The notes beneath the pieces are model-generated. The model worked only from the letters and a program-made list of their open reading frames with translations. It did no database searches and was not told where the DNA came from. From Planococcus plakortidis (lineage in GTDB: Bacteria; Bacillota; Bacilli; Bacillales_A; Planococcaceae): DNA of 64,000 bases. Position 1 is the first letter of the stretch. Every line of letters begins with the position of its first letter. A program made the position numbers and the translations under genes. Below, piece by piece: positions 1-64,000 of this stretch. The DNA lies in the NCBI RefSeq assembly GCF_001687605.2, contig NZ_CP016539.2, forward strand, positions 2,944,501 to 3,008,500, read 5' to 3'.

Positions 1-525
1 CTGATAAAAGAAGCCACAGAATTGGCACAGTCGGAAGCGGATCAGCAAGTGGATCGTAACTCTCCTAGAGTACACATAGCATCACATCTGTTTGAAGCAG
101 GGATGAAATTTGTATTAGGTCACGAAATTGGTCATCATTTCTTAAAACATACAGAAACGAATGGAAGAAACATTGTATCAAAATTCATACCAACGGATGT
201 TACTTTTGATCAAATGCATTTAGATGAATTTGCTGCAGATAATTTTGGATTTGATTTATTAATTAAAGGGAAGAAAGAAAGAAACAACAATGAATTATTG
301 GCTCCGCTAATGGTAATATTAATGCTGGCTCTTTATGATAAAACCCCTGAAGAACCTAGTCAATATCACCCTTCATTGAGGAATAGGTATCTAAACCTAT
401 TAAGTAAAGTGTCTGACCATAATGAAGAAATAGCAGCTAACCTTCAACAAATCTTTGATGAAGTAGCTACTTGGATTAATCGTACTTTTTATGATGGCTA
501 CTGGAAAACAGAATGGTGGAAATAG
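1..525 (+). CDS. HExxH zinc metallopeptidase, 5'-truncated by window edge
   Basis: The reading frame is open to base 1, so the true start lies outside the window; the TTG at 22 is only the first start-like codon. The visible part carries GHEIGHH, a zinc-binding HExxH motif, followed about 30 residues later by LDEFAAD, which fits the third glutamate ligand of gluzincin peptidases. The C-terminal part is helical with no membrane segment. This resembles the stand-alone peptidase domains found in mobile or defence regions (M48-like or ImmA-like), but the family cannot be fixed without the N-terminus. A hairpin with a T-run lies about 80 bases downstream. Confidence 0.7.
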   Translation: MIKEATELAQSEADQQVDRNSPRVHIASHLFEAGMKFVLGHEIGHHFLKHTETNGRNIVSKFIPTDVTFDQMHLDEFAADNFGFDLLIKGKKERNNNELLAPLMVILMLALYDKTPEEPSQYHPSLRNRYLNLLSKVSDHNEEIAANLQQIFDEVATWINRTFYDGYWKTEWWK

Positions 526-602
526 AAAAAGAAACAGGAATATCACAGCTGCTTCCATTTACGGGTTTCCTTCCGTGACCAACCATTTACTAGCTTTCAT
601 CA

Positions 603-639
603 AAATGATCCTGTGGGATTTTTCCACAGGGTCATTTTT
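603..639 (+). terminator. Rho-independent terminator after the peptidase gene
   Basis: An inverted repeat built on CCTGTGG / CCACAGG, extended by TGA/TCA, is followed by TTTTTCTT. It closes the transcription unit that ends at 525. Confidence 0.7.
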
Positions 640-735
640 CTTATTTCACATTAATTCTTCAGGTACACGAAGCCGTCCCAAGCGGATTTAATGAAGGCTT
701 TGGAGCGCAAGGCTGGTCTCAGAGAAGAGTAATTT

Positions 736-751
736 CAAGAAAATTTTCTTG
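736..751. promoter_or_regulatory. Perfect 16-bp palindrome upstream of the 813 gene
   Basis: CAAGAAAATTTTCTTG is a perfect 16-base palindrome about 60 bases before the next start codon. Its position suits an operator, but it matches no regulator that I can name with confidence; the overlap with a CodY-like AATTTTC half is only partial. Confidence 0.3.
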
Positions 752-812
752 GAAAACAACTAGTCAGTAAACACCTCACATGGGATAATTAAGGAAGCAA
801 AGGGGGGGTTGG

Positions 813-1472
813 ATGGAAGATGAAATAGTCTACAAAGATTACAGAAAAATGCAGATGATAATAGGCAAATTGCTTGATGAAATCGAAGCAGACCTCGATA
901 AAGAGGAATTGAAATTCGACCCTAAAATTGTTTTATGTGGCCGCTTCGGAGTTGATGTAACTCCAAGACCCAACACTTACAAGTACACTCCTGAAGGCAA
1001 AGAAGACATCGCCTTTAAAGAGAAAAGTAGAGAGCAAATTGAGCACTTGATTGCCCATACATACGGAAACAAATTCAACAGAGAATATAAGGAAGAAATC
1101 GGGATTTTGTCCGATGCTTTCTTATACGGTGATGACATTTTCATCGGACCGATTCACCTGGATTTTCCTTATGAAATTTTTATGGACGTAGCATCAAAGC
1201 AGAACGACTTCTCTGACGGCAAAGAACCTATCGCCATCATTGTTCGCTATTGGGCGGAACTACTGAAGGAAAATGAAGACGTTTTAGAAGACGAAGAAGT
1301 TATTGAAGATAATGCCGAACCTGAAACAGTAGTTAAACCGAAGTTTGGAAAATATGGCTACAACAGAGAAGAAGATCCACACGCATACGAACCATTGCCG
1401 ACACGTTCCAGAGATTTTGATTTCGACGACGATGCCTCCAACTGGTCTTATAATGAACGCCACAACGATTAA
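813..1472 (+). CDS. Hypothetical acidic protein
   Basis: A 219-residue soluble protein preceded by a G-rich ribosome binding site (AAAGGGGGGG) 5 bases before the ATG. I recognise no domain. The first about 150 residues look globular with mixed charged helices. The last third is low-complexity and very acidic (runs of E and D) and ends with a D/F/Y/R-rich tail, as in flexible protein-interaction tails. No signal peptide or membrane segment is present. It has its own terminator, so it is probably a single-gene unit within the accessory region. Confidence 0.6.
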   Translation: MEDEIVYKDYRKMQMIIGKLLDEIEADLDKEELKFDPKIVLCGRFGVDVTPRPNTYKYTPEGKEDIAFKEKSREQIEHLIAHTYGNKFNREYKEEIGILSDAFLYGDDIFIGPIHLDFPYEIFMDVASKQNDFSDGKEPIAIIVRYWAELLKENEDVLEDEEVIEDNAEPETVVKPKFGKYGYNREEDPHAYEPLPTRSRDFDFDDDASNWSYNERHND

Positions 1473-1499
1473 GTTTAGAAATTGTTATATCTTTAACAG

Positions 1500-1527
1500 C
1501 CAATCGATTTCTTCGATTGGTTTTTTT
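1500..1527 (+). terminator. Rho-independent terminator
   Basis: Stem CCAATCGA / TCGATTGG with a 5-base loop followed by seven T residues, 27 bases after the stop codon of the hypothetical gene. Confidence 0.85.
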
Positions 1528-1712
1528 ATTAATTTTATATTTCATACCATCTAATATGTTCATACTTTTTATTGTTTAATATAGATAATCCTCTATTATT
1601 TATATTAGTTGTAATTCAGAAATATCAACGAGTTATATCTTTTTTCGAGAAAATCTATTTTAAACTTTTAAAGCTAACGGCAACAATCATTCCAAGTGAC
1701 CTAAGATAGACT

Positions 1713-2296
1713 TCAAAAGGACTCCACCAAATACCGATAAAGCTTCTGCTCCACCGAATTCTTCAACTTCATGTCCATCTGAACCACCGGGGTGTCCCGG
1801 TGGCTTTTGTCTTTCATGAGCGATTGTTGGATGGAGTGTTGATCGGGTGAGGCTTGGCCCAGGTAGTAGAAATCGCCGCCTTCATCGTGATTTTTTTTGA
1901 AGAAGATGTGGATGTCCATGCCGAGCTCTTCGGAGCGAATGATTTTTGGACTTCGTCCGATTGGAGTGTACGGTTGCTGCGGGTGAACCAATGCAGCGTT
2001 TCTTGGTTGATTAAATCATCTCCATAGGCAACGCTCGATTCGACTTCCTCGCTTTTATGGTAAGCCACTAAGATCGGACAGGTGCCGTGCTTTGGCTTGT
2101 ATCCGTAAATAGTCGAACTCTCGTCATTATCCCAGTTCAACAAGCGGCAGACGTCTTTGCGCTTGTATTTCCGGTGCAAGGTGAGTTCTTGCTGTTACTT
2201 ATAGCGCAATCTTTGCTGTCTCGCGGTAGCAAGCAGGTCTCCTACTGCATTTCGGAAGAAGCTGTTTTCCATTAGGCTGCTTTGGATTTGTTCAAT
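1713..2296 (-). pseudogene. Relic of a helicase C-terminal domain (DUF3427)
   Basis: Conceptual translation on the minus strand gives a DUF3427-type sequence: NSFFRNAVGDLL, HRKYKRKDVCRLLNW, STIYGYK, CPILVAYHKS, then GMDIHIFF, DFYYLG and a PVVQM...LKLKN ending. It is broken by an in-frame TAA near 2199 and by a frameshift near 1950. DUF3427 normally forms the C-terminus of large DEAD/DEAH helicases of mobile or defence regions; the helicase part is absent. The relic overlaps the 3' end of the neighbouring nuclease gene, so a deletion probably joined them. Confidence 0.75.
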
Positions 2297-3419
2297 GGAC
2301 TTCGGTGAATTCCAATTGCTTCGATGTAGGGTTGAAACGGTACTTTATAAGCCTCAACTTGGCCCATTTCTCAGTCTTGACCGGTCGGCTTCCTTTAGCG
2401 AAAATCCGTGTCCCCACTTCGTCCTTCAAGGAAACGACTTCAGTTGGGAAATCACTCGCTACTACAAAAGCCTCTATCATGGAATAATCCTTATACGCAT
2501 ATTCCTGATTAACCCAATCGACATATTTCATGACCTGGTGGATGACTTCCTTGTCAGCTATCCCTTTCTTCAATTCTATGACAAGGTATTTAGATATGGT
2601 CTTGTAGGGGAAAATACGACGGTAGCCGAAGATATCCATCTTATCCATATAATCGACCGGCTTGAATGGAGAAGCTACCACTTGATGCGATAGGTAGTCC
2701 CAATTACCGAATATGCCGCCAGGGTTCTTCTTGACATATTCAATCACCCCTGCTTCTATCGCCATTTCATGCTTGATTCTTTCCCCCATCGAAGCAAGAT
2801 CGAGTATATTGCCCGCACTCGCTTCGTAGCTTCCACCGACCAATCGACTGATCCGATCATGTAACTTCGGGGATTCCGTAAAAGTTTCCGATTCAATCCC
2901 CAACGCTCCTTCATTTGTTTTAAGTATGACATCGAAAAGGGCTGCGTCTTCCTTGTCATCTATCTTGATGAAAGACCTCTTCCACAATACCCTGAGCATC
3001 TTGAATGCTTCGGGATTTGACATGAGCACTTCGTCCATATCGATTCCGTGCTTGAAGAATGCGGGAGTTCCGCTGAATGTGCATAGAACCCTGTTATCAA
3101 GGTTGCGACTGGAGCCATCGAGTAGCATGCTACTCTTCACGTCCTTATATTTAGGTGCTTCCGGTGAGTCTGCTCCAGGAAAGTTCAGGTACTTGCAATC
3201 AAATCCGACGTTTCTCAATTTTCCGATTCCGAATATTTTTCTTTTGATGAAAAAGTAAACGTGGTCACCTTCCGACATGGAAAGGTAATCAGCGAAAGTT
3301 CCTTAGTGATGAGCTTTCCAATGGCCCGTGTTTATATTCAAATAGGTGCTGTAAAATCCATTGACAATCATTTCATGTAATGAATCCTCATTATTCAAGG
3401 TGAAAATGTATCCAGCCAT
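2292..3419 (-). pseudogene. PD-(D/E)XK nuclease gene split by an in-frame stop
   Basis: The natural start is the ATG at 3419, preceded by GGAAGGAAG. The frame runs 38 codons, meets TAA at 3305-3303 and continues in the same frame to 2292 (375 codons in total). The N-terminal about 95 residues, with a GTFADYLSM..GDHVYFFIKR segment, resemble a PUA/EVE-like small-molecule or modified-base reader fold. The C-terminal part holds MDIFGY...YLVIELKKG, the D and E-x-K of a PD-(D/E)XK nuclease. Translation could restart at the ATG at 3278, giving 328 residues that keep the nuclease half. It is divergent from vsr and next to a methyltransferase, which suggests a restriction role. The reader-fold assignment is tentative. 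Confidence 0.65.
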
Positions 3420-3563
3420 ATTAACTTCCTTCCATATAGAGTAAGACTCGAGATAGTTTTCTTCAATTCTACCAATTACAATCCACTGAGCCAATCCGCT
3501 CCACGCAGGAACGTTTACACCGAACTGCCAGGAGGAATGTATCAGTAAAAAGGGCTGATTCCG

Positions 3564-3995
3564 ATGCCGGACAAAATCTCCAAGGAAAAACGAAGCAAAA
3601 TAATGGGTTCGATAAGGGCTCAATCCAAGTTAGAGAATATCTTCAGTAAAGCGCTCTGGCATAAAGGCATTCGATTCCGCAAGAATGTCCGCAAACTGCG
3701 CGGCACACCGGACGTCGCCATAAAGAAATACAAGGTGGTCATTTTCGTCGATTCCTGCTTCTGGCATGGCTGTCCTCTCCATTACAAACGCCCGAAGAGC
3801 AACCAGGAATTCTGGGATGCGAAGATAGCGCGCAATAAGGAACGCGACCTAGAGGTAGATGCCCATTACACCGATCTGGGCTGGCACGTGCTCAGGGTCT
3901 GGGAGCATGACATACGCAAGAACCTGGATGAAACAGTCGATTCGACACTGGAATTCATCCAGGCAGCTATGAGAAGATATAAGGAGTCGGATTGA
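3564..3995 (+). CDS. vsr: Very short patch repair endonuclease Vsr
   Basis: A 143-residue protein of the usual Vsr length. It starts with the typical D-x-x-S-x-E-x-RS-x-x-M segment and carries GTPDVAI, the acidic catalytic site, FVDSCFWHGCP with the zinc-binding cysteines and histidine, and FWDAKIARNKERD. Vsr nicks beside the T of T:G mismatches that arise when 5-methylcytosine deaminates. The C5 methyltransferase 107 bases downstream on the same strand fits this partnership exactly. The ribosome binding site is weak. Confidence 0.9.
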   Translation: MPDKISKEKRSKIMGSIRAQSKLENIFSKALWHKGIRFRKNVRKLRGTPDVAIKKYKVVIFVDSCFWHGCPLHYKRPKSNQEFWDAKIARNKERDLEVDAHYTDLGWHVLRVWEHDIRKNLDETVDSTLEFIQAAMRRYKESD

Positions 3996-4045
3996 TGGAA
4001 TAACCGAAAGTTTTTATATAAAATTAAGGTTTTCACGGATATTTA

Positions 4046-4074
4046 TTGATCTTTCCCCGATAATTCGCTATAAT
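4046..4074 (+). promoter_or_regulatory. Sigma-A promoter for the methyltransferase gene
   Basis: TTGATC at 4046-4051 and TATAAT at 4069-4074 are separated by exactly 17 bases. The start point would fall near 4081, giving a leader of only about 22 bases that is almost entirely the inverted repeat at 4083-4100. Confidence 0.7.
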
Positions 4075-4082
4075 TAAGAAAA

Positions 4083-4100
4083 ACCGAAAGGATGTTCGGT
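4083..4100 (+). promoter_or_regulatory. Inverted repeat enclosing the methyltransferase ribosome binding site
   Basis: ACCGAA and TTCGGT form perfect 6-base arms around AGGATG, whose AGGA is the only ribosome binding site for the ATG at 4103. The hairpin, or a protein bound to it, would control translation or transcription start. A second ACCGAA copy lies near 4007. Confidence 0.5.
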
Positions 4101-4102
4101 AA

Positions 4103-5365
4103 ATGGAACAAACTAAGAAACTCAGGGTCATCGAACTCTTCGCCGGTGTCGGCGGCTTCCGCCTGGGGTTGCAGAAAGCCAACCACGAACTCTTCGAAGT
4201 GGTCTGGGGCAACCAATGGGAACCTTCACGGAAAGCCCAGGATGCCTTCGATTGCTATGCGCGCAATTTCGATACGGGAATCCATTCAAACGAGGATATC
4301 ACCAAGGTATCCGACGATACATTCCATGACCTCCGTGCCGACCTGCTTGTCGGAGGCTTCCCCTGCCAGGACTACTCGGTAGCCCGCAGCAAATCAGGGG
4401 AACAAGGGATTCAGGGGAAAAAAGGCGTCCTTTTCTGGGAAATCAAGCGGGTGATCGAGAACACACACCCCAAATATGTCCTGTTGGAGAACGTCGACCG
4501 CCTTCTGAAATCCCCTTCCTCCCAGAGAGGCAGGGACTTCGCGGTCATGCTGGCGACCTTCCGGGACTTGAACTATTCCGTCGAATGGCGGGTGATCAAT
4601 GCCGCCGAATACGGGATGGCTCAACGGCGTCGTCGGGTCTTCATCTTTGCATATAGAAACGGGATATCTTTCGATAATAACCAGAAAGTTTTCTCACCCG
4701 ATGACATAGTCTTCAATGAGGGATTCTTCGCCAAGCCTTTCCCAGTCGAGAAAGAGCCTTACAAAAATCGTATCTCCTCCGTCGAATTACCGTCGGATAT
4801 CGTGGAGATTTCAGACGAATTCTCATACGGATTCCACAACTCAGGATATATGCGTGAAGGCAAGGTCTTCACTGCCCATCTCTCACCTACATTGGAAGAA
4901 CCGATTCCGTTGAAGGATATTTTGATCGATGAAGAAGCGGTGCCCGAGAAGTTCTATCTCACCGATGCGAACAGCGAGAAATTCGCTTACTTGCGCGGCC
5001 CCAAGAAGATCGAACGCAAGACCGCCGATGGCCATGTCTATCACTTCTCCGAAGGCGGGATGTCTCCTACGGACGATTTGGATAAGCCGGGCCGTACCAT
5101 GTTGACTAGCGAAGGCTCCATCAACCGGAGCACACATATCGTTGAAGTGGATGGGAAGAAGCGCTTCTTGACCCCGGTCGAATGTGAAAGGCTTAATGGA
5201 TTCCCCGACAACTGGACCGCCGGCATGAACGATCGCATGCGGTACTTCTGCATGGGTAATGCCCTCGTGGTGGACTTGATAGAGCGCATGGGGATCCGTA
5301 TCGAAGAAATAGAAAAAGCTAATGAAGTGCATGGAATCCAAATGGAATTCCCAGTGTTCGGCTGA
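4103..5365 (+). CDS. DNA (cytosine-5)-methyltransferase, Sau3AI-type
   Basis: A 420-residue C5 methyltransferase with all main motifs: I (LFAGVGGFRLGL, residues 12-23), IV (GGFPCQDYS with catalytic C88), VI (ENVDRLL, about 129), VIII (QRRRRVFIF, about 174), a target-recognition region at about 200-330, IX and X (MGNALVVDLIERM near the end). It transfers a methyl group from S-adenosylmethionine to cytosine. The specificity is probably GATC, inferred from the MutH/Sau3AI-type endonuclease that follows. It lies between vsr and that endonuclease. A terminator overlaps its stop codon, so the endonuclease is expressed partly by read-through or separately. Confidence 0.93.
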   Translation: MEQTKKLRVIELFAGVGGFRLGLQKANHELFEVVWGNQWEPSRKAQDAFDCYARNFDTGIHSNEDITKVSDDTFHDLRADLLVGGFPCQDYSVARSKSGEQGIQGKKGVLFWEIKRVIENTHPKYVLLENVDRLLKSPSSQRGRDFAVMLATFRDLNYSVEWRVINAAEYGMAQRRRRVFIFAYRNGISFDNNQKVFSPDDIVFNEGFFAKPFPVEKEPYKNRISSVELPSDIVEISDEFSYGFHNSGYMREGKVFTAHLSPTLEEPIPLKDILIDEEAVPEKFYLTDANSEKFAYLRGPKKIERKTADGHVYHFSEGGMSPTDDLDKPGRTMLTSEGSINRSTHIVEVDGKKRFLTPVECERLNGFPDNWTAGMNDRMRYFCMGNALVVDLIERMGIRIEEIEKANEVHGIQMEFPVFG

Positions 5366-5390
5366 CATCATCATAGATGTCAGCTTTTTT
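5361..5390 (+). terminator. Terminator overlapping the methyltransferase stop codon
   Basis: Nine-base perfect stem GCTGACATC / GATGTCAGC, 6-base loop, then six T residues. It starts before the TGA at 5363-5365 and lies between the methyltransferase and its endonuclease, which would keep endonuclease expression below methyltransferase expression. Confidence 0.85.
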
Positions 5391-5430
5391 CATGTTAAAA
5401 TATAGGGAAATAAAAGAGTGGGGGAATTCC

Positions 5431-6807
5431 ATGAGGTTCGAGAGTGAAATTGAGTTATTATCTAGGGCTCAGGAAGCCGAAGGTATGAGCTTTTATGAAA
5501 TTGATAGAACGGGACGTATCGATAATGAGAAAGCCAAGGGGCATCTCGGCCAAATCATCGAAGAAAGTTTTTTCGGATACGAAGTCAATTCCAATGCAGA
5601 GGCTGATTTTGCAGAACTCGGTATTGAGTTGAAGGTTACTCCCGTCAAGGAGTTGAAAAATGGGCAACTAAGCGCCAAAGAGCGACTCGTTCTTAATATC
5701 ATCGACTTTCACAAAGAAGCACTCAATTCCTTCGAGGACTCAAGTTTTTGGAGAAAGAACGAATCCCTCCTTCTAATGTTTTATAAATGGCTTCCCGATA
5801 TTCCAAGAGGCAACTACAGGATATTGAAATCCCATTTGCACAGATTTTCAGAATCCGACCTTCAAGTAATCCGGAATGACTGGTCGATAATCGTTGCCAA
5901 GATAAAGGCAGGACAAGCGCACCTCATTTCGGAAGGCGACACTGCATACCTCGGTGCATGCACCAAGGGGGCCAACCGAAAATCCATTCGGACCCAGCCA
6001 TTCAGTCCCGAACCAGCCATGCAGCGCGCTTTTTCTTTGAAGGCGTCATATATGACAACACTTATCCGTGAATTGATTACAGCTGAACATCTTGTTCCCA
6101 TCGCGGAGCCCGACGAATTGCAGCAGAAAAGTCTTGGCCAATTGTTGTCAGATCGGTTCAAGAAATATGAAGGAATGGCTGTTGAAGATATCGCCAAGGA
6201 AGCTGACGCCCCACTGAATACAAAATCCAAATCTTTCCTACCGCTGTTCGTCAGTTCACTCCTGGGGGTCAAAGGGACTTCTCTGGAAGATATAGAGGAA
6301 TTCTCCAAGGCCAACATCAAATTCAAGACCGTTAGGCTAGAGCCGGACGGGAAACCGAAGGAACATATGTCGTTCCATACTATCAACTTCCAGGAATGGA
6401 TAAATGAAGAATGGGAAACTTCTTTGTTACGCACTATGTTCGAAGAAACGAAATATCTATTGGTTGTATTCGGATACCAAGAGACGTTACGCGAAAACCC
6501 TGACAGGAACCTCTATTTTAAAGGTGTTCACCTCTGGAACATGCCCATGGAGGAAATCGAGGGTAGGCTGAAAGATTTTTGGTTGGAAGGACGAGCCATT
6601 CTCGAAGAAGGAGTTCTTTTGAAGAAGACCAATAGGGGAATCTCGAACAATCTTCCAGGCCCGCAAAGTAACGGACTTTGTCATGTCAGACCTAGAGCGC
6701 GTAATGCTGGTGACCGAATTATCTTGCCTGATGGACAGCCTATAACGAAACAAGCATTTTGGATTGATCGGGAATATATAGGGGAAATAACAAAGAAACT
6801 TAAATGA
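5431..6807 (+). CDS. Sau3AI/MutH-family type II restriction endonuclease
   Basis: I take the ATG at 5431, which follows GAGTGGGGG, rather than the earlier in-frame ATG at 5377, which lies inside the terminator stem. The 458-residue product has the MutH-type catalytic site: GHLGQIIEESFFG, then D59, E66 and K68 in ADFAELGIELKV, the same D-x6-E-x-K spacing as MutH. The length matches Sau3AI, which has an N-terminal active domain and a C-terminal MutH-like allosteric domain. The C-terminus here (LVVFGYQE, LYFKGVHLW, RNAGDRIILPDG) fits that second domain. It should cut GATC, with the upstream methyltransferase protecting the host. Confidence 0.88.
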   Translation: MRFESEIELLSRAQEAEGMSFYEIDRTGRIDNEKAKGHLGQIIEESFFGYEVNSNAEADFAELGIELKVTPVKELKNGQLSAKERLVLNIIDFHKEALNSFEDSSFWRKNESLLLMFYKWLPDIPRGNYRILKSHLHRFSESDLQVIRNDWSIIVAKIKAGQAHLISEGDTAYLGACTKGANRKSIRTQPFSPEPAMQRAFSLKASYMTTLIRELITAEHLVPIAEPDELQQKSLGQLLSDRFKKYEGMAVEDIAKEADAPLNTKSKSFLPLFVSSLLGVKGTSLEDIEEFSKANIKFKTVRLEPDGKPKEHMSFHTINFQEWINEEWETSLLRTMFEETKYLLVVFGYQETLRENPDRNLYFKGVHLWNMPMEEIEGRLKDFWLEGRAILEEGVLLKKTNRGISNNLPGPQSNGLCHVRPRARNAGDRIILPDGQPITKQAFWIDREYIGEITKKLK

Positions 6808-6821
6808 ATTTACAGAAATGG

Positions 6822-6863
6822 GGAAAGGGAAGCTGAAATGAATTCATTTCAGCTTCCCTTTCC
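6822..6863. terminator. Bidirectional terminator, 21-bp arms with no loop
   Basis: A perfect 42-base palindrome centred on GAATTC lies between the convergent endonuclease gene (ends 6807) and helicase gene (ends 6879). As RNA it would fold into a very long hairpin on either strand. There is no clear T-run, so termination strength is uncertain. Confidence 0.65.
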
Positions 6864-6878
6864 TCTTCCTACAGCAAC

Positions 6879-8303
6879 TTACTTTCTTTTTAACTTGTAA
6901 TCTTCAGGATTCAATTCATCCAGATAACGACTTCTCTTATCTCCATAGGTCGTCATCACCAATTGATGTTTGGCTCGTGTCATGGACACATACAATAATC
7001 TCCTGTCTGACTGGGCCGCTTCTTCTACATCTTCCTTATCCATTTCTTTGGTCAAATACGGCAAGTTCCCTTCTGTAAGTCTTACAATGAAGACTACATC
7101 GAATTCCAACCCCTTAGCTGAATGCATCGTTACCAATTTAATTCCGGGCTTTAAAGAATTCCCATCATCTTTATTGATTATTTCAACAGGCAGATTCGGG
7201 GGCAATACCCTTTTCAACGCATAAAGGCTCTTTACATTACGCACTAATATCCCGATGGTTATATCCCGCTTACTGCTTCGCCAAATTTCATTGACGGAGG
7301 CTGCAACCCCCTGGAATTCCGCTGTTGTATCCTTATAGACGTGAAGCTCGGGAGGAATACCGCTTTCCCTTGTCGGCATAAGCAATTCTTCTTTGTCATC
7401 GGCCTGTTTATTACTTCCAATTGAAAGATTCTTTTTATAAAGGGGCTGGGCTAGCTTCACAACCTCTACGCACGAACGGTGCATTTCCTCCAATGACTTC
7501 GTCCGTCCTCCCACCACGTTTATACCTACGCTTTTCCAGGTGAAGTCTGTCTTGTATATCTTCTGCCCCATGTCAGCTGAAACAACCAGACTTTTCGGAT
7601 TCAATTTCCTTAATAGTGAAAGCTCCGATTGATTAAGGTCCTGGGCTTCGTCAATCAAGATAAAGTCATATTTAAAGTTAGAAGGTATCTCATCAATTCT
7701 GCCGGAAAGGATGTTGGCATAATCATCGAACGGAATGATTCCCTTCTTAGCCAGTAGTGAATCGAAGGCTTCCAGGAATCGATAGACTTCTTTCCGATCC
7801 TCTTGACTCAACCGAGCATTCCGCCCACTTCTTTTTACTTGCTTGTAGTCTTCCAAGTTGTCTATACCTTGACCTTTTATCCACTGAACCTCCTCTTCAA
7901 GGAATTTCTTGAATTTATCCTCTTTATAGAATCTATGCTTGGAAACCTTTTTTCTTTGTGAATAGATTTCTTCAAAGGCTTCGTCTACAGTTTTCGGCGA
8001 GGAATTGGGCTTCCGACCATTCATTTTCAAAAGAAGACGCCATCCCCACCCATGGAATGTGGAAATCGTGATTCCTTCCGTAGCTTCACCCTTTGATTCA
8101 AAGAAGTCTTTCACATATTTGGTGAGCGTCTTATTGTAAGTGATCATAAGGATTTTCGCTTCAGGATTCGTCTTCATCAATTTCAATAATTTATAGAGCA
8201 AGACTGTGGTTTTGCCACTACCGGGAGCGCCTTTTATGAGTATATGTTCCGCCTCGAAATCGATTGCATCGTTCTGCACCTTGGTCATTATCATTTTCAC
8301 CAT
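6879..8303 (-). CDS. UvrD/Rep-like superfamily 1 DNA helicase
   Basis: A 474-residue SF1A helicase with a full motif set: Q-motif region (TKVQNDAI), Walker A GAPGSGKTT, Ia (MITYNKTL), FHGWG, Walker B LIDEAQDL, III (VVSADMGQKIY), V (LVTMHSAKGLEFDVVFIV) and VI (LLYVSMTRAKHQ). It is shorter than UvrD (about 720) because the 1B/2B accessory domains are reduced. The start is GTG at 8303, preceded by AAAGGGGATG. It is the last gene of a four-gene operon, 18 bases after the small protein gene. No nuclease domain is fused to it. Confidence 0.85.
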   Translation of the reverse strand: MVKMIMTKVQNDAIDFEAEHILIKGAPGSGKTTVLLYKLLKLMKTNPEAKILMITYNKTLTKYVKDFFESKGEATEGITISTFHGWGWRLLLKMNGRKPNSSPKTVDEAFEEIYSQRKKVSKHRFYKEDKFKKFLEEEVQWIKGQGIDNLEDYKQVKRSGRNARLSQEDRKEVYRFLEAFDSLLAKKGIIPFDDYANILSGRIDEIPSNFKYDFILIDEAQDLNQSELSLLRKLNPKSLVVSADMGQKIYKTDFTWKSVGINVVGGRTKSLEEMHRSCVEVVKLAQPLYKKNLSIGSNKQADDKEELLMPTRESGIPPELHVYKDTTAEFQGVAASVNEIWRSSKRDITIGILVRNVKSLYALKRVLPPNLPVEIINKDDGNSLKPGIKLVTMHSAKGLEFDVVFIVRLTEGNLPYLTKEMDKEDVEEAAQSDRRLLYVSMTRAKHQLVMTTYGDKRSRYLDELNPEDYKLKRK

Positions 8304-8321
8304 TCAAATTCATCCCCTTTC

Positions 8322-8510
8322 CTAAAACCAATCATCATCCATCAAGTCATCGAATTTCTGCTTCTCTCTATCCATTTCTTGACTTTTTAATTTGGAGATG
8401 TCATATTTCTGTCCTTCATTTTCCAAAACCGATAAATGGGCAATTACCCATCCATCAAGCAGCTTTTGCCTTAATTCGTTACCGGCTGGGGGTTTAATTT
8501 TATCTCCCAT
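8322..8510 (-). CDS. Small hypothetical protein of the helicase operon
   Basis: A 62-residue charged protein starting at the ATG at 8510, preceded by GGAGGGGG; a longer GTG start at 8534 is possible. Its start overlaps the end of the AddB-like gene by 11 bases, and its stop lies 18 bases before the helicase start, so translation is coupled. It has a central helix with GWVIAHL and a highly charged end (EKQKFDDLMDDDWF). The family is unknown; it could be a small accessory or regulatory subunit. Confidence 0.65.
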   Translation of the reverse strand: MGDKIKPPAGNELRQKLLDGWVIAHLSVLENEGQKYDISKLKSQEMDREKQKFDDLMDDDWF

Positions 8511-11109
8511 CTTTTGGATAGACCCCCTCCGCACAGATGTTCAGATGAGGACAGAACCTGCAGTTATATCCCGGTGATGCTATAGAGCCTTTCTGTTCAC
8601 TTGTATCGTCATTCTCTTTTGACATACCTAGGAGACGCGACGTCCTTACGACAGTCGCATACTGATAGTCTTCTACTTCATAATATTTAATTTTATATCG
8701 ACGATTCTTTTTTTTCATGTTTTGCTTTTTGACGAACTTTTTATACTCACTGCTATATTGCGGGAAAAGAGCTTCGATTGAATTATATGCATTCTCCCAA
8801 TCCCCAAAAACATTGTGAGCTTCCCACAAAAGACCTGAAAAGATATTTCTCTGATGGAAATCTTCTTGGAATGAGCTATAGTCATTTAAGATATAACTGA
8901 AGATGGCTCTTTTTTTACATAGTTTCCATTCTTCCTCCATCATTTCGCTCCAATTGGAAAAATCCATGCTTGGTGCAACAGCTTCAGTCAGGTTTGCTTT
9001 GTGTTTGTCTGCCTTAACGGATGTAGTCTCCCCCTCTAATCCTATCATCTTGAAATAAGCAGCCAACCTTAAACCAGTTTCTTCATTCAAATCTTCGACA
9101 AAACTTATCCTCACATTATCGGCTGAAGAAAACATAGCGTAGAGGAGATATCTATTCATACTTCCTGCAAAGCGCGAATGTACCCTAAAGAGGCCCAATT
9201 CAGGTCGGTGCTTAGTGAGCCTTTCTTCCGTCTTCGAACTTAGTGGCCAAAGTTTATATTTCACGATACTCGGCAGGGATTTATGATCAGCAAAAGCCAA
9301 ATGTATATCACGATTCGACTTGAACGGGATACCATCCCCTAGATATAGTCCTCCTAGCCGGTCAATCTTTTCACTCTCATCATCTTTTTCACTGGGAAGC
9401 CCGGATGTCAGGAAATAACGTAGCCCTTGGCTGATGTCCGATACTCTGAAGGTCAATTCATCTTCAGTAAGTTCATCCATCTGTTTAAGCAGTCCATGAA
9501 TCACTTCTTTTTCCTCTCGTATTATTTCAGCATCAAGCGGCGCTTCAGTATACTTCTTCAACTTCTTGATATACCCGGTGATGTTCAATTCCGATTGGCT
9601 TCCAAACAGGTCTTCGCTCATCTCTTTCACCGCCAAGAAACCTTTCTTGATTATATATAAATCCTCGATTCCCAATTTGAAATATGATAGCTGTTCAAAA
9701 GGTTTGGAATGAAGACGGTGCACCCTTGAATCTGGAATCCCCTCCTGACTCCAGGACAATTTCTCTTCGATGATTTCATCGATTTTAACGATCCATTCTT
9801 CGATGGTCGGCTCGTTTTTTTCTTTCCCTTGAATATATCCGTCTCCAAGAGAGAAATAAGGCAGCAACATTTCCAGTTCTTTCAGATATGATTTCATATT
9901 GATTGTCTGGCCATTTTCCGGATTCTTATAGACAAGGTAGCCACTCGAGAAGAGAGTTTTCATGGATTCAGGGGTCACCGCTTCATAGTAACGGCTCTCC
10001 CCATCTTCCGGATTCTTCTTCTCGTGGATAATGCCATGGAGTGTAAACAGAAACCTGCCTATCGGATATTCCAAAAGGCTATGGTTCTTCTTCACGAGAA
10101 GGTCCGAATAATAGAGTTGTTCACGCGCCTGTCCTCCCCTAGATGTGACCACATGCTCGAATGGCTTATCGGATGCCTCCCTCCTACTCTTTTCCTTTCG
10201 GATGAATTCCGTTAAATCAGTGAAACGGTGGACAGTGACATCTTTTTTTCTCGCTGAGACTTCCTCTCCTTCAAAACCGAGTAGCAAGGAAGCTGCCAAT
10301 GGATGGATTCTATAGCCAGGTTCGTTAAAGGAAGGCTGCCATGTCCACTTACCTTTCTGAAGAAATTCTTCTACAATACGAAAAGTTGCTGGATAATCTT
10401 CATTATATAAGTTTAAAAAAACCAATTCATACTTCTCTTCAAGTATTTTAAAGAGATATTCCTGTATAGGAGTGATGAAATAGAATCCATGTAAAATCAA
10501 TTTTTTCTTCTGTAGGCTTTTCACGACGCTTCTATCGGATTGGAAGGCTTCATCGAAAATGTTATGCTTCTCCAATTCACTCGGTGTACCCATATCTTTG
10601 AATATGTCAACGAGCACTTTCTCGAAAGCCCCCTCCTTCTTCAATAACACCGCTTCCCAATCCCGCAATTCAAACTGATCTTTCACCTTTCCCCATAGCT
10701 TAACCAATAACTCTTCCTCTTCTGTTCCACTTTCAATTGAATCCATCAGCCTTAATTCACATAAAATCCTTAAAGTATAGATTATTTCCTTTCTATTCTT
10801 CTTAAAGGAAAATATCAATTTCCTCTCACTTGTAGAAACTGATTCTCCCCACAGCTCTTCTAAAGCGGAAGAGACTGCCAGGAACTGCTTCATCTGCGCT
10901 CTTGGGGAACTCCACCCCTTTCCGAATATCCCTTCCAATACACTTCCGATAGTGACAATCGGTGCTTTTATCCACCAGCACCCTTCAGATAAAGATTCGA
11001 GTAAAGTGGGAGTGGCCACGATATGCATGACATCAGCATACTCCTTCTGGAAAACGGACTCCTTCCAGGTAAGGTCTCCCGGCACCCTATAGGTCAATAC
11101 CTGCCTCAT
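8500..11109 (-). CDS. AddB-like protein with Fe-S cysteines, nuclease core absent
   Basis: An 869-residue protein. The segment around residues 190-240 (LILHGFYFITPIQEYLFKIL) resembles the inactive helicase core of AddB/RexB. The C-terminus has one cysteine at about 731 in LCKKRAIFSYIL, matching the first Fe-S cysteine of AddB and Cas4, and C850-x2-C853-x5-C859. In AddB the PD-(D/E)XK core lies between these; here the interval is short and I see no D...DYK-type site. It overlaps the AddA-like gene by 4 bases (ATGA). It likely forms a heterodimer with that protein and contacts DNA ends through the Fe-S domain. The assignment rests on these motifs and on gene order. Confidence 0.7.
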   Translation of the reverse strand: MRQVLTYRVPGDLTWKESVFQKEYADVMHIVATPTLLESLSEGCWWIKAPIVTIGSVLEGIFGKGWSSPRAQMKQFLAVSSALEELWGESVSTSERKLIFSFKKNRKEIIYTLRILCELRLMDSIESGTEEEELLVKLWGKVKDQFELRDWEAVLLKKEGAFEKVLVDIFKDMGTPSELEKHNIFDEAFQSDRSVVKSLQKKKLILHGFYFITPIQEYLFKILEEKYELVFLNLYNEDYPATFRIVEEFLQKGKWTWQPSFNEPGYRIHPLAASLLLGFEGEEVSARKKDVTVHRFTDLTEFIRKEKSRREASDKPFEHVVTSRGGQAREQLYYSDLLVKKNHSLLEYPIGRFLFTLHGIIHEKKNPEDGESRYYEAVTPESMKTLFSSGYLVYKNPENGQTINMKSYLKELEMLLPYFSLGDGYIQGKEKNEPTIEEWIVKIDEIIEEKLSWSQEGIPDSRVHRLHSKPFEQLSYFKLGIEDLYIIKKGFLAVKEMSEDLFGSQSELNITGYIKKLKKYTEAPLDAEIIREEKEVIHGLLKQMDELTEDELTFRVSDISQGLRYFLTSGLPSEKDDESEKIDRLGGLYLGDGIPFKSNRDIHLAFADHKSLPSIVKYKLWPLSSKTEERLTKHRPELGLFRVHSRFAGSMNRYLLYAMFSSADNVRISFVEDLNEETGLRLAAYFKMIGLEGETTSVKADKHKANLTEAVAPSMDFSNWSEMMEEEWKLCKKRAIFSYILNDYSSFQEDFHQRNIFSGLLWEAHNVFGDWENAYNSIEALFPQYSSEYKKFVKKQNMKKKNRRYKIKYYEVEDYQYATVVRTSRLLGMSKENDDTSEQKGSIASPGYNCRFCPHLNICAEGVYPKDGR

Positions 11110-14100
11110 CTTCCATCACTCCTTTCAAGCAAATCTGCCCAGCATAGGCTTTTCTTCCTGGTAGCCGGTAAGATGACGGAAAGTTTCTTTTCGGCTCTCG
11201 TCATAGCTACATACAGGAGTCGTGCTTCTTCCCTTACTGTCTCAGTGACCTCCAATTGATCAGCTGACTCGAATTCATCAGTAAGCAATGGTTCGGTAAC
11301 GCCTGGCCAGTTATACTTCAAGGTCACCTTCGGTTCATCGCTCTGTTCCCCATCATGGATTATCACCTTATTCTTCTGGTCATTACTCTTGATGAATGGG
11401 AGACCTGTATATGGAAGTAAAACAGTATGGAATTCCAGCCCCTTTGCTTTGTGTACGGTCATGACACGGATGATGTCCTTATCCAAGTTTTCCATAATAT
11501 CAGCTTCATCGGTGTTCCGGTTAGTCGCCACTTGTATCTTCAACCATTCATATAGAAGCTGTATATCATCAGCAGCCTGCCCTAGTGTCTTATGAGCCTC
11601 CGAAAGGAGTTTCGAAAGGTTTTTCCTATATCTTATGATTTCATGGCTCTGTTCAACCCCCTTGAGATTCCCTTCAATCTCTACCTTCATCAATATGCCG
11701 TATAGGACTTTCATCGCCGGTTCGAAACGCAACTCCCGCTGAGCATCGAAAACCCAATCCGCAGCTACAGCACGGAAAAACTGTTGGATCGCTTCGAGCA
11801 ACTTTTCCTTATCGCCCTCCAGAGATACAAGCTGGGTCAAGTCGAAGTCTCCCGCAATAAAGGGAGTCTGAAGCAAAGCGAAATACCCTTCCGGATTATC
11901 CTCTAGCCTTAAAGCATTAATTAGAATCAATACATCTTTAGCACTTTTTGAAGCGAATAAATTACCATCAACTGACAGTTCATAAGCGATTGACTCGCCC
12001 GACCCTTCTTTCAATCTCATTTTTTCCAGAACTCTCCCGATTTCCTTGACCTGCCAATTTTCTCTGACCAGAATCGCCAAAGATCGGTTATCTCCTCTTT
12101 CTCTGAGTTCATGCCCTTCCCACAAATCTCGATACAGGCTTTCGATATGTTCTTCAAGGAATGCATTTAGCTTCCGATGCTTCACTCGATGTATAGGGGC
12201 CGTTTTTGAGGACGCCTTCTTTTTATAAGGAGTCAGCCTTCCTATGTTCCGGCCTTTCGAATCGACTTCCTGTGGAAGATATCGCTCCTCTCCGTTACGC
12301 CATGAATCGAAAATATCTTCCATCCAATCCAAGAGATGACCATCGGTTCTATAATTTGTATTCAGTGCAAATGAAGATGTATCTATATTAGCTTTGCCCA
12401 ATTTATCCTCGAGCACCCGAAATGCAGTCGAATTGGCCCCTCTGAATCTGTAAATGGACTGTTTGATGTCACCTACAGCAAATAACCGGGCACCCAGCTT
12501 CTCAACAATCGTAGAGACCAAGTCGATTTGTGCATCATCCGTATCTTGGAATTCATCGACGAAAAGGTATTTGATAGGGTGGTTCAACCTACCCGGCTCA
12601 AGGTTATCCCGCAGTTCGCCGACTTTCCTCTTCAAGTCTGCCAGCGTGGCTTCGTTCGACTCCAGTTTCTTTGTCTCCATTCTCTTGTAAGTATCGGGTA
12701 TCACCGATTTTGCCGTGCGGACAAGTGTGTCCAATCGTAAATTATTCTGTGATACGTCCCATTGCAAGTAAGGCTTCCCTAAGGAGTGGCCTTTCTTCTC
12801 TATTTCTTCGTAAATCTGTGCGAGGAATTTGAAGAGATCGTAATCTTTCAACTCCAGGAGATGGTTGTAATCCTTCTCGTTACATCCATTTAGAAATCTT
12901 GAAAATTCTTCCCGGAAAATCTCCTCTCTCTTGTATATATAAGAGGTCACTTTCACATCTTGTCCCCAACCATCTATAGACCCGACGCTTTGGAATAGAT
13001 ACCTAGAGAAGGCATCGATAGTCATTATCCTCATCTCCATTGCCCGCTCAAGCCAAGTGAGGTATTTATCGTCCTTAGTGCTGCGAAAACGTATCTCCAG
13101 CGCTTCCATTATTTTCTTCCTCATATTGTCAGCAGCTTCCCTTGTAAAGGTAATCATCACTATATCTTCCGGATTGATTGAATCATCCGTATTCAGAAGA
13201 AACATGATTCGCGATACCATTGTAGTCGTCTTTCCACTTCCTGCTCCAGCATTCACTATCAAATGATTATTTAGAGGAGCGTGCTCTATGATATATTGTT
13301 GATGATTGAAAGTGCTAGTCATCCCAAGATGCTCGAGTCGGTTATAAGTTCCTGTCTCGAAAACTCCGTCAATTATAATCACTTGCTCCGGTATCACTGC
13401 AAGAACGTGCATGTTCAGCGAAGGATGCTCGATTCCCAGTTCTTCTTCACATAGAAGATGGACAGTTATCCCTTTCGCAAGAAGAGAGACAATATCATAC
13501 CTGCTTTTGAACATCTCAAGCTCACCTGCAAAGAGCAGTGAATGTCTGATGTCCCACTCCGCCGAGTCACCAGCTGGATTATGCACAGGTATGTCCGGCA
13601 CAACATATTTCGGAGGGTCTATCGGAGCGGAATATTTATAGGGATTCTCCGATATCATCACTTGTGCGATATGTCGAGCAGCTTCATGGCTATATAATTC
13701 TATGCTTCTACCGCTTTTTAATTCGATTCTTTGTGTGGAGACGTAATCATTATATAGTGGAAAATAATAGTCCTCGAAACCCGACTGGATTGTTTTCATC
13801 CGGTTTGCATTCTTCAACTTTTCATCTATATCCAATTTCCCGCCAGCGAACAGCTGGATTCCCATCGTTGTTCCGTGATTCCGTACGATGATGTCCATCT
13901 TTCCGTATAAATCCAACTCTTCGTCTAGGATGACGTCTTCAAACAACCCCGATTCTTTCAACACCAAGAAAAAATGAAGATCTCTGACTAACCCTAGATA
14001 ACCTTTGAATGCGGCGTATCTGAGAAACTCCCTTTTCGCTAAAGAACTATTGCGCTTGTCTAAGGAATAATCAGCATAGTAATCCATGAATTCGCTTACA

Positions 14101-14303
14101 GAAGGCAGCCTTTCAAGTTCAGTAATTTGCCTATGCAATCTTGTCACCAGAATTGGTACACCATTTGTAGCGAAATCATGTTTTTCAATTGATAGTATCT
14201 TCAATTCCTCAGGATTTTCGATATAGGTCTCCGCCAACACCTTTTCGATGTTGCTCGAAGAACCTAAATTTTTTTCGTAACTTTTCATATTTACCATAAT
14301 CAA
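11106..14303 (-). CDS. AddA-like UvrD-family helicase with novel N-terminal extension
   Basis: A 1,065-residue protein. Residues 1 to about 335 form an extension; within it DLYGKMDIIV...GIQLF (about 131-152) looks like a PD-(D/E)XK-type core in which the E-x-K position reads Q-L-F. The helicase follows: Walker A NAGAGSGKTTT (351-361), MITFTREAA, MTIDAFSRYL, Walker B FVDEFQDTDD (about 581-590), GDIKQSIYRFRGA, MTVHKAKGLEFHTVLLPY and LLYVAMTRAEKKL at the end. Unlike AddA (about 1,230 residues) there is no C-terminal nuclease. It is the first gene of the operon. The start could be any of three closely spaced methionines. Confidence 0.85.
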   Translation of the reverse strand: MIMVNMKSYEKNLGSSSNIEKVLAETYIENPEELKILSIEKHDFATNGVPILVTRLHRQITELERLPSVSEFMDYYADYSLDKRNSSLAKREFLRYAAFKGYLGLVRDLHFFLVLKESGLFEDVILDEELDLYGKMDIIVRNHGTTMGIQLFAGGKLDIDEKLKNANRMKTIQSGFEDYYFPLYNDYVSTQRIELKSGRSIELYSHEAARHIAQVMISENPYKYSAPIDPPKYVVPDIPVHNPAGDSAEWDIRHSLLFAGELEMFKSRYDIVSLLAKGITVHLLCEEELGIEHPSLNMHVLAVIPEQVIIIDGVFETGTYNRLEHLGMTSTFNHQQYIIEHAPLNNHLIVNAGAGSGKTTTMVSRIMFLLNTDDSINPEDIVMITFTREAADNMRKKIMEALEIRFRSTKDDKYLTWLERAMEMRIMTIDAFSRYLFQSVGSIDGWGQDVKVTSYIYKREEIFREEFSRFLNGCNEKDYNHLLELKDYDLFKFLAQIYEEIEKKGHSLGKPYLQWDVSQNNLRLDTLVRTAKSVIPDTYKRMETKKLESNEATLADLKRKVGELRDNLEPGRLNHPIKYLFVDEFQDTDDAQIDLVSTIVEKLGARLFAVGDIKQSIYRFRGANSTAFRVLEDKLGKANIDTSSFALNTNYRTDGHLLDWMEDIFDSWRNGEERYLPQEVDSKGRNIGRLTPYKKKASSKTAPIHRVKHRKLNAFLEEHIESLYRDLWEGHELRERGDNRSLAILVRENWQVKEIGRVLEKMRLKEGSGESIAYELSVDGNLFASKSAKDVLILINALRLEDNPEGYFALLQTPFIAGDFDLTQLVSLEGDKEKLLEAIQQFFRAVAADWVFDAQRELRFEPAMKVLYGILMKVEIEGNLKGVEQSHEIIRYRKNLSKLLSEAHKTLGQAADDIQLLYEWLKIQVATNRNTDEADIMENLDKDIIRVMTVHKAKGLEFHTVLLPYTGLPFIKSNDQKNKVIIHDGEQSDEPKVTLKYNWPGVTEPLLTDEFESADQLEVTETVREEARLLYVAMTRAEKKLSVILPATRKKSLCWADLLERSDGR

Positions 14304-14398
14304 AGTCTCCTTTTATTCTTTAGTCTGTTCGTCTATGAGACCTTGTTGAACATTAATTCCTATATACTGTAATAAACTAGTATAATATTTCCACTTAC

Positions 14399-14420
14399 AC
14401 TATACTACACAAGGTATAGT
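14399..14420. promoter_or_regulatory. Operator-like inverted repeat upstream of the helicase operon
   Basis: ACTATAC and GTATAGT form perfect 7-base arms separated by 8 bases, about 100 bases before the first gene of the minus-strand operon. The surrounding sequence is AT-rich with several TATA-like hexamers, so the promoter probably lies here, but I cannot fix a single -35/-10 pair. Confidence 0.4.
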
Positions 14421-14499
14421 TATGTTAACCTACGAAGTAATTATGCTATGTTTTTGATAAACGCATATTTAAACAATCTTATGATTTTTGTTCATAATT

Positions 14500-14547
14500 T
14501 GAAATGACAAAAAGGCTCTCCTAATGGAAAGCCTTTTCGTCATTTCA
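14500..14547 (-). terminator. Long hairpin after the 14,602 gene
   Basis: Seventeen paired bases with one mismatch (TGAAATGAC-AAAAGGCT and its complement) around a 12-base loop, about 55 bases downstream of the minus-strand gene that ends at 14602. It separates that gene from the helicase operon. Confidence 0.65.
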
Positions 14548-14601
14548 ATTATTGATTCTTTTATATTTCTAATTACTTCATACTTTAGCTGTTAGTTGTT
14601 T

Positions 14602-14877
14602 TTATAGATGACGCTTTAATATCTCTAAAGCTATTTTGTAATCGCTTTCTGCTTTAGCATATTCTTCTTCAAACGAATTTCTTAGCAGTATTCCTTTTCG
14701 ATCTCCCCTTATTCCGTAATGATGAAGAATCTGCATAGCAACGAAGCCACCCCCACGAGCTGGTGCATCCATATTCAGTATCTCTTCCTGAATAGACCTG
14801 TGACTCTTAGCCTCGATCAAATAAGATTTTAACACTTGAAAAATCTTCTCCTCAGATAAATTCCCGATATTCCCCAT
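14602..14877 (-). CDS. Hypothetical small protein
   Basis: A 91-residue soluble protein with a good ribosome binding site (AAAGGGGATAAGT before ATG). It contains DAPARGGGFVAMQILHHYGI flanked by two predicted helices. I have an impression of similar segments in proteins of restriction or other accessory regions, but cannot name the family. It sits between the helicase operon and the IS element on the minus strand and has its own terminator, so it is probably a separate unit. Confidence 0.6.
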   Translation of the reverse strand: MGNIGNLSEEKIFQVLKSYLIEAKSHRSIQEEILNMDAPARGGGFVAMQILHHYGIRGDRKGILLRNSFEEEYAKAESDYKIALEILKRHL

Positions 14878-15112
14878 ACTTATCCCCTTTCATTTTACTC
14901 CGGACCAACGGATTTCTCGATGACTGATGATGAAAATCCAACTTTTGCGGCAATGGAGTATGGCGCAATTCACACCTTTAATATAACAATGAAATCTATA
15001 AATGAGAATGTATTATATTTACCGTAGAAATAGCCCTTGGAAAAAACGTTTAAATAGATTCAACCACTTATCATCTGAAATTTTTAAAAAATATGAATAC
15101 TACAAATTGTTG

Positions 15113-15131
15113 CAGTAAACATAGTTTACTG
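15113..15131 (+). repeat. Left-end hairpin of the IS element
   Basis: Perfect 8-base arms CAGTAAAC / GTTTACTG with an ATA loop, 13 bases before the tnpA start codon. IS200/IS605 left ends carry such a subterminal hairpin, which TnpA binds as single-stranded DNA. Confidence 0.6.
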
Positions 15132-15144
15132 ATACATTATTAAT

Positions 15145-15546
15145 ATGTTTAACACTTACAGACAAATCCAGACAACCTTCTCCCAAATTAATTATCATTT
15201 TGCCTTTTGTCCCCGATACAGAAAAAAGATTTTTCTTCAGGAAAATGTAGAGAAACGATTCGAGTTTCTAACGAATGAAATATGTAGAGAATTGGATATC
15301 GATGTCGTTACCTTAGAATGCAATCAAGATTACACCTATATGGTTCTGAATGCTCCGCCCACCTTAAGTCCCGCCGAAATAATGGCAAAGATTAAAGGAA
15401 AAACATCAAGAATATTGAGAGAGGAGTTTTCACATCTCAACCATCTCCCCAGTCTTTGGACACGTTCCTATTTTGTTTCCACCTCAGAAAGCGTATCGAG
15501 TGAAATGATTAAACGTTACGTTGAACTCCAAAAAACCAGGGGGTGA
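15145..15546 (+). CDS. tnpA: TnpA-type Y1 transposase lacking the HUH histidines
   Basis: A 133-residue IS200/IS605 transposase by HFAFCPRYRKKIF, APPTLSPAEIM, LWTRSYFVST and IKRYVELQ, which contains the likely catalytic tyrosine Y125. The metal-binding HUH motif, normally D-H-V-H-L in this position, reads D-Y-T-Y-M here: both histidines are tyrosines (Y63 and Y65), each a single C-to-T change in its codon. Metal-dependent strand cleavage should fail, so the element is probably not self-mobile. The tnpB start overlaps the end of this gene. Confidence 0.85.
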   Translation: MFNTYRQIQTTFSQINYHFAFCPRYRKKIFLQENVEKRFEFLTNEICRELDIDVVTLECNQDYTYMVLNAPPTLSPAEIMAKIKGKTSRILREEFSHLNHLPSLWTRSYFVSTSESVSSEMIKRYVELQKTRG

Positions 15547-15551
15547 AACCC

Positions 15552-16631
15552 ATGAGTCAGATTATTACGGTTAAGGTGAAATTGCTTCCAACTAAGGAAC
15601 AGCAACGTATCCTCAGTCAAATGAGCCGAGATTATATCTCTGTCATCAACCAGCTGGTTAATGAAATGGTGGTCGAGAGAAGAAAAACAAAAAAAACTTC
15701 AAAACACGTGATATCGAACCTTCCAAGTACCGTTAAAAGTCAAGCCATTCAAGATGCAAAAAGTATCTTCGTCATGAAGGTTATGAAAAGTAAATATTCG
15801 ATTATTCCTTTTCTCAAAAAGCCCCTCTGCGTATGGAATAATCAAAATTATTCTTTCGATTTCACCCACATTTATTTGCCATTGATGATTGATGGAAAAG
15901 CAAAAAAAGTACCTGTCCGCGCGTTACTAGTCGACAAAAACAACCGGAACTTCGAGTTGTTGAACCACAAATTAGGCACACTCCGGATCAATCAAAAGTC
16001 AGGAAAATGGATTGCTCAAATCGCTGTCACTATTCAAACGATGGAAAAGACCGGAACTAAAATTATGGGGATTGATTTAGGCTTGAAAATCCCCGCTGTC
16101 GCTATTACCGACGACAACAATGTTCGTTTTTTTGGTAATGGAAGAATGAACAAATTTGTCAAACGAAAATTCCAAACTAAACGAAAAAAACTTAGCCAGA
16201 AGAAAAAGCTAAATGCTGTTCGCTATCTTCGGGATAAAGAACAACGCTGGATGAAAGATCAAGACCATAAGGTTAGTCGTGCTATTGTAAATTTTGCAAA
16301 GCAACAGAAAGTTTCTGTCATCCGCTTAGAAAAACTAGCGAATATTCGACAGACGGCAAGAACAAGCCGTAAAAACGCAAAGAATCTGCACACTTGGTCC
16401 TTCTATCGGCTTTCTCAATTCATCGAATACAAAGCAAATTTAGAAGGCATTAAAGTAGAATATGTGAACCCTGCTCATACGAGTCAACTTTGCCCAGCTT
16501 GTGCTGAAAAGAACAAAGCAAAAGGCCGGAGGTATCTATGCAAGTGTGGATTCGAAAAACATAGAGATCTTGTAGGTGCGATGAACATTAGATACGCACC
16601 TGTGGTTGATGGTAAAAGTCAATCAGCCTAA
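15552..16631 (+). CDS. tnpB: TnpB RNA-guided nuclease
   Basis: A 359-residue TnpB from the ATG at 15552 (AGGGGGTGAAACCC before it). The N-terminal helical and WED/REC-like part precedes a split RuvC domain: D175 in GIDLGLKIPAVAI, E260 in VIRLEKL, a zinc ribbon with C314, C317, C330 and C332, and D339 in HRDLVGAMNI. All three catalytic acids are kept. TnpB cuts DNA guided by an RNA made from the element right end, and favours retention of the element. It overlaps or abuts tnpA, suggesting coupled translation. Confidence 0.9.
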   Translation: MSQIITVKVKLLPTKEQQRILSQMSRDYISVINQLVNEMVVERRKTKKTSKHVISNLPSTVKSQAIQDAKSIFVMKVMKSKYSIIPFLKKPLCVWNNQNYSFDFTHIYLPLMIDGKAKKVPVRALLVDKNNRNFELLNHKLGTLRINQKSGKWIAQIAVTIQTMEKTGTKIMGIDLGLKIPAVAITDDNNVRFFGNGRMNKFVKRKFQTKRKKLSQKKKLNAVRYLRDKEQRWMKDQDHKVSRAIVNFAKQQKVSVIRLEKLANIRQTARTSRKNAKNLHTWSFYRLSQFIEYKANLEGIKVEYVNPAHTSQLCPACAEKNKAKGRRYLCKCGFEKHRDLVGAMNIRYAPVVDGKSQSA

Positions 16632-16800
16632 GATGCTATATGCACTGTCTTAGGAGGGGCAATGAGCTGCCCTTATCTTGAAGGCTGTTCAAAACAGAAA
16701 TGGACTGAGAACGGTTAGTCATTCAAGAATCCTTCGTATATAATCACAAGTTGAAGTCATGACTTGTAATTTGAACGGTGGAATCTCAAGAAGATATTCA
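16560..16800 (+). ncRNA. Predicted omega (guide) RNA of TnpB
   Basis: In this family the guide RNA spans the tnpB 3' end and the right end of the element. Here the stretch folds locally (GGGGCA/TGCCC near 16657-16676, and the 16746-16767 hairpin). The guide itself would be the first 16 or so bases of host DNA after the right end at about 16,802. This is inferred by analogy; no transcript is shown. Confidence 0.45.
16746..16767 (+). repeat. Right-end hairpin of the IS element
   Basis: ACAAGT / ACTTGT arms, with an alternative inner perfect palindrome AAGTCATGACTT, close to the inferred right end. It fits the right-end hairpin bound by TnpA and also lies within the predicted guide RNA. Confidence 0.5.
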
Positions 16801-16812
16801 ACTCGACCATGT

Positions 16813-16845
16813 AAAAGCAATCGATGAGACGGTTGCTTTTTTTGT
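16813..16845 (+). terminator. Terminator just right of the IS element
   Basis: AAGCAATCG / CGGTTGCTT stem with one G-T pair and a T-run (TTTTTTTG). It lies immediately beyond the inferred IS end and insulates guaC from upstream transcription. Confidence 0.75.
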
Positions 16846-16960
16846 TTTCCTTTATTCCCTTTAGATTAAAGCAAGAATATACCTTTAAACTATTAAGGAC
16901 ATTTCATGATTTAACTAATTGAAATGAATACTTATGTAACTTAAAATTTGAAAAAGACTT

Positions 16961-16989
16961 TTGACATTCATTAACGAATAAAGTAAATT
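16961..16989 (+). promoter_or_regulatory. guaC promoter
   Basis: TTGACA at 16961-16966 and TAAATT at 16984-16989 with a 17-base spacer. The start point would be near 16,996, just before the PurBox pair. Confidence 0.6.
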
Positions 16990-16997
16990 AGCTTATA

Positions 16998-17036
16998 GAC
17001 GAACAATCATATTTGTTTATTTGTTTAATATTCGTT
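16998..17036. promoter_or_regulatory. PurBox pair (PurR operator) of guaC
   Basis: Two oppositely oriented boxes with CGAA cores, ACGAACAAT at 16999-17007 and the inverse AATATTCGT at 17027-17035, lie downstream of the promoter. PurR operators consist of two inverted CGAA-core boxes about 16 bases apart, and B. subtilis guaC is a known member of that regulon. The assignment rests on these cores and on the gene. Confidence 0.6.
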
Positions 17037-17052
17037 TTTAGGGGTGTTATAA

Positions 17053-18036
17053 ATGGAAAATGTGTTTGATTATGAGGACATTCAGTTAGTTCCTGCAAAA
17101 GCAGTGGTAAATAGCCGTTCAGAATGTGATACATCCATAGAGTTTGGCGGGCGCACGTTTAAATTACCGGTCGTGCCGGCCAATATGCAGACAATCGTCG
17201 ATGAAAAGATCGCCAAATTCCTGGCAGAAAATAATTACTTCTATATCATGCACCGCTTCGAACCGGAAAAGCGATTGGCGTTCGCGAAAGACATGCAAGA
17301 GCAAGGGCTGTATGCGTCGATCAGCGTCGGGGTCAAACCGGAAGAGTATGACTTCGTCCAGCAGCTAGTGGACGCTGGCATCACGCCGGAATACATCACG
17401 ATCGATGTGGCACACGGCCATTCGAATTCCGTCATCGATATGATCGGGCACATCAAAAAATCGTTGCCAGGCAGCTTCGTCATCGCTGGCAACGTCGGGA
17501 CGCCGGAAGCGGTGCGCGAGCTTGAAAATGCGGGTGCAGATGCGACCAAAGTGGGCATCGGGCCAGGCAAGGTGTGCATCACGAAGATCAAGACCGGCTT
17601 TGGTACAGGCGGCTGGCAATTGGCCGCACTTCGCCTTTGCGCGAAAGCTGCCAGTAAACCGATCATCGCAGACGGCGGCATCCGCACGCACGGCGATATC
17701 GCGAAATCGGTGCGTTTCGGCGCGTCGATGGTCATGATCGGCTCATTGTTCGCAGGCCACGAAGAATCTCCTGGGCAAACCGTCGAACAGGACGGCAAGC
17801 TCCTGAAGGAATACTTCGGTTCAGCGTCCGAGTTCCAAAAAGGCGAGAAGAAAAACGTCGAAGGCAAGAAAATGTTTGTGGAATTCAAAGGCTCAATGAA
17901 AGATACGTTAGTCGAGATGGAACAGGATCTGCAGTCGGCGATTTCCTATGCGGGCGGCGACCATTTGCTATCGATCCGCCAAGTGGATTACGTCATCGTC
18001 AAGAACTCGATTTTTAACGGCGATAAAGTTTATTAA
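17053..18036 (+). CDS. guaC: GMP reductase
   Basis: A 327-residue enzyme that converts GMP to IMP with NADPH, returning guanine nucleotides to the common purine precursor. It shows the IMPDH/GMPR barrel: DIQLVP near the start, [36 protein letters not shown] with the catalytic cysteine, [13 protein letters not shown] and [12 protein letters not shown]. There is no CBS pair, which excludes IMP dehydrogenase. The start has TAGGGGTG upstream. It is a single-gene unit with its own promoter and PurBoxes and marks the return to host-like composition. Confidence 0.96.
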
Positions 18037-18188
18037 TCGAGTAGATCGAATCCCAGCAGCAAGATTTCCGCAATAAAAAACCAACCATTGCGGCTAGCAA
18101 GGTCAGTTGAACAGCTCCATATTTTCCAAACAGCATCGAAATTAGAATAGGGTTCGCACCTGGATTCCAACGTGAACCCGCATACATC

Positions 18189-18225
18189 AAAAGCTCAGCC
18201 TTTTTTAAGGTACTGAGCTTTTTTT
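18189..18225 (+). terminator. Rho-independent terminator
   Basis: AAAAGCTCAG / CTGAGCTTTT stem with a 14-base loop and a T-run, about 150 bases after guaC. The interval 18037-18188 shows no gene. Confidence 0.8.
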
Positions 18226-18280
18226 AGTTTGGGCAACTAATCACCGATTGCAGCGCCAATCACTCTCACAGCTTCTGTTG

Positions 18281-19039
18281 TCAGATGATCAATCCGCTAT
18301 ACACCATTCCGATATTTATGACGAAGTGAAAAATGATGCTCGGGTAGATGCTGTTTGTTTTCAATGTGATTACCGCGTAGATGACGCCGGCGAGCGCAAT
18401 CACCAAGCTGAGAAGCATAGGAAAACCGATGGCGAGATGGAGAAGCCCAAACCCAATGCTCGTAACGGCAACGGCATAGCCGGTCGAGACGAGCTCCTGG
18501 AGAGCCGAAAGCATGATCCCCCGCCAAATGATTTCCTCGAACACCGCATTGGTCAGGGAAAAGACCAAACAAAACACCAGCAGCGATTGGATGGACTCGA
18601 GGTCTTGTCGGGCGATGAAAAATGAGTATACGATTCCATTCACGGCAATCCCGATCAGCCAAAACCAAAATACATTCACATGATGAAACGGCAGACGGAT
18701 CGGATTTGTCCAATCCGGTTTTCTATTGTACCAAACTAACTTCTTCTTAAATAACAGATGATTGAAACCGATGCCGATGAGGATAAAACCTAGAAACAAG
18801 CGGTTAAGGATAATCTTCAGTTCTTTTGAGATGGACATCGTTTCAACAAAACCATTGGCAATTATAAATACCGCAAAGCCGATGAGAAACGACAACAACA
18901 GCGAGATAAGGAACCGGTTTTTGTTATTGATGAATAACCAAATCACAAATCCGGTTAATATAAAAAGGGAAAGAACTTCCATCTGATAGGAAATAGCTGC
19001 AATTCCTAAGAAAAACAATATCGCGATTGCCATTACCAA
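18281..19039 (-). CDS. CPBP-family intramembrane metalloprotease
   Basis: A 252-residue, strongly hydrophobic protein with about seven or eight membrane segments. The ABI/CPBP motifs are present: EEIIWR (EExxxR), FGLLH (FxxxH) and the histidine in FHFVINI near the C-terminus. These glutamate and histidine residues form the in-membrane active site. Bacterial members act in immunity to peptide toxins or in prenyl/CAAX-like processing; the substrate here is unknown. The start is TTG at 19039 because AAAGGAGG lies 8 bases upstream, while the nearest ATG is 14 bases away. Confidence 0.85.
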   Translation of the reverse strand: MVMAIAILFFLGIAAISYQMEVLSLFILTGFVIWLFINNKNRFLISLLLSFLIGFAVFIIANGFVETMSISKELKIILNRLFLGFILIGIGFNHLLFKKKLVWYNRKPDWTNPIRLPFHHVNVFWFWLIGIAVNGIVYSFFIARQDLESIQSLLVFCLVFSLTNAVFEEIIWRGIMLSALQELVSTGYAVAVTSIGFGLLHLAIGFPMLLSLVIALAGVIYAVITLKTNSIYPSIIFHFVINIGMVYSGLII

Positions 19040-19126
19040 AAACAGCGCCTCCTTTCCCTACGAACCAACACCCATCTTGCCGTGTAGTGTTTTCATCATG
19101 TCCTGCTATGTAGAACAGTAACTAGC

Positions 19127-19166
19127 AACAGGCAGGCTAGCTGCACTTCGACCTAGCCTGCCTGTT
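19127..19166. terminator. Intergenic hairpin, possible terminator
   Basis: Perfect 14-base arms AACAGGCAGGCTAG and its complement with a 12-base loop, between two minus-strand genes. No strong T-run follows on the minus strand, so the terminator role is uncertain. Confidence 0.5.
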
Positions 19167-19230
19167 TGCTTGTACCGATTTTCAAATTAAACGCTTCAAG
19201 GATCTGAAATACTTGTTCTGATCGTTGGTA

Positions 19231-19677
19231 TCAAGAAAGCAGCTTCTTCTCTAGTACAATCTTCAACTGTCCGCGCGGATCGATTTCCGTTGCCACAATA
19301 TCGAATCCTGTCTGGATGTTCAGCAGCAACATGCAGCGCCATTTGTTCATCGTTTTCGTGCGGACAATTTTGTAGCCTGTTGCCCGAAGGTCTGCGTGCT
19401 GCCTGCGCATGAGTTCAGAGGCGATTCCGAGCTTCCGGCAATCGGGACGGACACCGCCGAGCCAGCTATAGAAAATTTGATCATCGAGTGCGTAGCCGAT
19501 TTTATAGCCTACGACGCAGTTGTCTACTAACGCCACATAGGTCCATGCCGTTTCCTGGCGGTTCAGCTGCTCCAGCCAATGTCCCGGCCCGCCGAAAATT
19601 TCCCGGTGCAGCACGGTGATTTCTTCCGCTATTCTTTCAGGTGGTGCGGCGATGAATTTTTGGTAGTCAATGTCCAT
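19231..19677 (-). CDS. GNAT-family N-acetyltransferase
   Basis: A 148-residue single-domain GNAT. The core shows VALVDNCVVGYKIGY (beta strands 2-4), then YSWLGGVRPDCRKLGIASELM, the acetyl-CoA binding motif A (R-x-x-G-I/A), followed by IVRTKTMNKWRCMLLLNIQTGFDIV, the strand-helix region with the conserved late-domain asparagine. Such proteins move acetyl from acetyl-CoA to an amine; the substrate is not evident. AAGAGGC precedes the ATG. Confidence 0.85.
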   Translation of the reverse strand: MDIDYQKFIAAPPERIAEEITVLHREIFGGPGHWLEQLNRQETAWTYVALVDNCVVGYKIGYALDDQIFYSWLGGVRPDCRKLGIASELMRRQHADLRATGYKIVRTKTMNKWRCMLLLNIQTGFDIVATEIDPRGQLKIVLEKKLLS

Positions 19678-19708
19678 AACTATGCCTCTTTCTGCTTATG
19701 CTGATGTC

Positions 19709-19937
19709 CTACTGGCCACTGTCGCTCGTTTCGATAATCCCGAATAATTGCGAGTACAGCGCCTTTATATGTTCTTCCGTTTTTTCATCGTTATGTAAGT
19801 AATACCTGGACATCGCGAATCCGTCATCTGACGGCGACTGCAGGAAACTCGTTACGTAAGCGTCATTGGAGATCGCCCTGGCTTCTTCAAATGAAAAAAT
19901 GGGAACAAAGAATTTTGGATGTTCTTCATCTCAGTCC
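19709..19937 (-). pseudogene. ORF remnant without a start codon
   Basis: The minus strand carries about 75 open codons (FVPIFSFEEA, AISNDAYVTSF, DDGFAMSRYYLHN, HIKALYSQLFGII) ending with TAG at 19711-19709. A stop lies directly upstream and there is no plausible start except an internal ATG that would give 34 residues. The composition looks like real protein, so it is probably the 3' end of a deleted gene. The family is not recognised. Confidence 0.4.
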
Positions 19938-19948
19938 TCCAGTTACTC

Positions 19949-20224
19949 TTATTGTGGAACAGGAATCGACACCAAATACGCGAGCGGTAAAAATAAAAGC
20001 ATAAATATGCCGTTGCCGATCCACGTATGCTTTTTCGGAATGCCCCACCTTTTCTCCAGCATTTTAATGTGGACGGACACCACTATGTATCCGAAGAATC
20101 CGAGCAGGAAGCTTGTACTTTCAAAGTGAATCGAGAAAGCCCGGATGAGGCCTAACCCAACCAACAGCATGCCGGCTTTGCATAACGCGATATGGAAATA
20201 CTGTGCCTTCTTTTCTTCTGTCAT
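19949..20224 (-). CDS. Small membrane protein
   Basis: A 91-residue protein with three predicted membrane helices (about residues 14-29, 38-52, 68-88) and a charged loop, HIKMLEKRWGIPKKHTW. I take the second of two adjacent ATG codons because AAAGGAG lies 7 bases before it. It follows the DUF4181-like gene by 19 bases on the same strand and is probably in the same transcription unit. The function is unknown. Confidence 0.7.
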   Translation of the reverse strand: MTEEKKAQYFHIALCKAGMLLVGLGLIRAFSIHFESTSFLLGFFGYIVVSVHIKMLEKRWGIPKKHTWIGNGIFMLLFLPLAYLVSIPVPQ

Positions 20225-20243
20225 CATTCCACTCCTTTCGAAC

Positions 20244-20648
20244 TTAAGTCAAGAAGTTAAAGACGTCGAAATAGACCACCGATGTGACTGCAGATATCCA
20301 AACCGTCATTTCACTTAGCGTTAAAACGGCCTGTTTTGGCTGTTCGGAGTACTTCCATTGGAAATAGGCCCTGACGAAAGCCTCTGTTGCTATCCAAGCA
20401 ATAAATAACGATAAGTAAAGAGTCACAGGAAGTTCGCGATACAATACCAAATAAATAAGAAAAATGCTCACTAACATCCAGCTCCACCTCACCCATCGTT
20501 CGATTTTCCGGTGCTGCTCGTTAATGTAATCACAGGAAAAGAAATCCTTCTTTTCTTTTTCAATCTTCAATAACTTACTCAGGATAAATTTCACTATGGA
20601 GACGAGTATAACAATCCCTAAAATAACCAATCCGATTTCCAGCCACAT
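20244..20648 (-). CDS. DUF4181-like membrane protein
   Basis: I start it at the ATG at 20648, which follows GAAGGAG; the longer frame has no ribosome binding site. The 134-residue protein has an N-terminal helix (LEIGLVILGIVILVSIVKFIL), a charged segment DYINEQHRKIERWVRW typical of DUF4181 proteins, then two or three more membrane helices. The function is unknown. Confidence 0.65.
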   Translation of the reverse strand: MWLEIGLVILGIVILVSIVKFILSKLLKIEKEKKDFFSCDYINEQHRKIERWVRWSWMLVSIFLIYLVLYRELPVTLYLSLFIAWIATEAFVRAYFQWKYSEQPKQAVLTLSEMTVWISAVTSVVYFDVFNFLT

Positions 20649-20742
20649 GAGCGCCTCTCCTTCAGTGAATACAATAAGCTTTCTATTAATCGTAACATTT
20701 ATTGGAAAAAATGTTACCAATACTTCCTGAAGATCTTCATAC

Positions 20743-20772
20743 AAAAAACCCCGCTGGCCATCAGCGGGGCTT
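20743..20772 (-). terminator. Terminator of the short-chain dehydrogenase gene
   Basis: CCCCGCTG / CAGCGGGG stem with a 5-base loop, followed on the minus strand by six T residues (20743-20748). It is 30 bases after the dehydrogenase gene. Confidence 0.85.
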
Positions 20773-20799
20773 GTTTAGGATGAAAATTTTCCCTATGTA

Positions 20800-21618
20800 T
20801 CAAAACCTTTTCATCTTCTTTTGCGACATCGCCGCTTTCATCCTCGGATAGTTGGCGATGGTGCCGCCGTCGATGCGTAGGTCGATGCCGGTGATGTAGG
20901 AAGCCGCATCGCTAAGCAAAAACTCGATCGCCGAGGCGATTTCTTCCGGTTCGGCTGTCCGGCGAAGCGGCGTGTGCTCGAGCATCGTTTGGATGTCTTC
21001 GTAGGCATCCGCTGTGTCCATCATGCCCGGCGATACCGAATTGAGCCGCGCGCCTTTTTGGCCCCACGCCCAGGCCTGATCTTCGACGATCAATTGGACA
21101 GCGAGTTTGGCCATGCTGCTGGCCGCGCCCGCGTCTCCTTGGGTGAACTGGTTGAGCGTCTCTTCCAGCTTGCCTGCGAGCTGCTGCTTTAACACGTCCA
21201 TATACTGGCCGTTTTGCGGCACCATATAGGCGGTCATCGACGACACCATGATGGCGGACGTCGTTTCATCCGCAAGCGGCAAAAACGCATCTAACATGCG
21301 GCTCATGCCGATGACGTGATCGGCCATCTGGCGTTTGGAATGGTTCGCATTCGATAAGCCCGCCGCATGGACCAGCCCGCGCAATTGCCCCAGTTCCGCC
21401 GTTTTTTCCGCCAAATGCGCCGCCCCTTCGGATGCCAGGTCGGCCGTCTCGGTATATACGTCGAGGATGCCTTCTTGCAGCAGCTGCGCCTTCGCCTGCT
21501 CCAGGCATTTCCCGCATGAATCGGCCAACAGCAGCGTGCCTTTTTGGCCGATGCGCTTGGCTAGTGCGATGGCCAAGGTTTCCGAAGCGCCTGTGATCAC
21601 ATAAACGTCCTTCATCAT
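20800..21618 (-). CDS. Atypical short-chain dehydrogenase/reductase (SDR)
   Basis: I start it at the ATG at 21618, preceded by AGGGGG; the longer frame has no ribosome binding site. The 272-residue Rossmann protein shows ITGASETLAIALAKRIG, LVHAAGLS (NAG equivalent), SSMTAYM, and the SDR C-terminus SPGMMDT...PLRRTAEPEEIASAIEFLLSD...GIDLRIDGG. Two features differ from active SDRs: TGxxxGxG lacks its later glycines, and the catalytic tyrosine reads Y-M-D-V-L-K, one residue too long for YxxxK. It may be non-catalytic or use an altered site. A TetR regulator is divergent. Confidence 0.8.
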   Translation of the reverse strand: MMKDVYVITGASETLAIALAKRIGQKGTLLLADSCGKCLEQAKAQLLQEGILDVYTETADLASEGAAHLAEKTAELGQLRGLVHAAGLSNANHSKRQMADHVIGMSRMLDAFLPLADETTSAIMVSSMTAYMVPQNGQYMDVLKQQLAGKLEETLNQFTQGDAGAASSMAKLAVQLIVEDQAWAWGQKGARLNSVSPGMMDTADAYEDIQTMLEHTPLRRTAEPEEIASAIEFLLSDAASYITGIDLRIDGGTIANYPRMKAAMSQKKMKRF

Positions 21619-21716
21619 GAGCAATTCCCCCTGTAATCTACTATAATTAGCGTAAGCGCAATTTCCGTAAATAACACGAGACATTTTCCATGATTTTGTC
21701 CAACGAGGTGACATAA

Positions 21717-22232
21717 ATGATAACAGCGAAACAAACCATCACCGAAACGTTCATCCATTTGCTGTCGGAACAGGATTTCGAGGCCGTGTCGGTCAAAGGC
21801 ATTGTCGCCTATGCCGGCATCTCCCGCTCCACGTTCTACCTGCATTTCACCGATAAATACGAATTGATGGAAGCGGTGCGCAGCCAATTGAACGGAAAGC
21901 TTTTCCAAATTTATTCCGAACCGTCGGACGCGGAGACGATCAACTTGAAGATCTGCCGCCATATTTTCCGCTACCGTTCGTTCTACCGCCAGGAATTTTC
22001 CGACGCCGGCCGCATCCACGAATTGACGAGCCGCTTTGCCTGCCAGCTCGACCATGTTTTCGGCGACGAGGATCTCGCCGTCTTCGCGGGCTGGGGCACG
22101 ATCGGGTATTTGGTGTCCTGGGTCAAGGCCGGCTTTATGATGTCGCCGCAGGAAGCCTCGGACAAATTGATGAAAATCGTCTTCGCCGATTGGACGGCGA
22201 ATTTGGCCGAGACGCGCGAGCGCAGCAGTTGA
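21717..22232 (+). CDS. TetR/AcrR-family transcriptional regulator
   Basis: A 171-residue regulator with an N-terminal helix-turn-helix (VSVKGIVAYAGISRSTFYLHFTDKYELMEAV, about residues 23-53) typical of TetR proteins. The C-terminal ligand-binding part (VSWVKAGFMMSPQEASDKL) matches the TetR_C subgroup often seen in this family. The start follows GAGGTGA. It is divergent from the SDR gene, with a 98-base gap that holds the probable shared operator, so it likely represses the SDR and itself. Confidence 0.85.
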   Translation: MITAKQTITETFIHLLSEQDFEAVSVKGIVAYAGISRSTFYLHFTDKYELMEAVRSQLNGKLFQIYSEPSDAETINLKICRHIFRYRSFYRQEFSDAGRIHELTSRFACQLDHVFGDEDLAVFAGWGTIGYLVSWVKAGFMMSPQEASDKLMKIVFADWTANLAETRERSS

Positions 22233-22319
22233 GCCTATTATATTTCGTGCGGGCCGAAACCTTTCCGCTGGCCGTGCGTATCTTCTAGCAGAACCTACGC
22301 ATGAAAAGGGGGCTTTCTT

Positions 22320-22694
22320 GTGATTTTGTATTGGCTGACCGGAGTCATCTTGCTTATCGATATCACCCTGCTGCTTGTGAACGACTTCTTTCCCGGAACA
22401 CTTGCGGCACTCGGCATCCCGCTCTGGACGCTGTTCGCAGCGCTCGCGCTCGTCGCCTTCACCAACCTCCTGGCCTACAATAAGGAACTCGAGAAACGCT
22501 TCCGCATCTTCTCTACCGGCTTCCTGGCCGGTTATCCGCTGTTCTTGCTGATCCTGCTGCCGGCACTCGGCGGCAAATCGGCATCCGGCATTTCGCTCGC
22601 GAGCCCGTTCCTTTGGGCCATCCTGCTGTTTTTTGTATGGTCCAACTGGCGCCAGCATGTAAAAGAGTCTAAAGAATTTGACGAGCAAACCTGA
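22320..22694 (+). CDS. Four-helix membrane protein, paralog A
   Basis: A 124-residue hydrophobic protein starting with GTG at 22320, 7 bases after AAAAGGGGG. It has four predicted membrane helices. It shares VND(F/Y)FPGTLA-LGIP and GISLASPFLW-type blocks with the next gene, at similar spacing and length, so the two are tandem paralogs. The function is unknown. Confidence 0.7.
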   Translation: MILYWLTGVILLIDITLLLVNDFFPGTLAALGIPLWTLFAALALVAFTNLLAYNKELEKRFRIFSTGFLAGYPLFLLILLPALGGKSASGISLASPFLWAILLFFVWSNWRQHVKESKEFDEQT

Positions 22695-22708
22695 TTGCCC
22701 GAAACAGC

Positions 22709-22735
22709 GCCCTCCCGCGACGGAGGGCTTTTTTT
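22709..22735 (+). terminator. Rho-independent terminator
   Basis: GCCCTCC / GGAGGGC stem with a 6-base loop and seven T residues, right after paralog A. The two paralogs are therefore separate transcripts. Confidence 0.85.
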
Positions 22736-22859
22736 CTGGCTCAGCGCGCTACGCAAGCTTTGCTGCGGGCAAGGGATTCCCTTCCAGCCCTTTCATCTCC
22801 GGATATCTTTGTTAGACTGAAGGGAAGGCGACCTATGCCGATCATGAAAGGATTTTTTT

Positions 22860-23237
22860 ATGAAAACCTATTGGCTGATCATCGCTGTATTGTTGCTGAA
22901 CTTGTCGCTCTTGCTGGTCAACGATTATTTCCCCGGAACATTGGCGGAACTCGGCATCCCGGCTTGGATCTTGTTTGTGGTCATTGCCGTGATGATCGTC
23001 TTCAGCTGGGCAATCGTCAAGCCGCGCCGCGAGAAAAAGCGTTATACAATCATCTTTCCCGCCTTGATGGTCGGCGTGCCGCTGTCGGTCATGGCGATTT
23101 TAACTGTGCTCGGCGGCGAATCCCACAACGGTTTTTCGCTGGCGAGCCCCGTGTTATGGGTCGGCGCCGCGGCGGCGTTATGGATTTCCTGGCTCGAGTA
23201 TACGCGGGCATCCGAGAAAAAGTCGGGGAACGCATAA
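22860..23237 (+). CDS. Four-helix membrane protein, paralog B
   Basis: A 125-residue membrane protein similar in length and helix layout to the gene at 22320. Shared blocks are LLLVND(Y/F)FPGTLAxLGIPxW near residue 15-40 and LGG(E/K)S..G(F/I)SLASPxLW near residue 85-105. The rest has diverged, so the duplication is not recent. The function is unknown. Confidence 0.7.
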   Translation: MKTYWLIIAVLLLNLSLLLVNDYFPGTLAELGIPAWILFVVIAVMIVFSWAIVKPRREKKRYTIIFPALMVGVPLSVMAILTVLGGESHNGFSLASPVLWVGAAAALWISWLEYTRASEKKSGNA

Positions 23238-23250
23238 AGTTCGGCATGAA

Positions 23251-23285
23251 AAAAAAGGCCCTTCCACTCGGGAGGGCCTTCTCTC
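23251..23285. terminator. Bidirectional terminator
   Basis: AAGGCCCT / AGGGCCTT arms with further inner pairing. There is a T-run on the minus strand (eight A residues on plus). It serves the convergent paralog B and the minus-strand gene at 23294. Confidence 0.8.
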
Positions 23286-23293
23286 ATGCGCTG

Positions 23294-23584
23294 TCAGTTC
23301 TTGAATTTCAAGCCCGCCCGTGCCAAATGCTGCCTTAAAACCGGCAAGGACGCGGGCCCGACGCCGTGGAGGGCCAGAATGTCCGTTTCACGATAGCCCG
23401 ACAGCTTCTCGAGCGTGTCGATCTCTTGATGAAGCAGCGCATTTCTCGCCGGTGAGCTGAGCTCCCGGAGAAATCCGTGTTGCGGCTTTTGTGCTTCATT
23501 GCATACCGGGCATGTCGGGCAGTCGCTGCTTTTGTAGTAACGGTGGCCGTGCTCGCAGATGCGCAATGTCTTTTGTGAAGCCAT
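23294..23584 (-). CDS. Zinc-ribbon protein with RNA polymerase alpha-CTD-like domain
   Basis: I start it at the ATG at 23584 (GGGAGC 8 bases upstream). The 96-residue protein has an N-terminal metal site CEHGHRYYKSSDCPTCPVC, then a C-terminal helix-hairpin-helix domain (LSSPARNALLHQ..IDTLEKLSGYRETDILALHGVGPASLPVLRQHL) that matches the alpha C-terminal domain of RNA polymerase in pattern. In alpha this domain binds UP elements and activators. A free-standing copy with a zinc ribbon could bind DNA or polymerase; that role is inference. Confidence 0.75.
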   Translation of the reverse strand: MASQKTLRICEHGHRYYKSSDCPTCPVCNEAQKPQHGFLRELSSPARNALLHQEIDTLEKLSGYRETDILALHGVGPASLPVLRQHLARAGLKFKN

Positions 23585-23903
23585 GTTCATCGCTCCCGTC
23601 GTTTTCTCCATTATAGACCATCGCACACCGTTTTCGGGCGTTCGCTGCGAATGAAAGACGCCTGTCAGACCGGCAATCGGGGTTCACCGGAAGGGCTTGC
23701 CCGATGCGTGACGGAAAGAGATTCCCTCATGGAAAGGTCTGGATAAAACCCAAGCCCCCCACAACATGCCGCTTGATGGAAAGCAGCTAAACGCGCTACA
23801 GTTAACGAAGCCGAATGGATACCAGCGGCTTATTGGAAACCGGAAACGGCAGGCCAATGGATCTTCAACCATTGGGGCTGACCAAATGATAAGGGGGTTG
23901 GAT

Positions 23904-24194
23904 ATGATGGCAGCTTCACCAAACGGCAATCCTGAAAAAAGTTTAAAAAACGTCATGACACTCTATGGCGCCGCCCTGTTCCTCGGGCTCGCGATCTCGA
24001 TTTATGCGCATCACCTGGAAGACGTCAGCGGCTTCCTGAGCTTCCTCGTGCCGGCGGCGGCGCTCTACTTTTTCCTTCTGTTCGCGTTCTTCAAAAAAGG
24101 CACGTTCCGGAAAATCGCATACGGCGTCATGGCGGTCATCGGCCTCATCAGCCTGGCCATGATTTTCTACCTGGAAATCACCGGCGGCCACTGA
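23904..24194 (+). CDS. Small membrane protein
   Basis: I start it at the ATG at 23904, preceded by AAGGGGG; upstream methionines in frame lie in non-coding-looking sequence. The 96-residue product has a short polar N-terminus and three membrane helices (about 20-35, 45-62, 72-90). The family is not recognised. Confidence 0.65.
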   Translation: MMAASPNGNPEKSLKNVMTLYGAALFLGLAISIYAHHLEDVSGFLSFLVPAAALYFFLLFAFFKKGTFRKIAYGVMAVIGLISLAMIFYLEITGGH

Positions 24195-24308
24195 TTTTCT
24201 GACTGCTTTTTAGTATCGGCCGCGTCATGGAACTGGCCGCTCCCTCTTAAACAGCAGGCCGGGGGCAGCGGCTGTCGGCATTATCTACACTCAAGACCAT
24301 CGAACGCG

Positions 24309-24348
24309 AAGATCCCCTTAACCCGAACCGGTACAAGGGGATCTTTTT
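24309..24348 (+). terminator. Rho-independent terminator
   Basis: AAGATCCCCTT / AAGGGGATCTT arms around a 15-base loop, followed by T residues on the plus strand. It may serve the plus-strand membrane gene and also slow minus-strand transcripts. Confidence 0.7.
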
Positions 24349-24353
24349 GCCGT

Positions 24354-24914
24354 TTAGTCGCGCTGGATGAAATAGATCAAGTGGTCGATCCACTCGCCGC
24401 CTTCGAAAATGAAAGCTTTCCGCACGCATTCGAATGCCATGCCCGCCCCTTCAGCCAGCCGGGCGGAGGCTTCGTTATCGAGATTGATATGCGCCTCGAT
24501 CCGGTGGAAGCCGAGCTCTGTAAAGGCAATGTGCAGCGCTTCCTTGACCGCTTCTTTTCCGTAGCCTTGTTGCCAGTATTGGTTATGGATCGTATAGCCG
24601 ACCCGTCCCCACTGGAATTCTTGCCGCGCCAATGTCGAGAAATCGACCATGCCCAAATGGCGCCCGTCTTCTTTCCGGAAGACGCCGAATACGTGGGCGA
24701 TGTCTTCTTTCGCCAGGCGCTGATGATTGTCGACAAGCTCCGAGAACCATGGTTCCGTGCAGCCTGCCATATCCAGCCGGCCTGGGTCGTAAGCGTGTCT
24801 GGACGGCGAGCGGCCGTTGAATCCTTCCAGCCACTCCGCGTAATCGCCCGGTGCCAGCGGGCGGACAATCAGTCTTTTTGTTTCGGATCTTGCTGTGAAA
24901 TTTTCTGTTTCCAC
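24354..24914 (-). CDS. RimJ/RimL-type GNAT acetyltransferase
   Basis: A 186-residue GNAT of the RimJ/RimL ribosomal-protein-acetyltransferase type. It shows ETKRLIVRPLAPGDY near the start, GRHLGMVDFS, VGYTIHNQYWQQGYGKEAVKEAL (acetyl-CoA motif) and HRIEAHINLDNEASARLAEGAGM (motif with the conserved N and the later strand). The start is GTG at 24914, 6 bases after GGAGAG. The true substrate could be a protein N-terminus or a small amine. Confidence 0.85.
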   Translation of the reverse strand: METENFTARSETKRLIVRPLAPGDYAEWLEGFNGRSPSRHAYDPGRLDMAGCTEPWFSELVDNHQRLAKEDIAHVFGVFRKEDGRHLGMVDFSTLARQEFQWGRVGYTIHNQYWQQGYGKEAVKEALHIAFTELGFHRIEAHINLDNEASARLAEGAGMAFECVRKAFIFEGGEWIDHLIYFIQRD

Positions 24915-25000
24915 TGTCTTCTCTCCTTCAATGCATCATCATTTGATGGACATTTCCAGTTTATCACAGCGGCATATTTCACCCTTCCTTGCCAAGCTCT

Positions 25001-25777
25001 CTATTTCGCCTGCAAGCGCTGAATCACTTGCTGCACCGTCGAAAACGTCAATAAGGTTTGGCCATCATCCTTGATGCTGACGATTTCGATCGCCGTCTTC
25101 GGGCTGATGCCCGAAATGTAGAGCTTGCTCCCCATGAGCCTCAATACATCCTGGATCATCAGCAAATTGGAGTACAGGAAATTCTTTTCCCACAATACGC
25201 CCGTCACGTCGATGATGATGTGTTTCGTTCGTGTGTCGCGGACGAAATGGCTTAATTTGGATGTCAAAGCTTCAAAACGCAGATTGTTCATTTTCCCGAC
25301 CAATGCGACGGCGCCGATATTGTCGTCGATCGGCAAAATCGGCAGCAGTTTCTCGTTGATCTCCTGCTCTTTTTCGTTCAATTCCACTTGCTGTTCCACT
25401 TCGTGGGTGATGTCGGTCTGGGTGCCGATGAAATACAAGTGGCCGTCCATCGTCACCGGTTCGATGTTCAGCCGGTTCCAGAATGTTGTGCCGTCTTTCC
25501 GGTAGTTCTCCAAAGTGACGGTCACTTTTTCCCGTTTTTCGATCGCGTTCCTGAGTTTAGCGATCGTAAGCGGGTCGGTATCGGCGCCTTGTAAAAACCG
25601 GCAATTCCTTCCCACGATCTCGTCAGCCGCATAGCCCGTCATCTCCGCAAAGGTTTCATTGTAATAGATGATCGGGTTGTCGGGGAGCGCAGGGTCCGTG
25701 ACGACGGCCGCAACCCGGCTGCCGTTCAGCATCGCTTCCAATAAGTTGCTTTTAATCTCTGTTTTCAGATGGTTCAT
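25001..25777 (-). CDS. ytvA: Blue-light photoreceptor, LOV-STAS (YtvA-like)
   Basis: I start it at the ATG at 25777 (GGAGAG 7 bases before). The 258-residue protein has an N-terminal LOV domain with GRNCRFLQG, whose cysteine (about residue 59) forms the adduct with FMN, and ENYRKDGTTFWN. A linker helix (EVEQQVELNEKEQEINEK) leads to a C-terminal STAS domain (IIIDVTGV..). YtvA in B. subtilis is a stressosome component that turns on the SigB general stress response in blue light. Domain order and length match. Confidence 0.88.
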   Translation of the reverse strand: MNHLKTEIKSNLLEAMLNGSRVAAVVTDPALPDNPIIYYNETFAEMTGYAADEIVGRNCRFLQGADTDPLTIAKLRNAIEKREKVTVTLENYRKDGTTFWNRLNIEPVTMDGHLYFIGTQTDITHEVEQQVELNEKEQEINEKLLPILPIDDNIGAVALVGKMNNLRFEALTSKLSHFVRDTRTKHIIIDVTGVLWEKNFLYSNLLMIQDVLRLMGSKLYISGISPKTAIEIVSIKDDGQTLLTFSTVQQVIQRLQAK

Positions 25778-25783
25778 ATTCAC

Positions 25784-26085
25784 TCTCTCCGATCTATAGG
25801 GTAGTTTGTTTATTGGCGGTGCGCTTTTTCTCGCATGGGATCGGAGACGGGGGTGTCATTTCTTCCAACGCCGCCAGCCGCTCTTTTGGGAGTAGGTAAA
25901 GCGGCGCCACGTTGACCGCTGCGCCGCCCTGGCTGAAGCTGGCTGCCATATCCAGTTAAAGCTGAAGAGTCCGGGGGCGAAAAGAATTCCAGGTTCTTGA
26001 CCTCGGTAAAATAAAGTTTCCGCGATGCCGGCCTGTGCCAATAACCTTCTATACCCGGAAACACGGCGTTTGTGCCGCATGGTGA
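25784..26085. other. Intergenic stretch without a recognisable gene
   Basis: Overlapping open frames exist on the minus strand, but their translation has the arginine- and proline-rich composition of antisense shadows and no ribosome binding site. The stretch probably represents eroded sequence next to the GNAT remnant. Confidence 0.4.
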
Positions 26086-26280
26086 AAAATTTGTGCAGAT
26101 GGGCAGACCGCTGGAATCCTGATGCCCAAGGAGATGGCCGAGTCCATCGGGGCAGAAAAAGTCGCCATTGGGCTTCATCCTGATCATACCGGAGCCCATC
26201 AGCTGTATGAAAGCTTGGGCTTTGAAGACCACGGGCATCGTTTCGGCAAAGAAATGGCCGTGGTGAAATATATAAAGTAA
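26086..26280 (+). pseudogene. C-terminal remnant of a GNAT acetyltransferase
   Basis: The plus strand encodes ILMPKEMAESIGAEKVAIGL, HPDHTGAHQLYESLGF and then KEMAVVKYIK before TAA at 26278, a clear GNAT end (helix 3, beta 5, the N/H-x-x-A-x-x-x-YE-x-x-GF motif). The acetyl-CoA-binding half and start are missing; a stop precedes the frame at 26083. It is a decayed gene fragment. Confidence 0.7.
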
Positions 26281-26285
26281 AACGC

Positions 26286-26313
26286 AAAAAAGAACCTCCA
26301 CCGGTTCTTTTTT
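26286..26313. terminator. Bidirectional terminator
   Basis: AAAAAAGAACC / GGTTCTTTTTT with a 6-base loop. It serves the minus-strand MerR gene and follows the plus-strand GNAT remnant. Confidence 0.85.
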
Positions 26314-26319
26314 TGCTTA

Positions 26320-27072
26320 TTATTCATTTTCCACCCTTATCGACAATAAAAATGCGGCCTGGCCGTTGCCAAAACTGATGAAATCGCCCGCCACATCCTT
26401 GAGGAAAGCCGGTCCGGCAAGTGTCTTTCCGCTCTCATTCAAGATAGCCAAGGCGTTGCGGGCATCGTCCATCAATTCCTTCTCATTGGCTATAAAATGG
26501 ATGCTGGCATAAAGCCCTTCCGTTTTTTCGAAATTCGCGGATTCCTTTGGCGTTTGCAGATACTTTTTGACGGTTGTGGAGCTTGATGGGCCGTCCAACA
26601 TGATCCCGAAATCGTATCCATCCGATAAATAATTCGTGATCAGCCCATCCCCGATAGGGACTTCATCCACTTTTAACCATCGTGCCCCGTGCCAGGCTGT
26701 AAACACATGATTCGCCCCTTGCTTTTCAAATTGCTCCAGTTCCCCGATCTTTAAGCTCAAGGCCGATTGGACCCTCAGCAATTCTTCTGCCTTCCGTTCT
26801 ATTTTCTGTTGTTGTTCACGGAGCGTCTGCAGGCCATGGGCCAGATCTTTCGTTTCCAATTGCCGCTCGATCTCTTCCAATGACATGCCGACGCTTTGGA
26901 GTGCCTTGATTTGGCTGATTCGGTCTGCTTGGGCGATGGTGTAGCTGCGATATCCATTTGATGCAACTGCCGCGGGTTTGAGAAGGCCGATTTCATCGTA
27001 ATAGAAAAGCGTTTTTTTGTTGATGCCGCATAATTTCGCAATTTCGCCGGAAGTCATCGTCGTTTTTTTCAT
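26320..27072 (-). CDS. MerR-family transcriptional regulator
   Basis: A 250-residue regulator. Residues 5-75 form the MerR winged helix (SGEIAKLCGINKKTLFYYDEIGLLKP, GYRSYTIAQADRI), followed by a dimer coiled coil (about 80-115) and a C-terminal effector domain of about 130 residues, resembling the GyrI-like domain of multidrug-sensing MerR proteins. AAGGAGG precedes the ATG. It is divergent from an MFS exporter whose promoter has the MerR hallmark 19-base spacer with a dyad in it, so it most likely activates the exporter in response to a drug. Confidence 0.9.
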   Translation of the reverse strand: MKKTTMTSGEIAKLCGINKKTLFYYDEIGLLKPAAVASNGYRSYTIAQADRISQIKALQSVGMSLEEIERQLETKDLAHGLQTLREQQQKIERKAEELLRVQSALSLKIGELEQFEKQGANHVFTAWHGARWLKVDEVPIGDGLITNYLSDGYDFGIMLDGPSSSTTVKKYLQTPKESANFEKTEGLYASIHFIANEKELMDDARNALAILNESGKTLAGPAFLKDVAGDFISFGNGQAAFLLSIRVENE

Positions 27073-27081
27073 AATTCCTCC

Positions 27082-27112
27082 TTGAGTATCCAGCTACTGG
27101 ATAGTTTATATT
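27082..27112 (+). promoter_or_regulatory. MerR-type promoter and operator of the MFS exporter
   Basis: TTGAGT at 27082-27087 and TATATT at 27107-27112 are 19 bases apart. The spacer holds a perfect dyad, TATCCAG-CTA-CTGGATA (27087-27103). A 19-base spacer with a centred dyad is the classic layout where MerR proteins untwist DNA to activate transcription. Confidence 0.75.
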
Positions 27113-27189
27113 TAGTTTATCAGCTGGCGTACCGCCCAGCCAGCCCGTTTCCGGAATGGCGCCGCCCACACCCAAAGGAGATGACTAAC

Positions 27190-28584
27190 ATGATACGTTC
27201 TACAACCGGTGCCCCCGCACAGTCTAATTCATTCAAAATCATGGCATTGACAAGTGCCGTCCTGGCGTTCGCTGTGATGAACGGAACGATGTTCAATGTG
27301 GCCATCCCAGACATTGCCGAAGATTTCAATTTACAGCCGTCCCAAGTGAGCTGGGTCATCACCAGCTTTACTACTTTGTTTGCGATCGGCACGCTCATCT
27401 ATGGCAAATTGGCAGACCTTTATTCGATTCGCACGCTTTACACCATAAGTTTATTGCTGTTTTCCGCCGGGTCTTTCATCGGGTTTTTGTCTCCCAATTT
27501 TGAAACCTTGATCGCCGCTCGCGCACTGCAAGCGATGGGCGCTGCCGCCGTTCCGCCCTTGTCTTTCTTGGTGCCCTTGCGCTTTTTCCCTGACAGTAAA
27601 GGAAGATTATTCGGTTTTCTTGCATCGACGATCGCCTTTTCATCTGGAATCGGCCCCATTATCGGGGGAACTGTCGGCAGCTTGCTCGATTGGCGCTATA
27701 TATTCCTCCTGTCGACAGCGAGTATACTGGCCATTCCGTTTTTCCGGAAGTGGTTTCCGGCAGAATCCGCCAAACATGGAAAAATCGACTATTCCGGGGC
27801 GCTTTATGTCGGAACAGCGGTCACGAGCTTGCTGTTTGCGATTACCTCCACCAGCTTGACGGCGTTTTTGCTCTTTGCCGTATTCCTCTTTATACTGATT
27901 CGACACTCCGCGAAAACAACGGATCCGTTTATCGATCCACGAATGCTGAAAATCAAACCATATAGCGTCACCCTGTCCGTCAGTTATTTAGGCAATGTCA
28001 TTGTCTACGGCTTGATTTTTCTATTGCCCATTATGCTGCGCGACCTTTACGATTTGAGCATGATGCAAATTGGCTGGGTGTTGTTCCCGGGCGCCATCGC
28101 TTCCGGATTGATCGGAAGATGGGTCGGCACGGTTATCGGCAAGCGCGGCGGCCGGCCGATCGTAAACTACGGCTTGCTGCTGATTTCAGCCGGTGCTTTG
28201 CTGATTTCCTGCTTTGCCGCTTCCGGGCCAAGCTTGATAGCGTTTGGGCTCTTCCTCGCATACCTCGGATTTCCGTTGATCCAGAGCGGGTCGGCGGACT
28301 TGGTCACTTCCCATCTATCGGAACGGCAAAGCGGTGTCGGCATGGGCTTATTTAATTTAATGAGCTTCTTGGCCGGTGCTTTTTCCAGTGCTGTGTTTGG
28401 CACAGTATTGGAAAGCGGCCATGATTCCATCCGGTTGAATCCGCTGGTTCTCACTAGTGACGCCACGATCTACAGCAATATTTTCTTCACTTTTACGATT
28501 ATCGGCTTGGTTGCATTCGCGTTTTTCCATCGATTCTACCCAACTCCCCCAGCTAAAACACGGCCTGCTTCTGGCAAGCGATGA
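27190..28584 (+). CDS. MFS multidrug/tetracycline-type exporter (DHA2, 14 helices)
   Basis: I start it at the ATG at 27190, 9 bases after AAAGGAG. The 464-residue protein has about 14 membrane helices. It carries MNGTMFNVAIPDIAEDF near the first helix, an A-type loop GKLADLYSIR, RALQAMGAAAVPPLS and motif C (SSGIGPIIGGTVGSLLDW), the antiporter signature, much like TetK/TetL and Tet38. It should export a hydrophobic drug in exchange for protons. The divergent MerR gene and its promoter indicate drug-inducible expression. Confidence 0.88.
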   Translation: MIRSTTGAPAQSNSFKIMALTSAVLAFAVMNGTMFNVAIPDIAEDFNLQPSQVSWVITSFTTLFAIGTLIYGKLADLYSIRTLYTISLLLFSAGSFIGFLSPNFETLIAARALQAMGAAAVPPLSFLVPLRFFPDSKGRLFGFLASTIAFSSGIGPIIGGTVGSLLDWRYIFLLSTASILAIPFFRKWFPAESAKHGKIDYSGALYVGTAVTSLLFAITSTSLTAFLLFAVFLFILIRHSAKTTDPFIDPRMLKIKPYSVTLSVSYLGNVIVYGLIFLLPIMLRDLYDLSMMQIGWVLFPGAIASGLIGRWVGTVIGKRGGRPIVNYGLLLISAGALLISCFAASGPSLIAFGLFLAYLGFPLIQSGSADLVTSHLSERQSGVGMGLFNLMSFLAGAFSSAVFGTVLESGHDSIRLNPLVLTSDATIYSNIFFTFTIIGLVAFAFFHRFYPTPPAKTRPASGKR

Positions 28585-28591
28585 CCGCCTA

Positions 28592-28656
28592 TTTTAATCA
28601 ATTCAAAACCGGAACATCTGTGAAGATGCCCCGGTTTAAATGAATTGATTAAATTT
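28592..28656 (+). terminator. Long terminator hairpin
   Basis: TTAATCAATTCA...AACCGG pairs with CCGGTT...TGAATTGATTAA, followed by TTTTT. It follows the exporter gene by about 10 bases. Confidence 0.8.
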
Positions 28657-28673
28657 TTATGCGGCTGAGCCAT

Positions 28674-29222
28674 TCAGGAATGCCCGGCTCTTTTTATGCA
28701 GTACAGGACGTGCCGTCTAAGCGGGCTGCCTTCCGCAACGCGGGGATGCTCGAATTCCCCCGCCTTCTCCATGCCGATCCGTTTCATGACGGTTTCAGAC
28801 GGTGCGTTGACCGTTGCGGTAAACGAATAAATTTCTTTTTTGCCAAGCTCCTCAAACGCATACGTGAGGCAAGCTTTTGCCCCTTCTGTCGCGTAGCCTT
28901 TTTTCCAAAATGGCTGGTCCAAGCGCCAGCCGATTTCAGTTGCGCCTTCAATTCCAATATCAAAATTAACATCCAATAAGCCAATAAAGCCGATAAACCC
29001 TCCATCTTCTTTTCGTTCCACTGCCCAAAGCCCGTAGCCTTTCTCCTCGAAATGCGCTTCGATGCGGCCGATCAATGTGTCGGATTCGCCGCGGCTCAAG
29101 GTGTTCGGGAAGAACTCCATTACGTCAGGGTTTGCGTTCAGAGCCGCAAATGGCGCGGAATCAGACGCTTGCCACCGCCTGAACCCAAGCCGTTCGGATT
29201 CGAATACATAATCGTTCTCCAT
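28674..29222 (-). CDS. RimL-like GNAT acetyltransferase
   Basis: A 182-residue GNAT of the Acetyltransf_3 type: SERLGFRRWQASD at the start, WAVERKEDGGFIGFIGLL, TEIGWRLDQPFWKKGYATEGAKACLTYAF (acetyl-CoA motif A) and YSFTATVNAPSETVMKRIGMEKAGEFEHP. GAAAGGGAG precedes the ATG. It overlaps nothing and lies 12 bases after a small membrane protein gene on the same strand, probably co-transcribed. The substrate is unknown. Confidence 0.88.
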   Translation of the reverse strand: MENDYVFESERLGFRRWQASDSAPFAALNANPDVMEFFPNTLSRGESDTLIGRIEAHFEEKGYGLWAVERKEDGGFIGFIGLLDVNFDIGIEGATEIGWRLDQPFWKKGYATEGAKACLTYAFEELGKKEIYSFTATVNAPSETVMKRIGMEKAGEFEHPRVAEGSPLRRHVLYCIKRAGHS

Positions 29223-29234
29223 CCAATCTCCCTT

Positions 29235-29525
29235 TCATGCTTCTTTGTCGCTAGCACTTTTTTCTTCTTCCACTAAAAAGTATTTGGCCCGCCATTCCCG
29301 GTCGGTCGCCTTGAACAAAAACCTCAGTCCTAAAAAGAAGAAAATCAGGCTTAAAATGATTGGCACAATCCCTACTTCCCATAAGGCCGATAAATACAGG
29401 CCAAACTCTCCTGAATAGCCGACTTCCCTCAAATGCATCGAATACACCGCCGCTGCAATCGACGTAAAGCCGAACAATAAAATCCCAGAAATGACGCCGA
29501 TCCCGCCTGCAATCAATTCTCTCAT
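29235..29525 (-). CDS. Small two-helix membrane protein
   Basis: I start it at the ATG at 29525 because GGGAGGT lies just upstream. The 96-residue product has two membrane helices (about 4-26 and 43-65), an intervening outer loop and an acidic C-terminus (EEEKSASDKEA). The family is not recognised. The terminator of the neighbouring protease gene lies upstream, so it has its own promoter. Confidence 0.65.
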   Translation of the reverse strand: MRELIAGGIGVISGILLFGFTSIAAAVYSMHLREVGYSGEFGLYLSALWEVGIVPIILSLIFFFLGLRFLFKATDREWRAKYFLVEEEKSASDKEA

Positions 29526-29552
29526 CAAGTTACCTCCCATTTACGTTATCAA

Positions 29553-29587
29553 AAAACAGGCGTCCGGAATCCGAACCGCCTGTTTTC
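29553..29587 (-). terminator. Terminator of the cell-wall protease gene
   Basis: AAACAGGCG / CGCCTGTTT arms with a 14-base loop and a T-run on the minus strand, directly after the stop codon at 29592. Confidence 0.85.
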
Positions 29588-29591
29588 TGTC

Positions 29592-32500
29592 TTACTCGAA
29601 CAATTGTTGGATATTTGATGTCGGCAAAGCGCCTTCACCGCCGAGGATGTAGATCCCTGTGACGTTTTCGAGCTGCGCTTGCACCGTTTTCACGGTTTCC
29701 GCTTTTGGCCCGTTCGGTGCCGTCAAGACGAGTGGTGCTTTCGTTTTCGCTGCCAGAACGGATCCTGCGAGTGCATCGGGATAGTTCGCGCCGGTCGACA
29801 AGTACATGTTCTGCTTATCGAAAGATGCTTTGAAATGGTTGATGACTGCGCTGTTCGTTTCGTAGCGCGATGCGCCGGATAGGCGGATTGGGTTTTTGAT
29901 TTCTTTCGCCGTGCTGTCGGAAACAGCGCCTTTACCGCCGACGATGAAGGTTTTGCTATAGGCTTTCGCGGCGAAATGCGCCTTCACTTCCGCTGGCAAG
30001 CCATTCGGTTTCGTCAGCAGGATCGGCATTTTCTGGCTGCCGGCTACCGGTGCGATCGACAAGGCATCCGCAAATGTTGCACCGGTTGCGACGACTGCTT
30101 GTGTCGAGTTCTTCATTTGTTTCGCAATATTGACAGAGGTTTCGTAGCGGTTTTTGCCGCTGATGCGTTTGATGCTTGCTGCTTTGATGCCAAGTTCGTT
30201 CAGTTCCATTTCGACCATCGGGCTGATTGCGCCCTGTCCGCCGATCAATGTCACTTCTTCCACTTTCAAGCGTTTCAGTTCATCTTTTACCGATTGTGGA
30301 AGCGAATCGGTTTTCGTAAGTAGCAAAGGTGCGTTTTGATACGCTGCAAGCGGCGCTGCGCTCAAGGCATCCGGGAAATCGCCGCCCGTTGCCAAGACCG
30401 CTTTTTTCGATGTGCTCCAGCCTTTTTTCGATACTTCCACCGCTGTATCGTAGCGGCTTGCCCCGCTGATACGATCAGCGAGATTCCATTTATCATTCAA
30501 TGCCAGAATCGCTTGTGCGCCGTTCAAACGGCCCCATCCTGAGACAAGGTCAAAGCCAGGCGCCAATTCTTCCATTTCATACGGGAAATCTTCTTCAAAG
30601 AAAGGATCTTCTTCGAAACCAGGAGGGGCATCTTCTGCGATAAACTCAACGTCATCCGCTGATGCCGTCAGTAAATTCTCCAACTGGCCTGGTGTGAGAT
30701 CCGGGTTGATCGATTTCAAGACACCCGCAACGGCCGCGACGTGAGGAGCTGCCATGGATGTTCCAGACATCAACGTAACATTGCCGTCCGGCAGCAAGCT
30801 TGGAATGTCTGTACCCGGAGCGACGAGGTCAAGATCTTTGCCATAGCTCGAGTAATCTGAAACCAGGTCAAGTTTGTTAGTTGCGCCGACAGCGATCGCG
30901 TATTTTGATGATGCCGGGTAAGAAACTTCTTCCCATCCATCGTTTCCTGAAGCTGCGACGATCGTCACGCCGCGTTCGTTTGCGTATCTCATCGCATATT
31001 CCAAGACACGGCTATAGCCGCCGCCAAGACTCATATTGATAACATCGGCTCCTTGGTCTGTTGCGTACAGGATGCCATATGCAATTTGTTCTGTATCGCC
31101 GTAACCTGACGCATCAAGCACTTTCACCGGCAGGATTTTCGTCGACTGGTTAATGCCCGTCATCGAATAATCGTTGTCCGCTTCCGCTGCAATGATGCCG
31201 GAAACGTGCGTGCCGTGTCCTTGGTCATCGAAGGCTTTATTGTCGTCATTGATGAAATCATAGCCTGTGCTGACCATTTGGTTCTTCAAGTCAGCCAGCG
31301 TGTAATCAACGCCGGTATCGATGACCGCGGTGATGACTTCTCCTTGCTTTTGTGGAGCTGCCAGTTTCGTCATTTCCTCGAAATCGATGTCAGCGTCTTC
31401 GATACCAAAGCCGCCTCCCGCATTTTCAAGCGACCACTGCTCATCATAATAGATGTCCTCTGAATGAAGCTTATATTGCTGTACCGGTTCGACGAATTCG
31501 ACTTCCGGCAAGTCTTCAAGCGACTGCAAAGTTTTATTCGTTGAAGCGGCTGACATGCCCGACTTCAAATCCACCACGAAGAACTGGTCGAATTTCGGCG
31601 CTTCGGCGTCAAACTCTGAAACCGACTGGATGCCAGCTGTTCCGGCTTCCGCTTTTGTCAGTGTTTCGCCTTCTTTTACTTTCACGATGACTTTATTGAT
31701 AGAAGCATCTTTTACAACGTATGGAGTCGGAAGCATTGCCGACATGACCGATTTTCCGGCCAGCTTGTTGATGTTGATCGCTTGTCCTGCCGCTTCCACA
31801 TCGTCTTTCAAATTCGCAGGCGCTGTTTTTAACGCGAGCGCGTACAATTCGCTGATCGCTTTCTGGTCAGCTGCGGTGATCGTCTTCGAGCTTTGGAAGC
31901 CATTTTCCGCAATGCTCGTGATCAAGCCATCGAGCTGCTTGAGGTTTTTCTTCAATGAATCGCGGACAGGTGCCTCCGTCACGGCCTGATAGCCGATGAA
32001 CGGCGCCAGCTTGTAATAGAGCTTGGTCAATTCCTTGCCGCTCTCTGTCTGGGCAAGCACTTCGCCGCGGATGACGCGCAATTGGTCAAGCAGCTTCTGG
32101 TCTCCTGACGCGTCGTCCAGGACAAGTTCAGCTGGGCATTGCTCGTCGTTTGTCGGTTTCGACGCTTTTACGGTGACGCCGTCAAAGCCGATCGTGTAGC
32201 TCGCTTCTTCCGCTTCCGGCAAGTCCACCGGCAATTCCTCCGCGTACGAAGAGACCTTTATGTAGTAAGGGCCTTCCCAGGCGACCGGGAATTTCACCGT
32301 CGATTTTCTTTCCGCAAAACTGTAATTGCTGAACGGGTCGAAGGGCTGGTCGGCGGTCGCGCGTTCAGCGTCCGGATAGACCGTGAACGTCAATTCATCC
32401 TCTGACTGGAGGGAAACTTCAAAATGCGTATGCGCTGCGACTTGGGCAGGGTCGACATCGATCTTGTACCAATGTTCGTTGTCTTCTGCAGAAAACGTAT

Positions 32501-32636
32501 CGCTTACCTCATCTCCTTGCTCCAGTACATCTGCATCCACCAAATCTTCGGCTTGCGCCGTTTGTGTTGCCGGTAAAACGCCAAAAAGTGATACACCCAT
32601 CAAAAAACTCGTCGCAATCTTGAACGCGCGGTCCAT
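29592..32636 (-). CDS. Secreted subtilisin-like (S8) protease with three CWB2 repeats
   Basis: A 1,014-residue protein with a signal peptide cleaved after about residue 29 (TAQA). Residues about 35-150 resemble a bacterial pre-peptidase beta-sandwich. A propeptide-like stretch precedes the catalytic domain at about 400-720: D440 in AVIDTG, H near 475 in GHGTHVSG, and S near 627 in SGTSMAAPHVA. Three cell-wall-binding type 2 (CWB2) repeats follow, each with RI/RLSG-x-x-RYET/DT and a GG-x-GA/GE-A-ls block, so it is retained on the wall non-covalently. It is probably a feeding or maturation protease. Confidence 0.93.
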   Translation of the reverse strand: MDRAFKIATSFLMGVSLFGVLPATQTAQAEDLVDADVLEQGDEVSDTFSAEDNEHWYKIDVDPAQVAAHTHFEVSLQSEDELTFTVYPDAERATADQPFDPFSNYSFAERKSTVKFPVAWEGPYYIKVSSYAEELPVDLPEAEEASYTIGFDGVTVKASKPTNDEQCPAELVLDDASGDQKLLDQLRVIRGEVLAQTESGKELTKLYYKLAPFIGYQAVTEAPVRDSLKKNLKQLDGLITSIAENGFQSSKTITAADQKAISELYALALKTAPANLKDDVEAAGQAININKLAGKSVMSAMLPTPYVVKDASINKVIVKVKEGETLTKAEAGTAGIQSVSEFDAEAPKFDQFFVVDLKSGMSAASTNKTLQSLEDLPEVEFVEPVQQYKLHSEDIYYDEQWSLENAGGGFGIEDADIDFEEMTKLAAPQKQGEVITAVIDTGVDYTLADLKNQMVSTGYDFINDDNKAFDDQGHGTHVSGIIAAEADNDYSMTGINQSTKILPVKVLDASGYGDTEQIAYGILYATDQGADVINMSLGGGYSRVLEYAMRYANERGVTIVAASGNDGWEEVSYPASSKYAIAVGATNKLDLVSDYSSYGKDLDLVAPGTDIPSLLPDGNVTLMSGTSMAAPHVAAVAGVLKSINPDLTPGQLENLLTASADDVEFIAEDAPPGFEEDPFFEEDFPYEMEELAPGFDLVSGWGRLNGAQAILALNDKWNLADRISGASRYDTAVEVSKKGWSTSKKAVLATGGDFPDALSAAPLAAYQNAPLLLTKTDSLPQSVKDELKRLKVEEVTLIGGQGAISPMVEMELNELGIKAASIKRISGKNRYETSVNIAKQMKNSTQAVVATGATFADALSIAPVAGSQKMPILLTKPNGLPAEVKAHFAAKAYSKTFIVGGKGAVSDSTAKEIKNPIRLSGASRYETNSAVINHFKASFDKQNMYLSTGANYPDALAGSVLAAKTKAPLVLTAPNGPKAETVKTVQAQLENVTGIYILGGEGALPTSNIQQLFE

Positions 32637-32778
32637 CCTACCATCTCCATTTCAATTTTTTTACAATTACATTAAATCCATTAAAGCATATCGGAAGACA
32701 TAAAAATAGATAGTTTGAAAAATATTTTTTTTCGGGACTTTTGATGCTCTTGTACATTGGCAATCCAACCTTGAAAAG

Positions 32779-32815
32779 TGGAGAAGATCTGCCTGAATCG
32801 GCAGATCTCCTCCCG
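32779..32815 (-). terminator. Hairpin after the DUF5996 gene
   Basis: An inverted repeat built on AGATCTGCC / GGCAGATCT, extended by GGAG/CTCC, just after the minus-strand stop at 32826, with a CTTTTC stretch behind it. Confidence 0.6.
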
Positions 32816-32825
32816 GTCCATTCCG

Positions 32826-33737
32826 TCATTTTTCCGCTTGCTGTCCGGGCATATCGAGCGGCGTAAAATAATATGAACAGTCCGGCCAGCTGAGTTCCTC
32901 GCTGAGGATGTCAAAAGTCGAGCGGAAAAATTCCTGCATCGCTATTGTTCGGTCTGGCGCGCCTGCAACTTTATCGGCCATCAGGAAGTATTCGCTCAGC
33001 GAAGCGTCAAAATACGCATCGGCAGGCTTTAATCGCGTGCTGTCGAGTTCTTTGTTGATAAATGGATACGGCAGCACGAAAAACGCCGGCATATCGACAC
33101 TGGCGTCGCCGAGCCAGAAACCGTATTCGATGAAATGTTCATCGAACGCCGCTTTTTCGATGGCCTTGTCTTCCGGATACGGCTGCGGGATGCCCGGCAA
33201 GATGAGCGATGAGACGTCGAACGTTCCCCAGAACAAGGCCGGTTTCATTTTCCGGCAGCGCAGTGGCCCGATGAATTTCAATTGTTGGGCAAGCGCGAAA
33301 TGGAATAACTTGAGCCCGCGCATCGCCTGTTCCCAATTGAAGACGAGCGGCGTGTCGTCTTCGTCCAAATTGTTCTTGTAAGCCATTTCCTGCGGCTTCG
33401 GATTGACCTCCAACTGGACGCCTTTCGACGCCAGCGCGCCGAAGACCTCTTCGAAATAGGTTTTGATCGGCTTGGCCGTCTCCAACGGCACGGCTTGCAC
33501 ATGTCCGCCGACATTGATCAAGACATGGCTTTCGTGAATATCCAAGTCGATTTGGAATGCCCGATCGTGTTGGAACAACAAGCCCGCCGTAAAGCCGTTC
33601 GGCGTTATGGCGAGCGTCACGTGTGCCCATTGCGGTTCCTGCTGGGCGGTTTCGAGTTTGATCTTGCCGAGGATCTGCGACAGCAAATGCAAGGTGAACT
33701 TCGTCTCGGCCCATTCGGAATGCCTGATGATGTCCAT
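32826..33737 (-). CDS. DUF5996-family protein
   Basis: I start it at the ATG at 33737, which follows GGAGGAG. An in-frame extension to 33872 would run into the terminator of the upstream gene, so it is not real. The 303-residue soluble protein shows HLLSQILGKIKL, FEIDLD-like FQIDLDIHES, YGFWLGDASVDMPAFFVLPYP and a conserved C-terminal part, as in DUF5996 proteins. These are widespread in bacteria and of unknown function. It is a single-gene unit. Confidence 0.75.
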   Translation of the reverse strand: MDIIRHSEWAETKFTLHLLSQILGKIKLETAQQEPQWAHVTLAITPNGFTAGLLFQHDRAFQIDLDIHESHVLINVGGHVQAVPLETAKPIKTYFEEVFGALASKGVQLEVNPKPQEMAYKNNLDEDDTPLVFNWEQAMRGLKLFHFALAQQLKFIGPLRCRKMKPALFWGTFDVSSLILPGIPQPYPEDKAIEKAAFDEHFIEYGFWLGDASVDMPAFFVLPYPFINKELDSTRLKPADAYFDASLSEYFLMADKVAGAPDRTIAMQEFFRSTFDILSEELSWPDCSYYFTPLDMPGQQAEK

Positions 33738-33870
33738 TTCATTCTCCTCCTCTGGATTTGGCTCCTTAAGCGTCGGCACTGTCCATTCCCCCTTACTATT
33801 CGACATGCACACTGACATTCCTATCCAATTGAAGGAGATGGAAAAGTAAACGTCCGCTAGAAAAACGCGC

Positions 33871-33905
33871 AAAAAAGCCGTCCCGAAATATTCCCAGAAC
33901 GGCTC
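33871..33905 (-). terminator. Terminator of the M28 peptidase pair
   Basis: AGCCGT / ACGGCT arms with partial inner pairing and a T-run on the minus strand (33871-33876 are A on plus), about 30 bases after the stop at 33933. Confidence 0.75.
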
Positions 33906-33932
33906 AGCAAATGTATGCGTTCATTATTAGAA

Positions 33933-35378
33933 TTAATGCTTAACACCTGGCACATCTTTCCTTACGACATCGAACAGGCCGGCACCGATCACTTCAAGCG
34001 CCGATTGCATGCGCTCCTCGGAGACATTGTCTTCTATCGTATCTTGCGGCGTGTGATAGACTTTTTCGATGTGGTAAATGAGCGGATTCCAGCTGTCGAT
34101 GCCCATCCAGATGAAGAGCGCAGCCGGGATGCCGGCATTATGGAACGGCACATGGTCGCTCGAGCCGAACTGGCCAGGGAGGATATCCGAGTTCCCGAGG
34201 CGCGCCCCTGCTGCGACGGTCGATTCCGTGACGATGTTGCTCGAGCCGTCGACGGTCATGGCATACAGATTTTCCGCTTTCTCGTAGCTGGTCGCCACCA
34301 TGTCCGGATTGTAGACCGCTTCGATCTTGTCGCGTTCTGCCTGTGTCAGCTGATCGATATAATAACGTGCGCCGAGCAAGCCGCGCTCCTCCGAACCGAA
34401 AGCGATGAACTTCATGTCCTTATCGGTGTTATAGCTTTTGAAGACGCGCGCCAGTTCCAGCATCAGCCCGACGCCGGATGCGTTATCGTTCGCGCCCGGC
34501 GCGCCGACGACGCTATCCATATGCGCCGTCAACAGCACTTCCTTGGCGTCCGCTTGTTTGGATTTCGCTTTTTTCGTTGCGATGACGTTGACGGATTCGA
34601 GGTCTTCATAATGCGTCGCGGTCAAATTCAGGCTGACCGCACCATCCGCGAGCTGTTCTTTCAGCCATTCGCCTTGGATGTACGCCGCGCCGTAGACCGG
34701 GACATCATAGGATTTCGCCAGGTTCGGGTTGAATGTCGAGCCGTAGTTGCCGCGTCCGCCGACGACGCTTTGCAGGATGACGCCTGCAGCTCCCGCTTCG
34801 ACTGCGTTATCGACTTGTGTCCGGTAAGCGGCGTTCGACGATTCGCGCGTCAACAGGACGATCTTGCCTTCGGTATCTGACGGGAAATCCGCTGCCGAGA
34901 CGCCGCCCTCTACGTAGATGACCGGAGCCTCTACGGCCTGCTGGCTCACTTTGCCATTCGGCGCAGCGCCCATCTCCCACACGGTGCCGCCAGAAAATGC
35001 CGCTTCCCCGATATACTGGTCCGCAACCGGGAAGTATTGGTACTCAACGTCAAAACCGAGCCCCTGCAAGGTATTTGCGACATAATCCGCAGCTTCTTTC
35101 TCCCCTTCGAGTCCGCCCGGCCGGGAACCGATCTCTTCAGACAAATAGCGGATATGTTCGATCGCCTGTTCCGCATCGACGCGGTTGACGATTTTCTGGT
35201 CATGCGCGGCGCCCGAATTGCCGTTCGCCGCATAGGCGACGTTTGCCGCGCCGGAACCCGCCACCGGCAACGCCATCGGGGAGACGCTCAAGACGAGCGC
35301 GCCTGCTAGCGTATAGCTCAGAAATTTCTTTTTCAGCCCTGTCGTTTTCACTTCACCGGATAGATGGTCTTTTTTCAT
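33933..35378 (-). CDS. Secreted M28-family aminopeptidase with PA domain, copy 1
   Basis: A 481-residue preprotein: signal peptide to about residue 50 (AYAA), then an M28 zinc aminopeptidase split by a PA domain (APVIYVEGG..., IVLLTRESS, AGAAGVILQS). Metal ligands are visible as H and D in LLTAHMDSV and in GANDNASGVG, the EE of GSEERGLLGA, and D/H in SSDHVPF and VYHTPQDT. It resembles YwaD of B. subtilis, which trims N-terminal residues from peptides outside the cell. The gene is 24 bases after a paralog, as an operon. Confidence 0.93.
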   Translation of the reverse strand: MKKDHLSGEVKTTGLKKKFLSYTLAGALVLSVSPMALPVAGSGAANVAYAANGNSGAAHDQKIVNRVDAEQAIEHIRYLSEEIGSRPGGLEGEKEAADYVANTLQGLGFDVEYQYFPVADQYIGEAAFSGGTVWEMGAAPNGKVSQQAVEAPVIYVEGGVSAADFPSDTEGKIVLLTRESSNAAYRTQVDNAVEAGAAGVILQSVVGGRGNYGSTFNPNLAKSYDVPVYGAAYIQGEWLKEQLADGAVSLNLTATHYEDLESVNVIATKKAKSKQADAKEVLLTAHMDSVVGAPGANDNASGVGLMLELARVFKSYNTDKDMKFIAFGSEERGLLGARYYIDQLTQAERDKIEAVYNPDMVATSYEKAENLYAMTVDGSSNIVTESTVAAGARLGNSDILPGQFGSSDHVPFHNAGIPAALFIWMGIDSWNPLIYHIEKVYHTPQDTIEDNVSEERMQSALEVIGAGLFDVVRKDVPGVKH

Positions 35379-35402
35379 TCGACTGCCACTCCCTCACCTG
35401 GA

Positions 35403-36749
35403 TTATTTTCGGATCAATTGGTAAACCGATGCGCCGACCAGATCGCCCGCTTCTTTCAGGCGTTCCGCGCTGATGAATTCGATCGTATCGAGCGGCGTAT
35501 GGTAATACGGTTCAAGACTTGCTGTTCCTGGTTCCCGGCGGATGAAGTTCACCGCCGGAATGCCCGCTTCGTAGAACGACACATGGTCGGACGAGCCGCG
35601 CTGATACAAGATCAGTTCAGATGGCGTGCCGATCCGTTCGCCTGTCGCTTTTGCGGTTTCCGTCACGATGTTCGCCTGGCCGTCGAGCGTGTTCATGTAA
35701 ATCGCCGTGGCATTGTCCCATGATGTGCCGACCATGTCCATATTGAAGTTGCCGGTGCTTCTCGCCACTTCACTTTCGGTCAGTTCGCTGACATAATGGC
35801 GCGAGCCGAGGAGGCCGATTTCTTCAGCGCCGACAAAGACAAAGCGCAGTTCTTCATCAATCGGATAGCTCTTCAAGACGCGCGCGATCTCGAGCGCGAC
35901 CGCGGTGCCGGATGCGTTGTCGCTTGCACCGGCCGCAAACGGCACGCTGTCGTAATGCGCGCTGACGTGGACGATGCCGTCACCGCCGCCTTTTTTCGGC
36001 GTGCGCGTCGCGATGATGTTTTCGGATGTTGCGCCTTCAAACGCCTGAACCGTCAAGGTGACCGTTCCGTTCGCCGCCAGGACGTCCGCCTTCAACGCTT
36101 CGCCGCTCGCCTTGGTGATCCCTCCGACCGGGATATCCATTTCATTGCCTCCAAGCGATGGATTAAGTGGGCCCGCCTGGTCGACATTGTTATAGATCAA
36201 GACGCCGGCAGCTCCTGCTGCTTCGGCATTCTGTACTTTTTCCGCAAAGGTGAAGCCGCCGCGCTGGATCAAGGCGATTTTCCCCGCCGCCTCGGCATTG
36301 TAATCAGCCGGATAACCGAGCCCCGCATCATATAACTGCGCCGTCAGGCCTTCCTCGGCTGTCGCCGCGGAACCCGATGGAATGTTGATCAATACTTCAT
36401 CTCCCGATTCGGTATGCAAATGCCCGATCACCAGATCCGGGATGCTGAATTCCTGCACTTCCACTTCATAGCCATAGGATTCGAGGCGCTGTTCCAGGAA
36501 GTCCGCGGTTTCTTTCTCGGCTTCCGTCCCGGCGACGCGCGGGCCGATTGTCTCGGTCAGGTGGTAGACATCTTCATACATCCGTTCCTCGTCGATGCGC
36601 GCAATCACTTTCTGGTCAAATGCCGCACCGCTTTTCCCTGGAGCTGCCTGCGCTGCCTGCTGTTCGAACAGCCCGGCCGGCGTTGCGTAGAAACTGGACG
36701 TGACGAGCAACGCCGATAGAAACGCTGTTTTCCACTTCATGTTTTTCAA
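35403..36749 (-). CDS. Secreted M28-family aminopeptidase with PA domain, copy 2
   Basis: A 448-residue preprotein starting with TTG at 36749, 8 bases after AAAGGAGGA. Signal peptide to about residue 33 (QAA), PA domain (GKIALIQRGGFTFAEKVQNAEAAGAAGVLIYNN is its core) and M28 ligands: VSAHYDSVPFAAGASDNASG, VGAEEIGLLGS, GSSDHVSF and YYHTPLDT. It is a tandem paralog of the next gene with the same domain order, but is clearly diverged. Upstream is a cre-like site, which suggests repression when sugar is plentiful. Confidence 0.93.
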   Translation of the reverse strand: MKNMKWKTAFLSALLVTSSFYATPAGLFEQQAAQAAPGKSGAAFDQKVIARIDEERMYEDVYHLTETIGPRVAGTEAEKETADFLEQRLESYGYEVEVQEFSIPDLVIGHLHTESGDEVLINIPSGSAATAEEGLTAQLYDAGLGYPADYNAEAAGKIALIQRGGFTFAEKVQNAEAAGAAGVLIYNNVDQAGPLNPSLGGNEMDIPVGGITKASGEALKADVLAANGTVTLTVQAFEGATSENIIATRTPKKGGGDGIVHVSAHYDSVPFAAGASDNASGTAVALEIARVLKSYPIDEELRFVFVGAEEIGLLGSRHYVSELTESEVARSTGNFNMDMVGTSWDNATAIYMNTLDGQANIVTETAKATGERIGTPSELILYQRGSSDHVSFYEAGIPAVNFIRREPGTASLEPYYHTPLDTIEFISAERLKEAGDLVGASVYQLIRK

Positions 36750-36831
36750 TTCATCTTCCTCCTTTTATGGGCATTAATTACAGCCATAACAGGTATTCCC
36801 CTTGACCCGAAATTTTCCCTTCCCGAAATAT

Positions 36832-36845
36832 TGAAAACGGTTACA
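36832..36845. promoter_or_regulatory. cre-like site (CcpA) upstream of the aminopeptidase pair
   Basis: TGAAAACGGTTACA matches the cre consensus TGWAANCGNTNWCA at every fixed position. It lies 83 bases before the TTG start of copy 2; a weak minus-strand -10 (TATAAC) lies just upstream of it in transcription direction, which would give roadblock or promoter-overlap repression. Confidence 0.55.
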
Positions 36846-36997
36846 AAGTTATAGAATATTCAGTCTTTAGAATAGAAAGTACTATCCATTTTAAGGAAAA
36901 GAGAATAGGGGATAGGACTTAATTAATGCTCCGGCAACATCGGACTGGCGCGGACTATGTTTTTATCATGCACTCATGTCCACTTAGCCTGTCCATT

Positions 36998-37028
36998 AAA
37001 AAAAACTCCCCGCTAAGGAGAGTTTTTT
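36998..37028 (-). terminator. Terminator after the 37,053 gene
   Basis: AACTC-CCC / GGAGAGTT arms with a T-run on the minus strand, just after the stop at 37053. It ends the PepF unit. The stretch 36750-36997 otherwise holds only the aminopeptidase promoter region. Confidence 0.75.
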
Positions 37029-37052
37029 GACTCGTATTATTTTCTTCCCACT

Positions 37053-37358
37053 TCATCCCCACCACATCGCCGTGACAAAAAAAGCCCATAACGAAGCGGC
37101 TGGTGCCACAGTGAATAAAACGATTGCATATAATTCCCGATGTGCATGGAAGCTTTCATGCTGTTTGGCCAACGTAAACAATAAAATCCCAGACACCATG
37201 TATAGAAATATCCCCGCCGCCGTCAGTCCCGTCAAATAATAGACAGGAGCAAGCGGCAGTGCGTACTCACTCAAAAAATAAGCCATGCCTTGTCCGAATA
37301 TGCAAAAATAACTGGCCAGCAAAAAGCTCGTGAGCAAACTCCATTGAAGTGTTCTCAT
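37053..37358 (-). CDS. Small membrane protein, translationally linked to PepF
   Basis: A 101-residue protein with three membrane helices (about 5-28, 37-58, 75-97). The ATG at 37358 follows GAGGAG; a TTG at 37373 would overlap the pepF stop by 8 bases. It directly follows the oligopeptidase gene on the same strand and shares its terminator. The function is unknown. Confidence 0.65.
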   Translation of the reverse strand: MRTLQWSLLTSFLLASYFCIFGQGMAYFLSEYALPLAPVYYLTGLTAAGIFLYMVSGILLFTLAKQHESFHAHRELYAIVLFTVAPAASLWAFFVTAMWWG

Positions 37359-37365
37359 CTTCTCC

Positions 37366-39177
37366 TCACTCAATCCCCTGCCAGTACTTCTCAGTCAGCT
37401 CCAAATATTCTTCAATGGCCGAGCACAGCGATTTCTGCGCATCACGCCAAAACGCCACTTGCGTGATGTCCGCACCAAGGTATTGTTTGCCCAATTGCTC
37501 GATGGTCATCTTCCCGGAGTCGCGCAATAACGCATCGTAGCGTTCCGGGAATCCTTCCGGCTGCTGTTTGGCTTGTTCGTAGACGCCGTTGCTGAATAAA
37601 TAGCCGATCGTGTACGGAATATTGTAGAACGCTTTTTCGGCATCATAGAAATGGCCGATGAACATCCATTTGTGAAGCGCCAGCTCCTCCACCAATCCGG
37701 CGTAGATGTCATTTTCCACCTCAGCGATCATCGTTTTGATCTGTTCTGCGGAAATCATGCCGTCTGCCCGTTGATCGTAAAATTTCCGTTCGAAGCGGAA
37801 CATATTTGGGACGCTCACGACATATTTCAAGCCATCTCGGATCTTTATTTCAAGCATGGCGAGCCGTTCGTTTTGATCTGCCGTCTGCTCGATCACCGCA
37901 TCGAGCACCAAATTCTCCATGAAAGTAGAGGCTGTTTCCGCGACACTCGTGCCTTTTTGCTGCGCAAGCGCAGGCTCGTCGTGAAGGATGAAATTGTGAT
38001 AAGCATGGCCCAATTCATGTGCCAACGTGATCAAGTCCTGATAAGTATCACGATACGTCAGGAAAATCCGGCTTTCCTTGGCCAGTGGCATCGACGCGCA
38101 AAAGCCGCCTTCTGCTTTACCCGGCCGGTTCTCGGCTTCGATCCAGTCTTGGTCAAACGCGCGGTCCGCAAAATGGCCGAGCTTACCGCTGAACTGGTGG
38201 AATTGCTTGCTGATGGCATTTTTCGCCGCCCCAAAATCTACTTTGTCCGACAATGGAAACGCCGGTGACTCCAGATCGAACCAGCCGGCTGTCTCATAGC
38301 CCGCGACTTTCAATTTCCGTTCAATATACGCTCTGTATAAATCCTTATTGCCATCGATGGCCGTGAGCATCGCATCGATGGAGGCTTCCTCGATCCGGTT
38401 GTGCTCAAGCATTTCTTTCAGTTTATTGTCCCAGCCCCGCTGCTCGTAGATCGCCAGTCGCGATCCCGCCACACGGTTCAAAATAGCCGCCACCGCATCC
38501 TCGTGCACTTCACACGTTTTGGCCACCGCTTCAGCTGCGCACTTTCGGCTTTCGCGGTCTTTGCCGTTTACCGCTTCATTCAGTGCCTGGCCGATCGAGA
38601 CTTCCTGAAGTTCACCTTCGATTTCAATCGGCACTCTCAATTTGGTCAAGACCAGTTCGTGCTGCTGTTCCCACCCCGACAGGCCATTGACGGACAGTGC
38701 ACTGATCATGCGCTCCAGTTCAGCAGGCAACCGGTCTTTGACCATCTGTCTTCTTTTATTCAAATAAAAAGACGCTGCCTGCATGCGGTCAGTCGCGGTA
38801 AAGATTTGCCACTCTGCCTCGGTAAATTCAGCAAAGGCTTGATCCAGCTCGATTTGCAAAGACGTAAGTTTTGCTTTCAGCACGGCGCTGTCATCCATCA
38901 AAGCGATCGCTGACTGATCCGCCACATTTTCTGCATAAGCACAGATAGCGAAATCATCGAGCTGCTCCCAGCCGAGCAAGGCCGTCTGGAATTGATTGAT
39001 GATTTCCCACAAGACCTTAATGTCACGTGCGTCCATCCCGCGGTAGTTTTGCAATTGCCCCGCCGCTTGCTCGATCGTGTTTTCCAAATCCATCATGAAG
39101 TTTTTTAGTTCCGCTGATTGGCTCTTTCCATCATATAAAGAAGTTAAATTCCATGTTTGCGCTGTTGTCTGTTCCAC
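37366..39177 (-). CDS. pepF: Oligoendopeptidase F-like M3 metallopeptidase
   Basis: I start it at GTG 39177, 8 bases after AAGGGG; the upstream ATG at 39207 has no comparable site. The 603-residue cytoplasmic peptidase has an N-terminal helical domain and the M3 active site TLAHELGHAYHNFIL (HExxH), with the third ligand E in SVAETASTFMENLV. The C-terminal region (FIGHFYDAEKAFYNIPYTIGYLFSNGVYEQ) matches the pepF/M3 family. It cuts peptides of about 7-17 residues. A membrane protein gene follows in the same unit. Confidence 0.92.
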   Translation of the reverse strand: MEQTTAQTWNLTSLYDGKSQSAELKNFMMDLENTIEQAAGQLQNYRGMDARDIKVLWEIINQFQTALLGWEQLDDFAICAYAENVADQSAIALMDDSAVLKAKLTSLQIELDQAFAEFTEAEWQIFTATDRMQAASFYLNKRRQMVKDRLPAELERMISALSVNGLSGWEQQHELVLTKLRVPIEIEGELQEVSIGQALNEAVNGKDRESRKCAAEAVAKTCEVHEDAVAAILNRVAGSRLAIYEQRGWDNKLKEMLEHNRIEEASIDAMLTAIDGNKDLYRAYIERKLKVAGYETAGWFDLESPAFPLSDKVDFGAAKNAISKQFHQFSGKLGHFADRAFDQDWIEAENRPGKAEGGFCASMPLAKESRIFLTYRDTYQDLITLAHELGHAYHNFILHDEPALAQQKGTSVAETASTFMENLVLDAVIEQTADQNERLAMLEIKIRDGLKYVVSVPNMFRFERKFYDQRADGMISAEQIKTMIAEVENDIYAGLVEELALHKWMFIGHFYDAEKAFYNIPYTIGYLFSNGVYEQAKQQPEGFPERYDALLRDSGKMTIEQLGKQYLGADITQVAFWRDAQKSLCSAIEEYLELTEKYWQGIE

Positions 39178-39291
39178 GAATAATCCCCTTTTTATCTGCG
39201 GCAGCATCCCACTGCCTTATTTGCGCATCTTTATAGTCATTCTTCTTTTTCCTGAAAATCCCTTTTGCAAAAGAATATAATAAAAGCAAAA

Positions 39292-40113
39292 CTATTTCGG
39301 CTCATTTCCGGGGCGCGTGGATTCACTTTCGACTTCTACCCTCCACGATAAGATCGTGGTGCTGTCGCGGACATTCTTCTCTTTGAGTTCTTCCAATAAA
39401 ACCGTCACGCCTTCAGCGTTTGACACTGCATCAAAACGTTTTGACACTTCCAGCGGATTTGAAAAATCGGTGTTCGGGCATTCCACCAGCCCATCGGTCG
39501 TCAGCAAAATATGGTTTATGCCTTTTCTTAATTCTTTGGCTCCTGTGCTAAAACACGGCACCGGCAAATCGAATGTATTCACTTTGCCGATCCATTCGTA
39601 AAAGCTGCGGTGGTTCTGCTGCAACTCCCCAAGCGCTTCGAGTTCAGGATGAAACAGATACAGTAAGCAGTCGCCGACCGACAGCCACCACAAAAACTTG
39701 CCTTTTCGGGCGGTGCATAAGACGGCGGTTTCGCCTTGCACTTCGCTGCACCTCGCTTTAAAGCGTTCGCTGTCAAACATGGCCAGGAGAATTTCAGATA
39801 GCTGGCTGAATGCTTGTTTAACCGGCAGCTTCAACGCGTCATTGATCGTAGTTTCCAAACGGCCAATTTCCGCAATGACGAGCTCTGCGCTTTCGGCCGT
39901 TTGATGGGCGTCCAGCAAGACGGTGAATTCCCAGTCTTCCACTGCGTTTGCCCATAACACACAGCCATCTTCATTTTTTGTTTGCCCTGTCGATGAATTA
40001 CCGCCGAACCGCCCGACTGTGACAGGGCCGATTTGCACAATGTCCAGCTGGTCGACAAAATGCTTTTCGCTTCCGACCCAGTTAAAGCTTGTTTGATTCT
40101 TGCTGGTTTTCAT
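39292..40113 (-). CDS. PP2C-like protein serine/threonine phosphatase
   Basis: A 273-residue protein with degenerate PP2C motifs: TKNEDGC (motif 1), LLDAHQ in place of DGHG, GETAVLCTARKGKFLWWLSVGDCLLYLF, ILLTTDGLVE and RDSTTILSW near the end, where DN is DS. The key metal aspartates are largely kept, so it may be active on Mn2+/Mg2+. AGGAGG precedes the ATG. It stands alone; no kinase gene is adjacent. Confidence 0.75.
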   Translation of the reverse strand: MKTSKNQTSFNWVGSEKHFVDQLDIVQIGPVTVGRFGGNSSTGQTKNEDGCVLWANAVEDWEFTVLLDAHQTAESAELVIAEIGRLETTINDALKLPVKQAFSQLSEILLAMFDSERFKARCSEVQGETAVLCTARKGKFLWWLSVGDCLLYLFHPELEALGELQQNHRSFYEWIGKVNTFDLPVPCFSTGAKELRKGINHILLTTDGLVECPNTDFSNPLEVSKRFDAVSNAEGVTVLLEELKEKNVRDSTTILSWRVEVESESTRPGNEPK

Positions 40114-40240
40114 ATGTATATACCTCCTGTTACGTATTGAAGCGATTCATAATATTTGTCCAGTATACGTGAAGCAGCTCTTTGTCTGCATAAAAAAAAA
40201 CGAAGAGCCTACTCATGCAGACCCTTCGTTTAACGACGCG

Positions 40241-41083
40241 CTATTCTTTTCTCCGGTACAGATACATCGTCAGCGGCGCAAAAATCACCACAAAAATCGC
40301 AGATACGACAACCACCCAGCCAATTTGCTCCCAAGTCCCATTGCCGTGCATTAACCCACGAACGGCTGTTGCGAGGATGGAAATCGGGTTGATGTTGACG
40401 AATCCTTGCAGCCAGGACGGCAAAGTCGACGGATCGACGAACACATTGCTGACGAAGGTAAGCGGGAACACCACCAAAAAACTGACCATCATCAAGGATT
40501 TTTCGGAACGCATGATAATGCCAGCAGCCGTCCAAATCCACGAGAAGCTGAACGAAAACAGCAGGATGACCAAGACCGCACCCACTACCCCCAGCGCGCC
40601 GCCTTCCGGGCGAAATCCGAGAATTAGCCCGAGGCCGATCATAATGGCCGACGCCAGTGAATAGCGGACGACGTCGACGAGCAATGCCCCGACCAAAGCA
40701 GACGGCAGCCAGATCGGCAAGGTCCGGAAGCGGTCGAATATGCCTTTTCGGATATCGTTGTTCAAGTCGATCCCGGTATACATCGTGATTTGCGAAACCG
40801 TCATGACCAAAATGCCGGGCAAGAGAAATTGCAGATATTCACCCGTCGACCCGGCGATCGCGCCGCCGAACAAATACGTAAACATCAAGAGAAAGATGAT
40901 CGGAAACACCGTGACGTCAAACATTTGCTCCGGCACATGCTTGATGCGTAAAAGCGCGCGGTGGGCAAAGGCCATTGTCGAAGCCAAGGCATTCGGCGGT
41001 TCCGGCCGTCTGCTGCCCGCAATGGCGTTCGACGGATGCACTTCTTCATACGCCGTTTTGTCGTGTTCGATTTGCACGCTCAT
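40241..41083 (-). CDS. DrrB-type ABC exporter permease
   Basis: A 280-residue membrane protein with six helices of the ABC-2 type ([55 protein letters not shown] is the conserved ABC2 signature loop, then [13 protein letters not shown] and [26 protein letters not shown]). It starts 4 bases inside the end of the ATPase gene (ATGA overlap). With that ATPase it forms a drug or lipid exporter like DrrAB. Confidence 0.9.
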
Positions 41084-42075
41084 GAGTTTTCCTCCTCAAT
41101 CGGTTGATCGCTGGCGGATTGTCCGGTCAATGTCAAAAACACTTCATCCAAACTCGGCCGCCCGAGCGAAAAATCACTGATGCCGATTTTTTCTTTGCCC
41201 AGTTCGCCAAGCGCTTCGGCAACGACCGAAGAATCTTTTGCCTGCGCGCTTAAGGTCACATTGTCTGTCGACACATGAACCGGGACGCTGAGCCTGCGTT
41301 CAAGGATGGCCGTTGCTTGCGCTTGGTCGGCTGCATCGAGCAATTGCACAGTCAATGTGCCGGTTCCGACCGATGCTTTCAATTCACTGCTCGTGCCTTC
41401 TGCAATGATTTTGCCTTGATTGATGACCGCAATACGGTCAGCCAGCTGGTCCGCTTCCTCCAAGTTCTGCGTCGTCAACAATACGGTGGTCCCCGCCTGA
41501 ACGAGGGCGCGCACGATCTCCCATACTTGGTTGCGGCTGCGCGGGTCGAGGCCGGTCGTCGGCTCGTCGAGAAACAACAAATCCGGCGTCACGACGATGC
41601 TTGCAGCGATGTCGATGCGCCGCCTCATGCCGCCCGAATACTTTTTCACTTGCCGCTTCGCTGCCCCTTCCAATCCGAATGCCGACAGCAATTCCGCCGC
41701 GCGCTGCTTTGCTTCCTTGGCCGTGTAACCCATCAGCCTGGAGATCAGCACCAAGTTCTCAACCCCAGTCAAGTCTTCATCAATCGATGCGTACTGACCG
41801 GTCAAACTGATGCGGCTTTTGATGGCCGCACTTTCCGTCTTTAAATCGTGCCCGAAAATGGTCGCGCTGCCTGCATCCGGCTGGATCAATGTCGCGAGCA
41901 TGCGGATTGTCGTCGTCTTCCCGGCTCCGTTCGGCCCTAGAAATCCATACACTGTCCCGCTTGGAATCGCTAAATCCACGCCGTCTACTGCCCGTTCTTT
42001 CCCGTATATTTTCACCAGTCCCGCCGCTTCTACAGCCAATCCGTTTGCCTGCCGCTCCACATTTGTTGTTTCCAT
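41080..42075 (-). CDS. DrrA-type ABC exporter ATPase
   Basis: I start it at the ATG at 42075 (GGTGAGGAG just before). The 331-residue ATPase has Walker [11 protein letters not shown]-loop TGQYAS, signature [10 protein letters not shown], Walker [13 protein letters not shown] and the H-loop TTQNLEE, followed by the C-terminal extension typical of daunorubicin-resistance DrrA proteins ([19 protein letters not shown]). It is co-translated with the permease. Confidence 0.92.
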
Positions 42076-42215
42076 GCTCCTCACCTTTTTCTTTGCAGGA
42101 TACATTCACGTGTTTATGGCTTTCATTATAAACCCATTGGCGGAATATTCACTCTTTTTATTTCATTATAGAACAAATGTTCTTATTAATCCACTATTAT
42201 TTTCGCCCAAAATAA

Positions 42216-42242
42216 AAACTCCCGCATTTAGCAGGAGTTTAA
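42216..42242 (-). terminator. Terminator of fabH
   Basis: AAACTCC / GGAGTTT arms with partial inner GC pairing and a T-run on the minus strand, directly after the fabH stop at 42253. Confidence 0.75.
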
Positions 42243-42252
42243 AATTTGCTTA

Positions 42253-43236
42253 TTAAATGGACCATTTCACGAGCATGCCGGCATGGGTCAAGCCGCCGCC
42301 GAATCCGTACAGCAGCAATTGATCGCCCGCCTTGATGCGGCCGTCTTTCACGCCTTCGGCAAGCGACAGCGGAATCGAGCCGGCAGAGGTGTTGCCGTAA
42401 TATTCGAGTGAATAGATAGTGTTTTCAAGCGCCAGCCCGCTTCTCGCACAGATCGATTCGATGATCCGCAAATTGGCGCTATGCGGCACGAACCAATCCA
42501 CTTCATCCGGCAAGACGCCTGCTTTGTCCATCAAGGCATTGACGCCTTTTGGCACGGTATTGACCGCCCATTTATACACTTCACGGCCGTTCTGCCAGAC
42601 GACGTTGCGCGCCGCCAACTCCTCTCCGAACATCTCGCCGGCCAAGTCTGTGCAATACAGGTTGTTCGCCAAAGCGCCGTTCGTTCCCATATGCGACTCG
42701 ATAAAGCTCGGATTGTCAGCGTCGTGTTCGACCAGCACTGCCCCGCCGCCGTCGCCGAACAAGATGCAGGTCGAGCGGTCGGTGTAATCGAGGATCTTCG
42801 AGAACGTTTCCGCGCCGATGACCAGGATTTTCTGATGCAATCCGGAGGTGATCAAACCGTTCGCCATCTGCAAGCCGTAGGAAAATCCTGCGCAAGCCGC
42901 ATTCAAATCAATCGCGCCCGCGTTCGGGATGTTCAGTTTCGCCTGGACCATTGCGGCCACACTCGGTGTTTTGAAATCCGGCGTCATCGTGCAGGCAATG
43001 ATCAAATCGACATCGTCGAACGATTTTCCGTAGCGCTCCGCCAAATCCTGTACTGCACTGACACTTATATCACTCGTGAACTCGTATTCTCCCGCAATGC
43101 GGCGCTCCCGGATGCCGGTGCGCTGGAGAATCCACTCGTCATTTGTCTCAACCAATTGTTCCAGGTCCAAATTCGTCAGCCTCTTTTCGGGTACATACGA
43201 TCCGATGGCTGTGATTCGTGCTGCTGATCTGCTCAT
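42253..43236 (-). CDS. fabH: 3-oxoacyl-ACP synthase III (FabH)
   Basis: A 327-residue FabH, which condenses an acyl-CoA primer with malonyl-ACP to start fatty-acid synthesis; Gram-positive members prefer branched primers. The catalytic triad is visible: Cys in LNAACAGFSYGL, His in VPHSANLRI, Asn in YYGNTSAGSIP. It starts with ITAIGSYVPEKRLTN and ends with GFGGGLTHAGMLVKW. AAAGGGGTG precedes the ATG. It is not next to fabF, so it may be the second FabH copy (FabHB-like). A FapR-type operator lies 45 bases upstream. Confidence 0.93.
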   Translation of the reverse strand: MSRSAARITAIGSYVPEKRLTNLDLEQLVETNDEWILQRTGIRERRIAGEYEFTSDISVSAVQDLAERYGKSFDDVDLIIACTMTPDFKTPSVAAMVQAKLNIPNAGAIDLNAACAGFSYGLQMANGLITSGLHQKILVIGAETFSKILDYTDRSTCILFGDGGGAVLVEHDADNPSFIESHMGTNGALANNLYCTDLAGEMFGEELAARNVVWQNGREVYKWAVNTVPKGVNALMDKAGVLPDEVDWFVPHSANLRIIESICARSGLALENTIYSLEYYGNTSAGSIPLSLAEGVKDGRIKAGDQLLLYGFGGGLTHAGMLVKWSI

Positions 43237-43280
43237 TCATACACCCCTTTAGCTTACTCACCTCATTTTAGCACCTAACA

Positions 43281-43297
43281 TTAGTATTAGGTACCAA
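43281..43297 (-). promoter_or_regulatory. FapR-type operator upstream of fabH
   Basis: On the minus strand the sequence is TTGGTACCTAATACTAA, which matches 15 of 17 positions of TTAGTACCTAGTACTAA, the FapR operator half-site dyad of B. subtilis. FapR represses fatty-acid and phospholipid genes until malonyl-CoA binds it. The site includes a TAATAC -10-like hexamer, so repression would block polymerase. Confidence 0.7.
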
Positions 43298-43319
43298 TAA
43301 TTTAGATGAATGGGTAAAT

Positions 43320-43500
43320 ACTTTCAAATGCATAATATTTTTAGTAGGTTTCCGATTCATAAGTCATGTACTGTCTAGGAAATAAGAAGCCTAATACTAC
43401 TGCAGCAACTTGTGGTGACTGTTTTCCCGGTATTCCCTCTGCTCTCAAATTGTTTGGGAAAAAAGTAAAAGCTTCAAAAAGATAAGAAAAGCGTTAAAAA
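43320..43500. other. Intergenic stretch without a recognisable gene
   Basis: Between the fabH operator and the FUSC gene. I see no hairpin terminator or clear promoter in this AT-rich sequence. A 31-codon frame follows at 43501. Confidence 0.4.
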
Positions 43501-43596
43501 ATGAATAATAAATCTGATGATGAACAGAGCTGTTACAAAGAGTTTTCTTCAAGCGAACAGTTGGGACTCGCTCTTCAAAATCAATCTATGGAATAA
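43501..43596 (+). CDS. Possible 31-residue ORF before the FUSC gene
   Basis: ATG at 43501 to TAA at 43596 gives a polar 31-residue peptide rich in S, E and Q. It has only a weak A-rich upstream region instead of a ribosome binding site. It could be a leader peptide, a gene fragment or chance. Confidence 0.2.
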   Translation: MNNKSDDEQSCYKEFSSSEQLGLALQNQSME

Positions 43597-43633
43597 TGGG
43601 CATAAGAGAATTTAATTGTTAGGAGGCGCTGGA

Positions 43634-45583
43634 ATGAAACGAAACCGAATCGCAAAAAGCGGTGAATTCCGCAAGCTCCTGAAGCAGGCTTTCGCCATCA
43701 ATCAACGCCCGCTGCCCTGGGCTAAAGCGTTGGCTGCCGGCATCAGCTCCGGGCTTCCCGTATTGATCGGCGTCCTGTTGGGACAGTTGCAATACGGGCT
43801 GATCGCAGGGCTCGGAGGTTTGGCATTTCTTTATATGTTCAATGAACCGTACGCGCTGCGCTCGAAGAAAATCTTTTTCGCTGCGCTGGGCTTGGCATTT
43901 TCAGCGGGTCTTGGCGTCCTGTTGTCCCAACAGCCCTTGCTCGCCACAGCCGCAGTCGGCATCATCGGGGCATTGGCTGTGTTCATTTTCGGTGCCTATC
44001 AGTTCACAGGGCCGACCGCGATCTTTTTCGTTCTGGTATTTTTAATTAACAACAATATGACAGACAATCCGGCGCTGTTCTTACTTCATGGCTTCCTCGT
44101 GTTCCTGGGCGGCATGCTGTCCTGGCTGATGGCGATGTGGGCTTATCCGTTCAATCCCCATGCGCCAGAAACGAAAGCAGTGAAACGGGCTTATGCGGCG
44201 CTCACCGCTCTAGCTGAATCGGCCGGGTCCGCTGAGTTCTACGAAGTACGCCAGCATGCCTGGTCCGCCTTGAAATCCGCTGAAACGGCGATTGGCAATG
44301 CAAATGCCAAATGGACACGATCGAACCGGCTTGTGCAATTGACCTTATTGCATGCGCAGGCAACATCGGTTTATGCCGAAATCATCAAGCGCGGCGACCG
44401 CTATTCAACCGTGTCAAAAGAAACCGCTGAGAATTTGCGGCTCATCGCTTCATCAGTCGAAGCGTCCGGCAAAAAATCCTTTGCTGCCGCACCTCGCCTG
44501 CAGACAGAAACGGGAGACGCCTTAACCGAAAGCACACGAAAAGCTTATGACATCCTTACCGGCCAGCGCGATAAACGGACGCGTGATAGTGAACTGAAAG
44601 CGGAACCGTTCAAGGCCGTCTTTGCCAATGCGTTCAATAAACATTCCATGGTATTTTTTGCGGCCATCCGCTTTGGCGTCGTCTTGGCGTTTGCGGCATT
44701 CATCGCCCACTTCCTGCCGATCGACCCGTCCTATTGGGTGCCCTTGTCGGCTGCTGCGGTCATGTCCGGCGCTACGATCCTCTCGACCTTCAACCGCTCG
44801 CTCCAGCGGTCGGCTGGCACCATTGTCGGCATCGTAGTGGCCGCTGTCATTTTGTCCTTCCAACCGGATGGGCTGTTCATTGCGTTGATGGTTTTCGCGT
44901 TGACGGCGCTCACGGAGCTGGCGATTGTCCTAAACTATGCCGTTGCGGCATTCTTCATCACGCCGAATGCATTGATGATCGCGGAAAGCACATCGCAGAT
45001 CGGAGACCTTTCCTATTTCGCTTCCGCGCGCATTGTCGATGTGCTCATCGGTTCCGCAATCGGGCTGATCGGGGTCTTGCTGATCGGCAGGCGGCGTGCG
45101 TCAACGCTGCTTCCTCCGCTCATGTCCAAAACTTTGCGAAGCCAGCAGCGCTTCATGAGCCTGCTGTTTTCACCGTATAGCCCGGACATCGACGCACAAC
45201 CAATTGAACAAAAGAAAATGCGTACGAACCTAAGTAATTTGAAACTGGTGCTCGATACCGCTCATGGCGAATTGCCGCAGCGGCCGGAAAATCTCGCTTT
45301 CTTGCAACAAGTGTTTTTCGCATCTGAACAGCTCGCCTTCCTGCTCGAAAATGCAGCGCAAAAAGAACGGCTCGCTTTATCTCCGGCTCAGCTCGGGCAG
45401 CTCCATTTATTTTTCGAGATGATGGCGAATGCATTGGAAGGCAATTGGCCATTTGCAGAGCACGTGATTCCCGAGATCCCGGGCTTTCCGGAAATCGAAC
45501 AGGAACTTGCTGCCTTGCAGGAAACGGTTCGAATGAGCACGCGCAAGACCGAATTGCACAAAAAAGACGAAGCCTTTGAGTAG
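43634..45583 (+). CDS. FUSC-family membrane protein (aromatic acid exporter-like)
   Basis: I start it at the ATG at 43634, 9 bases after TAGGAGG. The 649-residue protein has two membrane halves: about five helices at 35-165, a cytoplasmic region of about 170 residues, then a second set of helices at about 340-480 and a soluble C-terminal tail. This is the FUSC/YccS/AaeB layout, associated with export of aromatic acids or other small compounds. A 21-bp terminator hairpin overlaps its end. Confidence 0.82.
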   Translation: MKRNRIAKSGEFRKLLKQAFAINQRPLPWAKALAAGISSGLPVLIGVLLGQLQYGLIAGLGGLAFLYMFNEPYALRSKKIFFAALGLAFSAGLGVLLSQQPLLATAAVGIIGALAVFIFGAYQFTGPTAIFFVLVFLINNNMTDNPALFLLHGFLVFLGGMLSWLMAMWAYPFNPHAPETKAVKRAYAALTALAESAGSAEFYEVRQHAWSALKSAETAIGNANAKWTRSNRLVQLTLLHAQATSVYAEIIKRGDRYSTVSKETAENLRLIASSVEASGKKSFAAAPRLQTETGDALTESTRKAYDILTGQRDKRTRDSELKAEPFKAVFANAFNKHSMVFFAAIRFGVVLAFAAFIAHFLPIDPSYWVPLSAAAVMSGATILSTFNRSLQRSAGTIVGIVVAAVILSFQPDGLFIALMVFALTALTELAIVLNYAVAAFFITPNALMIAESTSQIGDLSYFASARIVDVLIGSAIGLIGVLLIGRRRASTLLPPLMSKTLRSQQRFMSLLFSPYSPDIDAQPIEQKKMRTNLSNLKLVLDTAHGELPQRPENLAFLQQVFFASEQLAFLLENAAQKERLALSPAQLGQLHLFFEMMANALEGNWPFAEHVIPEIPGFPEIEQELAALQETVRMSTRKTELHKKDEAFE

Positions 45584-45602
45584 GCTTCGTCTTTTTTGTG
45601 CA
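45555..45602 (+). terminator. Terminator with 21-bp perfect arms overlapping the FUSC stop
   Basis: The arms run 45555-45575 and 45582-45602 around a 6-base loop; the core is GACGAAGCCT / AGGCTTCGTC flanked by A-run and T-run. The hairpin includes the last codons of the gene. Confidence 0.85.
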
Positions 45603-45695
45603 TTTGAACTTTAAGCAACTGATTGAGATGGTTAAGCTTTTTCAATCAAATATATAAGGACTTTCTGTCTTTTTTGCAGTAGGAGTTTTCATTAT

Positions 45696-45840
45696 TACAT
45701 ATCATTTAACTTCTTAATTGCCGTGTACCAGCCTGATTTAAATCCGAGACGCCGGTCAATGGGCAAATAATGAAGCCTCGGTACTTTTCAATTGCCGCAA
45801 CATAAGATTTAAACACATCGGCTTCATTCGCCTATCATCA
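45696..45840 (-). pseudogene. Frameshifted gene remnant
   Basis: On the minus strand, ADVFKSYVAAIEKYRGFIICPL is followed in another frame by PIDRRLGFKSGWYTAIKKLNDM and TAA at 45698-45696. The join is near 45750 and a stop lies just upstream of the first part. It looks like the 3' end of a decayed gene. The family is not recognised. Confidence 0.4.
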
Positions 45841-45849
45841 GCTTAACTT

Positions 45850-46380
45850 TTATGTACTCAACGGAATGTCCACGTATTTCCGATAAACGCCAGTGCCGTT
45901 TTCCTGATAGACCCGAATAAAATTGACCTCAAATCGGCAAGTGCCCAGTTCTTCACTAGCCAGCTGCGACATCTCTTTTAGCTGTTGTACTGACAATCCG
46001 TAACTCGTTTTTGCCAGAGTCAGATGTGGAATGAATTGATCCAGTTCAAAATACTGCGCAATCATTTCATCAGATGGTTTAATTGCCTCAACAAGCCGTT
46101 CGTGCAGTTTCTTAAGCTCTGACGACTCGACCTGTAAATACAGAACATCTTCCCCGAAAAACGCAGTATTGCCAATGGCCACTTCGAACGGTTCTATTTT
46201 CCGGCAGGCTTGTCGCACATCTTCAAGCCAGCTCTCATCAGGTGTTAAGCCCCCTTGCGCTTTTAAGGTAATATGTGGTTCCACTATCTCATCAATCCAG
46301 TTATCCGGCCACTGCTTCCTGAATTGGCTCAGTGTGCTTCTATAATTGTCAGGTGGCACAATACCAATGAAATACTTCAT
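45850..46380 (-). CDS. 2'-5' RNA ligase-like 2H phosphoesterase
   Basis: A 176-residue protein with the two HxT/S-x motifs of the 2H superfamily: EPHITLKAQGG at about residue 34 and FIPHLTLAKT at about residue 119. It resembles YjcG/LigT-type proteins, which act on cyclic or 2'-5' phosphodiester bonds in RNA or nucleotides. GGAGGCGAG precedes the ATG. It is a single-gene unit; no substrate clue lies nearby. Confidence 0.85.
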   Translation of the reverse strand: MKYFIGIVPPDNYRSTLSQFRKQWPDNWIDEIVEPHITLKAQGGLTPDESWLEDVRQACRKIEPFEVAIGNTAFFGEDVLYLQVESSELKKLHERLVEAIKPSDEMIAQYFELDQFIPHLTLAKTSYGLSVQQLKEMSQLASEELGTCRFEVNFIRVYQENGTGVYRKYVDIPLST

Positions 46381-46598
46381 TTTCTCGCCTCCCTCCCTTT
46401 CTGCTTCGATTTCAATTGAACATGGTTAGTTTCATTATTCACTTAAAGAATTGTTAACCAAATATTCTCTCGTTTTCCCTGCCGAAACTTTCTTTCCTCA
46501 CCCCTTTTCAGTTGCTATACTGAAAAAACTTTGCCGTAGACACACACGATTTCGGGGTGGTATCCTACTCAAGTACTTGCAGGACGGGGGAATTTACA

Positions 46599-47468
46599 GT
46601 GGAACAGGAACGCTTCGATAATCTGAAATTAGGCGAGCGGGGTGCCATGCTCAGCATTGCCACTTATATTATTTTATCCATTATCAAATTGTGGATCGGC
46701 TATCTGGCGGGATCGGAAGCGCTAAAAGCGGACGGCTTGAACAATGTTACCGATATCGTCGCATCGACGGCAGTTTTGATCGGCTTGAAACTATCCCAAA
46801 AGCCGGCGGACGCCAATCACCCGTATGGGCACTGGCGGGCAGAGACCGTAGCCTCACTGGTGGCGTCGTTCATCATCGTGGCAGTCGGGCTGCAAGTCAC
46901 TTACTCAGCTGTCGTCTCGGTGTTCCAGGATACCGGTGAAACGCCTGGTCCGCTTTCGGCCTGGACGGCAGGAGTGTCTGCTGTCGCAATGTATTTAGTA
47001 TATCGATATAACAAAAAGTTAGCAGAACGAATCAATAGCAAAGCCGTCGCTGCGGCCGCCAAAGATAATCTATCCGATGCCTGGGTCAGCATCGCAGCCG
47101 TCGTCGGGATTGTCGGCGCGCAGTTTTACCTGCCGTGGCTCGATCCGCTTGCGGCTCTTCTTGTCGGCTTATTGATCGTCAAAACCGGCTGGGGCATCTT
47201 CTGGGAAGCGACACATGAACTGACGGACGGCTTTGACGAAGAACTCATCAAGTCGTTCAAGGAAACCGCACTTGCCACACAAGGCGTTACCGAAGTGCGC
47301 GAAATCCGCGCCAGAAATTATGGGAACCGGGCAGTCGTCGATATTACCGTTCTCGTGCCTGGCGATTTGGACATCGCCGTTGCTCACGACATCTCGACCC
47401 AGGTGGAGACGAAACTCATGAAGCGCTACGATATTTCGGCCGTCCATGTACATGTGGAGCCACATTGA
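46599..47468 (+). CDS. Cation diffusion facilitator (metal efflux)
   Basis: I start it at GTG 46599, 8 bases after GGACGGGGG. The 289-residue protein has six membrane helices. Metal-site residues are visible in ALKADGLNNVTDIV (helix 2) and AKDNLSDAWVSI (helix 5); HPYGHWRAE is the typical loop after helix 3. The cytoplasmic C-terminal domain ends with ISAVHVHVEPH. The DxxxD-type sites fit an Mn2+/Fe2+/Zn2+ exporter of the FieF or MneS/MneP type; metal choice is not decided by sequence alone. Confidence 0.9.
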   Translation: MEQERFDNLKLGERGAMLSIATYIILSIIKLWIGYLAGSEALKADGLNNVTDIVASTAVLIGLKLSQKPADANHPYGHWRAETVASLVASFIIVAVGLQVTYSAVVSVFQDTGETPGPLSAWTAGVSAVAMYLVYRYNKKLAERINSKAVAAAAKDNLSDAWVSIAAVVGIVGAQFYLPWLDPLAALLVGLLIVKTGWGIFWEATHELTDGFDEELIKSFKETALATQGVTEVREIRARNYGNRAVVDITVLVPGDLDIAVAHDISTQVETKLMKRYDISAVHVHVEPH

Positions 47469-47470
47469 AA

Positions 47471-47497
47471 AACACCGGCAGCGGCCGGTGTTGTTGT
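47471..47497 (+). terminator. Terminator of the CDF gene
   Basis: CACCGGC / GCCGGTG stem with a short loop, then TTGTTGTG, 5 bases after the stop codon. Confidence 0.65.
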
Positions 47498-47499
47498 GT

Positions 47500-47747
47500 T
47501 TATCGGAACCTTTTCAGTTTCGTTTTAACTACGGGTAAAGTCCATTCCGCAGCTAGCTGCATAATCACGCAATCGAAATGGCTGCCATCCGTCGCCTGCA
47601 CGAACGGTTCGACTTTGTGGAAACCAATTTTTCATATATCTTGATCACCCGCCTATCGAAAACTATAGAACCTCCCAATTTCATTGCCCTGTTTTCAGCA
47701 ATGTCCCGTGCTTGTTTTCCGGTTATTCCCCAGGAAATGCAGCCCAT
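47500..47747 (-). pseudogene. Frameshifted C-terminal remnant of a GNAT acetyltransferase
   Basis: The minus strand gives AENRAMKLGGSIVFDRRVIKIYEKL in one frame and then GFHKVEPFVQATDGSHFDCVIM...VKTKLKRF in the next, ending with TAA at 47502-47500. Joined across the shift near 47640 it reads as a GNAT end with the YEKLGF motif. The acetyl-CoA-binding half is missing. It lies just beyond the next GNAT gene. Confidence 0.65.
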
Positions 47748-47780
47748 GATCTTACGCTTTTTTGCACAACATCATTTCTC

Positions 47781-48275
47781 TCATGTCGACCAGCGTATTT
47801 TATGCTCCTGTTCGCCCAACTTTTTCAGTCCCGCTTTTTCCAATACACGGATGGAAGCCTGGTTATTGGTATCGCAGCTCGCAATGATCCTTTTGATGCC
47901 GGCTTGCGTTAATCCCCAAGTGATGATTGCCTGAGCCATTTCCGTCGCGTATCCCTGGCCTTGGCAAGCCGGTACAATGCTATAGCCCAGCTCCAGTTCT
48001 TCGGAATTGTCCGTACTTCGTCTGAATCCCATGTCTCCCATGATCATTTGATCTTGTTGATGAACAATCAAACCTTCCCACTCATTTTCTTCAGGGTATT
48101 GGCGATAGCGCTGAATTTTGAAAGGAAGAATTTCTTTATAATCATCGGACGGATAGTCATCAATGACTTGATAACCCGCAGCTTGCTCCAACTCGCGCTC
48201 GCTTGAAATGGCGGCTTGCATCATTTCTGCAGTAAAAGTGATAAGCATCAATCTATCTGTCTTTATATGCGGCAT
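47781..48275 (-). CDS. GNAT-family acetyltransferase
   Basis: I start it at the ATG at 48275, 6 bases after GGAGG; a TTG at 48281 is also possible. The 164-residue protein is an Acetyltransf_3-type GNAT: TDRLMLITFT, IMGDMGFRRS, LELGYSIVPACQGQGYATEMAQAII (acetyl-CoA motif) and IIASCDTNNQASIRVLEKAGLKKLGE. It lies 28 bases after the MFS gene on the same strand and is probably co-transcribed with it. Confidence 0.88.
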   Translation of the reverse strand: MPHIKTDRLMLITFTAEMMQAAISSERELEQAAGYQVIDDYPSDDYKEILPFKIQRYRQYPEENEWEGLIVHQQDQMIMGDMGFRRSTDNSEELELGYSIVPACQGQGYATEMAQAIITWGLTQAGIKRIIASCDTNNQASIRVLEKAGLKKLGEQEHKIRWST

Positions 48276-48302
48276 GTTCAACCTCCTCCCCTTTATCTTC
48301 CA

Positions 48303-49547
48303 TTAGACATACGCTTCATTCGCAGCATCTTCCTCTTCCTCAAAGTACTTAGCTTTCTCTGGTTTTATAACAAAGAATGCGAGCACGATAGCTCCCGCAA
48401 GCATTACCAATGCTAAAGCGACAATCGTCATTCGTAATGAAATGAAGTCCGCGAATACACCGACGGCCAATAGAAAGACGATCTGCAGCACGCTTTGGAA
48501 CAGTTGAAAAATACTGGTGATACGCCCCATCAGCGCTACCGGAATATTGTTTTGATAAAAGGTAGCGAGTCCGGCGTTCATGAAGACGATGAAAAAGCCA
48601 AGAATCAAAAAACCGGCCATAACCGAAATGAAGGACCAAGAAAACGCATAAATTACATAGCCGACCGCGGTCATGAGTAAGCCATACACCATCATGGACT
48701 TCAATGAAATGTTAGAAGAAAAAATCGAAAGCAAAATACCGCCACTCACCGAACCAATCCCGGTGAGGCTGATCAACAAACTGTAATCGAGTTCCGACAA
48801 GCCGATCACCTGCTGCGTAAAGACCACTTCTTGCGCATCCATTGCGAAAGAGAAGTTGAGAACACCCATGAACGCCAAATAGACAAAGGTGATGTATTTA
48901 TTCTGGGCGATAAAGTTGTTAACGACTTTAAAATCACTGATCACTTGTGAAACGGTCAATGATGGGATGGAAGCCCGGTCAATGTTCTCCACTTTCGGAA
49001 GCTTCATGAACAATACCGCTGCTAGAACAAAGAACAAGGCATTGATCCATAATGTCGCTTCGATAGAACTGCCAAGAATCAGCACACCGCCGATTGCCGG
49101 GCCCAGAATGAACGCCCCGGAAGATGTAAAGGAGCGAATCGAGTTGAAACGCTTCCGCTTCCCTTTCGGCACTAGCATGGTTATGTACGTCACGGAGGAA
49201 GGGCCGAAAAAAGATTTCGCGATGCTCAGGAAAACGAGGAGGATATAAATGACGAAAACATTAGGTGCGAGTGGAATAAGCGCGATGAACCCAGCCCGCA
49301 GCAGGTATGTGGAAATGATGACGGCTTTTTTGCTTCTGTAATCGATGAAGCTGCCCGTCCAGAACTTCGTCAGGATATTGACAATTGGCCCCACAATCCA
49401 AAGCCCAGCGACAGCCGCTGCCGACCCGGTCATCTGATAAACGATAATATTGATCGCCACCAAATAGATGAAATCCCCGATGCCTGCAATTCCGAGTGAC
49501 AGCAATAATAAGGATGGATTTTTCCACTCTATAAGTTTATTGTTCAC
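48303..49547 (-). CDS. MFS exporter (MdtH/EntS-like, 12 helices)
   Basis: A 414-residue, 12-helix MFS protein starting with GTG at 49547, 7 bases after GGAGG. It shows SLGIAGIGDFIYLVAINIIVYQMTGSAAAVAGLWIVGPI at helices 1-2, a short A-like loop (FIDYRSKKAVI) and GPAIGGVLI at the helix-5 motif C position. The type is the MFS group with siderophore or macrolide exporters. The substrate is unknown. A GNAT gene follows in the same unit. Confidence 0.82.
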   Translation of the reverse strand: MNNKLIEWKNPSLLLLSLGIAGIGDFIYLVAINIIVYQMTGSAAAVAGLWIVGPIVNILTKFWTGSFIDYRSKKAVIISTYLLRAGFIALIPLAPNVFVIYILLVFLSIAKSFFGPSSVTYITMLVPKGKRKRFNSIRSFTSSGAFILGPAIGGVLILGSSIEATLWINALFFVLAAVLFMKLPKVENIDRASIPSLTVSQVISDFKVVNNFIAQNKYITFVYLAFMGVLNFSFAMDAQEVVFTQQVIGLSELDYSLLISLTGIGSVSGGILLSIFSSNISLKSMMVYGLLMTAVGYVIYAFSWSFISVMAGFLILGFFIVFMNAGLATFYQNNIPVALMGRITSIFQLFQSVLQIVFLLAVGVFADFISLRMTIVALALVMLAGAIVLAFFVIKPEKAKYFEEEEDAANEAYV

Positions 49548-49753
49548 ACCGCTTCCTCCTTCCCTCTAAATCGTTTACTCAGAATCATTTTTTAGTTGCT
49601 TTTACATTTTTGAAATCGGTAATCCCAGCTGCTCTCATTGTATATTCCATAACTACTGCTCATTCATGTTTCAAAGATTATTATACCAATAATTCCCACA
49701 AAATATTTTAAATAATTGAATGTTATGTCTTTTGAATTCCTTTAGGATTATCC

Positions 49754-49786
49754 ATTAAAAAAAGACATCCGCTTGGAATGTCTTTT
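49754..49786 (-). terminator. Terminator of the Rrf2 gene
   Basis: AAAAGACAT / ATGTCTTTT arms with a 9-base loop and A-run on plus (T-run on minus), touching the stop codon at 49786. Confidence 0.8.
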
Positions 49787-50220
49787 CACTGAATATGTTC
49801 TTTCGCTTCAATATCTTTCACGATGTCTTCGAGCGTCAGGTTCTGGAACACTTTTTCCATCGCCGACTGGGCGGCCATGAAGATCGGCTCGATGGTGCTT
49901 TGGATGTTTTTGCCGACTACGCAATCAGGATGCGGCTTGTCGTGAATGCTGAATAATTCGTTCTCTTCGACCACGTTGACTGCCTTGTAAATATCGAACA
50001 GCGTGATTTCCGATAACTCTCTCGACAGTTTAGCGCCCGCCACCCCTGGCTGCACTTCGATCAATCCTGCTTTTTTCAGCATTCCCATGATCTTTCTGAT
50101 GACCGCTGCATTGGTGTTGACACTGCCTGCGATAAATTCGGAAGAAGAGGCGGTTTCTTTATTCAAATCAATTAACGCCAGTATGTGGATTCCGACGGCG
50201 AATCGGCTGCTGATGGACAT
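49786..50220 (-). CDS. Rrf2-family transcriptional regulator (YwnA-like)
   Basis: A 144-residue Rrf2 protein: winged helix SSRFAVGIHILALI, SSEFIAGSVNTNAAVIRKIMGMLKKAGLIEVQPGVAGAKLSRELSEITLFDIYKAV region spanning residues about 4-85. There is one cysteine (HPDCVVG, about residue 99) and no CxxC..C cluster, so it is not an Fe-S IscR type; that cysteine may sense thiol or electrophile stress. It is divergent from a QorB-like reductase, the same pairing as ywnA-ywnB in B. subtilis. Confidence 0.88.
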   Translation of the reverse strand: MSISSRFAVGIHILALIDLNKETASSSEFIAGSVNTNAAVIRKIMGMLKKAGLIEVQPGVAGAKLSRELSEITLFDIYKAVNVVEENELFSIHDKPHPDCVVGKNIQSTIEPIFMAAQSAMEKVFQNLTLEDIVKDIEAKEHIQ

Positions 50221-50328
50221 ATTGAGACCTCCATTGCTTATTTTATGTTAAATTCCATATGATGTAATTGTTTCGGTTACAAGTAATTGTATCAAATTCC
50301 GAGCTGAAAATATATTAAATCCAACCTG

Positions 50329-50369
50329 TTGACAAGATGATTACAAGTGAATAAACTAATCATGTAATC
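50329..50369 (+). promoter_or_regulatory. Promoter and operator repeats of the QorB-like gene
   Basis: TTGACA at 50329-50334 and TAAACT at 50352-50357 have a 17-base spacer. GATTAC (50339-50344) and GTAATC (50364-50369) form a dyad around the -10. Further TGTAA/TTACA pairs occur near 50255-50281 and 50373-50381, so this intergenic region is probably where the divergent Rrf2 protein binds. Confidence 0.6.
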
Positions 50370-50408
50370 AATGTAGTTACAAGAAGAAATGAACAGGAGG
50401 AATTAGTG

Positions 50409-51266
50409 ATGAAAATTTTGGTGACAGGGGCTACAGGAAAACTGGGCTCAAAAGTAGTGGCATCTTTATTGAAACAAGTACCTGCTAGCGATCTTGCCGT
50501 AAGTGTCCGCAATCCCGAAAAGGCTGAAGAGCTGCGCGCTCAAGGCGTAGACGTTCGCCACGGCGATTTCGATGCTCCTAAAACATTGGATCAAGCTTTT
50601 CAAGGAATCGACCGCTTGTTGATCATTTCAACCGACGGCGATAACGAAACGAGAATCCGCCAGCACGAAAATGCGGTTCTCGCCGCTGAGCGCGCAGGTG
50701 TTCAATTTATCGCCTATACGAGTCTCGCCAATGCGACAGAAAGCCAAAACCTGATGGCACCGCCGCATGTGGCGACAGAAGCGGCCATCATCAAAACGGG
50801 CATCCCCTATGCCTTCCTTCGCAATAATTGGTATTTGGAAAACGAACTAGGCAGCATTCAAGCTGCAGAAGCAGGCGCGCCTTGGGTCACTTCGGCTGGA
50901 GAAGGAAAAGTCGGCTGGGCTTTGCAGCAGGATTATGCAGACGCAGCGGCCGCCGTATTGACTGGCAACGGCCATGAAAACAAGACCTACGAACTCTCAG
51001 GTCCTTTGCTAACACAGGAACAATTGGCTTCAGCACTTGGCGATGTACTGAATAAACAAATTCCTGTCCAGCACGTGAGCGACGAAGAATACGCAGAAGT
51101 CATGAAAGGTGCCGGCGTGCCGGACTTTGCCATCCCGATTGTCGTCGGCATCCAGGAAAGCATCCGCAACGGTTCGCTTGAAGTTGCGAACAGCGATTTT
51201 GAACAAGTTCTCGGCCGCTCACTGACACCGATCAACGATGCCCTCGCACAGCTGGTTTCAAAATAA
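50409..51266 (+). CDS. NmrA/QorB-like NAD(P)H-dependent quinone reductase
   Basis: A 285-residue atypical short-chain reductase. The Rossmann motif TGATGKLGSKV (residues 6-16), SVRNPEKAEELRAQGVDVRHGDFD, FIAYTSLANA and IPYAFLRNNWYLEN are typical of QorB/YtfG and NmrA-like proteins, which reduce quinones or sense NADP. The ATG at 50409 is 8 bases after GGAGG. Divergent Rrf2 control fits an electrophile or quinone stress gene. Confidence 0.88.
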   Translation: MKILVTGATGKLGSKVVASLLKQVPASDLAVSVRNPEKAEELRAQGVDVRHGDFDAPKTLDQAFQGIDRLLIISTDGDNETRIRQHENAVLAAERAGVQFIAYTSLANATESQNLMAPPHVATEAAIIKTGIPYAFLRNNWYLENELGSIQAAEAGAPWVTSAGEGKVGWALQQDYADAAAAVLTGNGHENKTYELSGPLLTQEQLASALGDVLNKQIPVQHVSDEEYAEVMKGAGVPDFAIPIVVGIQESIRNGSLEVANSDFEQVLGRSLTPINDALAQLVSK

Positions 51267-51277
51267 AAAACAATACA

Positions 51278-51316
51278 AAAAACGGAGCTGATCTTGTCGA
51301 TCGGCTCCGCTTTTTT
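51278..51316 (+). terminator. Terminator of the QorB-like gene
   Basis: CGGAGC-GATC / GATC-GCTCCG arms with a mismatch and TTTTTT, about 12 bases after the stop. Confidence 0.85.
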
Positions 51317-51320
51317 AATA

Positions 51321-51740
51321 TGTGCATAAGCCACCTCTAATTAAATTGAACATCCTAATTTGATTTCTACGCAGGTTTTGGCAAGAAAAAGGCGCTGCTT
51401 CCTATAACCCCCCACCTACTACAGCAAGCGCGGTACCAACAGCCACCGCAAAGTGGATAAGTATGTGGATATATACATACCAGCCATAAACATTATGAAG
51501 CCTGTGGAAAACATCATTATGGTTTTTGTCATTTTTTACAGCCCCTTCAACAGCTTATCCACCGTTTTAAGAGAAAAGCAGTTCGATTTCGATCGCCAAG
51601 CTGCCCCATTCCTGTTCACGAGGTGGCGAATAGAGAGTGTGGATGGATTTTACGCGTTTTTCAATATTGTTATCCACAATTCCGAATTTCTCAGCGGGAA
51701 TGTCTTCAAACATTTCCCGAAACGTCGGATATGTGCATAA
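51321..51740. promoter_or_regulatory. Cluster of DnaA-box matches
   Basis: Four full matches to the DnaA box TTWTNCACA lie in 420 bases: 51321-51329 (minus), 51503-51511 (minus, TTTTCCACA), 51670-51678 (plus, TTATCCACA) and 51732-51740 (minus). Three further 8/9 matches are at 51452-51460, 51464-51472 and 51555-51563. The first half is intergenic; the last two full boxes lie inside the ASCH-like gene. No dnaA, dnaN or AT-rich unwinding element is here, so it is not oriC; it could be a DnaA-binding cluster that titrates DnaA. Confidence 0.5.
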
Positions 51741-51914
51741 CTTTTTGATTTTAACCGTTAGTTTTTCGTCTTCAACAGGCAGTTTCGTGAATTCTATCGT
51801 GTCTTCCTCTTTCAATTTCCGTCTTTTTAAATCGTATAGCCTGATTTCGACCGTTTTCTTTCCAGACTGGATTTCCCGGAAAGGTTCTTCGTAAAGTTTC
51901 ATTTTGTGCTCCAT
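51567..51914 (-). CDS. ASCH-domain (PUA-like) RNA-binding protein
   Basis: A 115-residue protein starting at the ATG at 51914 (GGAGG 6 bases before). EEPFREIQSGKKTVEIRLYDLKRRKLKEEDTIEF is the ASCH signature (G-x-K-x-x-E-x-R and a later GD/ED-x-I-x-F), and the end (WGSLAIEIEL) matches the fold. ASCH proteins are PUA-like and bind RNA; some are amidohydrolases on modified nucleosides. DnaA-box matches lie within and upstream of it. Confidence 0.8.
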   Translation of the reverse strand: MEHKMKLYEEPFREIQSGKKTVEIRLYDLKRRKLKEEDTIEFTKLPVEDEKLTVKIKKLCTYPTFREMFEDIPAEKFGIVDNNIEKRVKSIHTLYSPPREQEWGSLAIEIELLFS

Positions 51915-51969
51915 CGATATCCTCCAAAGTCATCGTTAGTAGAAAAAAGTTCGAGAAATTTATTCTTTA

Positions 51970-53394
51970 TTACCAAAGGCCAAGCGCTTTCCACCACAAT
52001 CCGCCTGCGCCAAACCAGACCACAATGTGGATAAGGGAAATGATGAACCCAAGGCTCCACCATTTTTTCTGGCTGACATAGCCGCTTCCGAAAAAGACCG
52101 GGGCCGGGCCAGCACCGTAATGCGTCAAGCAGCTGAACAAGTTCGAGAAAAACGCGAGAATCAGTGCTGACAATAGCGGTGGTGCGCCTGAAGCGACGAT
52201 GACCGATAAGAACGCCGCATACATCGCGCTGACATGAGCCGTATTGCTGGCAAAGAAATAATGAGAGTAAAAATAGACGATCGCCAAAATGATCAAGGTC
52301 ATCATCCAAGATAGCTGGCCAACAGCATTCCCCATCAAGTCGCTAAACCAAGGAATCATGCCCAATTCGTTCAAATATGTCGCCATCATGACGAGAACCG
52401 AGAACCAGACGAGTGTATCCCAGGCACCTTGTTCTTTTTTGATATCCGACCAACTTAACACGCCGCTGAGCAGCAGCACACAAAGCCCGACGAACGCACT
52501 GGTCGTCGCGCTGATGCCGAAGTTTCCGCCAAAAATCCAGAGCGACAACAGCAGGACGAAGACACCGATCATATAGCGTTCTTCTTTTTTCATCGGCCCC
52601 ATTTCCTTCAATTTCTCTACCGCAATGGCAGAAGCTTCCGGTGTTTCCTTTAATTCAGGCGGGTACAATTTGTAAATCACAAAAGGAATGAGCGCCAAAC
52701 TGATCAAGCCAGGCACCAATGCGGCGAGCGCCCAACCGCCCCAAGTGATGGTCTCACCCGTAATCTCCTGCGTAATCTGGACAGCGAGCGGGTTTGCGGC
52801 CATGGCCGTGACGAACATCGCCGAAGTGATCATATCTCCCTGAAAAGAGACCTTGACCAAAAATGCCCCGATGCGCCGCTCCGTGCCGTCTCCGACTCTC
52901 GATTCGTAGGTTTCAGAGAGCGAGCGAATGATCGGGAAAATGATTCCGCCGGCTCGAGCGGTATTTGACGGCATGGCTGGTGCCAAAATCAAATCACTCA
53001 GCAGCATCGAATACGACAAGCCGAGCGTTTTCTTGCCGAACAGCCGGACAAACAGATACGAAACCCGTGTCCCCAAGCCGGTTTTGATAAATCCACGGGA
53101 AATGAAAAAAGCGATGACAATCAGCCAAATGGTCGTGTTTTGAAATCCGCTTAACGATTGTTCCAAGGTAAGGATTTGGGTTAACGCAATCACCGTCAGC
53201 GCAAGAATCGCCGTGCTTCCCATCGGTATCGGCTTGATCACCAATGCCACAATCGTAGCCACAAATATACTGAACAAATGCCAGGCATCCGTTTCCAATC
53301 CAGCAGGTGCGGGAATGAACCAGATAGTCGCACCGATAGCGACACAAATCAAGAGCAACTTCCAGTTCACTTCTCCTTGTTTTTGAGTATTCAT
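51970..53394 (-). CDS. DASS-family (SLC13-type) anion symporter
   Basis: I start it at the ATG at 53394, preceded by AAAGGAGAAG. The 474-residue protein has about 12-14 membrane helices and the two substrate/sodium-binding SNT-like repeats: APAMPSNTARAGGIIFPI in the first half and FASNTAHVSAMY in the second, typical of CitT/DASS carriers. It probably takes up or exchanges dicarboxylates such as malate or succinate with sodium, as YflS does. A PrpF remnant lies directly divergent. Confidence 0.87.
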   Translation of the reverse strand: MNTQKQGEVNWKLLLICVAIGATIWFIPAPAGLETDAWHLFSIFVATIVALVIKPIPMGSTAILALTVIALTQILTLEQSLSGFQNTTIWLIVIAFFISRGFIKTGLGTRVSYLFVRLFGKKTLGLSYSMLLSDLILAPAMPSNTARAGGIIFPIIRSLSETYESRVGDGTERRIGAFLVKVSFQGDMITSAMFVTAMAANPLAVQITQEITGETITWGGWALAALVPGLISLALIPFVIYKLYPPELKETPEASAIAVEKLKEMGPMKKEERYMIGVFVLLLSLWIFGGNFGISATTSAFVGLCVLLLSGVLSWSDIKKEQGAWDTLVWFSVLVMMATYLNELGMIPWFSDLMGNAVGQLSWMMTLIILAIVYFYSHYFFASNTAHVSAMYAAFLSVIVASGAPPLLSALILAFFSNLFSCLTHYGAGPAPVFFGSGYVSQKKWWSLGFIISLIHIVVWFGAGGLWWKALGLW

Positions 53395-53455
53395 CCTACT
53401 TCTCCTTTTTAAATACTGTATTTTATGCAAGGAGGATTATACGCCTTTCCGGCTG

Positions 53456-53905
53456 TTGAATGAATATATCCGCTCGGCCGCGGCAGAATTATGCGGCTTC
53501 TGTTCGAAAGAAGAAGCGACGGTCAAATCTCCTGCGGTGCCAAAACTGACGCTAGTGGCCACCCCCGAAGTTTACTCGGACGTCAACGGCATCCGCCGTG
53601 AAGCCGATACGATGGATTGCCGGATCCGGATGATGTCCATGCAAAAGCCGCACCAGGCTTTGGCCATCACCGGCGCGATCTGCACAACGGCGGGCGCGTT
53701 TCTCCAAGACACCATTTTAAATGACTTGATCCGGATCGATTCCAATGTTGTGCGCCTCGGACACCCTTCCGGCATCATCGAAACGAAAGTCGACCTTATC
53801 GCCGGGCACATCAGCAATATCAAAGTCGTCCGGACCGCCCGCCTGATTCTTGAAGGCTATGCCCATACAAAAGGCAGCTACCAGCATGCCGTATCTGCCG
53901 TCTAA
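53456..53905 (+). pseudogene. C-terminal remnant of a PrpF-family isomerase
   Basis: About 149 residues of the C-terminal part of a PrpF/methylaconitate isomerase: SPAVPKLTLVA, MDCRIRMMSMQKPHQALAITGAI is the characteristic segment, then GHPSGIIE and RTARLILEGYAH. PrpF proteins are about 380 residues, so the N-terminal 60% is missing and no ATG start or strong ribosome binding site is present (TTG at 53456). It lies 61 bases from the DASS symporter start, divergent; the deletion likely ended there. Confidence 0.75.
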
Positions 53906-53974
53906 AAAAGACTTCCCGGAAGATCATCTTCATGATCTTTTCGGGAAGCCTTTTTTGCATGCTTTTGAAGTTTT

Positions 53975-54577
53975 TCAGTTTCCAGTTGCCTCGTTGGCTA
54001 AGTGCTGCTTCGAATCGCGTATTTCTTTTAAAAATACGATCTCTTCGTCTTCCATCAAGTAATCGTGGTACAAGGCGAGCTTATCCTGTAGATGCTGCTC
54101 TACACGGATGGCGTCGTACGCGCATACTGCTGTCAATTTATTGGCCATGATCAGCTGATCTACCTGCTTTTCGTACGACAGCAGTTCGTCTTCCAAGCCG
54201 TCGCGCGTGTTCCACTCGATATGCCCCCAAGTACGAAAATGCTGGCAGGGCATCCCCGAGACGTCGAAGTTTTCCTGGAAGTAGTCGACGATCGTACTCG
54301 GATGGAAATTTCCTTTATGCCAATACAGTTTGTAGCTATCGAAAAAATGGACCTGGGCCAGTTCTTCTGCTGCCAAAACCGCTTGGAGCCGTTTCCGGAC
54401 CAAAGGGGTCAAACGGTTGTTTTCCACAACCAAGACGTGCTCGTTGTTCTGCAAACCGTCCAAAATGAACAAGACGATATTATCAATATAATGCTTTGTT
54501 TCTTTTGTCAGATAAAAGATGTGGCCCCCGGAACTGTTCCTGATCTTCAATGTGAGTGCTGGTATCTTATGTTCCAT
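53975..54577 (-). CDS. MEDS-domain sensory protein
   Basis: A 200-residue soluble protein with the MEDS (methanogen/methylotroph DcmR sensory) fold: GGHIFYLTKETKHYIDNIVLFILDGLQNNEHVLVVENNRL, FDSYKLYW and TWGHIEW..., CAYDAIRV. MEDS domains are RecA-like, nucleotide or hydrocarbon-derivative sensors, often linked to stress or c-di-GMP pathways. Walker motifs are absent. It is a single-gene unit with no regulated partner visible next to it. Confidence 0.75.
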   Translation of the reverse strand: MEHKIPALTLKIRNSSGGHIFYLTKETKHYIDNIVLFILDGLQNNEHVLVVENNRLTPLVRKRLQAVLAAEELAQVHFFDSYKLYWHKGNFHPSTIVDYFQENFDVSGMPCQHFRTWGHIEWNTRDGLEDELLSYEKQVDQLIMANKLTAVCAYDAIRVEQHLQDKLALYHDYLMEDEEIVFLKEIRDSKQHLANEATGN

Positions 54578-54893
54578 GCTCCACTTCCTTTTCCCGTTCT
54601 GATTCGTCCGTGCACAGGCTCACGTCGCCACTGGGATTCAATAGAAAACGTGGTATTTTAGCATGCGGAGACGCCTCCGCCGAATGCGCGTTCTATGGAT
54701 GACCCAAAATATATCACATTTTGGGAAAATACGAAAGAGATTTCACCCCCCCTTGGAGACTGGCGGGTTTTACGCCCTAAGGACAACCCTCACAAGGGAA
54801 TCAATAGCTTGTAAATGGACTTGTCCATCATGCCTACTGTAGCCGCGGCTCCTTTTAACGGACGGTTCAGGAATAGATATAGATATCGACACG
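54578..54893. other. Intergenic stretch, promoter region of the MEDS gene
   Basis: No coding region is supported. Short A+T blocks near 54708-54725 could hold a minus-strand -10, but no clear SigA or SigB pair is visible. Confidence 0.4.
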
Positions 54894-54927
54894 AAAAGGA
54901 CAACCGGCAAATTGCGGCTGTCCTTTT
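54894..54927 (-). terminator. Terminator after the zinc phospholipase-like gene
   Basis: AAAAGGACA-CCG / CGG-TGTCCTTTT arms, T-rich on both strands, about 50 bases after the minus-strand stop at 54977. Confidence 0.75.
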
Positions 54928-54976
54928 CAATTTCCATTATTTAATTGAATGCCCCCGAATACACCTGGCGGAATTT

Positions 54977-55628
54977 CTAATGGCCAATGCGTCCACCTCT
55001 TCGGCTTTCCTGCACTCCGAGAGACCTGTACACGCGAATGGCCTGTTCTGCTGCGGACTTGATATAACCGATTATTTCTTCAACGGAGTAAACCTTCAAA
55101 TCCTTGCCTGAAAATGTTTTAGTGGATTGGAAGTCGCCGAGCGTTTCTTTGGTGAACTCCCGCAAATTATTGATTTCAATTTCTTCTATAAGAGTATCGG
55201 GAAGGTCGGTGGATGCCAGTTGTTGTTCTATCCCTGCGCAATCAAACTGGTTAACGAGCATGCCGTTAAGCTTCCTGAAATCCGCATGCCATTTCTCGAG
55301 CACCGACGGGTCGGCATCGATGCGGTTTTTTAGCTCTTTTTTAAAATAGATGTCTTTCATCCACACATCATCCGCCACCAAATGCACCACATAGCCGAGT
55401 ATGAATTCATCCTTCATTTGGTCTTTATATTTCTCTATGAAGCCTTCATAATGTACGTGTTTCGTCCCATCGTCTACGCTGCCTTCGTAATAATGGGACT
55501 TGGTTTTCTGCTCTCCCGTGAACTCCATCCGGTGCAATACTACCCAATAAAAAGCGCGGCCGATCGGCAATGCCGATTTCCCCCGCTACGTGTTCAGCAA
55601 TGATCAAATGCATCATGCGCGATCCCAT
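54977..55628 (-). pseudogene. Zinc-dependent phospholipase C-like hydrolase, frameshifted
   Basis: The start is ATG 55628, 9 bases after GAGGGGG. The first frame reads MMHLIIAEHVAGEIGIADRP and RFLLGSIAPDGVHGR, a zinc phospholipase C-like beginning with the histidine and aspartate metal ligands. The rest continues in another frame: EQKTKSHYYEGS, HVHYEGFIEKYKDQM, FILGYVVHLVADDVW. The switch lies near 55,520, in GGGAGAGCAGAAAA. A single-base indel, or a sequencing error, explains it. It follows the racemase gene by 15 bases on the same strand. Confidence 0.7.
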
Positions 55629-55643
55629 TTCGGCTTTCCCCCT

Positions 55644-56342
55644 CTATTTTCCGTTGTCCAGCGCTTCCATTACCGCTGCTTTCGCATGGAGCTTGGCCGT
55701 ATCGAACAACGGCACAGCCGCATCTTCATCGTGAATCAACAAGCCGATTTCCGTGCAGCCAATGATGATGCCCTGTGCCCCGCGATCGATGAGGTTCTGG
55801 ATGGCTTGCTTATATTTCACTTTCGAAGACTCGTTAATTTTTCCTAAGCACAATTCGTCAAAAATGATTTCGTTGATCATATCGCGTTCTGCAGCTTCCG
55901 GAATCAATACGTCGATGCCGCTTTCGGCAATACGTTCTTTGTAGAAGTCTTGTTCCATCGTATATTTGGTCCCGAGCAAGCCTACCGTAGAGAGATGGTT
56001 TGCGCGGATCTCTTTTGCGGTCGCATCTGCGATATGCAGAACAGGCACCGACACAGCTTCTTCTATAGAAGAAACGACTTTGTGCATCGTGTTCGTGCAC
56101 AATACGATCAGCTCCGCACCGCCCTTTTCGAGCGAACGGGCAACATCCGCCAATCGCTCGCCCGCTTCGTCCCATTTCCCTTCCGACTGAAAACGTTCGA
56201 TTTCCTCGAAGTCGACGCTGTACATGAGACATTCAGCCGAATGCAGCCCGCCCAAGCGCTGTTTCACTTGTTCGTTGAGCAGGCGGTAATATTCCGCCGA
56301 AGATTCCCAGCTCATCCCGCCGATCAATCCGATTGTTTTCAT
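55644..56342 (-). CDS. Aspartate/glutamate racemase family protein
   Basis: I start it at the ATG at 56342 (GAGGAGGG before it). The 232-residue protein has IGLIGGMSWESSAEYYRLLN, LIVLCTNTMHKV with the first catalytic cysteine and IIIGCTEIGLL with the second, the pair that takes and gives the alpha proton. It resembles RacX/YgeA-type racemases. It follows the LD-carboxypeptidase gene by 15 bases; both fit D-amino-acid and cell-wall peptide handling. Confidence 0.9.
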   Translation of the reverse strand: MKTIGLIGGMSWESSAEYYRLLNEQVKQRLGGLHSAECLMYSVDFEEIERFQSEGKWDEAGERLADVARSLEKGGAELIVLCTNTMHKVVSSIEEAVSVPVLHIADATAKEIRANHLSTVGLLGTKYTMEQDFYKERIAESGIDVLIPEAAERDMINEIIFDELCLGKINESSKVKYKQAIQNLIDRGAQGIIIGCTEIGLLIHDEDAAVPLFDTAKLHAKAAVMEALDNGK

Positions 56343-56357
56343 CGTAGCCCTCCTCAC

Positions 56358-57359
56358 TTAACGAATCCATTGCTCCGTAATTTCAACCCTTTTTTCGGTT
56401 GCATCCAATGTAACGGTCTTGCCGATTGGCATCGTCAGCATCGGGTGGGTATGGGCACAGTCGAAATCAGCAAGCAGCGGAATATCACGCCCATCCAGCA
56501 CCTCCAGCAAAATCTCATACGGTTTTCTTCCCGTTCCTTGGTCGTCGAATAATTCATGCTTGCCCAAAATGATTCCCGCTGCTTTGTCAAAAATGCCGTT
56601 AAGCTTCAGTAAATTAAAGTTCTTTTCCACAATGGCTGCCGTTTTCATCGTATCTTCCAGCAACAAGATGTCGCCGTCTTCAACCACCGGCATATACGGG
56701 CTCCCCATGATGCCGGCCATCGTATTGACATTGCCACCAACCAGGCGTCCCGTCACACTGCCCTCCGTTACGCTTACCCATGCGTTATTTCGCAGGTCCT
56801 TTTCCTTCGTTTTCTCTTCCCAATTAACAGGTTCATCCGTCCAGTACGGCGGCAATTCCACTGCATACGGAAGAGCTTTTTCTCTCATCAAGGCTTTTTC
56901 GAAATAATCATATGTATAGTCCACAAACGGTTCGAATTCCCCGAATGATGGCACCAGCGCCGGTCCGTAAAACACCGGAATGCCGGTCCTGGCGTAAATG
57001 GCGAGCAGCACAGCCGTCGCATCCGAATAGCCGATCATGATTTTCGGGTCTTTTTGAAACGCTTCGTAATCGATATACGGCAACAGCGAATTGGAATTCG
57101 TCCCGCCGATCGTCGACATGATGCAACGGACATCCGGATTGCGGATCAATCTGTTCAGCTCTTCTGCCCGCTCCTGGATTGTCCCCGAACGGTAGAAATC
57201 CCGTTTGCCCGTCAAGCTGCCTTCCACGATTTCAAAGCCTTTGGATTCCAGAAAATCCTTCGCCCGTTTGAAACGCACCGGCGAGTTATAAGTAATTGGA
57301 GACGACGGGGAATAGATCCCAATTTTATCTCCTTTTTTCAAGCGATTGAATATGGCCAT
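56358..57359 (-). CDS. S66-family LD-carboxypeptidase / MccF-like
   Basis: A 333-residue S66 serine peptidase. The nucleophile serine is in IMIGYSDATAVL, and the N-terminal part has IGIYSPSSP and CIMSTIGGTNSN. The C-terminal domain carries GGNVNTMAGIMGSPYMP, LLLEDTMKTA and DFDCAHTHPMLTMPIG with the catalytic histidine and glutamate. S66 members trim D-Ala from cell-wall tetrapeptides or, as MccF, detoxify microcin C-like compounds; the MccF subgroup is slightly favoured by the sequence pattern. It is the first gene of the pair with the racemase. Confidence 0.9.
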   Translation of the reverse strand: MAIFNRLKKGDKIGIYSPSSPITYNSPVRFKRAKDFLESKGFEIVEGSLTGKRDFYRSGTIQERAEELNRLIRNPDVRCIMSTIGGTNSNSLLPYIDYEAFQKDPKIMIGYSDATAVLLAIYARTGIPVFYGPALVPSFGEFEPFVDYTYDYFEKALMREKALPYAVELPPYWTDEPVNWEEKTKEKDLRNNAWVSVTEGSVTGRLVGGNVNTMAGIMGSPYMPVVEDGDILLLEDTMKTAAIVEKNFNLLKLNGIFDKAAGIILGKHELFDDQGTGRKPYEILLEVLDGRDIPLLADFDCAHTHPMLTMPIGKTVTLDATEKRVEITEQWIR

Positions 57360-57400
57360 ATGCCCTCTCCTTCCACCTCTTTGGTTCGCTTTTTTCTTTT

Positions 57401-58162
57401 TCAGTGGTTCAACTCAAAATGCGACTCTTCCAACTCTGTAATTTCCACATCCGGATGTATTTCCGCAATTTTCTCAGCTAAGCTGGCAACGCCGAAGATC
57501 TCGGTGAAGGTGTGGCTGCCGATCAGTAAATTGATGCCCGCAAACTGTGCGTACTGAATCGTGTAAAGCGTGGCTTCCCCTGTGATATACGTATCGCAGC
57601 CTCTTTCGGCCGCCTCGCGGATGAGTGCAGAGGAATGGCCCGCTCCGGTCAAGACACCGATCCGCTTGACGGGCCGGTCGTTATTCTTCCACGCGCGCAC
57701 CGGTTCGCTTAACGCACTGCGCATTCTTCCGGCCAATTGCTCAAATTCCACAGGGGCAGCGAATTCCGCGATACCCGGAAGTTCCCCATCCGCTTCGCTA
57801 TAGGTTGAGTAGGCATTGATTTCATCTACTTCCAATATCTTCATCAATGCCGTGCAGGTGCCAAAGTCCACGAAATCCAGCGGTGCATGGATCCAGAAAT
57901 GGCTGATGTTATGAGCTGCCAGTTTAGCAGCACACGCTTCTCTTAATCCGTAGATGAAATCCCACGCGTCATGATGCGTCACCATCAAATCGATGCCTTG
58001 TGCGATGGCCAATTCTACCGTTTCGACAGACAAATTAGTCGCATAACCAATCTTGTGGATTTCCTTATCCGCCGTGTACGTAAAGCCGTATTCATCTTCC
58101 TCTTCCAATAATTTTTCACCGAACAATTGCTGGATCGTTTTTTCGAAATCCTTTATATTCAT
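57401..58162 (-). CDS. Nif3-like dinuclear-metal protein
   Basis: I start it at the ATG at 58162. The 253-residue protein has Nif3 metal-ligand patterns: LMVTHHDAWDF (HH), APLDFVDFGTC and the later CDTYITGE and LIGSHTFTEIFG. NIF3/YqfO proteins form a toroidal hexamer with two metals per subunit; activity is uncertain, and GTP cyclohydrolase-like or regulatory roles have been proposed. It is upstream of the LD-carboxypeptidase on the same strand and may share its transcript. Confidence 0.85.
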   Translation of the reverse strand: MNIKDFEKTIQQLFGEKLLEEEDEYGFTYTADKEIHKIGYATNLSVETVELAIAQGIDLMVTHHDAWDFIYGLREACAAKLAAHNISHFWIHAPLDFVDFGTCTALMKILEVDEINAYSTYSEADGELPGIAEFAAPVEFEQLAGRMRSALSEPVRAWKNNDRPVKRIGVLTGAGHSSALIREAAERGCDTYITGEATLYTIQYAQFAGINLLIGSHTFTEIFGVASLAEKIAEIHPDVEITELEESHFELNH

Positions 58163-58204
58163 CTTCAAAAGCCCCACTATTCTGTTTTTTCTTGATTTTA
58201 CCAT

Positions 58205-58483
58205 ATAATAACCTTCAGCAAGACGGACATCGATATCCCGAGAGACGCCTTCTCTTTCTCGTCATCCACTTATTTTTTTCGATTACCGAAATTTTATTCT
58301 TGACCTCCACTAGTGAATTCTATAGGGTTAGAGGCAGAAACACGAGGGGCTGCCCTACTGACTGGACGATTAAAGTGGAGTTTTTATGAAAACTTGAACG
58401 ACATCAAGTTGCACGTAAAGGAAATGACTCTATACATCAAAGATGACTAGCAGGGTCCCCCAGGATATGGGGAGGAACGAAAG
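58205..58483. other. Intergenic stretch before the GAF-STAS gene
   Basis: No gene is supported. A TTGACC hexamer near 58299 and TATAGG near 58320 are only 15 bases apart, so a SigA promoter is not certain. I see no clear SigB-type pair. Confidence 0.4.
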
Positions 58484-59329
58484 ATGAACGACAAACAAAG
58501 AATGTCTACACACGATTCATTGAAAGCCGTTTCCTACAAGCTGTTTCAAGTAATCAGTGATGAACTCGGCGTCAACACCGCTTACGTGACACAGCGCGGC
58601 CCGACCGCGATGAAAGTACTCAGTTCATTCAATAAAGACCATTATATTATTCCTGAAGGATACGCTGTGGATTACGACGGCACGTATTGCCGCTTGATCA
58701 TTCAAAGCGACCAGGAAGCGATGCATACAAATAATCTTGGCTCATTCACCTTAACAAAAGACCTGGATGTGACCGAGGAACTCGAAGTGAAAGGCTTTCT
58801 CGGCGTAACGCTGCGCGATTTCTACGGCGAAGTGTTCGGCACTTTATGCGTCATGGACAAAGAAGAAAAAGATTTTACCGATAACGACATCCACTTCCTT
58901 AAGCAAATGGCGGAAGTGCTGTCTTATGTCATTCATTTGGATACTACCTTAGGAGACATCGAGTTGCTGAGCGTGCCGATCATCCCGATCAAAAAGGGCT
59001 TGGCAATCCTGTCACTGCAAGGGAATATCAATGAATCACGTTCCCAGAAAATCATGGAAGACACTTTGCATTATGCGGCCGATAAAGGCATCCATTCGTT
59101 TATCATCGACTTGTCGCAATTGATGCTCTTGGAAAACCAGTTCCCGGACGTCTTGAAGAATTTGGTATCAGGCTTAAATGTCATGGGCGTACAAGTCATG
59201 ATGACCGGCCTTCCGCCTTGGCTCGTGCAAAAGCCAGGCGTCAGCGAACACTTATCACAGTTGAAAACCGAGTATGTCGCCGACATTGAATCGGCGTTGA
59301 ATAAAATCGGCTATAAGCTGGAAAAATAA
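58484..59329 (+). CDS. GAF-STAS sensory protein (stressosome RsbR-like)
   Basis: A 281-residue protein. Residues about 8-150 form a GAF domain (HDSLKAVSYKLFQVISDELGVNTAYVTQR, FLGVTLRDFYGEVFGTLCVMDKEEKDF). A linker helix leads to a C-terminal STAS domain (about 165-275) with ILSLQGNINESRSQKIMEDTL and IHSFIIDLSQLMLL, like the RsbR/RsbRD group that feeds the SigB stress pathway. The ligand of the GAF domain is unknown. GGGGAGGAACG precedes the ATG. With ytvA it is the second STAS sensor in the window. Confidence 0.82.
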   Translation: MNDKQRMSTHDSLKAVSYKLFQVISDELGVNTAYVTQRGPTAMKVLSSFNKDHYIIPEGYAVDYDGTYCRLIIQSDQEAMHTNNLGSFTLTKDLDVTEELEVKGFLGVTLRDFYGEVFGTLCVMDKEEKDFTDNDIHFLKQMAEVLSYVIHLDTTLGDIELLSVPIIPIKKGLAILSLQGNINESRSQKIMEDTLHYAADKGIHSFIIDLSQLMLLENQFPDVLKNLVSGLNVMGVQVMMTGLPPWLVQKPGVSEHLSQLKTEYVADIESALNKIGYKLEK

Positions 59330-59369
59330 AAGGAAGAGAAAAGCTCCAGGGCTTTTCTCTTCCTTTTGT
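59330..59369 (+). terminator. Terminator of the GAF-STAS gene
   Basis: AAAAGGAAGAGAAAAGC pairs with GCTTTTCTCTTCCTTTT around a 6-base loop. Confidence 0.85.
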
Positions 59370-59417
59370 TATGACTGGAAAGGCAAAGACTCACCTAATG
59401 TCAGTGTCCATTCCCCT

Positions 59418-60254
59418 TTAAAAATCGAAGTTATCCGGATCTGGGCCGACGCGGCGGTCTTCGTTTAATGCCGAAATCTGCTGCATGTCTTCCTCCGTCA
59501 ATTCAAAATCGAACACTTGTGAATTTTCCACGATGCGCCCTTCATTGGTCGACTTTGGAATGGTCACGACGCCGTTTTGCAGATTCCAGCGCAAAATGAC
59601 TTGAGCGACCGATTTATTGTATTTCGCTGCGATTTCTTTCAGCTCCGGCTGTTCGAGTGCTTCACCTGCCATGAGCGGCGACCAGGATTCCGCCTGGATG
59701 TCGTTTTCGCGGCAGAATGCAAGCAACTTCTCTTGCGTCAAACGCGGATGATACTCGATTTGGTTGACGACCGGTTTGATGTCCGCGCCTGTCATCAAAT
59801 CTTCTAAATGATGGATCTGGAAATTGCTGACGCCGATCGCTTTGACTTGCCCGTCCATATAGAGATGCTCGAGTGCTTTCCATGCTTCTTTGTATTTGCC
59901 TTCGACCGGCCAATGGAGCAAATACAAGTCCAGGTACTCCAGCCCCAGTTTCTTCAGGCTCGTCCCGTAAGCTTCGATTCCTGACTCGTAGCCGAAGTCC
60001 TTATTCCATAATTTCGAGGTGATGAATAAGTCTTCCCTCGCGATTCCCGCCTCTTCGATTCCTTGTTGGATCCCTTCCCCAACGCTTTCCTCATTGCCGT
60101 AAATGGCGGCGGTATCGATGCTGCGATAGCCGTTGACGATGGCTGTTTTGACGGCTTCAGTTGCTTCCGGGCCGTTTTCGACTCGAAAGACACCAAGGCC
60201 GAGCCATGGCATTTCGCTTCCATTATTTAACGTGACAGTCGCTTGCAGGTTTTC
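59418..60254 (-). CDS. Aldo/keto reductase
   Basis: I start it at the ATG at 60254, 9 bases after AGGAGGG; the longer frame has no site. The 278-residue AKR has the catalytic tetrad in GYRSIDTAAIYGNE (D, Y), FITSKLWN (K) and LYLLHWP (H), the cofactor end IPKSTNEGRIVENSQVFDFELTEEDM and the usual SNFQI segment. It matches YvgN/YtbE-type reductases (2,5-diketogluconate reductase group) that reduce carbonyls such as methylglyoxal with NADPH. Confidence 0.92.
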   Translation of the reverse strand, partial: ENLQATVTLNNGSEMPWLGLGVFRVENGPEATEAVKTAIVNGYRSIDTAAIYGNEESVGEGIQQGIEEAGIAREDLFITSKLWNKDFGYESGIEAYGTSLKKLGLEYLDLYLLHWPVEGKYKEAWKALEHLYMDGQVKAIGVSNFQIHHLEDLMTGADIKPVVNQIEYHPRLTQEKLLAFCRENDIQAESWSPLMAGEALEQPELKEIAAKYNKSVAQVILRWNLQNGVVTIPKSTNEGRIVENSQVFDFELTEEDMQQISALNEDRRVGPDPDNFDF

Positions 60255-60408
60255 CATGAATGATAGCCCTCCTGTTTCTTCTAATAAACTACAGCCTAAC
60301 CATTTTATTATACCCACTTGGACGGAAAATTATCGTTATAGCCCTGCAAGCTATTCAAGACGAGGGACAACCGGATCATCCCCGTTTATTTCCAATCAAA
60401 AAACAATA

Positions 60409-60436
60409 TTGACTTCTCTGAATAGAAGCGTATATT
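60409..60436 (+). promoter_or_regulatory. Promoter of ktrD
   Basis: TTGACT at 60409-60414 and TATATT at 60431-60436 with a 16-base spacer. The leader is about 90 bases and has a small hairpin (ATGCTT-T-AAGCAT at 60486-60498). No c-di-AMP riboswitch motif is evident. Confidence 0.55.
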
Positions 60437-60533
60437 TTAGCTTATATTTACCGGAAAAGAGTGGATGAAGAATGAGATGGAGATCATGCTTTAAGCATAC
60501 TGAACCCATACTGAAGAATAGCCGGCCAATTTG

Positions 60534-61865
60534 ATGAACAAATCCTATCTATTGAAAAAAATCCATATATCTCCGCCGCAAGTGCTATCCATCACCTTTC
60601 TGGTAACCATTCTTTTCGGGGCTGGCTTGCTGTACCTGCCTATATCAACCATCTCCCCGATTTCTTTTTTGGATGCGTTATTTACCGCCACTTCCGCGAC
60701 CACGGTGACAGGCCTTGCCGTTCTCAGTACGGGAAACGATTTTACACTGTTCGGCCAAACCGTCATCATTGTGCTCATGCAGATCGGCGGGCTTGGCTTG
60801 ATGACGTTCGCCGTATTGATCGTCATGCTGCTCGGGAAAAAGATCGGCCTGAAGGGGCGGATCTTGATCCAGCAATCGTTCAACCAGTACTCACTCGGCG
60901 GCATGATCCGCCTCGTGCGCATCATTCTTGTTTTCACTATCGTGATTGAAGGGATCGCTGCCGTTTTCCTGGCCGTTCGCTGGGTACCGGAATACGGCTG
61001 GGGATTCGGGTTGTTCACTAGCGCATTTCACGCCGTTTCCGCTTTCAATAACGCCGGATTCTCGCTATGGGATGATTCCTTGAGTGCTTATGCCGGAGAC
61101 CCTGCCGTCAATATCATCATCACCTTGCTATTCATCACAGGCGGCATCGGATTCACGGTCCTCTACGATATGTGGGGCGCCAAGGAATTCCGGCACTTGT
61201 CGCTGCATTCGAAAATCATGCTGACCGGGACACTCGCGGTCAACCTTTTCGCCATGCTGTTTCTGTTCGTGTCGGAGTATGGGAATATGGAGACGCTCGG
61301 TTCGATGCCGCTCGGCGACAAGTTATGGGCTTCTTATTTCCAGGCCGTTACACCGCGTACTGCAGGATTCAATTCCATCGATATCGGCAGCATGGAGACC
61401 GGCTCGATTGTACTCATTTCCCTCTTGATGTTTATTGGGGCAGGCAGTGCATCGACAGGGAGCGGCATCAAGCTCACGACTTTTTTGGTCATCATCTTAG
61501 TGACCGCTTCCTATCTGAATGGAAAAAAAGAAGCCGTCATTTTCAACCGCGCAATCCCTTCCCACTTATTGGAACGCTCGCTTGCGATCGTGTTCATCAG
61601 CATGACTGCCATCTTTACCGGCATTTTGATCTTAAGCTATACGGAAAACGCGCCTTTCGAATGGATCGTTTTCGAAGCGTTCTCGGCGTTTGGGACGGTC
61701 GGATTATCGATGGGCTTGACCGGTGAGCTTTCCAACATCGGCAAATTCGTCATTATGGTTTTGATGTTCATCGGCCGCGTGGGCCCTGTCACCTTGGCTT
61801 TCGCCTTGGCGCGCCAGCATCGGGAGCCGATCCGCCATCCGAAAGGCGATATCTTTACAGGATGA
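60534..61865 (+). CDS. ktrD: KtrB/KtrD-type potassium channel-transporter subunit
   Basis: A 443-residue membrane protein of the Trk/Ktr family. Four pore-loop repeats with selectivity-filter glycines are visible: TATSATTVTGLA, FHAVSAFNNAGFSLW, FQAVTPRTAGFNSID and FEAFSAFGTVGLSMG. GAGSASTGSGIKLTTF is the gating loop of the third repeat. KtrB/D sits in the membrane and needs a cytoplasmic KtrA/C ring; a ktrC gene lies 900 bases away, convergent. The ATG at 60534 has only a weak ribosome binding site. Confidence 0.88.
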   Translation: MNKSYLLKKIHISPPQVLSITFLVTILFGAGLLYLPISTISPISFLDALFTATSATTVTGLAVLSTGNDFTLFGQTVIIVLMQIGGLGLMTFAVLIVMLLGKKIGLKGRILIQQSFNQYSLGGMIRLVRIILVFTIVIEGIAAVFLAVRWVPEYGWGFGLFTSAFHAVSAFNNAGFSLWDDSLSAYAGDPAVNIIITLLFITGGIGFTVLYDMWGAKEFRHLSLHSKIMLTGTLAVNLFAMLFLFVSEYGNMETLGSMPLGDKLWASYFQAVTPRTAGFNSIDIGSMETGSIVLISLLMFIGAGSASTGSGIKLTTFLVIILVTASYLNGKKEAVIFNRAIPSHLLERSLAIVFISMTAIFTGILILSYTENAPFEWIVFEAFSAFGTVGLSMGLTGELSNIGKFVIMVLMFIGRVGPVTLAFALARQHREPIRHPKGDIFTG

Positions 61866-61887
61866 TGCCGGATTTGGCCAAATGAAA

Positions 61888-61923
61888 AGCTGCATCTCCG
61901 GATTCGGAGATGCAGCCTTTTTT
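61888..61923 (+). terminator. Terminator of ktrD
   Basis: GCTGCATCTCCG / CGGAGATGCAGC stem with a GATT loop and TTTTTT, 22 bases after the stop. Confidence 0.9.
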
Positions 61924-61987
61924 CATCGGTTTCTTAACATGCCGGCAACTTCAATTCTCATCCCTATCAATTCCTTACTTTATCCCC

Positions 61988-62539
61988 TTACGACGGCTTG
62001 ATTACTTTGTAATGTATTTCCACTTGCCGTCTTGACTCCATCGTCCGGATTTTTTCCAAGTGGATTTCCATATCTTCCAGGTGTTCGAACATGCGCGTGC
62101 CCGTCCCAAGCAGCAGCGGGGCGATGGCGATCTGCAACTCGTCCACCAGATTTGCTCGTAATGCCTGCTGGCCGATATCGGCGCCAAGTATGACCACATC
62201 CTTTTCTCCGGCAGCAGCTCTTGCTTTACGGACTGCGGTTTCGATGCCTTCCGTCACAAACGTGATGCTCAAGTCGTCGTTTTCTTTTGGATGCTTAGCC
62301 GGCGGATGATGCGTCAAAACAAAAATCGGCACTTGGAATTCATAATCATCGGCATAGGCATCCGAGTCGTCAGTCATGTCATAAGTGCGGCGGCCCATCA
62401 CCACCGCCCCGGTCTTCGCCATCACTTCATTGATTTCCTCATTGGGTTCGAAACTTTCGTATAGCTTGTCGAGCTTCCCAGCGCCATCATTGATGAATCC
62501 GTCGAGTGAGACAATCATTCCAAAACAGGCCTTTGCCAT
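61988..62539 (-). CDS. Dihydrofolate reductase-fold protein (RibD C-terminal-like)
   Basis: I start it at the ATG at 62539 (AAAGGA 10 bases before). The 183-residue protein has the DHFR/RibD_C fold: GMIVSLDGFI, VMAKTGAVVMGRRTYDM, VPIFVLTHHPPAKHP, VVILGADIGQQALRANLVDELQIAIAPLLLGTGTRMFEHL. Proteins of this type (YwjB/YyaP) are NADPH-dependent reductases of unknown substrate. It lies between the convergent ktrD and ktrC units on the minus strand. Confidence 0.88.
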   Translation of the reverse strand: MAKACFGMIVSLDGFINDGAGKLDKLYESFEPNEEINEVMAKTGAVVMGRRTYDMTDDSDAYADDYEFQVPIFVLTHHPPAKHPKENDDLSITFVTEGIETAVRKARAAAGEKDVVILGADIGQQALRANLVDELQIAIAPLLLGTGTRMFEHLEDMEIHLEKIRTMESRRQVEIHYKVIKPS

Positions 62540-62639
62540 CTCGCCCACATCCTTTTCTATGTTCAGTAAACCTCTTTGCTAATCATTTCCTCTTCACGCA
62601 TCATTCTCCTTCTATAAAGGCATGAATTTTTATCGGTCA

Positions 62640-62680
62640 AAAAAAGAGGCACACTTCGATGGAAGTGTGCCTCTTTTGCG
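62640..62680 (-). terminator. Terminator of ktrC
   Basis: AAAAGAGGCACACTT and its complement form 15-base arms around a 6-base loop, with T residues on the minus strand. Confidence 0.9.
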
Positions 62681-62707
62681 AAATTTGTCCAAATCCAATA
62701 TTTAATA

Positions 62708-63364
62708 CTAAATCCCTTTTTCCTCAAACCGCTTCAAGTCATTGCGATGTCCCATGGCGACGAGCACATCGTCCAATTTCACTTGATCATCCGGCATCGG
62801 CGCGACATTCACTTCATCTCCGCGTTTGATGGCAAGAATTGTGCATTGGTATTTCGCCCGGATGTCCAGCTCCAACAAGCTTTGGTCCATCAATTTCTCG
62901 GAAGCCACCAATTCCACGATGCTGTAGTCTTCGGATAAATCGATATAATCCACGACCTTGTCGGAATCCATGTGATGGGCGATGCGGATGCCCATCTCAT
63001 TTTCCGGCTGGATGACGCGGTCCGCTCCGACTTTCTCAAGAATCATTTGATGCTGCAGGTCTTTCGCTTTGACCCATACGAGCGGAACGCCGATTTCCTT
63101 GAGCATCAAGGTGCACAACACGCTCGTCTGCATATTCTCGCCAATTGCCACGACCGCATGTTCAAAATTACGTACCCCGAGTTCCCTCAAGCTCGCTTCA
63201 TCGGTCGCGTTCGCTACAGCGGCATGGGAAGAGAATTTGCGCATCAGGTCGACACGCTCCGGGGAGGAATCGATCGCCATGACCTCATGCCCGAGCTTGA
63301 AAAGCTCCTTGCAGATGCTGCTGCCGAACCGGCCCAGGCCGATTACGATAAATTGCTTTTTCAC
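62708..63364 (-). CDS. ktrC: KtrC/KtrA-type potassium uptake regulatory subunit
   Basis: A 218-residue cytoplasmic protein with an RCK_N Rossmann domain (VIGLGRFGSSICKELFKLGHEVMAID, then EDYSIVELV after a linker) and an RCK_C domain. RCK_N binds ATP/ADP (GxGxxG at 9-14) and RCK_C binds c-di-AMP in known KtrA/KtrC. It assembles as an octameric ring under KtrB/D and gates K+ uptake, mainly under osmotic stress. Its promoter overlaps a 20-base palindrome. Confidence 0.92.
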   Translation of the reverse strand: MKKQFIVIGLGRFGSSICKELFKLGHEVMAIDSSPERVDLMRKFSSHAAVANATDEASLRELGVRNFEHAVVAIGENMQTSVLCTLMLKEIGVPLVWVKAKDLQHQMILEKVGADRVIQPENEMGIRIAHHMDSDKVVDYIDLSEDYSIVELVASEKLMDQSLLELDIRAKYQCTILAIKRGDEVNVAPMPDDQVKLDDVLVAMGHRNDLKRFEEKGI

Positions 63365-63488
63365 GTCATTTCCTCATTTCTATCATCCATCAAAATTAAG
63401 CCTTAAGCGGCCACCCTCTAGATGATCGGGTTGAACACCGATTCCAGTGTCTTGGAAAGCCTCCCGACCCTTACGTTCAATTGACTAA

Positions 63489-63528
63489 AATCTACATCTG
63501 TTGAGCAATATTGTCAATATTGACAATA
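63489..63528 (-). promoter_or_regulatory. ktrC promoter overlapping a perfect 20-bp palindrome
   Basis: Minus-strand TTGACA (plus 63512-63517), a 17-base spacer and TAGATT (63489-63494) form a promoter. The palindrome TATTGTCAATATTGACAATA at 63509-63528 covers the -35. I cannot assign the palindrome to a known regulator. The mRNA leader would be about 118 bases and can fold locally (CGGGAGG...CCTCCCG and GGTGT/ACACC), which could be a regulatory leader. Confidence 0.5.
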
Positions 63529-63564
63529 GGAAGTTAACTTGTTCAAATCCAGATGCGGCATATA

Positions 63565-63610
63565 AGAAAAAGACACCACTCCCCTATCCATATAATAGGG
63601 AGGGTGTCTC
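63565..63610 (-). terminator. Terminator of the sigma-like gene
   Basis: AGACACC...CCCTAT pairs with ATAGGG...GGTGTCT, with a T-run on the minus strand, about 105 bases after the stop at 63718. Confidence 0.75.
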
Positions 63611-63717
63611 GGCAGTTAAGGCAGTCTCCGATTAAAGGCATGCAAGCCCGACAGGCATTCTGCTTTGTCTCATGAATTTCACTTTCATCAGGTTTAGCTG
63701 CATGCTTTTTCGCTATG

Positions 63718-63990
63718 TTATTGGCACTGGGTTTCTCTTTTTAGCCTCGCCATTGTGTTGTTTGTGCATTCAATCAAGTAAAAAACCAATCGCCGATCTC
63801 CACTAAACTGTTGCGGACATTCCCACAACTGACGGAAAACTTCTGTCAGGACGCGTTCGCATTCCGCTTGGTCATTGAATTTCCGATAACAGGCCTTCCA
63901 AAGCAATAAATAGTATTCATCGTATATCGATTCCAAAGCGGTTCTGTCCCGAAACTTCAGCCTTTCCAACAATTGCCCATCCGTAGTCAT
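63718..63990 (-). CDS. Sigma-70 region 2-like short protein
   Basis: A 90-residue protein whose sequence (LLERLKFRDRTALESIYDEYYLLLWKACYRKF, ECERVLTEVFRQLWECPQQFSGDRRLVFYLIECTNNTMARLKRE) follows region 2 of ECF sigma factors: helix, core-binding Y-D-x-Y-x-x-L-x-x-A, then the D/E-A-E-x-x-x-Q-x-x-F/W-x-x-W helix. Region 4 and its linker are absent although the reading frame ends well inside the window. It may be a sigma fragment, an anti-sigma-like mimic of the core-binding surface, or a degenerate gene. Confidence 0.6.
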   Translation of the reverse strand: MTTDGQLLERLKFRDRTALESIYDEYYLLLWKACYRKFNDQAECERVLTEVFRQLWECPQQFSGDRRLVFYLIECTNNTMARLKRETQCQ

Positions 63991-64000
63991 TTAGCACCTC

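Follow-up and report, generated by a model that had tools for sequence, protein, structure and literature searches.

The common picture of type II restriction is that of a self-sufficient enzyme pair, the products of which are cleared by the host RecBCD or AddAB machinery. Helicase-like proteins are also found in the restriction systems CglI and NgoAVII, the methyltransferases (MTases) of which are of the m5C type. These systems are reported to combine an MTase and a restriction endonuclease (REase) with a helicase-like ATPase (PMC4267653, PMC5737866). Helicases stand in a defence context in Hna, in Gabija (GajB) and in the PADLOC entry C3a187, and Hna is reported to be stimulated by an SSB of phage origin (PMC13381803). 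RecBCD is itself known to be a target of phage inhibitors (PMC9836394).

The locus described here lies in a stretch of 64,000 nucleotides of the Planococcus plakortidis genome, referred to below as the window. It comprises four minus-strand ORFs in tandem (A, B, C and D), all present, beside a restriction-modification (R-M) set on the plus strand:

3564 to 3995, plus strand: Vsr mismatch endonuclease (Pfam Vsr, 1.3e-22)
3618 to 14496: block common to the window and P. maitriensis, holding most of vsr, MTase, REase, D, C, B and A
4103 to 5365, plus strand: partner C5-cytosine DNA MTase (Pfam DNA_methylase, 2e-71)
5377 to 6807, plus strand: partner REase with a MutH/Sau3AI-type domain (Pfam MutH, 2.7e-38)
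6822 to 6863: 42-bp stretch between D and the REase gene, where a relative's sequence matched in both orientations
6879 to 8303, minus strand: D, small SF1 (UvrD-type) helicase of 474 aa (Pfam UvrD_C, 2.7e-25; UvrD-helicase, 2.6e-24)
8322 to 8510, minus strand: C, protein of 62 aa with an acidic, SSB-tail-like C-terminal tip (FDDLMDDDWF)
8500 to 11109, minus strand: B, AddB/RecC-like subunit of 869 aa (AF2 and Foldseek, 21-row alignment, motif counts)
11106 to 14297, minus strand: A, ~1063-aa helicase (SF1, AddA/RecB/UvrD type; Pfam UvrD-helicase, 2.9e-41; UvrD_C, 1.3e-22)
13311 to 14297, minus strand: N-terminal domain of A, a Q-type extension of about 330 aa (AF2 model, Foldseek, eight-row alignment)

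An earlier note on this DNA had described four genes linked by overlaps of 4 and 11 bases and lying next to an R-M set, and both points were borne out. The A–B overlap is 4 bases (A ends at 11106, B starts at 11109) and the B–C overlap 11 bases (B ends at 8500, the ATG of C is at 8510), while 18 bases separate the C stop at 8322 from the D ATG at 8303; the MTase, the MutH-type REase and Vsr were each recognized by Pfam. Translation of A probably starts at the ATG at 14297, which has AAAGGAG upstream and is favoured over the TTG at 14303. The adjoining MTase and REase genes are a predicted type II R-M system, for which cognate specificity is predicted, and the stretch at 6822–6863 is a probable bidirectional terminator shared by the D and REase genes.

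The assignment of A and D to the SF1 helicases was confirmed by Pfam UvrD domains in both. The SF1 P-loop pattern was found in 25 of 28 A rows (the three misses being cut pieces) and in 22 of 22 D rows. A fails the addA equivalog model TIGR02785 (141.2 bits, cut-off 707.65), and its chain ends 27–41 aa past helicase motif VI in 23 of 28 rows, those where the motif pattern matched; in the near-identical copy L011, 28 aa remain. This leaves no room for the C-terminal AddA/RecB nuclease, indicating that A lacks it. D scored 16.2 bits against the recD model TIGR01447 (cut-off 310.15) and is thus UvrD-type, not RecD; its top PADLOC profile was C3a187 (NERD+UvrD, 2.7e-39), with GajB also matched.

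Three main forms of A were distinguished, one without an N-terminal extension (~820–860 aa), one with a NERD-type extension and the Q-type of the window. Pfam NERD was matched in four of the five NERD-type rows tested but not in L023, the extension of which is longer. In an eight-row alignment, the window-type domain has D135 and Q148-x-F/Y (F150 in the window) where NERD-type rows show D...ExK. Its AF2 model (pLDDT 73.8) gave leading Foldseek matches that were mostly PD-(D/E)XK enzymes, including the R.BspD6I small subunit and Hjc resolvases, both of which we take to have the PD-(D/E)XK fold; the best E was 0.015 with a query TM of ~0.2, and none of 367 matches reached E ≤ 0.001. A family name for the domain was dropped because the fold match was too weak. 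The window-type domain is possibly PD-(D/E)XK-like and, to judge from this weak fold match and the motif reading, probably a degenerate, catalytically dead nuclease. It was found in A proteins only, in 4 of 261 genomes of the order.

B gave no significant profile match in Pfam (best 0.45), NCBIfam (none) or PADLOC (best 0.0067). Its AF2 model, built on the 21-row alignment (pLDDT 79.3), matched AddB (3u44_B, E 1.4e-13, TMq 0.44) and RecC (8b1t_C, E 2.4e-10) in Foldseek. Across the 21 rows, the C-terminal part holds four invariant Fe-S-type cysteines (C731, C850, C853 and C859) together with R734, F782, P783 and P854, and no invariant D, E or K and no conserved nuclease residue was seen there. 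The pattern CxxCx(4-7)C, a predicted Fe-S staple, stands at the B terminus in 27 of 27 rows, and the SF1 P-loop in none of the 27, a looser pattern giving three scattered matches. From the Foldseek matches, the unconserved nuclease residues, the missing P-loop and the cysteine staple, we take B to have the AddB fold in a derived, RecC-like form, which upholds the earlier view of an AddB-like protein without a nuclease. Some B proteins (L018, L019) run on past the Fe-S-type cysteines with a C-terminal extension, which in L018 was without a match in a Pfam scan.

No significant match to C was found in Pfam, NCBIfam or PADLOC. Counterparts of C were chosen by hand from ORFs in the gaps between B and D. 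Among the 11 distinct modules whose D has ~470 aa, this gap contains a divergent small ORF (59–97 aa) in 10, L022 having none. Six of the 10 C proteins have an acidic C-terminal tip that finishes hydrophobic, a feature seen in 1 of 218 neighbouring proteins and 0 of 70 A, B and D proteins; the C of the window ends in MDDDWF and the host SSB in SDDDLPF. Three further C proteins fail the strict tail test, and one, the C of L012/L020, is basic, lacking both the acidic tail and a second motif, [FI]W-x(5-7)-W. This FW motif lies near the start of 8 of 10 C proteins, that of the window not among them (background 3 of 269 proteins, possibly including two C proteins left in). The D proteins of L022 and L033, among seven larger D relatives of 552–588 aa (termed D'), begin with the same motif, which suggests a docking element common to C and D'. 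C and D are missing from 9 of 25 modules (no D match in the stretch examined) and C from 5 more that carry D' only, so that A–B is the constant core. In Exiguobacterium (L031, 12734–18298; L009, 11671–17265), A–B is followed instead of C–D by an unknown protein of 663–681 aa, a HerA-like ATPase and an HNH protein.

Compared with AddAB of the Bacillus subtilis type, the module shares an SF1 motor (A) and a partner with a predicted AddB fold and a CxxCx5C Fe-S-type staple, but it has no nuclease signatures, B has no SF1 P-loop, a new N-terminal domain on A, the helicase D and the small C are added, and the whole is accessory and linked to R-M. Compared with RecBCD, B is like RecC in lacking both P-loop and nuclease signature, and the presence of two motors, A and D, is reminiscent of RecB and RecD; however, D is UvrD-type, the RecB nuclease is absent and C has no RecBCD counterpart. 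With no nuclease signature, no P-loop in B and no RecD, the module lies outside both systems, and it may resemble part of AddAB/RecBCD in action yet belong to neither. The host was expected to have its own AddAB, and this was found elsewhere in the genome, with AddA (TIGR02785, 1347.5 bits, cut-off 707.65) and AddB (TIGR02773, 994.9 bits, cut-off 903.7) both passing their equivalog cut-offs. The operon as the only AddAB of the genome is thereby ruled out, and the proposal that the genome has a further, differently arranged AddAB-like set is supported.

As had been anticipated, Pfam, NCBIfam and PADLOC searches of the proteins gave no match to a named system. CglI and NgoAVII likewise encode MTase, REase and helicase together, but their single helicase-like ATPase is of the DEAD family whereas the set here is SF1 and AddAB-like, and the REase family of the module is also found without the module. 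The GajA/OLD partner is absent here, and the match of D to Gabija and C3a187 is to the generic UvrD core; membership of either was rejected, with no OLD-type gene nearby and the single OLD-TOPRIM match of the genome at 661235, the module being at 2.95 Mb. We know of no B-like subunit in Hna, Gabija or C3a187. No Hna profile was among the PADLOC matches listed (the top 25 for A, the top 25 for D and one for B). No AddAB-like or RecBCD-like defence of such a layout appeared in the titles and abstract openings searched, most subscription journals being outside their scope, and AddB and UvrD occur 0 times in the main text of DefensePredictor as available.

Recurrent neighbours of the module were C5-MTases, REases and Vsr. 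The neighbour scan covered 123 of 177 proteins of at least 150 aa (54 were excluded by hand as far, cut, near-duplicate or scanned already) and, within the commonest 25 of 136 families, held 21 C5-MTases and 9 MutH-type REases as well as AlwI, BpuJI, HaeIII and EcoRII types. A single conserved REase partner was rejected, since REase families vary between modules. Of the 20 genomes that could be scored, 18 had a C5-MTase no more than 10 kb from the module (16 read directly in the window or loci, 2 by coordinates; the window and the near-identical P. maitriensis copy both included), against ~0.3 expected: 0.275 with MTase fragments merged (G054, G660, G661, G674) and ~0.32 with full match counts. 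In total 22 genomes were counted, L029 and L030 being dropped for contigs shorter than 15 kb; taken as misses, they would lower the figure to 18 of 22. In the two scored genomes without a C5-MTase inside 10 kb, one lies at 12 and 19 kb, respectively, the first in L031, where contig identity comes from coordinates only.

As a control, 46 Planococcus genomes gave 30 strong type I N6_Mtase matches. Sixteen of these were in genomes that also have a strong C5-MTase match, and 0 of the 16 lay within 10 kb of one, distances being compared by eye and limited by draft contigs. Two Planococcus type I N6_Mtase genes, ~19 kb (G079 C9) and ~27 kb (G120 C4) from a C5-MTase and with no module there, indicate that looser defence-island clustering exists. 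Within the 22 genomes, strong type I N6_Mtase matches (0 of 12) and OLD-TOPRIM (0 of 9) were not within 10 kb of a C5-MTase, distances again being compared by eye, a weak control because only three of each were on a contig with one. The REase family of the window was found in 47 of 261 genomes of the order, including all six carriers of A–B (hypergeometric 2.6e-5, uncorrected for kinship); A–B is absent from the other 41, and in three R-M loci inspected (L109–L111) MTase and REase are present and A, B and D absent. Members of the Vsr family adjoined 8 of 23 loci. The R-M genes appear to be partnered with the module and to be more than its surroundings, a point absent from the earlier note.

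Relatives of A and B of PDC-M33ABC, a PADLOC candidate with proteins unrelated to those of the module, adjoin it in 7 of 23 loci (L011 at 17282–20000, L014, L018, L020, L021, L030 and L032), with M33C in five; identity by PADLOC profile was established in L020 only. This points to a tie between m5C R-M and PDC-M33 as well; no paper on 'PDC-M33' was found in a literature scope that left out most subscription journals. Close to the R-M set of the window, at 2292–3278 on the minus strand, a 328-aa ORF without a Pfam match has a C-terminal part resembling a PD-(D/E)XK nuclease (VIELKKG).

The module is rare yet recurrent in Bacillota. Searches for B gave 6 carriers among 261 genomes of the order and 5 among 398 of the phylum (the host genome included in each case; two of the latter weak), two plasmids, and at least 19 genome_contigs loci, a lower bound because that search used one 8-residue pattern. 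A phage origin was rejected, B having no match in the phages collection and no confirmed relative in viral_contigs. B followed A in 25 of 25 loci and the order A-B-C-D was seen again in divergent loci, so that the four genes do recur together, as the earlier note had considered, and their grouping is more than chance. A tree of 25 B proteins separated a Q-type group (10 rows, 100/100) from a NERD-type group (5 rows, 100/100), two rows with a cut A being left untyped, indicating that B and the N-terminal type of A go together. In L026 (1–14284) and L034 (1–14202), two modules stand in tandem, one A being NERD-type and the other without an N terminus (L026) or with a cut-off one (L034). In L017 (1266–6631), two tandem helicases with MrfA Zn-binding (MZB) domains lie directly upstream of A.

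The window and P. maitriensis are 98.3% identical over 10,880 bp, from inside vsr to just upstream of A, whereas identity in the right flank (IS element, guaC and beyond) is 88–92%, showing that the R-M genes and A–D moved as a unit. They were transferred jointly with little else in the block, and this, with the type II m5C R-M linkage, strengthens the defence context of the module. To the left of the block the two sequences do not align; P. maitriensis has PDC-M33 genes there, and no match to these was found in the window or in the 20 kb to its left.

We put at roughly 0.4 the probability that the module is a nuclease-poor unwinding complex of the AddAB/RecBCD type, accessory to m5C R-M and acting on restriction-cut DNA. 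A and B would form an AddAB/RecBCD-type heterodimer with A as motor and B as an inactive RecC-like scaffold carrying the Fe-S staple, which D would join as a second motor, probably via C. Once the partner endonuclease has cut unmodified incoming DNA, the complex would load on the ends and unwind them, and host ssDNA nucleases, for which the acidic SSB-like tail of C is a plausible recruiter, would finish the destruction. Host nucleases would be needed because nuclease activity within the module would be slight or absent (NERD in one clade, an apparent pseudonuclease in that of the window). Such restriction-coupled unwinding is favoured by the proximity of C5-MTases set against the type I control, the single transferred block, the shared REase family of all A–B carriers, the resemblance of the predicted B to AddB and RecC, the separate host AddAB, the B phylogeny that follows the N-terminal type of A, and the tails of C. 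On the other side, the absence of C from so many modules means that recruitment by C would not be universal, the C protein of L012/L020 is basic and tailless, three more fail the tail test and the window C lacks the FW motif (FW-x6-W); the dead state of the N-terminal domain of A leans on a weak match. The type of REase changes from locus to locus, which leaves no one enzyme contact in common, and most genomes with the REase family do without A–B.

The linkage could also stem from shared mobility, given the type I genes 19–27 kb from C5-MTases. A system of antiphage helicases that acts independently of R-M and only shares its islands, comparable to Hna, Gabija or Druantia, is a possible but doubtful reading; the trigger might be phage replication intermediates or phage SSB, with the tail of C as an internal SSB mimic. 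It accords with the accessory and in part plasmid-borne nature of the module, the swappable N-terminal domains (NERD included), the PDC-M33 neighbours and the stimulation of Hna by phage SSB, but the m5C preference is hard to explain by islands alone. R-M cassettes can damage hosts that lose methylation, and it is conceivable, if unlikely, that the module mends breaks which the partner REase inflicts on host DNA while methylation falls behind, by resection without degradation. The kinship of B with AddAB/RecBCD and the loss of nuclease signatures from B and of the C-terminal nuclease from A would fit this, but the host already has AddAB and the REase family is mostly found without the module. 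A further idea is that the module is an ATP-dependent translocase part of the REase, required for cleavage as in CglI and NgoAVII: despite the similar gene content of those systems, MTase and REase stand without A, B or D in L109–L111, REase families vary here and the helicases are SF1, not DEAD-family, and we consider it very unlikely. Least probable of all is an accessory to mismatch or very-short-patch repair, in which the helicases and Vsr would process T:G pairs from deaminated 5mC. In E. coli, UvrD acts after MutH cuts, and Vsr is near some of the loci; however, no Vsr was found in 15 of 23, and an AddB-like architecture suits ends over nicks.

Restriction-coupled unwinding also has a bolder, rather unlikely form, in which the module would be a third end-processing machine beside AddAB and RecBCD, two-motor, nuclease-free and dedicated to type II restriction, with C as an SSB-tail mimic that calls host nucleases, and would destroy cut phage DNA even with the host AddAB disabled by phage. 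The bypass of AddAB and the SSB-tail idea are made reasonable by the phage inhibitors of RecBCD and the phage SSB stimulation of Hna. If true, some R-M systems would carry their own dedicated, co-transferred clean-up helicase complex, there would be a reason for nuclease loss in an AddAB lineage, and a test case would be at hand for bacterial bypass of phage RecBCD/AddAB inhibitors. The module is small, and relatives with R-M only are natural controls.

The adjoining mobile genes had been described as relics. That label is not supported for the IS200/IS605-type element at 15145–16631, as it retains both the Y1 transposase and TnpB with a Cas12f1-like TNB domain. No clean empty site was obtained at guaC, the site being variable among L104–L108, which align with the window from 16950–16957 on; further left, ~580 bp align in L106 and L107 only. 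Farther along the window, at 29592–32636 on the minus strand, lies a gene for a 1014-aa secreted protein which, by reading of its sequence, is subtilase-like with cell-wall-binding repeats.
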